This document shows, piece by piece, positions 1-64,000 of a DNA stretch of 64,000 nt; the first letter of the stretch is position 1, and every line of letters starts with the position of its first letter. Made by a program: the position numbers and the translations under genes. The notes under the pieces were generated by a model. That model had not been told where the DNA came from. It made no database searches and saw only the letters and a program-made list of their open reading frames with translations. This DNA is from Lactifluus volemus (Eukaryota > Basidiomycota > Agaricomycetes > Russulales > Russulaceae), in assembly GCA_022376515.1 (NCBI GenBank), contig WTXI01000090.1:62001-126000 (forward strand), given 5' to 3'.

Positions 1-850
1 TCACTGAGTGATGTTTTGAAGGGCGATGCATGCAAATGACCAGGCTGATCTCATAATTCACCACTGTGACGACTGTTTGTCAAGTCCGACGTGCATGGCT
101 AGCGTGCTTGGTGAAGATACCTTGTCCCGAGAATCGTTATGCACATTGCGGTCAACTCCGAGTCATTGGCCGCCCGCGTGGTACGTCCGCGCAACTCCGA
201 CAAGGTCCTGACACACGGGATCCAGGATCCAGGTCAGTCGGTTACCCTGTGCTCTTGTTCCACCTTGAACAAGCACGCTCCGTCCCCTCGATGAGCTTGC
301 GGCCATGTCCTATGGGGCCGTCGTCAAAATCGCTGAATTTGTCCCGTGTAGTCATGAAAATCTCCATTTATGTAATTGAACCCATCTCGGTCACGTGCGG
401 AATCTCAACATGAGTTTCACACGAGAGTGAAAGGTAGGACGCTGATGCTGCGGAGAGGATAATGAAGCTGCCTCAACTCAAATACGAAAGTTGCTCAGGC
501 TCTTGTGTACACCTATGATGATTATTTCCTCCTACACTTCCAGCGGATCTCGCTCGTCTCATCGATCCTTTTAACTGACATCGACTGCATTCCCGGGCCG
601 ATTAGGTTGAAAAACGAACAACTGATCACCTCAGCTCCTTGTAGCAACGCAACAAAGTTAATTAGCTGGTGTATAGATTAGTATGCTAAAATTTAAGGGG
701 GTGAATAGTTTAATCAAGTTAAGATATCCAATCTTGAATCATAATTAAAAGTGACATGCATTCCACCTAAGATGAATCAACGTGGCAGATAGGTAGCACA
801 GCATCCAGCAAGGAGTGCGAGATGTGACAGATGAGGGATAAGAGTAACAG
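1..850. other. No recognisable gene
   Basis: Short open frames occur on both strands, but none resembles a known family or carries a convincing intron pattern. The stretch from about 640 to 760 is AT-rich. It lies downstream (3') of the minus-strand kinase relic and may hold its 3' flank. Confidence 0.4.
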
Positions 851-853
851 TAC

Positions 854-2175
854 TCACTCGGGTTCTGGAATCGGTGCTTTGCGAGTGAGGACATATCCTA
901 TAGTTCGATACCAGTGGCTGGCCGTTCTCCACACGGCGACTGGCCAAATCTCATTTTTCTGGGCCATCCGGGATCGAAGTTTCCACGTACTCAGTTTGCT
1001 CCTTATTTCGGCAAAACGGGCAACAACCTCAACCATCGTAGGGCGTTTCGTTGGATCTTCTTGGACCATGTCGGCGATAAGTGGTTTAATGAATTCAAAC
1101 CGCCGTATTTCTAACTTATTCAGTTAGGACACTTTTCTTTAGCAACGAGAGAAAATGGTAGACCTGGATATAGTCCTCTCGAATCAAGTTTCCGAGGTAG
1201 TAGACATCGGTGGGAAATGGATTGCATGATGTCCCGCGGTTTTGGTGTTCTGGTGCAGATTTATCCCCGCCCTGCACTGGGTCGTCAAGGGGAAGGCCAT
1301 TGGCTGGAAGATATAGTCGAGAAAGGCCAAAATCGACGAGAAGGTATCTCGAAGGACGCCAGGTTCGCGAATATCGTTTTGCCTTCCGGCGAAAATTTTA
1401 CTTCGTTTTATGTCGGCGGGGTGGAAGGAGTCTGGATACATATTCGACGGATCAAGCATGATGTTTCCCGCTGTGCAGTCCCTGAGACGAGTTAGGCAAG
1501 AAAGATAGATTACAGAAAAAACGGAGACGACCGAACCGATGTGCGATATTGTTCTCGTGCATGAATTGGACACCCTAGCCACAGATCAGGAGCTAATTCG
1601 ATATGACATTCAAGGTTACGCAAACTCACCTCACATATCTGTGAGAAAAAGCTAACGAACTCTCCAAATGTTTGAAGCCGGGGGTCGTAAAATGGACGCA
1701 ATAAAGGATTCACAACGATTGGAGGGTCGTCTGGTAGCTGAATGACATCGAGTAGAGGTACACAATGGTTTCGAGGCTCAAGGAGAGGGAGGCAGTGGAG
1801 ATATCTTGTTAATATCGAGTTCATAAAGGCCTTCTTCTGGGGGAAGCCGCTTCAGCATCACAGGTCGCTCGTCAGAGATACGAATTGCATCCATACACTC
1901 GCGCATCTTGAATCTCATGAGCTCAAGCAACTGGATGCGGACGTGTCGACACTCACCCGTAGGCCTATACCATCTTCGAATCGACGGTGGTTTTTGTCTG
2001 TGCCAGCCCACGACGGCTTCCAACCCAAGCGGAAGCGAGGCCGGAGCATGTATCCGACTTGTTCCAATGCTTGTTGCCGCTCGACCCACCAAGCTTCATG
2101 TTCACTAATCTCCCCCGGGTCACCACTGGGTACGTTAGGAAATGGCTCTCTAAGTATCTGTGTTGCAACTGGCAT
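854..2175 (-). pseudogene. Kinase-like gene K1, frameshifted
   Basis: Same family as the kinase-like genes at 39295 and 44699. From the ATG at 2175 the N-terminus reads an LRPRFRLGWKPSW segment matching LRPRYHPDWEPSW of the copy at 44.7-46.0 kb. It continues through PVMLKR (probable ATP-lysine strand), NHCVPLLDVIQLP, QTFGEFVSFFSQIC, the catalytic loop DCTAGNIMLDPS, DFGLSR, GGDKSAPEH and the C-terminal EDPTKRPTM segment. At least two single-base shifts break the frame: one near 1795, between ELDIN and EPRNHC, and one near 1384, between the FHPADIK stretch and AKRYSRT. Both flanks are in-family, so these are real indels or assembly errors, not introns. No product is expected unless the shifts are sequencing errors. 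It is the kinase partner of the DUF6535 gene just downstream on the plus map. Confidence 0.72.
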
Positions 2176-3309
2176 CTAAGTTGCGTGATAAGTGGGTGAC
2201 AGGATGTCGGGGGATGTTGGGGTCCGTAACCATAACCATAAAGTGACCTAAACCTCGAAGTTCCCTTTTTCTTTATGTTCCCTTGTTCTTGATAGCTCAA
2301 GACTCAAGATGCTATGTAACCTGTCGTTTAAGTCTGGTTGAAATCCGGTGTTCAGAATGCAAAACCTTTGGCGACTGCGTGTACGTTCTGATGCCACTTT
2401 GGGAGCAAAGCCAATCTCTCCGAGTCGCCTTTTGTCGCCCGGTGGCCTTCTGCTAGCTCAGAACTCGACGCATCACCCTCTCGCCAAGAACCCTCTCCAG
2501 ATCGTTATGTACCTCCGAGTCAGAGGAGGGTGATATTTTTGAAGTACCAAGTGATTCCGAGTCTGCTAGGAAGTTTTTTTTTCGACGGTCTCCGTGAAAT
2601 TCTTACCAGTGGCAAGATACGACGTGCCTACTATTACAATAGTCAAATGCGTAGGCCGCCTTACAGCACCTACACTTAATCCCACAACATGACAAATCCG
2701 GATGAGAGATGGTCGAGGGTAAAACAAGGAGTATCACGATGGGAGGGGGGCGTCCCCGCTGCAGCTGCAGCCTGTGGCATGCTAGGTGCCACCAGAGGGG
2801 TTAATCAATGCACAAAGGGTATCGTAAACGGCCGTAGCTTCTGCCCCTCACCTTGTTACCGGAAAAGAGCTCAAGTCCAGACACAGGGAGATTTGGTCAA
2901 CCAAAAACTTTGAGTATTTAATTGCCATATCTATGAGCAGTACAACAGCTGGAATACACGAACACGAAAAAAGGGGGGGGGACGAATGAACCAGATCGAA
3001 CATATTGTAAAAAAAGAAAACTAACATAGTCACAGTTTCGAGAACGGAGAGATTAATCAGAAATATGGGGGTATCAGTTGGGCTTATCGCCTTACCGAAT
3101 CGCAGCAAGAATACTACACATACGATAACAGCACATTGACTTTCACACGTTGAGCTGGATTGATTGTTTCCATATCTGGTCATGTTATTATTATTGATGA
3201 TGAGCTCTCGTACTTGTTCAAAGACAAAAGACTTACATTATCTACATCTTCACGATACTCCAGATAAGATCACACTGAATTCCAGCCCAAACAAGAGAAC
3301 CCGAGCTTT
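2176..3309. other. Intergenic; left edge of the tandem duplication at 2583
   Basis: No gene seen. From about 2583 the sequence matches 11006 onward (shared CGGTCTCC, AATTCTTACC and GGCAAGATAC runs). This marks the start of duplication unit A. The left 400 bases have no counterpart in the window. Confidence 0.6.
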
Positions 3310-5919
3310 TCATTTTCCATCATATGGATGACCCAAGTCGTGAGAAGATGGCGCTGCACCAACAGGACAGCGCGAATCATCTTTGGTGACGTCGGGGACG
3401 GACACTTCTGGCTGGGATTGACGTTCCGGGGCGATCAGTTGCTGCGGCATCGCGAGAGAAATGGCCGTTGCTGAGTCCGGGGAAAGGGACCCACGACCGG
3501 GAGTCCCTTGGTCAATCCGGTATGCGGGAGGCGCCAAGGACGACACTGGATCGGCCGGAGGCGTGTCGCTTCGACCAGATGTAGGGAGAGATGACAATCC
3601 GATACCAGATACAAGAATACCAGGATCTACGTCGCGTTGCGGAGGGACGGTAGACAAGGGACCGGAGAGAGGCCGAGAGATGGATGTCGAAGCTGCAAGG
3701 GTGGGAGGAGGACCAAACTCTGAGTTGGCCGTGGAGGAGATCGCAAGGGTAGCAACTGGACCTTGTGTGGCAAATGCGGTTGTTGGGTCGAGTGAAGCGG
3801 CAGCACAGTTATCCTGATGTTTTTCAACATCGACAGGAGTGAGGTGGGAAGACTCGATAAGTTGGGTGGCCTGGGGAACATGAGGCACTGCAGAAGGAAT
3901 GACGGCGGTGTCGGGTGAAGTGATTGTTGGGGAATGAGTGATCTTGGTTGTTGCGCTGTCGGGATGATGAGCCGGGATATCGCACAATGGGTACGACGAG
4001 GGCTCAGCCAAAATAGATTCACAAGAATCAGTGAAAGCATCGAAGGCAGTCGGGGCAGCACTGGTGCCTTCATGTAATGCGATATACAAACGCCGAATGG
4101 GTCCGAGAATTCCCCACGGAATCCTGTCATCATGATGATTGGGCGCTTCTCGAGCAATTTCGTTCCACAAAGCACAGAAGTTGTGCTGTAGCCCAGGAAG
4201 AGTATTGTGAATGTTGAATTCGGAAATGTAGGAAAGGATGGACTGTAGATGAAAAGTCATGTTTGGGATATCCTCGAGACACAAGCGAAAGAGCGGACGA
4301 GTGATGCAGATCAAATTAGCAAGTAACACGCTGTCACCATGTACGAGGTAATCCTGAAACTCCTCTTCCGATACTTTTAGTTGATCCTTGGCCAGTGTGA
4401 TCCAATGGTCATCCCGTTCGCGTTCCGGCACGTTCGCAATGATACTGGCAATTATCCCTTGGACACATAAACCAGGATCTTCGTCGCAACTGCTTCTCAT
4501 AGATCGCCGAAATTCAACCGATTGCAACACTGCATCTGCGCCAAAGCAGTTAACGGTCGAAATGATGCCTAAAGTTGCATAACGGAGGTTGGCAGCATCT
4601 GCGGCTTTTGCGCACATGATGACCCGCCGATTTCTGTCAGTTTCCGCTACCATATTGGGAGGCATTGTGCGGGTCAAGAACGAAGAAAATACCGCTTCCA
4701 ACGTCGAGTCTAGTTCGGAGAAAACGTTTTCGACGGTGAGGTACAGCAGCTTCGAGCGATAGAAACCAGGGATGGCTTCGAAGAATTGTTCAAAGTCCTT
4801 ATCTTCGTCCAGAGCATGAATTATCCATGTAATGATATGGGTGATGATCCCCGGCGACAAAGTCGAGCCAAATTTCTGGAACGTCTTCGACATACCCTCA
4901 GAGCACCGTTTGCGATATTCTTCGGGGTCGATGTAGCCGATAAAGCTGATGCCGTGATCCCAAAGAAAGAATAGACCTTGGGAGATTGCATATTGGATGC
5001 AAGAATGGAAGAACCACACCGACGAAGAAAGTGGTGCATAGTAGGGGCTATCGTGCCAGAAGATTGGCATCAATGTGATGCATGCGTATAACGTCCCTGC
5101 AACTGCCACCCACCAAACAACCACAGTGAACACAGTATGGTTGATGTTAAACAGATATATAACCAGTCCGGAGAAGAACAAGAACAGCGACAGGTGTAGC
5201 AGGGCTGGCAATGCTTCAACAGACCAAGGAAGGTGAAACTTTTCTACTCCATTGTGAAAGAATGCACGGATTGGTGCTCGCTTCTGCAGACGGGATCGTG
5301 GTGGTTGGGTGATTCTGACATATCGACGCGCCCATTGTTGTAACAATGTGGTGAGGAGCGCACACGTGAGACTGATGACCAAACTGAGGAACCAGAGAGA
5401 GTTGACCAAGACTGCTGAAGTTGGAGGAGAGAAGGGGGGTGGCTGTGCTGGAGTGGCAAGGATGGATTCGCGAGATACGTTCAGGTCAGCGAGGAGTTGA
5501 TAGATGTTCGCAAGATAGAATGCAGAAGTATCCTGTGAATTTGGCTTTAGGTCCTGAACAGAGACTGCGACCAATGCTGCAACGGCAGCGGAGAATAAAC
5601 CAGTCTATAACATTCATGTTGACCACTTACGCTCTGGCGGTAGTGACTAATGTAAGGACTCACGAAGATAAGAATACCGTCAGCATCCTTTTGCCAGCGA
5701 CTAGATATTTTCTCATCTTCATCCTCTGTAATCTTAGTGTACATATTAAAGAGAGGCCCTGAGGTATCCGACAAGTCGGCTTGCTCTTGGGGTTGTGGGG
5801 CTGAGCCTGAGGGATGTCGTGCCTGCTGCCTATAAGAGAGGGTAAAATTGATGATGATAAAGCCGGGCGGATAACATACTCATTTCAACGATCTCTTCTG
5901 AAGGAGCCGTTTGAGACAT
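3310..5919 (-). CDS. DUF6535-type membrane protein A1 (long form)
   Basis: Large basidiomycete-specific family of unknown function. Exon 2 (5664-5829) encodes the conserved GPLFNMYTKITEDEDEK and RWQKDADGILIF. Exon 3 (3310-5604) starts TGLFSAAVAALVAVS and contains about four membrane segments: the TGLF segment, AVLVNSLWFLSLVISL, LLHLSLFLFFSGLVIYL and VFTVVVWWVAVAGTLYA. These are followed by a roughly 350-residue helical region (FFEAIPGFYRS, LPGLQHNFCALWNE) and a long Ser/Pro/Thr-rich tail. The predicted ATG at 5919 gives MSQTAPSEEIVEM, but that first exon is one base out of phase with exon 2, so the true start is unresolved. The protein would be about 830 residues. It is duplicated as A2. A single-pass topology is unlikely; the helical part is probably cytosolic (inference). 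Confidence 0.85.
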
Positions 5920-6894
5920 TGAAGAGTCACGGGCAATGATATGAGGAAGAAGCGCAAATCGAGGTTGAATGTACCGGGTGAAAACCTTGGCGGGGATAAA
6001 TCAACACAGTAGTTGGGCCTTAAAGTCTTATAAACCGCAACACTGATTGTGTATCATGACCCGAATGATCCGAGTCGTCAACGCGTCAACAGCAATCTTA
6101 TGTCACGTGAGAAGAGCCGACTTTGTCCGTGCTCCTAGACGCTCTATAGTACACGATTGCATATTTCCTCCCCAGTTTGCCACTAACCGTACCCTTCCTT
6201 CTGTAATTAGAGCTATGAAACGTCACGCGTACCTTTAATTGCGCGACGTGTTCCGCTCCCATTGGAGGGCTCTTTTGATTAAATGACAACCTTCCATGCT
6301 TCTAGTCTAGTGAAGAAGATATCTCGACGATGAACTACTGGGCGACCTTGTAAAGGCCACTCTGGCACAGACAAGGCAACGGGTCGAATGGCGAGGGCGT
6401 CGAATCCCGAGAAACGTCCGAAACCGTTGTGGTTAAATGGTAAGAAAATGCCTCTATCAACGAACACCCCCCCTCCCCAACGCCAATCATACTATGATAG
6501 GAGTAACCTTTGCAGGCAATTCAGCACTGTTCCGTTTCAGACAAGTACCGGGAGACCCTTGCTGCTAGAGATCATGGGTCGGAATCAGGAAGGCGTTTTG
6601 TCTTGACGACCTATAACTTACTCATCTTTGTACTACATGACCGCTCTGCGGAATGCACGCGAATCAGATAGCGCGAGGAACGTGCCTGCATTGTCAAATA
6701 TGGTAGTTCTCCTTTCCCAGCGTTAAACATGACACAACTCAAAGTCAGGTGTCTGGTCTGAGACAAGCCCTTATCACGATTCTTTCAAAGGGCAAAATTT
6801 TAACTGTAAAAATACTGAATCAAGGGGTCTATTGACCAACAACTGCGTCTGCTTTGACTATGAACACAATACAAGAAACTCTCTGCCTTCGACT
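5920..6894. other. Intergenic between DUF6535-A1 and glucoamylase A
   Basis: No gene seen. The stretch is repeated at about 14367-15473 in unit B with many small indels. It holds the upstream region of the DUF6535 gene and the 3' flank of the glucoamylase. Confidence 0.55.
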
Positions 6895-7728
6895 TCAGAG
6901 CCATTCATCATGTAGAGTGATACTTCCGTTTGCCGGGGTCGAAATCTTGCGATTGGGACCCGGCTCCCAAATTACGTGGCCATCAAACTTCAGAAGGTAC
7001 TTATATTCGATATAGGTGCTTGCAGGGAGCTCCAAGGTAACTTCGAATTCACGTTAGACCAACAGGAAGTGCCCATGTAATAGTAATTGATAAGACATAC
7101 TGGTCCAGATCGGATAATGCTCCGGGGACAGGCGCGGTGCATCGACCGGTGACCAAAGCTTGAGTGCGTCAACGGAACCAGCAATGTATACATTCTCTAT
7201 GGACAGAATCATCGATGCCAAGTCCCCACAACAACGTTGGTGAACTTTCTTACCTCCGAAATTTGTAAGTTTTCGCACGTCGAAAGTAACGGCGACGTGA
7301 ACTTTTGGCCCAGGATTTGGGGTACAAGTCGAGGGCACAACCAGACCCTTTGCACCCCAATTCACTGGCCTGACACCTGCAAAGGAATCACCAGCCGTCA
7401 AGACTGATGCGTAGCTCCAGGTGAGGTCACACGCGCTCGTGGGTGCGCCCGTCTGTCTATCAAATTGCTCTGACAAGCTGCCATCTGAGGGTGTATACTT
7501 GGCGGCGATTTCGATGAAACCGTCGGCGAATATTTTGACTGCACGTCTGATTTGCCAATACTCCCACCCTACTTGGTAGTATCTACCAGTTTGGGTGTTG
7601 GGCCATAATTGGCGGAAGAAGGCGAGGGAAATTTCGGTCACTTCAATGAACTCCCAAGTGAGGAGCGCGTCGTATAGTTGCTCTGCAATCGAAAACGTTG
7701 ACAGGTACTAAGGCTACAAATCATATCA

Positions 7729-10681
<2,953 letters not shown>

Positions 10682-10683
<2 letters not shown>

Positions 10684-10694
10684 CCTCCGGTTGG
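10682..10694 (+). repeat. Target-site duplication, right copy (LINE)
   Basis: Matches 8043-8055. It follows the poly(A) tail that ends at 10683. Confidence 0.9.
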
Positions 10695-11003
10695 ATTCCA
10701 ATACGACTAGGATCACAGAAAGATAAGGATATGTTTCATGGGATATGGAAGGATCTTTCTTTACTTGGAGGAAGCATAGTACATTGGTAGCTTGAGTATT
10801 GTAGGTGTCAATGGAGGCATTTTGACCGAGTTGTGCTGCTAGCGTCGCGCCCTCACGAAGAGCCCTGTGCTGTACGGCTGTGGTAAAGAAGGAAGAAGAC
10901 CTTTTTTCCTCCCAGAGATCGTAACTAGATATATATACATGAGCGCACAAAGGGGGTCTTTCGGGAAAGCGTACACACGTTGTTTGATTCCACCAGGTTG
11001 CAA

Positions 11004-11692
11004 GTCAACGGTCTCCCTGGAATTCTTACCAACGGCAAGATACAACATGCCAACTATTATAATGACAAAATGTGTAGCCTCGCCTTATACCATCTACAAT
11101 TGATGTCACAACATGGAAAACCCCGGATGAGATGATCGAGGGTGAAACAAGGGATATCATGAGGGGAGGGGGGTCCCTGCTGCAGCTGCAGTGCTAGGTG
11201 CCACCAGAGGTGTTAATCAATGCACAAAGGGTATCGTGAATGGTCGTAGCTTCTTCCCCTCACCCTGTTACCTGGAAAAGAGCTCAAGTCCCGACACAGG
11301 GAGATTTGGTCAACCAAAAACTCTCAGTATTTAATTGCCATATCTCTGAGCAGTATAACAGTTGGAACACACGAACACGGGAAGGGGGGGACGAATGGAT
11401 GAGATCTTGAAAAAAGGAACAACATATTGTAAAAAAGGAAAACTAACATAGCCATAGCCATAGTTTCGAGAACGGTCTAAAGAAATTAATCAGAAAACAG
11501 AAATATGGGAGTATCAATTGGGCTTATCACCTTACCGAATCGCAGCAAGAATACTACACATACGATAACAGCACATTGACTTTCACACGTTGAGCTGGAT
11601 TGATTGTTGTCATATCCGGTCATGTTATTATTGATGATGAGCTCTCGTACTTGTTCAAAGACAAAAGACTTACATTATCTATCCCGATAAAG
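11004..11692. other. Intergenic, start of unit B
   Basis: No gene seen. It parallels 2583-3309, downstream of the DUF6535 gene. It includes a low-complexity G-rich patch near 11160 and A-rich patches near 11410. Confidence 0.5.
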
Positions 11693-14366
11693 TCACACTG
11701 AATTCCAGCCCAAACAAGAGAACCCAAGTTTTTCATTTTCCATCATATGGATGACCCAAGTCGTGAGAAGATGGCGTTGCACCAACAGGACAGCGCGAAT
11801 CATCTTTGGTGACGTCGGGGACGGACACTTCTGGCTGGATTGACGTTCCGGGGCAATCAGTTGCTGCGGCATCGCGAGAGAAATGGCCGTTGCTGAGCCC
11901 GGGGAAAGGGACCCGCGACCGGGAGTCCCTTGGTCAATCCGGTATGCGGGAGGCGCCAAGGACGACACTGGATCGGCCGGAGGCGTGTCGCTTCGACCAG
12001 ATGTGGGGAGAGATGACAGTCCGATACCAGATACAAGAATACCAGGATCTACGTCGCGTTGCGGAGGGACGGTAGACAAGGGACTGGAGAGAGGCCGAGA
12101 GATGGATGTCGAAGCTGCAAGGGTGGGAGGAGGACCAAACTCTGAGTTGGTCGTGGAGGAGATTGCAAGGGTAGCAACTGGACCTTGTGTGGCAAATGCA
12201 GTCGTTGGGTCGAGCGAAGCGGCAGCACAGTTATCCTGATGTTTTTCAACATCGACAAGAGTGAGGTGGGAAGACTCGGTAAGTTGGGTGGCCTGGGGAA
12301 CATGAGGCACTGCAGAAGGAATGACGGCGGTGTCAGGAGGCGAAACGAGGGGTGAAGTGATTGTTGGGGGAGGAGTGATCTTGACTGTTGCGCTGTCGGG
12401 ATGATGAGCCGGGATATCGCACAATGGGTACGACGAGGGCTCATACAAAGCAGAATCAAAATCGCCAGTGAAAGCATCGAAGGCAGTCGGGGCAGCATTC
12501 GTGCCTTCATGTAATGCGATATACAAATGCCGAATGAATCTGAGAATTCCCGACGGAATCCTGTCATTATTATGATTGCGCGCTTCTTGAGCAATTTCGT
12601 TCCACAAAGCACAGAAGTTGTGCTGCAGCCCAGGAAGAGTGTCGTGAGTGTTGAATTTGGAAATGCGGGAAAGGATGAACATTAGATCAAATTTCATGTT
12701 TGGGATATCCTCGAGACACAAGCGAAAGAGCGGACGAGTGATGCAGATCAAATTAGCAAGTAGCACGCTGTCACCATGTACGAGGTAATCCTGAAACTCC
12801 TCTTCCGATACTTTTAGTTGATCCTTGGCTAGTGTGATCCAATGGTCATCCCGTTCGCGTTCCGGCACGCTTGCAATGATACTGGCAATTATCCCTTGGA
12901 CACATAAACCAGGATCTTCGTCGCAACTGCTTCTTATAGATCGCCGAAATTCAACAGATTGCAACACTGCATCTGCGCCATAGCAGTTAACGGTCGAAAT
13001 GATGCCTAAAGTTGCATAACGGAGGTGCGCAGCATCTGCGGCCTTTGCGCACATGATGACCCGCCGATTCCTGACAGTTTCGGCTACCATATTGGGAGGC
13101 ATTGTGCGGGCCAAGAACGAAGAAAATACCGCTTCCAACGTCGAGTCTAGTTCGGAGAAAACGTTTTCGACGGTGAGGTACAGCAGCTTCGAGCGATAGA
13201 AACCAGGGATGGCTTCGAAGAATTGTTCAAAGTCCTTATCTTCGTCCAGAGCATGAATTATCCATGTAATGATATGGGTGATGATCCCCGGCGACAAAGT
13301 CGAGCCAACTTCCTGGAACGTCTTCGACATACCCTCAGAGCACCGTTTGCGATATTCTTTCGGGTCCATGAAGATATTGAGCATGCCGTGATACCAAAGA
13401 GAGGAAACACCTTGGAAGATTGCATATCGGATGCAAGAATAGAAGAACCACACCGACGAAGAAAGTGGTGCATAGTAGGGGCTATCGTGCCAGAAGATTG
13501 GCATCAATGTGATGCATGCGTATAACGTCCCTGCAACTGCCACCCACCAAACAACCACAGTGAACACAGTATGGTTGATGTTGAACAGATAAATAATCAG
13601 TCCGGAGAAGAACAGGAACAACGACAGGTGTAGCAGGGCTGGCAATGCTTCAACAGACCAAGGGAGATGAAACTTTTCTACTCCATTGTGAAAGAATGCA
13701 CGGATCGGTGCTCGCTTCTGCAGACGGGATCGTGGCGGTTGGGTGATTCTGACATATCGACGCGCCCATTGTTGCAACAATGTGGTCAGCAGCGCACACG
13801 TGAGACTGATGACCAAACTGAGGAACCAGAATGAGTTGACCAAGACTGCTGAAGTTGGAGGAGAGAAGGGGGGTGGCTGCGCTGGAGTGGCAAGGATGGA
13901 TTCACGAGATACGTTCAGGTCAGCGAGGAGTTGATAGATGTTCGCAAGATAGAATGCAGAAGTATCCTGCGGATTTGGCTTTAGGTCCTGAACAGAGACT
14001 GCGACCAATGCTGCAACGGCAGCGGAGAATAAACCAGTCTATAACATTTATGTTGACCACTTACGCTCCCGGCGGTAGTGACTAATGTAAGGACTCACGA
14101 AGATAAGAATACCGTCAGCATCCTTTTGCCAGCGACTAGCCATTTTCTCATCTTCATCCTCGGTCATCCTAGTGTACATATTAAAGAGGGGCCCTGAGGT
14201 ATCCGATGAGTCGGCTTGCTCCTGGGGGGTTGACTTTGTGAGAGCTGAGCCTGAGGGACGTCGCGCCTGCTGCCTACAAGAGAGGGTAAAATTGATGACG
14301 GTAAAGCCAAATAGCGGATAACATACTCATGTCAACTATCTCTTCTGGAGGAGCCGATTGAGACAT
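11693..14366 (-). CDS. DUF6535-type membrane protein A2 (long form)
   Basis: Near-identical copy of A1 made by the tandem duplication. Exon 3 is 11693-14038, exon 2 is 14099-14273, and a possible first exon lies at 14327-14366 (MSQSAPPEEIVDM), with the same phase uncertainty as A1. It has the same membrane segments and helical domain. Differences from A1: an in-frame insertion in the Ser/Pro tail (LVSPP after TITSP), and a one-base deletion near 11836 that replaces the shared C-terminus (ends HPYDGK in A1) with a different tail ending GWNSV. Residue changes cluster just after the last membrane segment (about 13360-13450) and near 12450-12690. The altered end is in a low-complexity tail and may be tolerated. 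Confidence 0.82.
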
Positions 14367-15473
14367 CGAGGAGTCACGGTAATGATATGAGGAAGAAGCG
14401 CAAATCGAGGTTGGATGTATCGAGTGAAAACTTTGGCGGGGATAAATCAACACAGTAGCTGGGTCGCAAAGTCTTATAAACTGGAATGGAAGACAGCGCC
14501 GCCTAACAAAGAGTGCCCTTGAAATCTTTCAAGTTGTCGGAAAGCTATCGGAAACTCCTCCGCTCCTTGTCCGATAGCTCAAGCGCTCACGCCTCGATGT
14601 TCCTGTGATCTAATGTCACGTGAAAGAGCCGACTTGGTCCGTGCTCCTGCCAGTGTTCCCACTGCTTGTTCAATGATAGTAGTATACGATTTTCCCCCCA
14701 GTTTGCCTCTAACCGTGCCCTCCCTTGTGTTTGGAGCTACGAAACCCCATGCGTCCCTTTAATTGCGCGACGCGTTCCGCTCCCATTGGAGTGTAGACTA
14801 CTTTTGGGACAGATCGGACGAAAACTATCAGGCGGTCCGTGATCAAATGTCAACCATCCGTGCTTCATCTAGTGAGGAAGACATCTCGACGATAAACTAC
14901 TGGGTGACCTTGTTGAGGCCACTCTGGCACTGAGGGTCGAATGGCGAGGGCGACGAATCCCGAGAAACTTCCGAAGATGCCGAAACCGTTGCGGTTAAAA
15001 TGGTAAGAAAATGCCTTCACCAACGAACACTCCCTCCTCCCTCCCCAACCGTACTCAGATTGTTATGATAGGAGTAACCTTTTCAGGCAATTCTGCGCTG
15101 TTCCGTTTTCAGCCAAATACCAGGGAGACCCTTGCCGCTAGAGATCATGGGTCAGAATCAGGAAGGCGTTTTGTCTTGACGACCTACGCATATAACTTAC
15201 TCATCTTTGTATTATATGACCGTTCTGCGGAATGCACGCGAATCAGATAGCGCGAGGAACGTGCCTGCATTGTCAAATATGGTAGTTCTCCTTTCCCAGC
15301 GTTAAACATGACACAACTCAAAGTCTGGTCTCTGGTCTGAGACAAGCCCTTATCACGATTCTTTCAAAGGGCAAAATTTTAACTGTAAAAATACTGAATC
15401 AAGGGGTCTATTGACCAACAACTGCGTCTGCTTTGACTATGAACACAATACAAGAAACTCTCTGCCTTCGACT
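14367..15473. other. Intergenic between DUF6535-A2 and glucoamylase B
   Basis: No gene seen. It parallels 5920-6894, with extra sequence near 14490-14640 not found in unit A. Confidence 0.5.
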
Positions 15474-17830
<2,357 letters not shown>

Positions 17831-18041
17831 ATATACCCGTCATTACAACATTCACACGTCAGTAGTGACGGCAGGGTGGGGTGATTGAGCTTAAGGCCTT
17901 GAGTACAGTACCTGTTCCTGTGCCATAGAGGTGCAATTTAATGTGAAGCCATTGAATGCGCGACCAAGGGCGCGACTCGGAACAAGGTCGGAGTGGGCTG
18001 GACCGGGCCGGGTCTGGACAGCGGTTATGACTACATATGGC

Positions 18042-18055
18042 AATAGTGCCTTACT
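18042..18055 (+). repeat. Target-site duplication, left copy (truncated LINE)
   Basis: The 14-bp AATAGTGCCTTACT recurs at 33388-33401 immediately after the poly(A) tail of the LINE fragment, although 15 kb of other DNA separates them. Confidence 0.88.
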
Positions 18056-18079
18056 GCCCCTGCGGGGAACCCCTTCAGA

Positions 18080-18087
18080 CCGTAGAC
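18080..18087 (+). repeat. 8-bp target-site duplication, left (giant hAT)
   Basis: CCGTAGAC directly precedes the left terminal repeat. The identical octamer follows the right end at 32980-32987. An 8-bp duplication is the hallmark of hAT transposases. Confidence 0.95.
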
Positions 18088-18111
18088 TAGTGTTGTCATG
18101 GCTCGGCTCGG
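18088..18111 (+). repeat. Left terminal inverted repeat, giant hAT
   Basis: Starts TAGTGTTGTCATGGCTCGG. It pairs with the reverse complement of 32956-32979 with 2 mismatches in 24. Subterminal GGCTCGG or CCGAGCC repeats continue to about 18230. Confidence 0.93.
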
Positions 18112-18259
18112 AAACCGCTTCCAAACCGAGCCGAACCGATTCAAGCCGAGCCGCAGGGCTAAACGGCTCAAGACTTGAATCAGCTCAGCTTGGCAACTAA
18201 GCCGTTTGGGAGCCGCTCAAGCGGTTTCAAGCCGATTCATTTACCAATTTGGATATGCC

Positions 18260-18900
18260 TACTATATATGGTATTTCAACCTGCCACAGCGCCTGTCTCG
18301 AACCGTTCCTGTAGCCCATAATTTCTGCGGCATCCCTTGTCTGCTGGATCATCCACCTTACCTCCCCTCCCTTTCCTCCTCTCCCCAATCAGCTGAGTTC
18401 ACGTGAAATCATGCTTCATGGTGCACGTTGCTTGCTACGTCTCCCGTGCCATATGTTATGAAACATTGGATTGCATGTCCCAGGGCTGTGCTGTGCCCCT
18501 TCTCACACACGTCTTATCATTCCGTAGACTATCTCAGCATCCTCTGCCTCGTTTGCCTGCAACAGTGTTTACCAACTCTGTGATATACATACTCCAGACT
18601 GACTGAATCTTCACACTCGTGCACCTGGAGTGAGCCATTGGGTGACAGTTGACCTGAGCATGGTGGGCAATCTTCTTCATGGTCTGATTCTGGGACTGGT
18701 CTGAGCTGACGATGCTGGTGCATAGATGTCGATAGTGGTGAATACGCTGATGTTCCTCGAGTGTTGATGGAGGTGGTGGAGGACGCGTGGCCATGAGGCC
18801 ACCTGCTGGAGTCAGGGAAACTGGGATGCTTCCTGCAGACTGGGATGTGGTCGTGCCAGCTGCTGGGTGGTGTGGAGGCATGGGAATTCCACCGTGCACA
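18260..18900. other. Left inner part of giant hAT, no gene recognised
   Basis: After the subterminal repeats there is a pyrimidine-rich patch near 18350-18390. A minus-strand open frame of low complexity (Pro/Ser/His-rich, 18534-19007) does not match a family I know. It could be the downstream continuation of the Argonaute relic or other captured DNA. Confidence 0.4.
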
Positions 18901-18959
18901 TGTTCTTGTGGGCATGGCGTGGACCAACTCAGAGGAGCTGCCGAGACAAGTGAACCAGG

Positions 18960-19750
18960 TGAACAACGAGAACACGGACCGAGTCTGCACCAGCTGACAG
19001 AGGTCATTTGGCCTGAGATGCCTCTGTTCCTCGATTTTGCCCTGTCTGTTCCACGTTTTCTACTCCCATGGCAAGACAGAGTCTAGAGTCTGGGATACAC
19101 AGTTGAATTTAAACATGGGACCCTTGAACGTCAACGCCTCCATGCCGTCGTGCATGACGAGGACCTTCCAATTCATCACCCGGGCGCCCTGATAGAACCT
19201 GATGTCCAAGATATTCCAACTGCCATTAGCCACGTGCAGTTGTCCCTTGCCGTACGTCACCGACGGCACCAGAAGCTCGTGACCGGGAACGACAATCATC
19301 TGGTTGGTGACCTGGATACCGAAGGCATTGAGCACCAGTGTGGTTGGTTGTACTGGAAGGTCTGCTTGCTAGCGGAGTTGATGACGACGGGTTGGATGGT
19401 CAATATAAGTTTGTTTGTATCCCAAGTACCGTGTCGATACTTTGACTTTTCCCATAAATTCCCGAGGGATGGCATCATACGAGGCGGCAGAAAAGGCACA
19501 AATCGCGTCGGAGAGTTTCCCAGGTTCGTGGAACGTGAACTTGCACCTGTTGATGTTGACCAGGAGTAGCTTTTTGCCCAGCCGGACTGAAGAGTAGAAA
19601 CCCATGAGAGCCCATATACGTGGACCGATACATATCTTCTCTTCATCATCGAAAAAGTAGCGATTCTTTCTGAACTGGAAGCCCGACTGTGTTGCTGGCG
19701 TTGGACGACAAGGTTGAGAGCGTTGATGAGAGGGTCGACATTGGCCACGT
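18960..19750 (-). pseudogene. Argonaute gene fragment (N and linker regions, PAZ missing)
   Basis: Minus-strand pieces match fungal Argonaute, the small-RNA-guided silencing protein. From 19750 downward: DPLINALNLVVQRQ (N domain); a frame change; RYFFDDEEKICIGPRIWALM and GFYSSVRLGKKLLLVNINRC (N/L1); FHEPGKLSDAICAF; KVKVSTRYLGYKQ; then after only about 15 codons AFGIQVTNQMIVVPG, SWNILDIRFYQGARV and WKVLVMHDG, which belong after the PAZ domain (L2). The PAZ coding region of about 100-120 residues is thus absent, and MID and PIWI are not present. Frameshifts and stops make it non-coding. Captured cargo of the giant hAT. Confidence 0.82.
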
Positions 19751-19759
19751 CGCCTGATA

Positions 19760-20780
19760 GGTACCTGAAGATGGGTTACATCATCCCCAGATCTTTTGCG
19801 GGATCTTTATCACTCCAGCCGTTCCTGTGCTCACGCGCTGTTGACACTGGCCCAATCTCCGACCAGGCTCTCCAAACATAATCACATCCAGTTGCGGCAT
19901 GGCATACCCACACGGAACTGCGTGCAGCCATAATCATACCTAGTTGCAGCTATTTGAATTGGCTTTGAGACGAGCCAAAGCTGCATGACCTGGATTGGGC
20001 TTTAGTCTGGTAGTAGCATCAGAAAAAGTGACAGCCGGATATATGGAAATACATGACATCGTAATAGTTACAAGTCCGGATTTGCTAAGTATTGAAGACT
20101 ACAGTATATGCAGCCAAGAGTAGATTGAAAAAAAAGTCTCACACCACAATATATGAGATGGGGTCACACTGTATCTGACAAGAAGGTCTTGTTATCTGCC
20201 CTGCACTGGGCCAAGGGAATTGCAGTCACAATACAATGTGATACAGGACTTGCCGGTGACATTGGCATAGGGACAACAGAAATGTGGTCTCAATGTGATG
20301 CACAAACTAAATTTCATCATGAATACAAGTAATGTGATACAGAATACTTTGGACTATGTCCTCTACATAGGACTACATTCAAAGGCATAGCATGTAGTAC
20401 TCATTGTCTGCGACCAAGTCTCGAGTCTGAGACTCCGCCGACTCGGAGCTTGCCTGCCAGTGCTGGGATGGCCCGGGTCACCCAAGCTTGCTCACTACGA
20501 GCTTCACACTTGGCCAACATCATTCTCTTTCATCTACTAGTATGTAGTGTCTCTTGTCACAGTCTGGAAGCTTGTAGTTTGTTTTTGAAAGTGATTCATT
20601 CTCTGTCTTAACTCATAACTCAAGGGGAAGACCGCACGCGCTGGACCTACACGGGCCCAAGCCACCAGACTAGTACTTTTCACTTTCTCCACTCCGGGCC
20701 GCCGGCCGTTCTAGCTCCCTTGAAACTTCACGCTCTCTTGCCCTCTTTCCCATGGCGCACCTCCCCACCCAAGCCACTTA
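19760..20780. other. Giant hAT interior, no gene recognised
   Basis: About 1 kb without convincing frames. It includes short AT-rich patches around 20040-20140 and several ACAATGTGATACAG-like near-repeats at 20230-20345. Nothing could be assigned. Confidence 0.4.
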
Positions 20781-20821
20781 GCCACTACCGATGAGGACAC
20801 GTTGCCTCTATTTCAACTACC

Positions 20822-21320
20822 ATGCTCACCACCGAAACCTCTTTTGCGTCCGCGATGGAGTTCTCGTACTCCGGCACTCTTCTTCCACCACGGCCATCCG
20901 CCTCCAACATCCCTCTCCCAAGCTCGATGTCTGTGTCACCTCCTGCACCATCACTACTTCCCGCACGCAGGAGCGTGATATCGCTCTCCGAAGCACTCTT
21001 TTGATGAGTCATCCGGGTCGTCCGAAGTATCAGCTACGAGTACAAACACTGCAAGGCGCGCGGGATGGTGCACGGGCTCGTAGCTGCCCCGCAAGATGAC
21101 GTGGATGCTGTTGTACATTGGAATCAGAGCATATATTAGCGCATATAGGTTGCTTTCGGGCTGCCTTACCCTCTGGTGCGTCGACGGAGCCCTCGAACTG
21201 TGTGATGGTGATACGTCTGACTTAGAACGGGTGGCCAAAGATGCTGAGACCAAAAGTGCGGCAGCCCTCAATGCTGCTGTTGAGCGGAGACCCTCTCTAC
21301 CATTATCCACAGTTAGAGTC
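20822..21320 (+). pseudogene. Captured unknown coding fragment
   Basis: A plus-strand frame opens with an ATG at 20822 (MLTTETSFASAMEFSYSG, then Pro/Ser-rich with SVSPPAPSLLPARRS). A one-base shift later it reads DESSGSSEVSATSTNT. Further on, SGCLTLWCVDGALELCDGD and DLERVAKDAETKSAAALNAAVE look protein-like. A pyrimidine-rich leader precedes the ATG, as in a fungal promoter. I do not recognise the family. Frame changes and its position in the element suggest a captured 5' gene piece. Confidence 0.4.
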
Positions 21321-22150
21321 AGTCCCTTCTATGTTCTCCATTTATCCCTTGCAACTCAGCATCATTACAGCCTTCACGAGAGGACTCTGCCAGCAATGCT
21401 TCCCCCCCGTCAACTCCCCTACAGCATGTCAAACTTGGTTCAAGTTCCTGTCCTCCCACACCGGGCTCGCATCAGCCGGCCTTTCCCATGCACTACATCC
21501 GAAGCAGCCAATCCAGACAGGAGGAGGAGAGGGGGGGGGGGGGGGGGGGCGAAGGGCTTCGGGTTCGTGTCCGTCAGAGTCAGGTGAGGCTTCGCTCTTT
21601 AACGAACGGCTTGTCGAAGAGTAGACTTTCGGGCCTTCGTTCTTCGTCGTCCTTGTTGACATCATCACCACCCAACAGCGCCTCTGTACCTGGAGGCACG
21701 GCTGATTCGCTTTTTGGCCTATGCTTGCGCTGACGTTTACGAGCGTGCTTGCCCATTACTTGTCACAGAGTGTCGAGTCGAGCATGGATTTTTCGAACCC
21801 GGCCCGCGTTGTTCCGTCCCAAGTCGATGTTCCGGTCTTTCCCGCTGTGAATCGTATCTTTATCTTGATCTCCACAACAATTTTATGACTGGTTTGCGCT
21901 GATAGATGGCTCAGTGGCGCATAGCCAGGAGGCACACTTGCGACAGGCTTGTCGGCCGCATCGATCAGGTCGATACAGAAGTTGCGAGTACGTTGGATAG
22001 GCAGAAAAGCGTGGAGGAGGGCGGTAAAAGTCTGCAAGACGCAAGTCAAAAGTTCGTTGGATGAGCGGGTGCGTATTGCCTTCCTCACACATCTTTCGGA
22101 CGCATAGAGGAGCTTGATATTTGTGTCGTCATTTTACAAGATCAACTGGT
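21321..22150. other. Giant hAT interior with a G19 tract; no gene recognised
   Basis: Contains an uninterrupted run of 19 G at 21531-21549 after a purine-rich lead-in. Open frames across 21400-22100 look like shadows. A short frame at 21960-22080 (DTEVASTLDRQKSVEEGGKS) could be a coiled-coil remnant belonging to the I/LWEQ gene that follows. Confidence 0.4.
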
Positions 22151-22203
22151 GGAGTTGCAAATAGCTATGCTACACACTCGAACTCGTCGACCGCAAACAA
22201 CGT

Positions 22204-22690
22204 ATGAGCGTCGCGATGTGCAATAACAGCGAAGTTTGCGGTGCGCTCACGAAGCTATCCGAATCGGTCGAGGCGATCATCCCCAAGGGCAAGTCTCTCG
22301 CTAACGCCAACGGGGACATTGGCGATCTCGTCGAACAAGAAATGGTCGGCGCCACAAGGGCGATCGAGGCTGCGACGCAACGCCTTCAACAGTTCATGGC
22401 GCGTCCGCACGACTCGACGCACTTCTCCACCATCGATCTGCAAGTCCACAACTCGACCCTAGCCGCCGCTCTGGCGATCACCAACGCGATCGCGCGTCTG
22501 ATCAAAGCGGGGACCGACTCGCAGCAAGATATCGTCGTGCAGGGCAAGGATGCCAACTCGACCCAACAATTTTACAAGCGAAACAATCGGTGGACCGAGG
22601 GGATGACCTTGGGATACTTTCAGGAACTGAGAATGCGATGCGCCTGCTCAATCACCCTGGTGAGTCGCCCGTTCTCCAGACGTTCTTAAT
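22204..22690 (+). pseudogene. I/LWEQ (talin/Sla2-type actin-binding) fragment
   Basis: The frame contains ALTKLSESVEAIIPKG, GATRAIEAATQRLQQFM, AAALAITNAIARLIKAGTDS, QQDIVVQG and STQQFYKRNNRWTEG. These are signature blocks of the C-terminal I/LWEQ (THATCH) actin-binding domain of the endocytic adaptor Sla2/End4/HIP1R. In intact genes the domain continues for about another 100 residues after RWTEG. Here the frame degrades into unrelated sequence from about 22600. The large N-terminal ANTH part is not present. It is cargo of the giant hAT and not expected to give a working protein. Confidence 0.82.
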
Positions 22691-23189
22691 AATCAAATCT
22701 GTCTGTTCCAAGCTTCATCAACCGTTGCCTAATACGTGTTCTCCTTTGTCAGCGGTGTGGGTAGTGCCATCTCCCTAATCATCCTGCAGACAAAGAGCTC
22801 AAGTGGGAGGAGGAACACCATGTAAGTGCAAATTGTTCTCGACATGAGGTTTCTGTTTGTGGATCCTAGGCATGCTGTGGATGCCCCACCTTCCTTAATG
22901 AGATGAATTATTTGTTCTGCAATTATATCATGATGTCTGGCCTGAAACATGCTTATTTTGAGATGTAACACAAAACTGTACTAGCAAATTGTTGTACATG
23001 GCAGTACATGAGTCAAGCTCAATACATTCCCATACAGTAGAGATTCACAATGTACTCAAGTATATTCTAATAAATGGTAATACATGGTCTGCATCAACTA
23101 CATTTCAATGTCAGCCGTTTCACAATGCATTCTGTTGCAGGACTGGTAAGACATACAACAAATGTGGTATTATATATCATAATACATAA
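22691..23189. other. Giant hAT interior, no gene recognised
   Basis: AT-rich DNA with several GTACATG/AATACAT-like short repeats between 22990 and 23180. Nothing assignable. Confidence 0.45.
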
Positions 23190-24838
23190 TTATATAGTGG
23201 GCCATCTTTTTTTCTGATGTAACCAGTAGCACGGCGTCAGCGCGTTGGGGACCCAAGCCCCATGTCTTAGAAAGGTAAGCTTTCGCACTTGAGATATTGA
23301 ACATCTTGCCACCAATTGCACGTGACACGAGACTAGTGGAATGCTTTCTGAGATTGCCGGAGTGACAAGATGCAAGGGAAGCACCAAGTTCCTCGAGCAG
23401 CAGCTCCTCGCCCCTGTCAGGCGCAGATGAGAATTCATTAGCCCTGAACGTCGCCTATAGTCTCATTTTGAAGGGTCGACTGCCGTTACAGAGATCCCTT
23501 ATAAATTGGACCTCGCTGAGTTGCTTTTTTAACTTTCGAGAGACAATCGCAGCAAGGATGTTGACAGCATGGATCGGAGTGTCTTTGATGGTAACAGCAG
23601 AACCAGTGGCAGCTGGAGTCGCTTCCAGACCATGATGGTCGGGTCGCCCCTGTGTCGACATTATTGGGGTTGGGGCTACACATCTCGTCGTTCGAAAGGA
23701 TGTTGTGGAACTTGAGAAGGCGGTCAGGAGGGTACTGAAAGGAAGGTTGGATGGCGTGGTCAGGATACATCCAGGCGGTTAGGGTCTTGACGGGGATCTC
23801 AGTGCCAATTTCAATGGCGTTCCCAATGAAGAGAATGAGAAGGGGAGGAAGAACGATGTGACCGATAATATGTTTCTTCAGGTCCTCCCAGTCTCTTTTA
23901 ATGTCGGCGAGGAACTGCTTGAGCTGTGCGACCGCTCTCTCCGCCTTTTCCAACTGGTGCTGGACGTCTTCCCATTCCGCCTGAGCCTCCTCCGGGTCTT
24001 CCATCTTTCCAGCAAGCTCCAAGCGACCCTTGAAATGGCTGATAACCTGGGTGTCCCCGATCTCCTTCTCATAGTCCTTGATACGAGCGTCGGAGCCATT
24101 TGTACCCAATAACAAAACATTCCTGCGGGGTCCGGAGCTGTTGTACTCGTAATGCTCGTTCTCCTCATCGACACAGAAAAGAATGTGTTTGGCTGTGAGT
24201 AGGAAGTTCGGCTTGGAAGAGACAGTGAAGAAAAACGTGGCAGTTCCCTGAATGAAGGTGTCTTTTTGGCACAGATGGTGATACTGAGGTAGCAACTGCG
24301 ACTGGCACGCTTGGCAGTGGAAAGGCGCTGGAGGGGCAGTTTCACTGGCTGCATCTGGTACAGATGTTGCCTCAAGCTCACCTTCGAACTGGTAATAGAT
24401 CTCCTTCTGATGCTTTGAAACACAGAATATTCGACAAACAATGCTAGTTGAGTCATCCTTCGCCTCGTATTTGGTCTTGAGGGTGCGTACAGCCGTGGGC
24501 AGATGGGGTGCAACAGATGACCCATCCGAGCTGATCAGACAGTGTGCCGAGATCAGTCGAGATAGGGTCTGTGCAAAAGGAGGAGGATGCGGAGGAGGTC
24601 TATGTACCACAAATACACCCAATGGAGAGATAGAAACGAGGTGGGCTGGACGAAGCCTTTCGAGCGCATATCCCCGAATGCAGCACGGGACATAATTACA
24701 AGGGCGATCTGCGCAAACTGGGTAACGAAAATAAGGCCTTTCGGATGAATGAGAGTGTGTTGAAGGGTGCGGACGTTTATATCAGCGAATAACGGGAGAC
24801 TCTTGATGTTGCCATCCCAATCTGTCGTCTCATGGGTT
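23190..24838 (-). pseudogene. Fatty acid synthase fragment, copy B (MPT-ACP, rearranged)
   Basis: Second, more damaged copy of part of the fungal type I FAS. From 24838 downward: a malonyl/palmitoyl-transferase start (SLPLFADINVRTLQH, FVTQFAQIALVIMSRAAFGD, MRSKGFVQP), a deletion of most of the MPT domain, then its end ([13 protein letters not shown]). Next come a linker ending ETAPPAP, the foreign insert described separately, and the ACP start (VTIKDTPIHAVNILAAIVS, RKLKKQLSEVQFIRDLCNG). A stop at 23455 follows, then decayed ACP sequence (GEELLLEELGASLA, YLSKTWGLGPQRADAVLLV in another frame) to about 23215. It is joined head-to-tail to copy A directly after HEIATSGTT. Non-functional. Confidence 0.85.
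23624..24287 (-). pseudogene. Protease-like/coiled-coil gene fragment inserted in FAS copy B
   Basis: Within FAS copy B about 660 bp of unrelated coding DNA interrupts the ACP linker. The target sequence continues on either side as in copy A. The insert reads FFFTVSSKPNFLLTAKHILF, CVDEENEHYEYN, RNVLLLGTNGSDARIKDYEK, a charged coiled coil (EEAQAEWEDVQHQLEKAERA), IIGHIVLPPLLILFIGNAIEI and GTEIPVKTLTAWMYP. This order resembles a hypothetical family common in Agaricomycetes with a trypsin-like fold (TAKH..LF resembling the His motif). The family assignment is from memory and tentative. The fragment is partial. Confidence 0.6.
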
Positions 24839-27800
24839 GTACCAGAGGTGGCGATCTCATGGAGAACATCCAGGTAGACACCTGTCAGATTAGAGCTGTA
24901 CTCCCACTCGGACTCGGTACTGATGCGACGCTTGAGATGGAACAGGGGAATCTTGTCAGCAGACACCGAGGCGATGGCTGAAATCTGACGCCGCACGAAC
25001 TGGGATGATGAACGACGGCTACGGGGGACACCGGGGCGCGGGTGGTTATCAGGTGCCTTGCGCAGCGAACGGATGACATCATCATAAAGGGCCTTGATAG
25101 GGTTCTTCTGCTCCTCGCTGATTTCTGGTTGAGACTTGACGACGTCATCCTGGATCTTCTGAATGTTAATTGAACCAGACATCTGTTCGGCACTGGCCAT
25201 CTCCTCCACATACGCCTCTAGTTTGCGTACGTTCTCCTGGTTGACTTCAGAGTAGACGATATCACCCTTCTCAGTGATCTCGGTGCGAGGCGCGGTGGGG
25301 AATGTGACTAAAGAAGCGTATGAGAAATGCGTATATGGGCCTGATAGGAAATCCTCACCATCCTTATACAGCGGCGGCTGGCCAACTACACCATGGCAAC
25401 TGTCGAGGAGTTCTTGACCAAGCTTCTTTGCAGTTGCATATGTCTCACCCTTTGAGGGGTCACATCGATTGACCATAAACTCCATAAATTTAATGAGATC
25501 GGGGTCTGCGCGATTCATTATGGCGATACAATGGTCAGTGATCTCACAGTCGACGGTAGTGAGACGGCCGAAGAGAGAATCGTAGAACATGAGGAGAGCG
25601 TCTTGACGAACCCAGTTCCACGAGGAGTCGAAGTGACGAACCTTCAACGCATCAGAGACGGGCTGGACACCGTCAATGTAGGCACCATCACCGTGCTCAC
25701 GCGCAATATTGTCGAGTCGAGCTTGAAGCTGTGTGGAAGTAGCCTTCTCTTTGTCGTGCAGAATCTCGCCTTGGCGGGGTCATTCTTCAAGTAGCGAGAG
25801 TAAAGGTTAATTTGCTGGTGCGTGAATTCATACTGCTCAGCTTGGAACTTGAGGAATTCCTGGCTGTTCATCACAGCACGTCCAGAAGGGCCTCCGGCAC
25901 CACTGCCGGAACCACCAGTAGAAAGAGTGATGCCTACAAGCTGATGAGCATAGACTTGTGCAGCGGCATCGAGCCAAGCTTTACCCTCGGCCTCTGAGCC
26001 CAGGCGCATGGCGGGCTCCATGATGGTAGCAATCAGTAGCACAGCGTTGGCGCGTTGGGGACCCAAGCCCCATGTCTTAGAAAGGTGAGCTGTCGCACTT
26101 GAGATGTTGAAACCACTGGGCATCTTGCCACCAATTGCACGGGATACGAGACTAGTGGAATACTTCCCGAGATTGCCGGAGTGACCAGGAGCAAGGGAAG
26201 CGCCAAGTTCCTCGAGCGGCAGCTCCTCGCCCGTATCAGGTGCAGATGAAAACTCGCCCTGAAGGTCGCCCATAATCTCATTTTGAAGAGTCAGCTTGGC
26301 GTTAGAGAGATTCCTTATAGACTTGGAGAGAGGGAACTCGCTGAGTTGCTTCTTTAACTTTTGAGAGACAATCGCAGCAAGAATGTCGACAGCACGGATC
26401 GGAGTGTCTCGATGGTAACAGCAGGACCGACGACAGCTGGAGTAGCGGTAGCAACTGCGACTGGCACACTTGGTAGTGGCGTGGGCGCCGGAGGTGCAGT
26501 TTCACAGGCTGCATCTGGTACAGATGTTACCTCAAGCTCATCTTCGAACCGATAATAGATATCCTTCTGCTGCTTTGAAGCACAGAATAATCAACGGACA
26601 ACGCTAGTGGAGTCATCCTTCGCCTCGTATTTGGCCTTGAGGGTGCGTACAGCCGTACCAGTGAGAGTTGGGGATGGGCTAACCTCGATGAAGCGTTCAA
26701 ACCTGTACTGTCCGAAGAATAGATCTTGGGTTTCGATCCAGTGCACGGGAGAAGCAAACTGGTAAGATACCAGCTCGACTAGCAGAACCTAGGTGAGCTT
26801 CTGCCGTTGCTCGGGAGCATCCCAGCGTTCTTCATCCCAGTTGCATGAACTTTCGAGAGCCGTGGAGATGATGTGCGGTTATAAATGAGTTCGGCATAGG
26901 CTTTGTTGACGGCGAAGGGCGATGCGATTAAGTTAGGGATATAGACGCATTCGAGAAGCGACGGGTCCCGGAGAGTGGATAGTACTTTCTTCGATAGGTC
27001 TGAAGGGTCACTTAGATTGAGCGAGAGCGAAAAGGAAAAGTACACTCACATGCACGGAAGAGCATGATGCCAGACCAGAAGTAACGGGAGTGGAAAGGAA
27101 CACCAATGCCTGCGAGAGGGATAGTGGCGAGACCGCGTTCAAGCACAATATAACCTTCGGTCTTTAACTTTTCGAGGGCATGGTCGTAGCAGTTGTTGAC
27201 GATGTCCTTCAACATATCCTTGACTTTAGCGAGGCCAAATTTCTCAGTCAGCGGGACTGTGATTGTGAACGTAATGAATGACCAGAAATCTAAGGATACA
27301 TGCCTTAGTGATATCGACCTTCTGTACCTTGAAGCGATTGAGGACGTTCGTCAAAGTTTGGAATGCGACAAGCTCGCCAGCACTGACATATTGTTGGCTC
27401 TGGTATCGATCAGTAGCTATATAGCAACATAAAAATGGTGACGCACCTCGACTTTGAAATTCACGATCTCCAATAGGCAGTCTCTGGCATTGGAGATAGT
27501 ATCGACGACCCCGCGGAGGGCTGCATCATCGAACGTCTGGCTAACACGACTGGGAATGATGGCACACATGGCATAGTTCGAGGAGCTCAGCTCGTCATGT
27601 TCGACAGCATGCTGCATGGTCAGACCACGGTAAAAGACCACATCGACGAGAGGGGAACCGGGCAAGATATCAGTAACCGAAGCGAGAGCAGAGAACTCAC
27701 CCAGTGAGTGGCCAGCAAAAGCGGCATCAAGCTTTCGAGCGCCTATCCTCGAACGCAGCACACGACATAATGACAAGGGCAATCTGCGCAATCTGGGTAG

Positions 27801-29255
27801 CGAAAAGGAGACTTTTGGATGAGTGAAGGTGTGTTGAAGGGTGCGGACGTGTATATCAGCGAACCATGGGAGGCTCCTGACGTTGTCATCCAAATGTCAT
27901 CTCCATATATCGCTCACGGACGATTTCTACAATAGAACATCCATAGGCAGAGATTAAGTGTGCGTATACAGCTCCATACCCAAACCCTGCTCCTGCGAAC
28001 CTTGGCCGGTAAATGAATCGACAGTGGGCGGCTGCGCGACCTCAGTAGTTCCCTCAAGAACCTTCTCAACATAAAAAACATAGGATTGATCTCCTAACAT
28101 GTATGTTGTTCGCATGGTACCATGACTCCCGTCATGCCCGGATACGAACGAGTAGGCTGAGAAACTTGATCAGGTAACTTGATCGCGTTTGGGTCGAGGT
28201 CTGGAGGCTGTGGGTGATCAGTAAGACCCTGTTTCTGTTCGTTTCGTCCTGGGACAAGCCGTGCTTCGGCGCAACTGGACATGAATAGACCTGACGGATT
28301 ACGATTCGCGATTGCTGCTGAGGAACAACTCCGGTATCTTCTGAACGTCGCCCCGCACTCCGCTCCGGGTTGGCGGCACATGCCTTTATGCGATTTTGTG
28401 ATTTCATAGGGAAAACCATGACGTGGTAACGAAGGTAGAACAGTGACCGGCACCGTTGACAACGAACGGTTGCCTGAGTGGAACACCATGGATCGTGGGC
28501 TGCAAGCGTTGTGCGCAAGGTCTTGACGAGCACCCAGTCTGACTTGATTGGAGTGCGAGGGGACCAAGTCAAAGACGAGGATGAAGCGGGGACGACGGTA
28601 AGAGCGGCAGTGACCGTCTCGGAGATCCGCGTATCTGTATAAGAGAAGGGAATCAGGGACAGAAGGAAGTCTCCATCATCCTCCATCAAGGAATTTGTGT
28701 ACTCACTTGTGCACGCGATCTAGGATGCCCAAGGCCACGACAGTCTCCACGTAGCGCAGAGCGCTGGAGAACATGCCGTGAGTGATCGTACCCGGCAATG
28801 ATGCGTACAAGGAAAAGTAGGGATTCGTGTGAATGGGGTTAAAGTCCTCCCAGACCTTTGAATAGGGTTTGTTGGTGGTTGGTGCACGGTAGACGGAAGG
28901 ATTTGCGCTTTAAGTAAGATGATATTCGGTAGGAAGGGGATCGGTGCCGACTTGTCTGATTCATGCCGTTGAAGGTAGGTCGTGACGGGATTGACATGGC
29001 ATTCATCGCGCTCGAAGTCAATGTAAGCTACCTTGACTGAGCGACCAACATGTCACCTGCGACGGCGACTGAGTGGTAGCTCACTGTGTAAATTCGGTGC
29101 GAAGGCAGAGATGAGACGGGTTCCAGTTTGGTCTTGTCGACCCACTCGAACCAATCCCTGGACAGCAGAACACCGACATCCGCATCAGAGGCGAGCTCAG
29201 CTATGTAATCAGGCTCGTCAACGATCTCGAAGGTGTTTTTGTAGTCTGTGAAGCG
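24839..29255 (-). pseudogene. Fatty acid synthase fragment, copy A (DH-MPT-ACP-KR start)
   Basis: Minus-strand relic of a fungal type I FAS in normal domain order. Dehydratase N part (RFTDYKNTFEIVDEPDY, SRDWFEWVDKTKLEP, 29028-29267). MaoC dehydratase ([39 protein letters not shown], near 28700-28850). MPT ([17 protein letters not shown] near 28010; AFAGHSLGEFSALASV; VPFHSRYFWSGIMLFRA). ACP (LSKSIRNL to GEELPLEELG near 26230-26340). Post-ACP region (GGKMPSGFN, YSRYLKNDPAKA) and KR-preceding part (FDSSWNWVRQDALLMFYD, TAPRTEITEKGDIVYSEV, SSNLTGVYLDVLHEIATSG). Introns remain, e.g. inside YKD/VTFPTAPR near 25300-25360. Frameshifts are frequent, and the ACP serine motif GGKST is replaced by NAKLT. 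Not functional; cut on the right by the nested hAT. Confidence 0.88.
29248..29255 (+). repeat. 8-bp target-site duplication, left (nested hAT)
   Basis: GTGAAGCG, identical to 32573-32580 on the other side of the nested element. Confidence 0.95.
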
Positions 29256-32200
29256 CAGCGTTGTCATGACCCGGGTCTGACGAGGTCAGACCCTGACCCA
29301 GGGTCGAGTGGCGTGACTTTGATTGACCCGGGTCATAGGGTCAAGGGTCCGTGGGAAACTTCCATATCGGGGATCACGCAGCATCGATTATCGGATAACG
29401 CAGCATCGATTATCGTCCAACGTCCCGCGAAGAGTTGTGGGCCGCAGCAAGAGACACAAAGTGATAGGCAACATGAGTAATACAAATGTTTCAGTCAACG
29501 CCAACCTGCATAGCTAGAATCTCGATGTTACTCCCCTCGAGATTCTCCTCGCTTGAGTCAGAACACAAAATCTCATATGCTTCCATCTCGGTTTCCAGGT
29601 TCTGAATACCTCCTCTCCAGAACGAGTTCATTCCATCGGGAGGCGGGTCTTTGTCAGTTGGGTATTTGAAGAGGGTTTTGAGGGGGATAGAGGTTTTCTT
29701 CACTTGAGTAGCCTGGTGCGTTAACGTTGCCGAATTTAAAGGAGGAATAGTGATTCTCAGGGGTGGAGCAGGTGGAGTGAGCTCGTCATCATCGCCTACG
29801 TCCTTGTCGTCATTTGCAGAAGCCGCCCCGGCGATGAGAACCTCGGATAATTGATTGAAATCGAGCAGATCTGAGGCATCGGCGATGTCAAGATCAGACA
29901 GTTCGCACTTGGGTTCGCACTCAAGTTCGTGCCCAGATTCTTGCTCGCCAGCTTGTGTAAAGCTTCGTTTACCTCGAGTACGAAGCAGCCCTGCTTCCAG
30001 ATGCATTCGCTTGATGTCCATTCCCACCATGGTTGTCTTGCGAACTTTCTCGACGCCTAGTTTACTGCGGATACCTGTGTGAACAAGCCCCATATGACTG
30101 AATGCACGTTCACAGCCGGCTGAGTTGGCGACGACACTGAGAATGTGGATGGCTAATTTTGTGAGATGGTTGCGGCCAGTATCTTCACCTGTATCAATCC
30201 CTTCCCATATTTCCACCGGATTCGCTTCCTGTCCCTGTTGGATGTTACAATGGCAATAACTTCGAAGTACTACACCACAGCTTACCTTTTTCCCTGCAAC
30301 ATCTGCCCAGTCTGCCAGAGCCATGGCATCTGGAGAAAATTCCTCGCGTTTATTATAGTAATCCATAAACGCGGCTTGGAAATCAGCATCAACGGCCACC
30401 CTGAACACACGAGAGTGTAGACGCTTGAGCATGTTACACAACCCAATCGGTGTCAAAGCAATGTGTCGCCCCAGAAAGTCCCCACGGAGGAAGGGATTAA
30501 GGACAACGGCAGCAATAAATGGGTCCTGATCGGCAGCTGCCCAGCGCTTCTCGAGGCTAGTGAGAACCTGATTGCGCACATCCAAGTCCTCTTCAAGGTC
30601 GAGATTGGAATAAATGCGGTGGAGATTGGCAAGCGTTGTGAGAACATGATAGAGCCGTGTATTTGATGCTTGAGTGATATTAGCTGCAATTGCAAGTGGC
30701 TCAAGATGGCGGCAAGTCCTATTTATTGAATGCGAATCAGCAAGTCTATGGAACATAGAATTGTGACACTTACATTCTGACATGGTGCCAGAACTTTGGA
30801 TCTTCAATTACCCCCTTTACTGCAGCGGCCTTTGCCTGCTCGTCACTTTTGGAGCCAGCGCTCGCAATCATTGTGTCGTTATGTTTAAGCCAGACCACCT
30901 TCAAAGGTGTCTCAACGGTGAGAAGTCGTCGAAGTGAAAGATAGTGTGCAGTCCATCGGGTGAGTACTGGAAGGATAAGGGCCAAGACTCTTTGGTAAGT
31001 GTATTGTTGTTCCTGCCGAAATAATCCCAATGCACGACTGTGATTATTCATCCACTTTATCACATTCAAAGCCTTTGGGACGCAATCTTGGAATGGAAGC
31101 TTGAGAGCTAGGTAATCCCCAACAATAAGGTTGATTTGATGGGCCCAGCAAAGAATGATAATAAGCCATGGCATCAGCGCAAGAAGTAATCGCCGCATTT
31201 TCCGTGCATCCCCACCATCATCAGAGCATGCTCCGATAATCGTGTGGCCATAAATCTCCTCGCTCCATTTGATGTCCTCCACAACGAGGTTCAGAAGAGC
31301 TTCCCCTGTCTTTGGTTGCATAGAAACATCATGGGTTCGCATTAAATATGGCTATGTGGCAAGATATATTTAGTGTTAGCGCAGCGGCCAGATGTGGGAT
31401 TCATGCGCTCACCTCGAAGTCTACACTAACCATTGTAGCAACGATTGCCTGCTTAGCTTTGTTCTTCCATCCGTCTGTCTGAAATGTTGCTTTCCGTCCT
31501 CTCAGCTTCAGCTTTAATTTATCCTCAACCTTTCGCACTTCTCGATCAAGGATCGGACCTGATAAGGTTCGACGATCCGGCACTATTGCCCCCGGAACCC
31601 ACTTCTCAACAAATAAGCGCACTTGGGGATTATGTGCAGTGTTCCATGATGCGCGTATTGCAATGAGGAGTTTACAGAAATCCTCTCCAAACTCTTGCTG
31701 TAGCGGTGGGTTCCATGCTCTTACCGGCATCGCTGGACTCGACATGGCTGAGCCCTCCACAAAGCTCGATGCACGAGAGCGTTTCAGGGGCCGTTCGAAA
31801 TTTAGTAAAGGCGCAGAGAATAAGAGTGGGCTTGGGGCTGGGGATGGTGTTCCCGAGTTACTCCATCTGACAGTCGGATGAGGAACTTGGTCTAATCCTG
31901 TCACAATAGAAAGTTGGGGCAGACTGATTGAACGTCCTAGGGTGGGAGGATTTTCGCGGTGGGGTTTCTTCTGGTGGATTTCTTCCAGGGCACGAATTCT
32001 GATATCTGGTGCAACAAAACTGCATTTGCTTAGATGCGGGACCATTGATTGACCCGGTTTTCCTGAGATCGGTTGACACAGTATGCGTGCTACATAATAC
32101 AATGTATAATGGCTTCAGGTACAAAAAATTATGTAGCAACCTTGTTCCTCTCGCTCTGTATCTGTGCGGCCACCACTAACGCCACTAATTGCTGCACCAA

Positions 32201-32572
32201 TAACGTCGGCTTGTCGTAGCTGGTCCTGCTGATAATCGAGGCATGCGATGCACCATGCATTCTTGTAAGAGTTGTTGTTACGGAACAAAAGGCCATCAGT
32301 AATGAAAAAAATCCATGACCAGTGTTTTGTGGACATGATGGAGATTCGGAAAGGGAGAATGAGAGGCAAACAGAAGGATCAATCGCCTGCACACGATGTT
32401 TCAACGCGGTTTGTGCATGGCAATCGATTGTAACTCAGTAATCTAATCACATCGTGATCACATCCTAAATAGGTATGACCCTCATTTGACCCTTGACTAA
32501 GTCAGCCGACGCGACGTGACCCCTCTGACGTGACCTCTCTGACCCCGGGTCAGCCCGACCTGTACAACACTG
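29256..32572 (-). mobile_element. 3.3-kb hAT transposon, probably autonomous
   Basis: The ends are imperfect inverted repeats starting CAGCGTTGT on the left and CAGTGTTGT on the right (reverse complement). Both are followed by GACCCGGGTC-like subterminal motifs, and a perfect 8-bp duplication flanks the element. It contains a single transposase gene on the minus strand. Inserted into the FAS relic of the giant element, so it is the youngest of the three nested insertions. Confidence 0.94.
29491..32336 (-). CDS. hAT family transposase
   Basis: Cut-and-paste DNA transposase, multi-exon. From the ATG at 32336 the N-terminus has a BED-like zinc finger split by an intron (NAWCIACL ... MVPHLSKC). 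Then comes a Ser/Pro region, FVEKWVPGAIVPDRRTLSG, and the RNase-H-like core: FQTDGWKNK, IIGACSDDGGDARKMRRLL and CWAHQINLIVGDYLALK with the conserved C..H. Near the C-terminus is the hAT dimerisation segment VANSAGCERAFSHMGLVHTG and IRSKLGVEKVRK. Introns include about 30712-30775 (HHVRM/TCRH) and a GT-AG intron near 30226-30286 (AGKK/GQEAN). The last exon ends at 29491. No stop was seen inside the conserved blocks, so it may be functional. Exon limits in the N-terminal half are approximate. Confidence 0.85.
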
Positions 32573-32580
32573 GTGAAGCG
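32573..32580 (+). repeat. 8-bp target-site duplication, right (nested hAT)
   Basis: GTGAAGCG, matching 29248-29255. Confidence 0.95.
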
Positions 32581-32829
32581 ACCACTTTAGTCCGCTTTGA
32601 TACTCAATCATAACCAAGAGGGACTGACCTGCCAGGCGGAGATATGCACCACACAAAATGTATCCTCCAGGGCCGTGAAATCCATTCCCTGGTTGCGAGA
32701 TTGAGCTTGTAAGCGATGCACAGGTGTGCCCAGAGAAGACATATGTCGAGGAAGCTGATGATGCAAATGCCAAGTGAAGCCTTGTTGACGGCGGCCAGTG
32801 TTTTTTCTGACACGGTCACTACCCCAAAA
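32581..32829 (-). other. Giant hAT cargo right of the nested hAT
   Basis: Original continuation of the cargo before the nested insertion. Joining it to 29255 extends the FAS frame only a few codons (KAD, stop, SGRFTDYKN), so the FAS fragment may end or hit an intron here. A minus-strand frame with a hydrophobic stretch (SLGICIISFLDICLLWAHL) is not recognised. Confidence 0.45.
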
Positions 32830-32955
32830 GAGGAAAATTAGACGGCTCAAGCGGCTTGCGAGCTGAATCGAGCCGAGCCGCATAGTCGAATCGGCTCGGC
32901 TCGGTTCAGCTTGGTACGAATTACCAAAAACGGTTGAAGCCGAGCCGAAACCGAG

Positions 32956-32979
32956 CTGAGCCGAGCCGTGACAACACTA
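32956..32979 (-). repeat. Right terminal inverted repeat, giant hAT
   Basis: Ends ...GTGACAACACTA on the plus strand. The reverse complement starts TAGTGTTGTCACGGCTCGG. Subterminal GGCTCGG repeats extend leftward to about 32840. Confidence 0.93.
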
Positions 32980-32987
32980 CCGTAGAC
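32980..32987 (+). repeat. 8-bp target-site duplication, right (giant hAT)
   Basis: CCGTAGAC, matching 18080-18087. The LINE reading frame resumes right after it. Confidence 0.95.
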
Positions 32988-33387
32988 CATGTGGTCTCGC
33001 ATTGCCCACTATATACAGACGCCCGCCAAGAAATCCTCCGCCCGATCGACCGCGATATTTCCCTCCCCGTTCTCCTAGGCACAGCCGAGGGTGGTGCTGC
33101 CATGACCCGCTTCCTGAAAGCGACGCGCGCCTGCATAGCCCCGAGAGAAGCGTGGAACCCGGGATGATGTCCCCTTAGATAGATTGTACACCTTCTCACT
33201 GTAGATAGTACCCACTCTCTACTCCCTTCCCCGCCCCCAAAACAGCCATCCTTCCGTCCAGCCCAACGTTATACCTCACCCACATTCCCCCCGCCGCCTG
33301 ATCCATTCCTGTACCCATAGGGACCGCGTCTTTGTCATAGTCACATGTTGCGGGATATAAATGCTGATTTAAAAAAAAAAAAAAAAA

Positions 33388-33401
33388 AATAGTGCCTTAC
33401 T
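33388..33401 (+). repeat. Target-site duplication, right copy (truncated LINE)
   Basis: AATAGTGCCTTACT, matching 18042-18055. The first As overlap the poly(A) tail. Confidence 0.88.
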
Positions 33402-33890
33402 TCTTGCTTAGATCCACAATTGGGGTACCGACACCCCCGTCTCTGTCATAGATCGTTCTCCACCCGTGATATTCATCTCCGGGCCTGCAGGCTTTGGCGC
33501 ATAAAATCAAGAAGTGCCAGACGGACTGTGGGGAAAACATTTTCACACCAATATTCAAAGAGGAGAATCGCGATGGCGCCCAGGGGATGCGGTGCTGGTA
33601 AAGGAAATAAGGCGGTGACTGCATGAAAGAACCCGTGGTTGAACCCACCGGCGTTAGGGTGAATGGTAAGTCAAGACATGTGGAAGGCACGTGGGGTAGG
33701 AGAAAAGGGACAGGGGCAAATGGGCAGTCGGAACGGAAAGTACAGTAACAGGGTGCCCTGGTGTAAGGGCGCTTCAAGTTGACGTGACGCGGAACCTCCT
33801 CGAGGGTGGCCGCACCCTCTGGTGACGTATGGCATCCAGCCTACACAGCAGTACAAAAGCCCGCATAGAAAGGGCTGGACGACGCTCACA
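33402..33890. other. No gene recognised
   Basis: A minus-strand frame (33397-33777) is open for 126 codons and ends VDLSKK next to the LINE target site, but I cannot assign it. It overlaps the upstream part of the retroelement relic on the plus strand and may be a shadow. Confidence 0.35.
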
Positions 33891-34628
33891 GATGCGGTAA
33901 AGGTGATCAATTTCAACGGCTCAGGCAGAACCTCAAGGTGGAGAAAGACCACCAAGAGCGAGAGAAAGCCGTCGAGACGCGCATCTGGGAGCTGAACGCC
34001 CGAACCAAAGAACTCGAGATAAACAGAACAGCCAGCTCCCGTGTGAGCACAGGAACGTATTCGAGAGGAAGCACTTCGCAGGTGCCAGTGCCCATCCCAG
34101 GCGGCGACGACAGCCAGACGATCATATGTAACCAGCGCTAGCAGAATCCAGCAAGCCCGAGCGCGCGCCACGGAAACCGAGACGGCAGAGCTTCGGCAGT
34201 CAGTGCATGTGTATGCTCACCAGGCCGATTCCGACAGCGGGAGGGCGGTACTAGTACCGCGGAGGCCGGGAACTGTTCCCATGTACAGCGACGAGTGCTT
34301 CCGCTGTGGCGTACATGGACACCAATCGACACAGTGCAGGCTAGCGGAAGATCATCCGAACCGGCTGTCCCGCGAGGAATCCAGAGGGCACGCGGGTGAA
34401 GGGAGAGTTCAGCGCCCGTCGACTCAGGGAGGCCTTTCCCAGGCCAGGGAGCAAGTTGGAAGCAAGCCAAAGGGAATGGGAGAGACAGCACGCAGAGGAA
34501 ATGCGGCAGAAAGTGGACGTCGCGGTGCGGACGCCGCTCAGGGTATTCGCGGGCCGGGGCAGAAGGGCAGAGTCGGAGACGTCTCTGGAACGGGACGGAA
34601 TGGAACAAAGTGTAATCAATCCTCTTGA
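33891..34628 (+). pseudogene. Retroelement Gag/ORF1-like relic with zinc knuckle
   Basis: One plus-strand frame (to 34141) reads a charged helix (LKVEKDHQEREKAVETRIWE, LNARTKELEINR). Another frame (34203-34628) has a CCHC zinc knuckle CFRCGVHGHQSTQC with the C-2-C-4-H-4-C spacing, then a basic Gly/Arg-rich tail. Coiled coil plus CCHC knuckle is the usual layout of Gag or LINE ORF1 nucleic-acid-binding proteins. The two parts lie in different frames and no reverse transcriptase or terminal repeats were found nearby, so this is a fragment. Which retroelement class it came from cannot be decided here. Confidence 0.6.
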
Positions 34629-34739
34629 CGCGGAGGCACGACACACCGGGGAATGCAAGTCACGGTCCAGCTGCCGCAATAACTTGAAGGTAAGAGTACG
34701 TACCAAAAGCGTTGTTGGGGGAAAGGGAAGTTAGCAGCA

Positions 34740-35185
34740 ATACTTCGATGCTCCCACCTCAAATTTTGCAGACTTTATTAATAAATACATTTCATCTTTG
34801 TAGCCACCAGTGGCGAAGTAGTAACCCTCGGAGCGGACACAAAAATATAAGCCAACTGAGCAGATACGAGTACCGCCTGAGGGGATATAATAATGGGAGT
34901 TAAAATGGAGATAGTCGAATAGAGGAGGGGGTGAGACCCTCGAAACCGCATTGATGCAGGCATCCTCAGTAAATCGTCACTGGATGCGTCGGACTCTTCG
35001 AGAAGAGACACGGAAAATTATGAGCCCGGATGTAGCACAAGATACAGCATGCAGTCCGAGGGAAGGAGAACAAGTGTACGAGACAGGGAAGAGGGTATAA
35101 CATGGTAAAGCACAGGTAGTTCAGAATCGTTATCAGAGAAAAGGACGGAAGAAAGGACAGGTGGTGAAACGAGTGATGGCAGCGG
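34740..35185. other. Intergenic
   Basis: No gene seen. It is the 3' flank of the DUF6535-B1 gene. Confidence 0.5.
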
Positions 35186-37279
35186 TCATGATGACCTTAC
35201 ACTACCAGTTGACAACTCGTCAGCAAGCTCTGGGATGGTATGACCCGGAGTTTGTTGAGACAACAACCGTGAAGGAAAAAGGATGTGGAGGGGAATAGAA
35301 GGAGAAAGGCTGGAGGATGAACGGCTCAGAGTGGTGCTGCGCGTGTTATGGTCGACGGATGCGTGCACGAGGGAATCGAGTCCAACCTCCGAGCCAAGAG
35401 GTAGACTAACGTCGTTGCCATTCGAAGACATGAGGGTCAAAATGGTGTTGCGTGTGTCATGGCCAACGTGGAATGCGTGCCCAGGTGGATCGTGTTGGAT
35501 CATCGAGTCGCGAGGGAGAGGATCGCCTCGAGTTAAATTGTCGTGGAGATTACAAAGGTTGTCACGGATCCCCATAAGAACCTTGTTGCGTGGTGCTTCT
35601 CGATCGATTTCATTCCACAGGGCAAGAAAATCCTGCTGCAACCCCGGGAAAGTATTTCGTACGTCGAAATTATTGGAAAGTGATGGTAATATGAATGATG
35701 CGGCCACAGCCATCTCTCGATTATCCTGCAAAGAGTGAATGATCTGGCGGGTGATGTGGGTCAAGTTCGCAAGTAACACGTTGTCATTGCTATGTTCGAG
35801 GTGACCGCGAATGACGTCTTCCGGTTGGCCTAATTGATCCGCAGAGAGTGCAATCCAACGGTCGTTGTTCTCCTGTACGTTGGAAATTATACCAGCGACA
35901 ATGCACTGTGCGCACAAACCAATCTCCTCTCCTGTGCTGATGCCCTGCTGCGTGCTGTTTCCCGGGCTTCTGAGAGATTGCCCTATTTCCACGGACTCAA
36001 GAACCTCATTCCGGTCCCCGGAAAATATGTCTTCGAGGATTGACAACGCCGTTCCCGGGAGGCGCACAGCATCAGCAACGTTCACGCAGGCGACGAGGCG
36101 CCGCATTTTTTCCAAGTTCGAGAGAAAGGGGGACGACCAAGTATGTTCCAAGGTTTTCCTCAGGGCCATGTGTAGCTTCTCCGTTCCCAAATTGACAACC
36201 TTGCCCACAGGATCGCGGACTACTGATGACCGACAAAAGCCCGGGATGCTCTCGAGAAATTGCACCAAGTCGGAATCTTCAACGACAGCCCCAAATAGGC
36301 GTTTTAAGACGCGGTCATCGATCACCCCTGATGATAGCGACCTATCCGGAACCTGCGAATCAACAACGAATTAGGGTTGACCTGCGATAGACATGAAATG
36401 TATACAGCGCCCTCTGGAATGCACTTACGTTACCCAACCAAAATCCGACAATGCAATATGCAATAAAGCAAAGACATGAGCAACAAAAAACGGGGCCGAA
36501 GACAGCTTGATTGATATTGAAGAGATATATAGAAATGCCGACAAAGAAAAGCCACGCGGAAAGATGCATCATGACTCTTAACGCCCAAAAAGCCAGTGAA
36601 TGATACAATTCATTGGAAACGATTTCATGCATCCGCGCTCGGTAGAGGGAGCTGACCTTTGGAGACTTGGCAGCCAGGAAGTATTGAGGTACGGACTCCC
36701 GTATCATTAGAGCCAGAATCGCAGTGAAAATATTGAGACACAAGCTCATGAACAGGAGTGCGTTCGCCCAGATGGCATATCCCGGAGTAGAGAACCGTGG
36801 GGGTTGAGCTGGGGTGAAAGGGCGAGATACGTTGGAATCCCCGAGAACTTGAAGCTCATACATATTGCCGAGATAGAAGGCGGACGTATCCTGCGGGTCT
36901 CGCTTGAGGTCCAGGACTGTCATCGTAAGTAACGCCGCAACGACTGTAGCGAATAAGCCCATCTGTAATATTGACTGGTGTGTAAAGCGTCGTGATAAAT
37001 AAATAAAAATGAAGTATTCACAAAGATAACAACTTTGTCGACCCATTTGAGCCAGCCTTCAACCTTCGTATTGTCTTCCTCTGTCATCTTGCAATACATC
37101 GTGAAGAGAGGCACCGAGCTATCATCAAATATGGCCTTTGATTCCTGGTTCGGGGCTATATCTAGAGTAAAATTGACGGGGAGATTGGATAGGATTACCT
37201 TTGAGCGGATGGGTAACATACCTGGGCGATCATGATTCGCCGCCTCGAGATCAGGAACGTGGAGGGTCCGGTGGGACAT
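35186..37279 (-). CDS. DUF6535-type membrane protein B1 (short form)
   Basis: Exons 37222-37279, 37022-37161, 36429-36962 and 35186-36352 splice in phase to 632 residues. The N-terminus (MSHRTLHVPDLEAANHDRP) is followed by SSVPLFTMYCKMTEEDNTKV and EGWLKWVDKVVIF, the short-form version of the family signature. An intron sits at the same point as in the long forms. Membrane segments: MGLFATVVAALLTM, ALLFMSLCLNIFTAILALM, LSAWLFFVGISIYLFNIN and VFCCSCLCFIAYCIVGFW. The soluble part (FLESIPGFCRS, FPGLQQDFLALWNEIDREAP) resembles the long forms. The tail is Ser/Thr-rich. Function unknown. Next upstream neighbours are kinase-like genes. Confidence 0.9.
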
Positions 37280-37779
37280 TGGAGAAATCTGCTATTGAAA
37301 ACAGAAAGAGCTTTAAAATATTGCTCACCCCGGGATACACTGCCTTGAGAGGACCATACACGTTGCAAACAGCAAGGAATGGCATGGATCAGTGGATCAG
37401 CAGAGCTTACGTTAACCCATCAAATGCACAGCACGTGCAAGTGCGAAGTCAACATCGTCCGTCTGCATTAGGCAAGTCATGACGGGCCCGCTTGGGCCGT
37501 CGTCTACTGAATAAGCCCCTGCACGCACACACACATCAGGAGCGCTTCCATGTTGAAGCCGGCGCACGCAAACGTCTTGCAGGCGGCACACGCTTCTGGT
37601 GGGAGGGTAATCCAAAGGGATTGTAAATCGCAACGAAGCTCGCAGTGTCCTTGGAAATTTGACAATGGCAATGAGTGGGCTCGAAAAATGGTGATGGTTG
37701 GCCCAACGAAGGGAAGGAAAGAAAGCTGACACCTTAATGACATCACATTCTGAATACAATGCGGGGCATGTCAGGTGTG
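37280..37779. other. Intergenic upstream of DUF6535-B1
   Basis: No gene seen. Probably includes the promoter of the minus-strand B1 gene. Confidence 0.45.
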
Positions 37780-38640
37780 GATCGGATCTGGTGGCAGGGT
37801 GGCGCAATACTACGTGAGAACAGTATGCCCGGTCCTTCGAATCGGACCGAAAGCCTTAGATATCTCTTTCGATGTGATGGGGATGGCGGAGTGTCGTATT
37901 GCTCAAGGGTCATCGAATGTTGGTGAACTTCACCCCGAAGGCCGTAGGTACCTTTCTATATGTGATGACAGGGCGTACTTTAGCTCAGCTTTGCTTAAAG
38001 ATGCCGGATGCTGGTGAACTTCTGTACGTTTCTTTAATCTGAGGGGGTATCGCTGGATCTTCATCAGTCATCCAGTCACAAGTTATACCGATGGGCTACA
38101 TTGCTCTGATGTATAAATCGAAGACCGACAAAATATTGGAACGAAACATGAAACCAAGTGGAACTGGGCCATACGTCGATTCTCCGAAGGTTTGCATCTG
38201 GGACTTGTTGAAAGGACGGAGAAAGAGGGACATCATTAACTTCTGGGACTCAGGGTGCCGTAATTCGTTGACATCTGGGCGCCTTTGCAAGCTCCGGCGA
38301 CGAGAACAATTGGTTGATCGTCAATTCGTGCAGTCCCTCTGTAGGCCATCTTGAGCAGAGGAGCAAAGTATGAACACAATAACACGTACTATAGTGGGTT
38401 GATTATCCTTCAAAACTCATTGCCCGATTCGACTCAAGAGGGATGCCATCGAGGATGGTAGAAGACGGAGCCTGTAGCCATGAACTCTAGATTTCATAGT
38501 AGCGCTCCCACCACCACCGCTCTGTCATAGCGGGAGTCCCCACCTGTCTATCACATAGTTCATGGTAGGAACCTGTGCTGTGAGGACATGCAGTGCAGAA
38601 AGGGCAGCGATGAGGAAACTAGCTCATGACATAGCCAGAC
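37780..38640 (-). pseudogene. Kinase-like gene K2, core deleted
   Basis: Remnant of the family at 39295. N-terminal parts near 38450-38560 are recognisable by alignment of the DNA to K3. HPESQKLMMSLFLRPFNK and SQMQTFGE at 38190-38270 lead to a HR/intron stretch at about 38090. This is followed almost directly by the C-terminal segment (37790-38060), which has repeated VPKAFG-like units. The exon carrying the catalytic loop, DFG and APE motifs is missing. Not functional. It lies in tandem with K3, including about 100 bp of shared upstream flank (38670-38780 against 40805-40900). Confidence 0.7.
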
Positions 38641-39294
38641 GAAGTGCCGTTAAGTGAAACGTGACCTCATGTCAGGCTAAATATCCTCGTTTTCAAAGGG
38701 CCGATCTAGTGCTGGCTGCCATAGGCGGTTTCAACTTGCTATCCACCCTACATCCACGAGTCTTTGTCCACTATTACCAACGTGGTAGGGGAGACACGAG
38801 ACAGTGCGGTGTTAGCAACGTGGACACCCTCTGTTTTTCACGCGGTCACAGGCGGGCAGTTGAGACTCCGCTTGGCTACCCGCTCAGCGCTCAGTCCTCA
38901 TTGCAAAGCCTGCTTGTGTCCTGGGCGGAGATGGGCGAGGAGGGCTAGGCCCTTAAAGGTTGTCTAAACTCCGTCATACTACAGTCCCACCTTCGTGATA
39001 CCAAATTTAACCATCAAACTTCATGGAAAAACATGGATTACGTAAAAAGAGTCGCAATAAAAATTGGTACTTTAGGGATTGAATGAGGTTCTTGAGTTGG
39101 ACTGAGTGATCGCAATGATGGCCTCTGGTCCCTTATAGTAGAGTGTTTAATAATTTATCAATTCGGTTGGTGACTGTAAAGAAAAGAAAGCGGGAAAGAA
39201 TGTGATCAACGTGTATATGTACGACAGCACATGCAGTTCTCCTCGAGTATTGTGACGGCCTCATACAACCAAGAATGCCGCAAAGCGAGGGGTG
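38641..39294. other. Intergenic, upstream of K2 and downstream of K3
   Basis: No gene seen. 38670-38780 matches the K3 upstream region (GTCAGGCTAAA..., ATCCACGA...), showing that the K2/K3 duplication included promoter DNA. Confidence 0.55.
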
Positions 39295-40677
39295 TCAAGG
39301 GTCACTGGCAGAACCTGGTGGCATGCTGGCACAACACAATACGAGAACAGTGCGCCAGATGGCGGTGCGTAACTTCTTGCTCAAGGGCCGTCGAAACCCG
39401 GTGAACTTCACCCTGAAGGCCTTCGGTACCTTTCTCGATAGAATGGTGGAGCGTAGTTTAGCCTTGCCCAAAGACCACCGAATCCTGGCGAGCATCAGCC
39501 CGAAAACCTTAGGTACTTTTCTCGGGGTGATGACGGAGCGTAGCTTAGACTTGCTTAAAGATGCCCGAATTCTTGCGAAATTCTGGAGAACTTCCTCAAT
39601 TCGAGGGCGCATTGCTGAATCTTCACGAGTCATAGAGCCGATCAAATCCTCCATGAATTCGAAACCATGGTATTTCTAAACAAAGAACGAGATTAATCGC
39701 GACAGCCTGTGGCTCAGAAACAATGGCGTACGTTCATGAACTCTTCGCGGACAATGTTCCCAATATAATATATGTCTGTGTGAAACGGGTTACAGGGTCT
39801 TCCTGATATATGTTCTGGCGCCAACTTGTCTGCACCACGCGGAGGCTGGTCCGTGGCACTTCGAGAGGTGTATCGACGAGAGAAATCAAAACCAATGAAA
39901 TAGTAACGGGGAGAAATCTGGGTGCTTGGGTCGAACATGATGTTGTCAACGGTGCAGTCTCTGAAAAAGACTGTTAGACTCGGGATGCTCATACTTGAAT
40001 CTTGAAGCCACAAGTCATACCGATGGGCTACATTGTTCTCATGCATAAATCGAAGGCCCTATGCGATCAATGGCAAAGCATTAGGACTAAACATAAAACC
40101 GGGTGGAACTGAGCCATACTTCACATATTTGGGCGAAGAAAGTGACAAATTCTTCAAAGGTTTGCATCCGAGGATTATTGAAAGGGCAAAAAAACGGGAA
40201 CACCATTAACGTCTGGGGCTCGGGGTGTTGTAATTCGATAACATCTAGCAGCGGCGCGCAGTGGTTATTGGACGCCTCTGCAAACTCTGTCGACGAGAAT
40301 AGCTGGTTGATCATCAACTCGTGCTGCCCCTCAGTAGGAGAAACTTTCTTGAGCGTAACTGGGCGGTTATCTCGCAAGCGAGTCGCGTCCATTGCTGCCA
40401 TCAACTGTCGCCAATACTGAGCAGAGGAGTAAACGATGAACGCAGCAACACATACTATCATGGGTTGACCATCCTTTACGATGTAAGACCGCTTTCCCGA
40501 CTTGAGCCCTCTTGAAGAGGGTTGCCATCGAGAACGATACCGAGGGCGAAGCTTGTAGCCATGTTCTGCAATTTCATCGTGGCGGTCTCTCCACCACCGC
40601 TTTGTCATAAAGGGTGTATCCTGTCTGTCAGGGGATTCACGGCAGGGATCAATGATGCAAGGAGTGCGTAGAGGCAT
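39295..40677 (-). CDS. Atypical protein-kinase-like protein K3
   Basis: Exons 40120-40677, 40021-40058, 39732-39960 and 39295-39675 splice in phase to 401 residues, using the ATG at 40677 (MPLRTPCIIDP). Conserved parts: RWWRDRHDEIAEHGYKLRPR, PVTLKK (possible ATP-binding Lys), NHCAPLLDVIELQHPEPQ, QTFEEFVTFFAQICE, AHR/DCTVDNIMFDPS (catalytic loop HRD with CT in place of the usual LK), GFDFSRRY where DFG has become DFS, LAPEH, CNPFHTDIYYIGN and MTREDSAMRPRIEEV. The HRD codons are split by an intron, as in K4. The C-terminus carries about three tandem 27-28-residue repeats (SKLRSVITPRKVPKVFG and variants). The altered loop and DFS suggest weak or absent catalysis (inference). Confidence 0.8.
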
Positions 40678-42058
40678 GCGATGCAGATAAGGGGCAGCAG
40701 TCACGGCGAGAATCGGTAATAGTGAAATACTAGCTCCGTCGGATTATCGCGCGTTGCAGTTAGCACGTTTCAAACAGGAGCAACTCGTCAGCAACCGTGA
40801 CCCTACGTCAGGCTAAACGACCTCGTTTGCAAGGGACTGACCGCCGCAGGCGGCTACTATCCTCCCTGCATCCACGACTCTATGCACGTTATTAACAACA
40901 TTGAGGGTAGGCGAGGCAGAAGGCACGAGGCAGCAATGCATTAGCAAGGATCGGATATTGGAACAGCCTCGGACGCACCAGTCTAACGTGGATTGCGGGA
41001 GGAGACACCACGTGGAGATCATGATGGCTTGGCCCAGAACCACTCCATGCCAAGGTAGCACAGCACAGCAAAAAGAGATGGGGGTCAAGCTAGGGTGATC
41101 ACGGTGTTTATGATCAACAGTAATGACTGAAACCACCTGCAGAGATTGATGTGTAGCTCAGCGTGGATGCAACCCACCCATGTGTGGGAGACCAAATACT
41201 AGAGAGAGAAGAAATACGTGCAATCCTTAGTTACGGGTGCGGGTGGTGCCGCTGTCCAGGTCTCCAGGAACATTGTCACACACTTGTCAGCTAGCGGAGC
41301 TAGAACGGCATCTTCTTCCGACGCAGCGACGATTCTCTGCTCCGAAATACGCCAGCTGAATCGACAAACTTTCGGGGAAGGATGTGGCATGGAGGAATAC
41401 GGCCACGGCGGTGAGAAGCACGGGGAATGCAAGGTTATGTGTGTGAGCTGACACGAATTTGAAGTCGTCTCATGCGGGGTTTGCGGTAACGCTCCTTTGC
41501 TCTTGTGTGACACATTTCAATCACAAGTGGCCGAAGTCGGTAGTAATGCTCTGAGTGGGGATGCAACGATGATCCAACCCAATAAATATAAAATTCTGCG
41601 TGGGGAAATGTAAAGTGTAGAGTTATGAATCGAGATATTTTTAGAGGAGTACATGGAGCTCTCTCGAAAACGTAGTGGTGCCTAAGACGAAGGTATGGAA
41701 CTCAGAATTGAAGAGTCGTTGGAGAGAAGGAATGAGTTGGGACGTGGTGCGAGGCACATCACGCAGTCAAAAGCACGAGGAGATAGTGCAGGAGGTGATA
41801 CGATAAGAGGAGACCTGAAGGAGGCATGAGACATACTGGGATGATCAAGGAAAGGAAACCGACGATGCAGGTGCAACACGACGGATGTGGCACAACACCA
41901 AAGCCGAGTCTTACCGACGGGGTGGTGTTACGAAGAACAAACTTGACAGCGCGGAGGTGGTCCGGAGTGTTGGAAGATGACGGGCAAGGACAGATGGTGA
42001 AGGAAAGAAGGGAAAAGAGTAACGACCGACCAACACGCGTGGTTTCAAAGGACAGTGA
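40678..42058. other. Intergenic between K3 and DUF6535-B2
   Basis: About 1.4 kb without a recognised gene. 40805-40900 matches 38670-38780. A minus-strand frame at 41199-41513 is open for 104 codons with no family resemblance. Confidence 0.5.
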
Positions 42059-44079
42059 TCACGCTGACCTGACAACACTGGGTGATAGGTTGTCGGCAGG
42101 TTCTGCGGTGATATGAATTGTACCCTGCGGCGACAACATCTGAGAGGGAGCAGCGGTGTGGGGGGGAACAGCTGGAGCAAAGTTGGAGGATGGGCGGATC
42201 AAAGTGGTGGTGCTGCGGGTGTTGTGGTCCAGGGATGTGTGATCGGGTTGAACGTAGTATGGAGGTCCAAGCGAACTGTTTTGGACCTCCGAACCGCGAG
42301 GTAGACCATCTGCAGTTAACGCGTCGTGGAGATGACGAAGCTTGTCGCGAACCACCATAAAAACGTTGTTGTTTGGTGCTTCTCGATCGATTTCGTCCCA
42401 CAAGGTAAGAAAGTCACGTTGCAGTTCAGGGAGAGTATTTTGTATCTTAAATCTTGAAAGTGTTGGTAATATAAATGTTGACGCATGTGCCATACCCTGA
42501 TTCAGATCATCCCCTACGGTAGATTGAACAATCTGGCGAGTGATGTAGATCAGGTTGGCGAGTGACACGCTCTCGTTCCCATGTTTAAGGTAATGTGGAA
42601 GGGAAGCGCCTAATTGGTCCGTAGCAAGCGCAATCCAACCACCGTTGCTTCTTTGGGCGTTGGAAATGATGCAAGCAACAATGCTTTGTGCGCATAAACC
42701 AAGTGTCTGCCGGCCGCGATTGCCTTGGCTCTTCAGGAATTGTCCCGGTTCGGCCGACCGCAGTGAGCTGTGCCAGTCACGAATGAATATGTCTTTGAGG
42801 ATTGACCACGCGATATTCGGGAGGTGTAAAGCATCAGCGACATTACCGCAGATGATGAGACGTCGCATTTTCTCTGAGTCAGAGAGGAAATTGGATGACC
42901 AGGTACGTTCCAACAATTTCTTCACAGCCATCTGCAGCGTTTCCTCTCCCAAATTAGTGATCTTGCGTCGGGGATCGTTTATGACTGATGATCGGCAGAA
43001 GCCAGGGACGATCTCAAAGAATCGCACCAGATGGGAATCTTCAGCGACAACAGCCCTGAATAGCCGGTTCAGGACTCGCTCATCGATCCCCTCTGACGAT
43101 AGCGATCTATCCGGAACCTGCAAATAAACAATAAATTAGACTTGACTTGCGAAATAAACGACGGACAGATAGTGCCCTCTAGGGTTCACATACCTTAACC
43201 AACCAATGTCCGACAATGCAATACGCAATGAAGCAAAGACATGAGCAACATAAGAAGACGCCGAAGACAGCTTTGTTGATATGGAAGAGATAGATGAAAA
43301 GGCCGATAAAAAAACACCACGCGGAAAGATGTATCATGACCCTTAATGCCCAAAAGGCCCACGAATGATACAGTTCGCTGGCAAGGATTTCATGCATCCG
43401 CGCTCGGCAAAGGGGGCTGGCCCGCGGAGACTCCGTAACCAAGAGGAATTGAGGAACAGATTCCCGTAATAACAGAGCCAGAATAGCAGTGAAAATATTG
43501 AGTAACAAGCTCACGAACAAGAGTGCGTTGACCAGGATGGCGTAATTCGGAGCAGAGAACGGAGGGGGTTGAGCAGGGATGAAGGTACGAGATACGTTGG
43601 AGTCTCCGAGACCTTGAAGTTGAAGGTTATATATGCTGTTGAGATATAACGCGGACGTGTCCTGAGGGTTCTGCTTGAGGTCCGGGACTGTCACAGTAAG
43701 TAATCCCACAATGACTGTAGAGAACAGGCCCATCTGTAATATTGACTTGATGCGTGAAGCGGTATAAAAGATAAAAAGGTGAGGTACGTACGAAGATCAC
43801 AACCTTGTCGACCCATTTTAGCCAGCATTCGACCTTCTTGTTGTCGTCCTCTGTCATGTCGCAATACATAGTGAAGAGAGGCACCGCGCTGTCATCAGAT
43901 AGAAGCTTTGGTTCCCGATTTGGGGCCATCTGATCATGAGCCCAGTTTGTGGTAGCATCTAGTGTGCACATTGGTAATGATATTGGGTAGGATTAGCATT
44001 GAACAGAAGACCACATACCTTGGCTGTTCGCCACCTCAGGATGGGTTACGTTTACGGTCTGGTGTTGCGGTTGGGACAT
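42059..44079 (-). CDS. DUF6535-type membrane protein B2 (short form)
   Basis: Exons 44019-44079, 43792-43958, 43194-43733 and 42059-43117 splice in phase to 608 residues. Start MSQPQHQTVNVTHPEVANSQ. Signature SAVPLFTMYCDMTEDDNKKV and WVDKVVIF before the conserved intron. Membrane segments MGLFSTVIVGLLTV, ALLFVSLLLNIFTAILALLL, LSAWCFFIGLFIYLFHIN and LCCSCLCFIAYCIVGHW. Soluble part VPDRSLSSEGIDERVLNRLF, FFEIVPGFCRSSV and LPELQRDFLTLWDEIDREAP. It is very close to B3 over the last exon (shared DDLNQGMAHASTFILPTLSR), implying recent duplication or gene conversion between B2 and B3. Function unknown. Confidence 0.9.
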
Positions 44080-44698
44080 TGGAGAAATGTGCTAAGAAAA
44101 ATAAGAGGATTGTACGTCTCGAAGAAATGCTTTAAGAGGTCCATAACTGCGTGGCCAACGTGAGTAGAAAACACGAGGAAATGGCATGTATCAGGTTAGC
44201 ACTGGAGTGCGAGTGCGAGTGTCCAACAACGCATCAAACTATAGCCGACTCCCTCATAACCCATGGTGATCGGTGGACACCTGGGGCTATGGGTTATGAG
44301 GGATTATGATCAGTGTTCAACAAGTAACTTTTATGGGGCTTGAGGGAGTGTGGGTCATGAGGGAGTCGATGAAAAGGAATATTATTGATGTTATCATAAA
44401 ATACAAAAAAATTAACTACAACTGATACAAATACAAAATAAATTGCCCTAACACACTGGGGACAACGGAAACAGGAATCAACGTAACAGGGCAGGGCAGG
44501 AGAGTCCCAAACACCATAGGCACTTGGCTCTCCTACTTTTCCGGGCCGAACGGAGTGTGAGACAGCCATGCTTCAGTCACCTCGTGGAAAACGGCTCGAG
44601 GTGAGAAAAGGGGGATAGGTGTAGTAACATAATACAATTTGATAAAGTACGTTTTGCGATAAATTAATTATGAACCAATCAAATACAGAAGGTGCTGT
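44080..44698. other. Intergenic between DUF6535-B2 and K4
   Basis: No gene seen. Contains the hairpin at 44246-44368 and AT-rich sequence at 44380-44450. Confidence 0.5.
44246..44368. repeat. Nested inverted repeat (hairpin)
   Basis: CCCTCATAACCCAT (44251-44264) pairs perfectly with 44289-44302. The longer CGACTCCCTCATAACCC (44246-44262) pairs with 44352-44368 with one mismatch. Two alternative hairpins share one left arm. Could be a small MITE-like element or a terminator-like structure in the B2-K4 spacer. Confidence 0.6.
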
Positions 44699-46044
44699 TC
44701 ACCTCGAGCGTTGTGACATGCTCGTGGCCTCCAGCGTGTGCTCAGGTGAGAAAATATGGGAGGGTTGGGCGGCGCAGCACAACGTGCGGGCAGTATGTTT
44801 AGCCATTCGAGCCAGCTCGAAAGACTTGGGTACTTGTCTGGTTGTGATGGTGGGGCGCAACTTCACGCCGCTCATGGGCCGCGGAGTGCTGGCGAACCTC
44901 CGAAGCACTTCCTCAATCCGAGGGCGCATCGCTGGGTCTTCATGGGTCATCCGGTCGATCAAGTCCTTCATGAATTCGAAGTCACGGTATTTCTAAACGG
45001 AAAACAATATCAATCGCGAAAGCTTGTGGTTCAGAAATGATCACGTACGTTCATGAACTCCTCGCGAACCAGGTTCCCGATGTAATAGATGTCTGTATGA
45101 AACGGATTACAATGTCCTCCTCCGGATCTATGCTCCGGCGCCGACTTGTCTTCACCACGAAAAGGCTCGTCCACGACATCCCGAGAGGTATACTGGCGGG
45201 AAAGGCCAAAATCGGTGAAATAGTAAACGGGAGGACGCTGAGTCCTGGTGTAGGCCTTGGCAGTACCCTTGAAGTTCCTATTTCGATCAATTTTGACTGG
45301 GTGGAACCAATTGGGGTACATTCCGGACGGATCGAGCATGATGTTGTTAGCGGTGCAGTCGCTGTAAACTACTTTCAGACTTGAGCACTTGATTGAAGCG
45401 GCGCGCCATACCGATGGGCTACATTTCTTTGATGCATGAATTGAAGGCCCTACGACCATTTAGAGCAAAGCACGAAACCGGGTAGAACTGAGCCATACGT
45501 TACATATTTGGGTGAAAAAGGCGACAAATTCTCCGAAGGTTTGCATCGGGGGTTGATTGAAAGGGCGTAGAAGGGGGGTCACCATTAGCTTCTGGTGCTC
45601 GGCGTGCTGTAATTCGATGATATCTAGAAGCGGTACACAGTGATTGTGGGATGTATTTGCAAGCTCCGCTGACGAGAAGTGCCGAGTGATCATGAGTTCA
45701 TGGGGCCCGTCGTTGGGCAATACCCTCTTGAGCATGACTGGGAGGCCGTCTCGCACGCATACGGCGTCCATCACGGCTCGCGACTTGGAGAAGGCCTTGA
45801 GCCAAGAAACTGAGGAACAAATGGGAAGTCTTACAATTGTAACCTGGCCATCCTCAACTTCGTAGAAAACTTTCCCTGTCTTGATCCAGGATGGCTCCCA
45901 ATCGGGGTGATAGCGAGGACGAAGTTTGTAACCATGTGTCTCAATGCTGAGGTAGTGGTCTCTCCACCACTTCTCGCTCTCAACCAGTGTGCCTACTTGT
46001 CTTGTGTAAGAATTGTCATGAGTTACTGGCGAAATATGCGACAT
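44699..46044 (-). CDS. Atypical protein-kinase-like protein K4
   Basis: Best-preserved kinase-like gene in the window. Exons 45499-46044, 45412-45449, 45049-45361 and 44699-44992 splice in phase to 396 residues from the ATG at 46044 (MSHISPVTHDNSYTRQ). Motifs: KWWRDHYLSIETHGYKLRPR, PVMLKR (candidate ATP Lys), NHCVPLLDIIELQHAEHQ, QTFGEFVAFFTQIC, NVAHR/DCTANNIMLDPSG (HRD, with CT replacing the usual LK, then N), YTRTQRPPVYYFTDFGLSR with an intact DFG, DKSAPEH, NPFHTDIYYIGNLVREEF and EDPAMRPRIEEVL. No glycine-rich loop is obvious. Substrate and pathway are unknown. It sits between two DUF6535 genes in the same orientation. Confidence 0.87.
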
Positions 46045-47137
46045 GGTTGAACAACCACTGGGAGGAAAAGGCAGGAGAACGAAGCAAGGTGAGAGAAGTA
46101 AAAATCGTGGGGATCATGTGGATCAGTAGTGGCAGTGCCGTATATGCATGCCCAACGTGCTTCAAATTGACAAATAGAGGTGACATGGTTGTTGTACGAT
46201 GTAAGTGCTAGCTGGCGAACTCGTTCCGCGTAGAAATCACGTGATTTTGCGTTCTAGGTGTGTGTGAAAACAAACTTCCACGCTAATATCGGGGGTAAGG
46301 TAATTTCAAATTCGATTACTTCCAGCACCAAAAATGCCGACCACGTCGGCCACTTGGGCACGCAACACGCATGTGGCTCGGACACTGGGACTACGATACT
46401 ACGATCAGAACAAGTGACGATTGTCGCTCACAACTGGTAACGTTTCCAAGTGCAACCCCGAGGCATCATTCGCTTAATCGCTTTGTGCCCCAGGTCCCTT
46501 CAGGCTTTCTTCATCTCTTTGCGGGTTGTCTTCACATCATTTGCCTATCCTGCTTTCTTCACATCCAGGCGGAGTGGGATGGGCGGCGCTGCAACTATTA
46601 GTGTGTGTTGTGATACCAATGTATGCGCTACGGGACACTTGTAGATGGTAGGATAGTACAAGGCTCACTCGGGAGTTAAGGGTACTGCTTTGCAGCTCCA
46701 ACAATGCACGCTCGCAGCTTTAGATACATTCGAATCTCGTAGCGACCAGTAACCAAACTAGTAATGCTCTGCGAGGGTAGCCCAACACGAACCCAGTACT
46801 AGGGGACGTAAGAAGGGGAATTAGAATGAAGGTACAGTAGTTGAATTGAGGTCATGAGGCAAAGATGTAGTTGTAGTAGGAAAGAGCCAGGGCGGAGGTA
46901 CGGAAACTAGGAAATAGTCAGTGATTGGAGAAAAGAAGGACGCGTGCACCCTCAGTCGACCAGCACTGAACGCGTCGCGCTCTCTGAAACAGAAACGAAA
47001 AAAAAAAAAAAGATGAGTCGGGACATGGCACGGTGCACAGCACGCAGTCAAAGGAAAGGAAGCCAATGGAAGATAGACAAGATGCTGGTGCCACGAGGCT
47101 GCGTGACGGTGATGAAGATGACGGATGACGACAGCGG
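46045..47137. other. Intergenic between K4 and DUF6535-B3
   Basis: About 1.1 kb. No gene recognised. There is an A-run at about 46999-47011. Minus-strand frames at 46821-47355 appear to be low-complexity shadows. Confidence 0.5.
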
Positions 47138-49209
47138 TCACGCTGACCATGACAACTCGTCGGCAGGCTCAGTGGTATAACCTGATCCTGCTGCGATAAC
47201 ATCCGTGAGGGAGTAGGGGTTATGGAGGGAAATAGTAGGAGCGAGATTAGGGAGGGTGCGGATCCAAGTGGTGGTGGGCATGTTATGGTCGAGGGATGCG
47301 TCGAGTGGGTCGCGTCGAACCTCCGAAACGAGAGGAAGAGTGTCATTGCTGCCATTGGAAGATGGGATAGTCAACGTGGTGCTTTGAATGTTATACTCGA
47401 CGTTGAATGCGCTCCTGAGTGAATTCTGCCGGACCTCCAATCCGCGAGGGAGATGATCGGCGGTTAACGCGTTGTGGAGATGACGAAGCTTGTCGCGAAC
47501 CACCATAAAAACGTTGTTGTTTGGTGCTTCTCGATCGATTTCATCCCACAAGGTAAGAAAGTCACGTCGCAGTTCGGGGAGAGTATTTTGTATGTCAAAT
47601 CTTGAAAGTGTTGGTAATATAAATGTTGACGCATGTGCCATACCCTGATTCAGATCATCCCCTACGGTAGATTGAACAATCTGGCGAGTGATGTAGATCA
47701 GGTTGGCGATTGACACGCTATCGTTCCCATGTTCAAGGTAACGTGGAAGGGAAGCGCCTAATTGATCCGTAGCAACCGCAATCCAACCATCGTCGCCTCC
47801 TTGAATGTTGGAAATGATGCCAGCAATAATGCTTTGCGCACATAAACCAATCTGCTGCCGGCCGCTATTGCCTTGGCTCCTCAGGAATTGCCCCGGTTCG
47901 GCCGACCGCAGCCAGTCGCGAGTGAATATGCCTTTGAGGATCGACAACGCGACATTCGGGAGGCGTAAAGCATCAGCGACATTACCGCAGATGATGAGAC
48001 GTCGCATTTTCTCTGAGTCGGAGAGGGAATTGGACCAAGTGCGTTCCAACAATTTCTTCACAGCCATCTGCAACGTTTCCTTTCCCAAATCAGTGACACT
48101 TTGTAGAGGATTCGGGACTACCGATGATCGGCAAAAGTCAGGAATGTTCTCAAAGAATTGCACCAAATCGGAATCCAGGACGAGAGCATCGAATAACCGG
48201 CTCAAGACGCGGTCGTCAATTGTCGCTGACGACTGCGACCTCATATTAACCTGCGAATAACGGTAAATTAGACTTGACTAGTAGAATACCACAAAGGACG
48301 CACTTACCATAACCAGCCAATATGCAACGAAGCAACATGCGATGAAGCAAAGGCACACACAACAAAAGACGGGGCCAAAGACAGTTCGGTTGATATTGAA
48401 GAGATATACGGAAAGGCCGGAAAAGAAAAACCATGCAGAAAGATTTATCATGACCCGTAATGCCCAGAAGGCCAACGAATCATACAATTCGCTGGTCACT
48501 ATCTCACGCACCCGCGCTCGGTAGAGGGGGCTGATCTTCGGAGACTCGGTGACAAGTAGGTGTTGAGGAACAGATTCTCGTATCAAGAGCGCCAGAATCA
48601 TAGCGAAAATATTGAGACACAAGCTCATGAACAACAGTGTGTTGACCCATATGGCGTATTTCGGAGCAGAGAACTGAGGGGGTTGAGCTGGGGTGAAAGG
48701 ACGAGATACGTTGGAGTCTCCGAGAACTTGAAACCTATATATATTGTCAAGATAGAATGCGGATGTTTCCTGTGGGTCTTGCTTGAGGTCCGGGACTGTC
48801 ACCGTGAGTAAAACAGCAACGGCTGTAGAGAACAACCCCATCTATGATATTGATTTGACTCGATTTACTATGTGAAAGGGTATGAGAAATAAAAATAAGG
48901 CGCGCACGAAGATTATGACCCTGTCGACCCATTTGAGCCAGCCTTCAACCTTCTTATTGTCTTGCTCTGTCATTCTACAATACATGGTGAACAAAGGTAC
49001 CGAGCTATCATCGAACACGGCCTTCGGTTCCTGATTTTGAGACATCTGTAGCCAGTTTGAAGCAACATCTAGTGTACATGTGAGAGGTGAGATTGGGTAT
49101 GGTTGATGTCTGAGTGGAAGGGTAACGCACCTGGGCTGTTTCCCGCCTCGTGATCAATTACATCTCGGGTCAGGCCGGTCACGTGTTGAGACTTTTGAGG
49201 TTGGGTCAT
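47138..49209 (-). CDS. DUF6535-type membrane protein B3 (short form)
   Basis: Exons 49131-49209, 48908-49068, 48308-48841 and 47138-48250 splice in phase to 628 residues. Start MTQPQKSQHVTGLTRDVIDH. Signature SSVPLFTMYCRMTEQDNKKV and WVDRVIIF before the conserved intron. Membrane segments MGLFSTAVAVLLTV, LLFMSLCLNIFAMILALLI, LSAWFFFSGLSVYLFNIN and VFCCVCLCFIACCFVAYW. The soluble domain (FFENIPDFCRSS, LPELRRDFLTLWDEIDREAP) is nearly the same as B2. Ser/Thr/Pro-rich tail. Function unknown. Confidence 0.9.
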
Positions 49210-49559
49210 CTCAACTTGAAGGGCTATCTCTGTGTTTTTGAAAGCGGAGAGGCTCTGCATATAAGTATTCCGGGAATAATAAGAGGGCCGTAGCTCGTTG
49301 AAAACGTGAGGCAGCCAACACGAGGACGCGGATAATAGTCCACGGCAGCAAACTGGTACATACAGCCGATATGGGCGCGTGTCTATATTTGGCTTTGACC
49401 ATTTCCACTGATCCTGCCTCAAAGCGCCACTGGGCCAAAGCACTCTGTCACCAGGCTGCTTGCACCCTGAAACTGCCATTGTCTCCATTTGTTGAAAGCG
49501 ACCCCGATTCCCGCAAATATGACAGCCAAAGAGTCGTATGACTTGAGAGGTCTGTAGCC
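49210..49559. other. Intergenic upstream of DUF6535-B3
   Basis: No gene recognised. Probably includes the B3 promoter. Confidence 0.4.
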
Positions 49560-49599
49560 CGCATTGATGTCAGTGAATCCAACTACAGTAACTTGGTCA

Positions 49600-49850
49600 C
49601 TCGCGCCTGAAATAGATGTAGGGCGTACGTAAACGAAAGTGTGTTGCAAACACCACAGATATTGACCTCGAAACTTCTACCAGCCATCCGGGTCCCTCAA
49701 GCCTGACTCGGAAGCGAAGAGCTATGAAACATTGCAAATGGGGTGCAGCGATCCGGCCTGACGGACAATCAGAGACCCTACTTGCAGTTCCGGAATACGT
49801 AATGACTACAGTAGGTTAGTACGCTTCCCTGTCACGGACGTCTCCATACT
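49600..49850 (-). pseudogene. Short-chain dehydrogenase relic
   Basis: Decayed DNA similar to the SDR gene at 55475-56627, around its exons 2-3. TGTGTTGCAAACACCAC.. ATATTGACCTC matches TGTGTTGTAAACGCCAC.. ATATTGACCTC at about 56070, and GTCACGGACGTCT matches ATCACGGACGTCT near 56285. No open frame. A ghost of a duplicated block. Confidence 0.6.
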
Positions 49851-50099
49851 GTATGACCCACGAACAAGGCAAATAGATGACGTAGTCATAATCGGCCAAG
49901 TTCTTCGGGATCGCGGGCCCTTGATTCGACTTTGACCCATAGACACTCAGAATCCGACATTTCTGGTCCGGGAGATCTAGATGTAAGGCTAAAGGGTTAG
50001 GATTAGGAGTATGCAGAGTGGGACGTAGTACAGTAGCCCATGGATATTGCGTGGCACGCTCCCCTTCTAGTTCGCAGCCAGCTTATTGTGCCTTGGCAC

Positions 50100-50360
50100 C
50101 GCAGAATCCACCAGCGAAAGCGCATTGCGAAACGTGTACAGATGACTACTGCGAAGTTTGCTTTCACAGCGCAGCACTGGAAAGGTAGCCGGAAAAGGCA
50201 CCTGCCGGTGGCGAATGCCCAAAATACACTTCTCGAGTGATTTCATTCCATAAAGCACAGAAGTCGTGCAGCAGCACAGGGAGAGTACTTTCAATGTCGA
50301 ATTTGGAAATGAGGGATGAAGTATGTTAGTTGAAAAGACATTTGGAAGACACATTGGAAG
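50100..50360 (-). pseudogene. B-box and DUF6535 fragments, adjacent relics
   Basis: 50105-50220 (plus strand) matches the B-box exon of the UPF0652 gene at 57105-57215 (GTGTACAGATGACTA.TGCGAAGTTTG; GAAAGGTAGCCGGAAAA). Directly after it, 50235-50320 matches a DUF6535 segment on the minus strand (DFCALWNE-type). The two do not belong to one gene, so this is a junction of duplicated pieces. Confidence 0.6.
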
Positions 50361-50652
50361 AGCAACCATAACTAACTTCCCACGCTTGTCATCCCTCGCC
50401 CTGCTGCCCCCGCTGTCCCTAATCCCTACTCCAACGTGTACAAGAAGGCGGAAATTGGAGGATAGCCTGCCTGAGAAATAAGCTATGGCTCGAAGGAAGG
50501 AATCCGAGCCAAGTATGCTGTTTTTGAACGCGTACCGACCCCAGCGTACAGCGCGTAATAGCGGTCAAGATCAGCGTTGACATGGCTCTCAAAAGACAAA
50601 GAACCCACCAGTATAAATATACAATAGGAGCCTCACCGGAGACTGCACGCCT

Positions 50653-53283
50653 CTATGCTGGACGGTCAATGTCGGTGGAAACTTGAAGCCGCGAAGCATC
50701 CGTCGCTATGTCAGGGACGAATATAGCCGACTCGCGAGATTGCTCTGGGATCTCCACGTTAGCGGAAGTTTGAGCGCGAGGCCAATAATCGTTATTGGAT
50801 GTTCCGTCATTCGGCGCCGTGTCTGTGGGCGAAAACGAGGTCCCCTGGGGCGGTGGGAGAGAAACTGACGTCACGAACGGAGAGGGGAGAGGAAGAGGAG
50901 TGTCTGTGCCCGAGGGTGATGACAATTGAAGGTCAGGGACAACTCTGAGACCTGCGCTGGTTTGGGGATAGGGAATATTGTTACTAGTAGACGGCGGGGA
51001 AATAGATGGGTGAGGGATGGACGGGTGAGAAGTGGATATAGACACTGCCGGGGCGGGATGAGGGTCCAAGTCTGTGTTGGAAGCGGACGAGATGATAGGG
51101 GCTTTGTCAGGGTGACCTTGCGTTATTAGGTCAAGTGAAGTAGTAGCGGCCCCGGGGTGACTGGTTTCAACATTGACAGGAGGAGAGCGGTGCCAGTGGG
51201 AGGACTCGATGGTTGGAGTAGCATCAAGAACGTCATGCAGCGATGATTCTCCGACAAAATGTACGCTGCTGTCATCTTTGGTCGATGCGGGGAAGAATGA
51301 CATGCGGGGTTCGGTAGAAGGGTTTAGAAAGGCGTCTGGAGGGTCGGAGGTGTTCGTCAGAGGATGACTGGCCTCGCCTGTCGTGCTGATAAGACGATGA
51401 TGACCCGGGATATTGCATAGTAGGTACGAAAATGGGTCGTCCAGAACGGCGCTATAACCAGGTGTGGAAGCATCGAAGGCGGTCGGGGCAGCATCGGTGC
51501 CTTGATGTAAAGCGATATAAAGACGCCGAATGGGGCCGAGAATATAAACAGGGATGTAATAAGATCCCGGGCCACGGTTGTGCGCTTCTTGAGTGATTTC
51601 GTTCCACAAAGCACAGAAGTCGTGCTGTAGTCCAGGGAGAGTATTTTCAATGTCGAAGTTGGAAAGGCGGGACAGGATGGTCATTAGCTTAAAAGCCATA
51701 TACTTGTCCTCGAGACCCAAGCGGAAGAGTGGGCGAGTGATGTGGATGAAGTTGGCAAGTAAAAGGCTGTCACCATTTGCAAGGTAATTTCGAAACACTT
51801 CTTCTGATAGACCTAGTTGATCCTTGGCTAGTGCCTTCCAACGCTCATCGCGTTCCGACACACTTGCGACGACGCCAGCAATTATACCTTGAGAACATAA
51901 ACCAGGAACTTGGTCACCACGAGTACTCCTCAGAGATTGCCAAATATCAACAGATCGCAACAGATAATCTCCGTAAAGAAAAACGCTCCTGAGGATGGAT
52001 ATGATTGAATCGGTGAGACGTGCTGCATCGGTAGCCTTCGCGCAGATAATGACCCGCCTTTTCTTGTCTTCCTCCAAGAACAAACTAAATAACAAGGTAC
52101 GGTAAATGAATCCGGAAAACGCGTCTGCCAATGGCTTGTCAAATTTGTTGAAAGCGAGTTGGAGGTGACGTGCTCGGACCGCTGTGGAGCTACAGAAGCC
52201 TGGGATAGCTTCGAAGAACTGTTCAAGTTCCTTATCTTCTTCCAGAGAATGAAGCGTCCATGTTAGGATACTGTTGTTGATCTCCGCCGACAGTTTCGAG
52301 CCAGCGTCTTGGACGATCTTCGTTAGGCCCTCAAAGCGTACATATCCTTCGAGGTACCGCCCCTGAGAACGAAGGTAACGAATTGCAGAAAAGGTGAAAT
52401 TAAAGAAGAGCCACGCCGACGAAGAAAGTGGTGAATAATAGGGGCTATCGTGCCAGAAGATTGGCATAAACGTGATACATCCGTATACACCGCCAGCAAG
52501 CCCGACCCACCAAACGACTGCACTGAACACAGTATGATTGATGTTAAACAGATAAATAACTAATCCAGTGAAGAAAAGGAACAATGACAGGTGTAGCAGA
52601 GCGGGCAGTGCTTCAACAGACCAAGGAAGGTGAAACTTTTCTACACCGTTAGCAAAGAATGCACGGATTGATGCTCGCCTGTGTGGGCTGTATCGTGGCG
52701 GTTGTGTAATTGTGAGGAATCGACGTGCCCATTGCTGTAACATCGTCGCCAGTAAGGCAGATGTTAAACTGATGACCAAACTGAGGAACCAGAGTGAGTT
52801 GACCAAGACGGCTGAGCTCTGAGGAGAGAAGTGAGGTGGTTGAGCTGGAGTGGCAAGAATCGATGCACGAGATATGTTTGGGTCGGCGAGGAGTTGATAG
52901 ATGTTTGCGAGATAGAATGCAGAGGTATCCTGTGAATTTGGCTTTAGATCTTGAAGGGAAACAGTGAGCAATGCGGCGAGTGCAGCAGAGAATAAACCGG
53001 TCTACGATATTTACGTTAGTCACTGGCTCTAGTGTAGAGTCGATATAAGGGCTTACGAAGATAAGGATGCCGTCTGCATCCTTTTGCCAGCGATGGGTCA
53101 TTTTTTCGTCTTCTCCCTCAGTCATCTTAATGTACATATGGAAGAGGGGCCCTGAGCTATCTGAGAAGTTGGCCTGCCCCTGCGAGGATTGACCTTCTGG
53201 CCTCGGTACCTCACGGCGGTTGGCTAAAGAGAAGATGAGGTATGATGATCAAGTAGACTGGAGTATAACATACTGATGTCCAT
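50653..53283 (-). CDS. DUF6535-type membrane protein A3 (long form)
   Basis: Exons 53274-53283, 53057-53223 and 50653-53001 splice in phase to 841 residues. The first coding exon is only 10 nt (MDI plus one base), with an in-frame stop just upstream. Signature SSGPLFHMYIKMTEGEDEKM and RWQKDADGILIF. Membrane segments near TGLFSAALAALLTVS, VNSLWFLSLVISLTSALL, LLHLSLFLFFTGLVIYLFN and FSAVVWWVGLAGGVYGCI. Helical domain with EQFFEAIPGFCSS and LPGLQHDFCALWNEITQEAH. Ser/Pro/Thr-rich tail. Clear paralogue of A1/A2 but more diverged, so it predates the A1/A2 duplication. Function unknown. Confidence 0.9.
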
Positions 53284-54655
53284 TCTCCGTTACGGTGATT
53301 TCCCTCTCAAGCTGTTGGTGGCTTCGGGGAGTAGCTGGTCGGATCTAGAGTAGGAACGGAGGTGAGGCCACGGTACTTGCCAATTCTTGATCTGTTTAGT
53401 GACAAACACCGACAAACAAGCCCCTTGTCTGAGTCCGAGAGACATCGATATCGAGGCGATATTTCCTTCCTCTTCCGCGGCTTTTTTTTTTACCACTTTT
53501 GCGTACCATCCTTAATTTGGAGACACGCCTGCCGGCAGGAATAGGAGAAATCTCGGTTCCCTGTGCCTCGGTCTACCGTCTACTGCATCAACGACATACT
53601 CAGTTTTAGCCGACCGCCGGAGTTTATCCAAAGAATCGTGAACTCACATCGGCCAGTTTTGTGCACTACTGTTCTCATACTCACTGAACGCGTCGTCTTC
53701 ACAGGTGACTATCAGCACTTCGCCGCTCCTGGCACGCGTCCCCGATCAGCATGGCCGCCAAATGTTGCCTTTTCTCTCTACAAATCTCAACCTACACCAT
53801 CACCCAGTGTCTCTCTTCCAGGAATCCTGCGAATGCTATAACATCATAACACTTTCAACAAAATTTACCATTATCTCTGGCACGAAGACAGGCGGAGAAG
53901 CCCTCACAAAGGTCACAGGTGACTCGTCCCCAAGGCAGAGGAACTGTTACTATTGTACGCGCACCCCGAGCATAGTCCAAAATGTGTTCTCCCTTTTTGG
54001 AGTGGATACATCTCGAGGACAGCGGCCTCAGGCTCTCAGCGGTGTCGAAGCAGTCTGCGCTTCTACTACTTCGTCGGTGGACTCGCGTCACAAAGAGGCT
54101 GACACTCACAACAAAGGACAAAACTGAACGGCACGCTTTGATACTCTTTGATACCCTGTACTGTTGTTCCACATGTAGGGATGAGATAAATGAACGTCAT
54201 CGACCATTTTCCAAATTTCTTTGCGATTTGTATTTAGGGTATCACAGCGGGTTTATGCTGTCCACCGAGCGTGGATCAGTTTATCGGTTTTTACGGTTTT
54301 GCGTTTAGATCCGAATCGGACGTGTAGATCTATGCATCAATACTGGTTCTATGGCCAAGCCAACCAGTACTGTGTTGCGTGCTTGCGTAGAACACAACGA
54401 GCATTTCTTGAAACAGAAACCCCTGCACGCTGAGCATTCGATTAGTAGACATGTCTACATAACATCTTGTTTACTTGAAGGCAGAAAGGAGGTGCGGAAT
54501 GAGATATTAAGACCTAGCGAGCAGCGAAGATCATATTTTCAAAGAAACTTGTACAGTAAGTAACATAAGAGGACCGAGGCGAAGCTGGGAGGGAGAGACT
54601 GGGAGAGACAATTGAAACAAAGCGCGTACCGACACCGTGACAAACGTAATGTACG
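53284..54655. other. Intergenic, no gene recognised
   Basis: About 1.4 kb upstream of DUF6535-A3. A plus-strand frame at 53705-54127 is open for 140 codons but is Ser/Thr-rich with no family resemblance. Confidence 0.5.
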
Positions 54656-54659
54656 TACT

Positions 54660-55080
54660 CACTGCCGCAACAATGTTGGCGGAGAGAAGGGGGGATGGTT
54701 GAGCTGGAGTGACAAGAGTCGATTCACGGGATACGTTTGAGTCGGCGAGAAGTTGATAAATGTTAGTGAGATAGAATGCAGAGGTAATCTTGTGAGTTTG
54801 GTCTTTGATCCTGAATAGAGACCGCAACCAAGCAATCGTTTGCCACCGTTCGGACACTTTGCTGTCTTTCTTACCCCACCATCTTCACATACGTCGTGAA
54901 GAGGGGCCCTGAGCTATCAGAAAAGTTGGCCTCTCCCCGAGACCTGTTGCGCTGGCTGAGGGACGTAGAAACGACCAGCTATAGGGGAGCACGAAGTTAA
55001 ATATGATAGAAGCAACTGGGGGATAACACACTGGTCTAAATTCGGAGGAGCTGTTTGAACATCGAAGAGTTATGGAATGA
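54660..55080 (-). pseudogene. DUF6535 5' fragment
   Basis: Minus-strand pieces of the 5' part of a long-form gene: ANFSDSSGPLFTTYVKM near 54880-54935, TSAFYLTNIYQLLADSNVSR and ESTLVTPAQPSP near 54690-54790. Membrane segment 1 and everything after the PAQP motif are missing. Non-functional remnant at the edge of the accessory region. Confidence 0.8.
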
Positions 55081-55474
55081 GGGACGGTGCGTAGGTATAG
55101 GAGGTTGGATGTACTGAGCTTGGTTGATGAGGATCAAAGCAACTGTTCTCGGATCACGATGTCTATGTGCGATCTTCAATTATAGCCCGATTCTGTATTA
55201 TCCATCTCTTGACCTCGTCGAAGGCTTCCAAGGCCTTCATTAAAGGTCTGCAGTTGTATCCCGCAACAGCAAGACTTATTTACGACGAAGACGCGGTCCC
55301 CGTATTTACATTCACAGGAGTGGAGGACGTGGCGGAAACTTGCAAGTCGCGACGGGTGTCGGATGTTCGCTGAAAATTGTCGGGGTCCAATCGGTCCGGT
55401 TCACACAACGGCGTCTTCCACTCTGCTTGAATAAATCTAGAAGAACGGAAGTGACGTAGGAAGCGAGGATATCC
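55081..55474. other. Intergenic, no gene recognised
   Basis: About 390 bp between the DUF6535 fragment and the 3' end of the SDR gene. Confidence 0.5.
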
Positions 55475-56627
55475 CTAAACTTGAATGCAAAGTTTATTCA
55501 CGAGCCCGCCTTTCTCGATAATTCTCCCTTTCAGATCTCTTTCCAACTCATCCAAGTCCCAATTCGCGGATATGTACCTGCCATGCCTGACGTCAAGACA
55601 TGAATGTTCAACAGAAGCAGAGAGCCTACCTCCCATGGAGCCAGTCCATGTGCCCAGAAGTAAGATGTAGAGCAGTTGCAGCGGGAAGTTGAGGCGCATC
55701 ATATTTGATAGATGACTTTTCGACACCGCGTACCTCCTGCTGGAGTTGTGTGTCGATCTCACCGGGATGCATCGAGAACGCCTTGATCTGCGGATATTCT
55801 TCCGAAAAAGTTCCGAGTCGGTGAAGGTAGCTCGGATAGAGACGCCAGAAAACCAGACACACCAATGGCAATGAATTCAACTAGCCTGTTGACCGCATGC
55901 TTTGAAGTACAATAGTCGCTGGCGCCAGGAACGCGCAGCTGAGCTCCCGCAGAGGAAACTGCGATGAAGTATCCCTTTGATTCTTGCAGGGCTACGACAG
56001 AGGCACTAAAATGGACATACATACGGGGCATCCTACGACCATACGTAGCTTACGTACCGGAGTGTGTTGTAAACGCCACGAATATTGACCTCAAAAGTAT
56101 TCCACCACCCATCTGGGTCTTTCAAGTGAAGGGCTATGTAGCATTATATATGTGATGCGACATTTTATGGGGCCGGGTTGACGTACGATCAGAGAGCTTA
56201 GTCGCAGCTCCAGCATTTGCGATGACAATGTCCAAGCGCTTGAAGCGGGAGAGCGTCGCCTGTACAGCAGCATTGACAGCTTCTGTATCACGGACGTCTG
56301 CAGGTAAGACCAACACTTGGGCTCCTGGAACGATGGAGAGAATTTCGGCAGCTTTCTCGTCGAGCGTTCTTTGAAAAGGAGCAAGAATTGCTACCGATGC
56401 ACCAGCGCGAGCATAGGCGAGTGCCATCTCGGCACCAATACCACGCGAAGCTCCTGTTATCAAGACGACCTTGTCACGGTATGTTTTCGCAGAGATGTGC
56501 GGTGCTAGGTCAATGGCAGGGTACACACTGACAAGAGGTTAGCGAAATTGTGAATATGAAGGTACAGGTCTCACTCATTATGATGTGTAACAGGAAGATC
56601 CTCATCAAAACCGTGAATGGTGAACAT
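55475..56627 (-). CDS. Short-chain dehydrogenase/reductase
   Basis: NAD(P)-dependent oxidoreductase of the classical SDR fold. Exons 56575-56627, 56187-56527, 56058-56133, 55863-56005, 55630-55798 and 55475-55577 give 294 residues in phase from the ATG at 56627. Cofactor motif TGASRGIG (residues 42-49), DVRD after the fourth strand, NAG in VIANAGAA, WNTFEVNIRGVYNTLR, catalytic Ser in AVSSAGAQ and YCTSK carrying Tyr and Lys. The end HPGEIDTQL is typical of fungal SDRs. Substrate cannot be read. It is divergently transcribed from the UPF0652 gene across about 230 bp. Confidence 0.88.
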
Positions 56628-56857
56628 GGTGGTAACAGAACGCCAGAAGAAAACTTTTCAAGTGAAGACATCATATATTGAGCTGGTTTGGCTTCAAAGT
56701 TGCCTTTAGCAGGGTTGATGATGTAATCATCATATGTTCGGATGGGGGCGTGTTTTGCGTGCCGCTGCGGTGCTGCCGCGGCTAAGTTTTCCAGTGAGAT
56801 CAAGCTTGCGTCCCATTTTCACTCAAAATTCATCGTCTCTTGTCCCTTCTTACCGCC
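56628..56857. promoter_or_regulatory. Divergent promoter, SDR / UPF0652
   Basis: The 230 bp between two outward-facing ATGs must hold both 5' leaders and promoters. No clear TATA box was picked out. Confidence 0.45.
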
Positions 56858-59073
56858 ATGACATCTCCCGAGTTGTCAGGGACCACCGAGTCGCAGAACG
56901 ACGGCCCAGCATTTTCCCTGGAAAACATCCTCGGCAACGACCACGACAAATTAGAACACCCAGATGTTAGGCCGGAGGGTTGGGATGAGGAGGATACGGA
57001 GCGCGACGTAGCGCATGGGTATTGCGTAGAGTGCGAGGGTGCGTGGCACGTTCTCCTTCTAGTTTTCAACCTATATATTTTTATGTCTCGGCACTACAGA
57101 TCAACCTGCGGAAGTTCATTGTGAAACATGTGCAGATGACTATTGCGAAGTTTGTTTCGCATCGCAGCATCGGAAAGGTAGCCGGAAAAAGCACGTGGCA
57201 AAGTCCCTGGCCGTCGGGGAAACAAAAACGCCAAGCAAGCCTTCGCCAAATAGGGTTACACATCATGATGCGGTACAAGATGTGCGCTCCCTTCCTATCC
57301 TTTTGGGGCTAGCTTGACGTTTGATGCAGGTCGAAATGGAAGACGATGAGGCAGGAGGGGATGCGAATGCCACCCCGCCCTCAATACCTATTCCCGACAT
57401 CGTTCTCAGCTCTCAACCGGCATTGGGCTCAGACCCCGGGGAGTGGTTCGTTGAGCGTGCAAAATTTATACCCTTACGCTTGACGCTCGGGGAACGCAAA
57501 TATTTGCGTTTACTCGACGCGGCGCTGCAAGTTTCCGAATACACAGACAAAATAGATACCCTAGGATTTGGCCTTAGTAAGGCCAGGCGCATCGTACACC
57601 AGATTCGCGAGCTTTGCGCGATCCTTTCCGGTCTGGTCCTTGCTGCCGACTACAAGCAGGGTCAGGAGCTGTTCAATGACCGTGATTTCGCTTCGAATGC
57701 ACAATTTTATCAACAAGTTTTCGAGCTTGGTCGCAGACACAAAATCATGAACCCTGACAAGATGCGCACGACTTATGGGAAACTTGTGTATCTGCTGCAG
57801 GTGCGTTCATTGAGGGCATGTACGATGAGTAGTCTAATTCCGACTCTAGGACAGCCAGACACCCGAAGTTCGTGATATGCTTGGGTTTTCTTGTGTTTCG
57901 CCAATCAAGACGGTACACGGTCTGCTTGACCAATATGGTGTGCTCGACCTGTTGCGCGACCCTCTGATCACAGCTGCCACACAGGAGATCACCGCCGGTA
58001 AACGGAGCAGGCGAGAGATCCAGCGTGACATCAAAGCAAAGGAGCGCGCGATCGAGACGCTTTCGTCCAAGTACTGCCGGGAACCGAAACTCCCCCAGGA
58101 GGTCGTTCGTCAAGCATTGTACAGCATAGGCGACAACCATGCGTTCTTGCGAACCAACCGCGACCCGTGCGACCGCATGATTGGTTACCTACAGCAGTCC
58201 TTCCATCCCACGCAAGTACGGGATAAGAAGAACGCAGATAGCCTCGCTATACGAAGCGGACGTGGCGGCTCACGACTGTCGCACGACCACGCGAGACAAT
58301 ACGTGTACGTGATGCAGAGTTTAGCGTTATGGCGTGAAATTCTACACGGTGCGTCCCTGTCCGATTCGTCTTGCCCTTTACTCATTCTCGTTTACAAAAA
58401 AGACATGTTTCATCTCTGGTCTCTCGCAGAGCAAGACTTACTCTCCGAGACAGTACCGTACCGTCTACGCGACACCGGCCAAGGCTTGAATCGCGTGCAA
58501 GCAGCACCAAAGACGTCGCGTATGATGCATGCGATTCTCAACCGCGCACAAAAGAGTCTCGGCGGTTGGGTAGGCTCCTCCGTCATCCACATGGGTGATC
58601 ACAACGTGCCAAATGCGCTCATGTTCATCGGTACGTTGAGCTGCCCCCCTCCAAAGTTTGTGTCCCGCTGATAGTCATTTTTTTTTACAGACAAGTACTC
58701 ACAAATATACCGCATCCTACTTCCCATTTGCAATACCCTTTCACAAATGCCGACGATATACAATTCGCCCGCTCTACGCGCATACATTGACGCCGAGTAC
58801 GGCTCCCTCGACGCTCTCTACCTCGAAATCCTAGGCGATTTTTTCAGGCACGCTTTTGACGGTAGCGGTGCTGACAATTTTTATGATGCGGGGAGCTGCA
58901 TCGACGGACGCCTCACGAGCGCTTGGAACTGGTGTTCCTCGCTCGAGAAGAAGCGTTATTTCCCCGTTTTCCTCCTTACCGGTGCGTTCACCGGTTTTTC
59001 CTCGTAATTCAAATTTTTACTTAATTTTTTTTTTTTTTTCGTAGGATTTAATGGATTCGATGGAGAGTGGTAG
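56858..59073 (+). CDS. UPF0652 (DUF2009) protein with B-box zinc finger
   Basis: Seven exons: 56858-57038, 57100-57272, 57330-57800, 57850-58348, 58403-58630, 58691-58981 and 59045-59073; in phase to 623 residues. The ATG at 56858 has a good context (ACCGCCATGA). N-terminal B-box: HGYCVECE with Cys pair, then VHCETCADDYCEVCFASQH and KGSRKKH. The rest is the conserved DUF2009 body: PLRLTLGERKYLRLLDAALQ, SEYTDKIDTLG, HQIRELCAILSGL, DPLITAATQEI, GGWVGSSVIHMGDHNVPNAL and the end FNGFDGEW. Conserved in eukaryotes as uncharacterised UPF0652; role unknown. Convergent with eIF3m. Confidence 0.92.
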
Positions 59074-59349
59074 ATAGATAGATTTTTGCGGCGGGTTCAC
59101 GCAGTGGGATGGTAAACTGACCGTTATTAGACGGTTTGCGGGGGCGCGCACTCTCACGCCAGTCGGATAAATTCGGATTCCCAGCAGCCCCACAAACTAT
59201 GACTATGACTACTAGACTTAGATCCATGATAGAAAAATTTGCATGCACTAAACCGAACCAAACCAAAAGAAAAAAAAAAAACAGAGCTTTACAACAATGC
59301 CCTTTCACGTTTTGTTTTATTTCAATGTACACACACGGGTTGTACAAAT

Positions 59350-61031
59350 TCACGAGCTGGTCTCTACAGCGGCCGCTCCCGACCCCTCCCCCGGCGTCTC
59401 CGACTGCTGCTTCTCGCCAGGAGCTCCAACAACAGCCGCCGCGACGGATTCATTTCGTCGTCTAGCCGTTGCGACGACGTCAAGTACGCCCGCGATGCCC
59501 GCGCGCCACCCCGCGAGCCGCTTAACCAATAGCGCCCACTCTTGAGGGCCAAACACGCGCGCGGTGGCCCGCGTCACGCGCAATGTCTGCGCGGGTTGTG
59601 CGAGTTTGCCGGTCAACAAGTCAGCGCGGATCGCTGTGTAAAAACAAAACCGTTTTTTTATAAGCAAAAAAAAAAAAAGAAATGTTGAGGGGGTTAAGCC
59701 CAAAAACGTACCGTCGATGACCCAACGTTCGACTTCGGATGGGGATACTTGTAGTGTGGTGGCTACGCGTGAGTATGGTAGGTCTTGACCTATATTTTGA
59801 AAGCCGAGATCGGCGAGGGCGAGTAGACGGATTTTACGCTCGAGCTGGGTGACATCCAGACCTTTCAAAAAAAAAAAAAATTCGTTAGTAAACCAAGTGA
59901 GTTGGTTTAAAAGGTCTATAGTTACCGTATGACTTGATAAAGTCAGCATGTGCGCGCTGCCATGATCGCAGGTCATCGAGACCGCCGTTGAGGAATATCC
60001 GGAGGAGGGCAAAGAGTGGGTGTGAATGGACGGCGAGGACAGCGTCGAGTTTGAAGAGCGGGTCAAAGTCGAATACGCTCGGTACTGACACGGCCGTTGC
60101 GATCGCGTCGAGAGCGGCGGGCGTTGTCGATTGTGACGTAGGGTCAAGCGAGCGGACGTGGGCGAGTTTGTAATAGTACGCCGTTTCGCTGATCAAGACG
60201 TTAACATGTATCAAATGAGTGTGGAGGGAGGGGAGGGACTGTACGATTGTCCTGCTTTTGAAAAGGCGACAACCAGCGTCTCAAGGAAAGCACTCTTCTC
60301 TGCGGACGAGATTTCCCACTCCTGGAGCCATCTCTCGACGTCGGCGCGGGAGACTTGGAGGGCCTGTAGCTCATCGTTAGAGCTCGCAAGGTCGAGGAGT
60401 GCCTTGTAGACGGGGAGGCGAAGTGCCGATTGTCGTGGGAGCGTATTGAAGAAATTTGACAGGCTTTTCAGAGCTGATTAGAACAGGGGCTTGGGGGGTG
60501 GAGGCAGTAAAAGGCAGAAAAGAAACGTACATGCGATATTTGATTGCGGAATCTGCGGGGGAGGATGTGATGATGGGTACAAGTGTAGATAAATGCTTTT
60601 TGGTTTCTGAGGAGTCGATAGGCCACAAATTCAATAGATGCGCATAGAGCAAGTTGAAGAAGCCCTCGATCTCTGTTGTAAGACAGTTGAAAAGGCAGTC
60701 CGCTTGTAGCAAAGAAAAATGGGACGCACCGCGCTCAGTACCCTCGCCTAGTCCTTTGACGTCTCCCAATAGATGTGAGAACACCTCTCTCCGCCGCGCA
60801 ATATCTTCTGAAAGGGGCGTCTGACCCTTCTCGACGACAAGCTGTTGTTGAACTGATTGGACATAGGATGCGCGTTCTTGCTCTGGTCGGCTGTCTGAGA
60901 TGTACCCAGCGAGCTCGGCTATCTGTAATGATATTTGCCTTGAATGAAAAGTAGAAGAGATCTCAATAACTACATACCTGATCTTCAAACGTACCCTCTG
61001 CGAATATTGCAACAGCGTCTGTTGTCGACAT
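59350..61031 (-). CDS. Translation initiation factor eIF3 subunit M
   Basis: PCI-domain subunit of the eIF3 complex, which brings the 43S complex to mRNA in the cytosol. Seven exons: 60978-61031, 60730-60922, 60531-60702, 60245-60463, 59926-60188, 59712-59861 and 59350-59633; 444 residues in phase from the ATG at 61031 (MSTTDAVAIFAEG). Recognised by KYRILSNFFNTLP, AFLETLVVAFSKAG, SETAYYYKLAHVRSLDP, RKIRLLALADLGF, the PCI winged helix (LPYSRVATTLQVSPSEVERW, VIDAIRADLLTGKLAQ) and VTRATARVFGPQEWALLVKR followed by LAGWRAGI. A 26S proteasome PCI subunit was considered, but the C-terminal block fits eIF3m. Shares an 83-bp divergent promoter with TFIIIA. Confidence 0.9.
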
Positions 61032-61114
61032 TTTTGATTGTTGTCAGTCAGGCTTTAGCTTTAGCAGCGAGTCAGTGATCTATCTAACATTCACAACAAA
61101 GCCAAATAATTGGC
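61032..61114. promoter_or_regulatory. Very short divergent promoter, eIF3m / TFIIIA
   Basis: Only 83 bp separate the two start codons. The 5' leaders must therefore be short or overlap. This would couple a translation factor with the 5S rRNA transcription factor. Confidence 0.55.
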
Positions 61115-62798
61115 ATGTCGCTTTCCCCTGTCCTCACCGCCACCAGGCCTCATAATGTCCCCCATTCGCTTGTCCTCCACCTTTCTGGAGCTTCAGAATC
61201 AGAATATGAACCTATCTCCAAGCCCAGCGCACCAACGCCGGTGATCGTGAACGGGAAACTTTTGTCAAACTCGAAGCGAATTTATCAGTGCACCTTTGAT
61301 GGTTGCGAAAAATCGTATACCAAGCCGTCTCGTCTCGAAGAGCATGAACGGTCTCACACTGGCGACGTGAGTTTCCCATATATATATTCCTGCATTGTTA
61401 TACCGAAAAAAAAAAGCGACCATTCGTTTGCACGACCTGTAATAAATCATATCTTCGTGAAACCCACTTGCAAGCACATGTACGCTCTCATCTGCCAAAA
61501 TCAGATCGCCCGTTTGTCTGTGAAGAGTCAGACTGCGACAAGCGATTTTGGACCGCCCAGCACCTGAAGGTGCATAAAGATGTCATACACCTTGGGGAAA
61601 AACCGTTCAAGGTAGCAGTTTAATCTCTTTTTGTTTTCTGCCTATCACTACTGATGAGGGCATAGTGCACTCACGAAGGGTGTGGTGCTGCATTTCTCAA
61701 GCACCACAAGCTACGAGCCCATTTGGCCGGCGAACACGCTCCACCAGGGACAAAGCCATACCAATGTGATCACGGGGACTGTACCAAGTCATTTAGTACA
61801 AACCAAAAACTCCGTGCCCATCTCAAGGTGCACGAAGGTATGAAATACCTTATTTTACTCGATACCTGTCTCACCGGCTGCTAAAGAAAAACGATATACA
61901 TGCGTGAATGCGGTCTGTCGAACTGCACCTGAATCGGCATTCTACCCCACCTGGACTGCGCTTCAGCATCATATTCGCACGGCACACCCGCCAAGGTGCC
62001 CCCACGAAGATTGCACAGGCAGGACGTTTTCCTCACAAAAAGGACTTTGTGCTCATCTGAAGCTACACGAAGAAAGGGCGATTGAGGACGGGAACTCTGA
62101 AGAGGAGGAAACGCTGCCACGGAAACGCAGACGTGGAGGTGAGATTGGACGAGACTGGAAGTGTGAGGTAGAGGGTTGTGGGAAAGACTTTAAATCTGTA
62201 TGCTTTTGGTCACACTCATCTGTTTGGTGATTTCTGATGTCCCTAATAGAAACAGGCTCTCACGACGCACCATGCGATCACTCATCTAGGACGGCGTGAC
62301 TTTGTCTGTACCGTGGAAGGGTGTGGACGTGCCTTTGGCTACAAGCATATCTTGCAACGGCACCAAGCCCGTACACACGTAAATGATCGTGCTGAGAGCG
62401 AAGGTGACGAAGAGGGGGCGCAACATGCGGACGCCGATGGGGAGTCAAGCGAAGTCGAGCGTCCCCAACAGAAAAAGCGAAAGGCTCGGCAGGAATTATT
62501 TCCCGGAAGCTCGACTATTGACGAGATTACCGGCGTGGCATACGCGGAACGAGCAAGTGGGAAGCGAGCGCAGTTGAAGTGCCCTTATCCTGCGATGGAG
62601 GGACTTTTATCGGCAATTCCAGTAGAAAGCACGAATTTGTGGGATGATGGAGGGTCGTGTGAGTACGTGTTTGGACGTGCGTATGACTTGCGACGACACT
62701 TGTGTGCTCTGCACAGTGTCACACTCGATAAGGATGTCTTGGACCAGTGGGCACGGACTCATAGACATAGACGGATGACCGGACCGGAACTAGATTAG
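61115..62798 (+). CDS. Transcription factor IIIA-like C2H2 zinc-finger protein
   Basis: Binds the internal control region of 5S rRNA genes and 5S RNA (family role). Exons 61115-61366, 61417-61611, 61666-61837, 61887-62197 and 62250-62798 give 492 residues in phase. Nine C2H2 fingers in TFIIIA layout, starting YQCTFDGCEKSYTKPSRLEEH, FVCTTCNKSY, FVCEESDCDKRF, CTHEGCGAAFLKHHKLRAH, YQCDHGDCTKSF, YTCVNAVCR, CPHEDCTGRTF, WKCEVEGCGKDF and FVCTVEGCGRAF. Next is an acidic/basic spacer (PQQKKRKARQE), and a degenerate finger near the end (CEYVFGRAYDLRRHLCALH). A basic segment RKRRRGG lies between fingers 7 and 8. Could be another multi-finger regulator, but finger number and spacing favour TFIIIA. Confidence 0.85.
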
Positions 62799-62849
62799 AT
62801 TTTATAGTTAACCGACAAAAAAAATGAATCATTTTCTACTTTGATCGCG

Positions 62850-64000
62850 ATGAGCAAACTGAACGCATCTGCTTTCGAGTTCGTTCCAGGTAAAAGGTTT
62901 GCTCCTCAACAACAACCGCTTCCATCTTCTTTCGCCGCTCGCCCTGAAGAGTCAGATGCACCTCCTCCTGCCCCTCCACCAACGATCAGCTTGAACATCG
63001 GTGGATCAAAGCCTGCCCCAGCAACACCACCACCTCCCGCTCGGGAACCAGAGCCACCTCGTGTCCCATCAGTCGTTTCCCCACCCGCACCGAAGCCACA
63101 GCCTCAACATACCAAAGGTGTTCCCTCGTCTTCATCCTCCACACCCTCCCGCACGCCTGGAAATGCATCCCCTGCACCACCCTCTGGCACATCATCGTCC
63201 AAAACCTTCACAATGGGTCGCGCAAAGACTGACACGGCAGCAGTGGCACAGGAGGTGGCAGCAGTCGCTGATCGGGAAGTGTTGGATGATCTATTTGGTG
63301 ATAGTGCGTTGATCCCCTGTTTGACACACGTCCTTTTTCTCTAACCAGCGTGTGTGTGCAGTTAAAGAACATCTGAATATCGTCTTTGTTGGCCACGTCG
63401 ATGCGGGTAAAAGTACGATGGGCGGGAATATTCTCTATCTATGCGGAACGGTCGATAAGCGCACGATGGAGAAGCTCGAACGCGAGGCGAAGGAAGCCGG
63501 TCGGGAGACCTGGTACCTCTCTTGGGCGCTAGACTCGACGCCTCAGGAACGTTCCAAGGGAAAGACGGTCGAAGTCGGCCGCGCGTACTTTGAGACCAAC
63601 GCCCGTCGGTACACGATCCTAGATGCCCCGGGTCACAAGACCTTCGTTCCCTCCATGATCTCCGGGGCCGCTCAGGCCGACGTCGCGCTCCTTGTCATCT
63701 CCGCGCGTAAGGGCGAGTTTGAGACCGGATTTGAGAGGGGAGGCCAGACCCGCGAGCACATCACGCTCGTCAAGACCGCAGGCGTGAACAAGATCGTCGT
63801 GGTGATAAATAAGATGGACGACTCTACGGTCAAGTGGGAAAAGGCGCGATACGAGGAGATCAAGGAGAAGTTGATGCCCTTTTTGCGTGGTGCTAGCTTT
63901 AACCTCAAGACGGATGTGTCCTGGGTGCCTGTATCTGCATACACGGGTGCTAACCTCAAGGAACGCGTTAACAAGTCCCTCTGTGCTTGGTGGGAGTGCG
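62850..64000 (+). CDS. SUP35: Translation termination factor eRF3 (Sup35), 5' part
   Basis: GTPase that works with eRF1 to release nascent chains. Exon 1 62850-63303, exon 2 from 63362, cut by the window end. The ATG at 62850 gives MSKLNASAFEFVPGKRF, with the PAM2 consensus LN..A.EF.P that binds the MLLE domain of poly(A)-binding protein. A Pro/Ser-rich spacer follows, without yeast-type Gln/Asn repeats. The GTPase domain begins IKEHLNIVFVGHVDAGKST (G1); then GKTVEVG (G2), DAPGHKTFVPSMISGAAQAD (G3) and VVINKMDD (G4). The first block IVFVGHVDAGKST plus KRTMEKLEREAKEAGR separates it from eEF1A and fits eRF3. Confidence 0.93.

Follow-up and report, generated by a model that had tools for sequence, protein, structure and literature searches.

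Between positions 18088 and 32979 of a 64,000-bp stretch of Lactifluus volemus DNA (the window), hAT-type inverted ends enclose pieces of host genes. Is this interval one transposon, and how did host DNA come to lie within it? The initial annotation read it as a single 14.9-kb Pack-type hAT, bounded by inverted ends, dense subterminal GGCTCGG repeats and a perfect 8-bp duplication. The termini bear this out: CCGTAGAC flanks them on both sides, and the terminal 300 + 170 bp of the element contain nine copies of GGCTCGG, counted on either strand, versus five in the remaining 63,530 bp of the window. The size does not, since two further elements are nested inside the interval, which rules out a 14.9-kb primary unit. 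Subtracting both leaves an element proper of ~8.4 kb (8,372 bp), in which the hAT ends enclose a piece of Argonaute, FAS DNA in rearranged pieces and a captured coding segment of 665 bp. The features are as follows.

18054-33389, + strand: target, a short LINE-like 3' fragment with poly-A, flanked by ATAGTGCCTTACT duplications
18080-18087, no strand: left copy of the 8-bp target-site duplication (TSD), CCGTAGAC
18088-18930, + strand: left end, starting TAGTGTTGTCAT, an 11-bp perfect terminal inverted repeat (TIR) followed by a subterminal GGCTCGG region
19116-19776, - strand: piece of captured Argonaute DNA, matching loci on C24 and C156 at 88-90%
20017-23219, no strand: nested 3.2-kb element, TIR CATCAGAAAAA, with seven other copies at 96-99%
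23221-23622, - strand: captured FAS piece, equivalent to 5963-6379 of the FAS locus L023
23623-24287, - strand: 665-bp captured coding segment, sitting in FAS DNA with no FAS bases lost
24288-24494, - strand: captured FAS piece, carrying on straight from 23622 in L023 coordinates
24644-28068, - strand: captured FAS pieces with ACP, helical and acyltransferase domains
28662-29255, - strand: captured FAS piece, 85% to L023 8244-8881
29256-32572, - strand: nested hAT of 3,317 bp, ends CAGCGTTGTCA / CAGTGTTGTAC, with its own 8-bp TSD GTGAAGCG
32573-32979, + strand: right end, a terminal segment common to the family, with subterminal GGCTCGG repeats and the inverted TIR ...GTGACAACACTA
32980-32987, no strand: right TSD copy, CCGTAGAC

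The window carries a genuine, recently inserted hAT element. Joining 18054-18087 to 32988-33389 restores a target of ~436 bp, for which the label "LINE" rests on the initial annotation and on our reading of the joined frame. Intact LINE copies align to the rejoined flanks, 34 of the 40 matches listed running across the join, and a 1-kb region read on C212 (305301-306300) has neither the LINE-like fragment nor the element.

Both nested elements alter the reading of the contents. The piece of an I/LWEQ (Sla2/HIP1-type) gene at 22165-22689 (+ strand), which had been counted as cargo, is real, matching HIP12, talin and Sla2 chains and giving no match in Pfam; it belongs, however, to the nested 3.2-kb element, whose borders showed no clear TSD on inspection, and is thereby excluded as cargo of the large hAT. 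Likewise, the statement that no transposase is present holds for the element's own core but not for the interval, because the nested hAT retains transposase remnants at 29491-32114 (- strand), with a DUF659-like match below the Pfam cut-off and a Dimer_Tnp_hAT match just over it. Pieces of this nested hAT are found at 97-99% on C105.

What remains is a mosaic with candidate donors elsewhere, collinear with no single host locus. In the selected frames that were scanned, Pfam recognised FAS through FAS_I_H (7e-51), Fas_alpha_ACP (9e-62) and Acyl_transf_1 (2e-13), and Argonaute through ArgoL2 (4.5e-6) and ArgoMid (6e-4), the latter two under Pfam's cut-off. The Argonaute piece lacks from its middle ~324 bp that are present in the C24 and C156 loci. 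Within the FAS DNA, 24836-27920 follows L023 4761-7871 in collinear order at 91%. Until the nested hAT came between them, the piece at 28662-29255 lay directly against the right terminal segment, a junction also seen in the sibling copies C618 and C76. The 665-bp segment, whose borders show no TSD or TIR by eye and which is related to fungal proteins entered as unnamed or hypothetical, is missing from the sibling C607, which has the uninterrupted FAS state; the two copies thus form a before-and-after pair. We dropped the label of a "protease-like" piece, since its three matches are all to unnamed or hypothetical fungal proteins, and neither Pfam (best E 0.05) nor PDB gave a convincing match.

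The same ends recur across the genome. A pattern describing them matches 31 times (a reversed control pattern matches 0 times), as 10 facing pairs 12.3-43.5 kb apart and 11 single ends, and perfect 8-bp TSDs flank all pairs except that on C589. The left-end segment 18088-18930, or parts of it, is common to C607, C618, C76, C589 and C79 at 77-87%. TIRs of hAT elements have a consensus start of (T/C)A(A/G)NG; those of this family start TAGTGTTG(T/C)CA and are perfect over 11, 12 or 22 bp in the six complete copies measured. Short TIRs, 8-bp TSDs and a C-terminal dimerisation domain in the sibling C618 all agree with assignment to hAT. Helitrons, which have no TIR and no TSD, do not fit, and Starships are defined by a tyrosine-recombinase captain at one end. 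Among the three insertions for which empty sites were sought, two gave a clear result, namely the window insertion and C607, whose uninterrupted target lies on C365 (query 1-252 of 252, 98%); the C79 flank falls in a tandem cluster. A core shared by C589, C79, C618 and C76 is about 90-99% identical in aligned blocks, and distinct insertion sites carry the same captured DNA. In what was tested, none of the refuting outcomes named in the initial annotation appeared: the ends pair elsewhere, two insertions have empty counterparts and the interior is a mosaic. Together with the candidate donors, these features make a Pack-type hAT family well supported at the level of sequence.

Some members appear to encode their own transposase. 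The C618 core has a predicted intron-rich hAT transposase gene of 12 exons with an 852-aa frame; the transposase-bearing core is found in four pairs (C589, C79, C618, C76), and the frame is open as predicted in one, C618. The predicted protein is 42% identical to Agaricomycete hAT proteins, has Dimer_Tnp_hAT (9e-18) as its only Pfam match, and matches Hermes (3e-14) within residues 522-806. Read by eye, the predicted protein also has residues that may form an RNase-H-type DDE set, and a putative BED finger. For the last exon, six of the ten pairs contain a match (C618, C76, C79, C589, C43 at 66% and C146 at 54%), and the window, C607, C1 and C501 pairs gave none. Since 58 of its 64 matches fall outside the pairs, ends and transposase are tied by co-occurrence only. 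The window copy is probably a non-autonomous, recently transposed member of this family, and in that respect fits the description of Pack-TYPE elements; the family as a whole does not, because C618 combines an open predicted transposase frame with cargo.

Host gene DNA between TIRs with a matching locus elsewhere, as in Pack-TYPE and Pack-TIR elements, was found for the Argonaute, PIGO, Sel1-type and SulP pieces, and the family has at least seven candidate donor loci. FAS, and to a lesser degree Argonaute, is multicopy, so that the matching loci are candidate donors only. The match to the PIGO locus extends over 2.96 kb at 93% and retains a predicted intron, which indicates that DNA was copied; capture at the DNA level is thus supported in so far as the gene structure is correctly predicted. 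Captures are nested within one element, FAS surrounding C46 DNA, which in turn surrounds PIGO and SulP. Identity climbs inward only roughly, with one FAS piece at 97% and one C46 piece at 96% running counter to the nesting order, and is not a clean clock for the order of capture. Five boundaries were inspected base by base: two have microhomology, two have extra or unassigned bases, and one is not resolvable.

We propose, with a probability of roughly 0.75, that this is a large hAT family in a Russulales-like mushroom genome that has been filled by repeated repair-type template switching, and whose transposase-bearing members also carry cargo. The hAT transposase that sibling copies carry in their core would bind the TIR/GGCTCGG ends (TAGTGTTGTCA) of the window copy and move it in trans by cut and paste. 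At a break or excision gap in an element, repair copying may switch template to host DNA and then back, the filler being joined at 0-4 bp of microhomology or with small indels; this route of cargo gain has our moderate confidence. Repetition would nest new cargo in old, with loss of old cargo, and the window's lineage would also have lost its transposase.

A narrower form of this proposal differs in the origin of the break: gaps in resident copies would be filled independently of transposition, which would merely spread the result. Joins in this family do look like those of animal Pack-TIRs, for which gap filling is favoured in the single-copy case, with a median microhomology of 2 bp in the published account (PMC8277862). 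The captured DNA, by contrast, is present in several copies that occupy different sites and have different TSDs, and two of the insertions are recent, from which we infer that capture and transposition alternate; we regard purely transposition-independent filling as unlikely, if a serious contender. Macrotransposition, in which the outer ends of two neighbouring copies move everything between them, host genes included, and later rearrangement yields the mosaic, seems to us improbable. Neighbouring insertions followed by re-mobilisation are proposed for plant Pack-TYPEs (PMC8903248), and the genome offers some suitable geometry: on C24 the Argonaute locus has a scrambled end relic ~5 kb away, an end match is similarly near on C156, a dispersed repeat similar to the left subterminal segment has a copy at ~5 kb from PIGO on both C24 and C268, and some GGCTCGG motifs are internal (6 of 15 in C607, 5 of 14 in C76 and 3 of 12 in C618). 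The cargo, however, was drawn from several loci spread over different contigs, in pieces of ~30 bp to 3 kb that are set inside one another with small target losses, and six elements with exact ends show no internal match to the full end pattern. Misassembly, or a normal locus lying by chance between hAT-like ends, might be suspected in a repeat-containing genome of 628 contigs with one pair lacking a TSD, but is rejected as extremely improbable given nine pairs with perfect TSDs, four of the pairs sharing a core at different sites, two empty sites and matching gene loci elsewhere. Reverse transcription of spliced mRNAs would account for the gaps that some gene pieces show when compared with the host locus, but we reject it with similar assurance, since the predicted PIGO intron is retained, as are ~12 bases from the end of a predicted Argonaute intron, and several FAS gaps fall in one open L023 frame (5216-6964) rather than at splice sites.

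The family has precedents in ToxhAT, the histone-H3 hATs and maize Ds filler, on which it is a variation. ToxhAT of wheat-pathogenic Pleosporales has ~14 kb (14.3 kb) between inverted repeats, with a hAT transposase gene and cargo genes (PMC6737239), and resembles the present elements in these features, in size and in containing a nested second DNA transposon. It is described with 74-bp TIRs, no TSDs found and ToxA-linked genes (PMC6737239), whereas here perfect TIRs of 11-22 bp, 8-bp TSDs, many copies and varied, nested gene pieces occur in a basidiomycete. Histone-H3 transduplications by hATs of 5.6 kb in Pyrenophora tritici-repentis (PMC3538342) and 9.5-9.9 kb in Pseudocercospora fijiensis (PMC6710886) likewise pair a transposase domain with captured host coding DNA, with an 8-bp TSD in P. 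fijiensis; their accounts describe amplification of one gene (accompanied in P. tritici-repentis by one central ORF), as against at least seven candidate donors and nested capture here. With cargo-bearing fungal hATs of 9.5-9.9 and 14.3 kb in print (PMC6710886, PMC6737239), size alone is not new. Maize Ds2 and Ds-l4 share Ac/Ds hAT ends, filler DNA and occasional intron-bearing gene fragments of proposed repair origin (PMC3260210); Ds-l4 is described as non-autonomous with a modal length of ~1 kb, whereas the present elements are large and cargo also occurs in a transposase-bearing copy. Plant Pack-TYPE elements and animal Pack-TIRs have host DNA between TIRs with a TSD, and the latter breakpoint microhomology (PMC8903248, PMC8277862), but they are described as non-autonomous and mostly single copy, respectively, whereas one lineage here couples cargo with transposase. 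Helitrons of Pleurotus and other fungi also capture gene fragments in a basidiomycete, but are described as rolling-circle elements (PMC4289320), in contrast to the TIRs and 8-bp TSDs seen here. An earlier large gene-packing hAT in Basidiomycota was not found in the open-licence PMC literature, searched mostly at title and abstract level, a weak negative.

The route by which cut-and-paste transposons gain host genes is still debated. Here a single genome offers candidate donors, sibling copies that have or lack a given capture, readable layers of capture and empty targets, so that template switching, macrotransposition and gap filling become testable base by base. The family shows recent movement of hAT-ended units, with a core of 8-10 kb when nested insertions are discounted (window, C607), and gene packing extends to transposase-bearing copies. 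Somewhat short of even odds, in our estimation, is the stronger idea of a self-packing hAT lineage, in which transposase-bearing copies would, over and over, incorporate host gene DNA into cargo gained earlier, leaving a layered order that can be read. If true, such a lineage would serve as a permanent engine of gene shuffling in a basidiomycete.

For the window element, the hAT-ended unit at 18088..32979, the initial annotation gave correct positions: CCGTAGAC is duplicated at the flanks, the ends TAGTGTTGTCA are inverted, and GGCTCGG repeats are dense there. Counted on both strands, this motif is present 9 times within the terminal 470 bp and 5 times in the other 63,530 bp of the window. We searched the assembly (62.4 Mb, 628 contigs; C-numbers denote contigs or the family elements on them) for the end-sequence pattern with at most one mismatch, and found 31 matches; 17 of these are exact, and the other 14 differ at one base, in every case reading TAGTGTTGCCA. 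A reversed control pattern gave no matches in the same genome search. Of the 31 ends, 20 face each other in 10 pairs, and 11 are single. The pairs span 12,307 to 43,478 bp, and none shorter was found under this strict pattern, which misses diverged ends. We read the flanks of all 10 pairs and found a perfect 8-bp target site duplication (TSD) in nine; paired ends with 8-bp duplications thus recur elsewhere in the genome. The TAGTGTTGCCA ends mark a second subfamily (C1:139482-155173, C43:53281-66973, C146:210226-222532 and C501:149324-163594), with lengths of 12.3-15.7 kb and a perfect 8-bp TSD in 4/4. In C589:2926-18166 the ends are paired and the TSD is absent, though the element aligns to C79 in blocks of ~99% identity; this may reflect ectopic exchange or duplication of a segment.

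Facing pairs: TSD (perfect 8 bp unless stated) and, for six pairs, core size without nested DNA
Window: CCGTAGAC; 8.4 kb
C607: CTGTACGG; 10.0 kb
C618: TCTCAGGG; 13.1 kb
C76: GTTTATAG; 12.6 kb
C79: GGTCCGGA; 15.7 kb
C589: TSD looked for, none present; 15.2 kb
C146: GCCCCTAT
C1: ACCCACCT
C43: GTAGTGTT
C501: GCTGCGGA

The window element is inserted into a short LINE-like fragment. When its flanks were rejoined (400 bases, join at 208), 34 of the 40 matches listed spanned the join, two of the 40 being the window's own flanks. Seven join-spanning LINE copies match at 100% over 226 bases, and six retrieved copies at 99.3-100% over 431-440 bases. The homologous place at C212:305301-306300 has neither LINE nor element, and is 100% identical to the window up to 18055, resuming from 33388 at 97.7%. 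The empty-site comparison covered the window, C607 and C79 insertions; the C79 flank falls in a tandem cluster, and the uninterrupted C607 target is present on C365 (query 1-252 of 252, 98%). Empty sites thus exist for the window insertion and for C607.

Element size is partly due to nested DNA between long direct repeats (LTR-like). A whole-element repeat search of the window element scored 39 of 233 candidates, so copy counts are lower bounds. The interval 20016-23220 is a separate repeat with at least seven other copies at 96-99%, and 29256-32572 is another, with 97-99% pieces on C105. The latter, a hAT, has a separate 8-bp duplication, GTGAAGCG, and carries DUF659-like (below the Pfam cut-off) and Dimer_Tnp_hAT pieces. 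A transposase remnant is thus present in the interval, where the initial annotation had found none of the element's own, but its bearer is a passenger hAT. Removal of both nested elements leaves 8,372 bp. The 3.2-kb TIR element at 20017-23219 (ends CATCAGAAAAA) carries an I/LWEQ (Sla2-type) gene piece that matches HIP12 (1.8e-12) and Sla2 (0.0011); it is perhaps a second, independent pack-type element, and C1:1971595-1972026, 95% identical to part of it, may be the donor. In the left flank, frames at 17098-17839 resemble, by eye, what we take to be a glucoamylase-type gene piece.

C589, C79, C618 and C76 have a core in common (~90-99% in aligned blocks), which in C618 contains a hAT gene rich in introns (852 aa over 12 predicted exons, with GT-AG introns of 43-54 nt). 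Its predicted transposase contains Dimer_Tnp_hAT (8.7e-18) and no other Pfam domain, matches Hermes (3e-14, residues 522-806), and is 42% identical to its closest proteins, from Pleurotus and Mycena; a putative BED finger and catalytic motifs were read by eye. The frame is interrupted by LTR-like DNA in C76 and by a 443-bp insert in C79, and the last exon has one stop in C589. The last exon has 64 matches in the genome, 58 outside pairs and 6 inside, the latter in 6/10 pairs: C618, C76, C79, C589, C43 (66%) and C146 (54%). No match was found in the window, C607:735815-755010, C1 or C501 pairs. Among the 58 outside matches, those at C607:349816, C181, C187 and C130 are 3-22 kb from a single end, on its inner side. 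Co-occurrence of ends and transposase is suggestive of a link, though not an exclusive one. The window and C607 elements share ends and cargo pieces with the transposase-bearing elements but not the transposase (C224 was read in part); hence, the window element would need help in trans.

Cargo of the C589 element (40/81 and 40/80 candidates scored)
Sel1-type piece, matching C13, 96%
Pieces matching C445, 93%
Piece matching C596:737324, 96%
Piece matching C340/C112, 99%
SulP, matching C596:642710 and C215, 98%
Pieces matching C46, 87-96%
FAS pieces

Because the element is a mosaic, we infer that matching loci are donors and elements recipients. The window Argonaute piece (19116-19776) is 88-90% identical to loci on C24 and C156, ~324 bp of which is missing from its middle; further partial matches are on C43, C11 and C235. 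About 5 kb from these Argonaute loci are a scrambled short relic of family ends (C24:491150-491700) and a family end match (C156:39198-39240), which may bear on how the piece was captured. The C24 and C156 loci are 98.9% identical over 3.4 kb, and such near-identical pairs suggest two haplotypes. The PIGO (GPI ethanolamine phosphate transferase) piece, C618 8019-10948, is 93% identical over 2.96 kb to loci on C268 and C24, where the host frames are long (902 and 909 aa); in the C618 copy a predicted intron is retained and there is a stop codon. Among the best 120 of 3802 matches, the C268 protein is 66% identical to Lactarius indigo, 65% to Gloeopeniophorella, 71% to Russula brevipes over 60% of the query, and 69% to an environmental protein, and so appears closest by name to Russulales. 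A dispersed repeat (C24:765545-821579, C268:208690-251946), with its nearest copy ~5 kb from the PIGO locus, is similar to the left subterminal segment (C589 element 412-748). L023, a host-like FAS locus that we read as a fused FAS gene, is 91% identical to window 24836-27920, and is one candidate among many loci with FAS DNA. FAS-like partial copies, mostly 81-92%, occur on C233, C612, C390, C625, C146, C20, C207, C79, C26, C130 and others; these may be paralogues, relics of the hAT family or cargo of other elements.

The order in C589 is FAS 6051-6885, C46:487065-487177, SulP, C46:487182-487342, PIGO, C46:487425-488336 and FAS 6911-7080, which places the C46 pieces within FAS DNA, and SulP and PIGO within the C46 stretch. 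Identity increases only roughly toward the inner cargo: FAS 84-91% (one flanking piece 97%), C46 96, 92 and 87%, PIGO 93-96% and SulP 98%. We inspected five junctions by eye at base level, and all but C46|PIGO could be read: GG is common to both sides at C46|SulP, one additional T is present at SulP|C46, TGAG is common to both at PIGO|C46, and a few bases are unassigned at FAS|C46. In the window element, a 665-bp coding segment lies within FAS DNA with neither loss nor duplication, and C607 retains the uninterrupted state. FAS (L023 ~8880) meets the right terminal segment at a junction that the window element shares with C618 and C76, indicating that FAS capture predates the split of these lineages.

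Related systems are described in the literature. ToxhAT is 14.3 kb, with a 74-bp TIR, a nested transposon and TSDs not found (PMC6737239). Histone H3 hATs are 5.6 kb in P. tritici-repentis, presented by its authors as the first fungal transduplication by DNA transposons (PMC3538342), and 9.5-9.9 kb with an 8-bp TSD in P. fijiensis (PMC6710886). Maize Ds filler includes rare gene pieces with an intron kept (PMC3260210), host DNA is captured by Pack-TYPEs in plants (PMC8903248) and Pack-TIRs in animals (PMC8277862), Pleurotus has gene-capturing Helitrons (PMC4289320), and, according to a review (PMC6431247), the Pack-MULEs examined in one 2004 study were all 7 kb or shorter. Our literature search returned no large gene-packing hAT in a basidiomycete among the matches listed. 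We conclude that the window element belongs to a hAT family that is real, present in multiple copies and recently active, and that packs gene pieces. Such a family is known in kind; what is unusual is the coupling of a transposase, large cores and layered captures.
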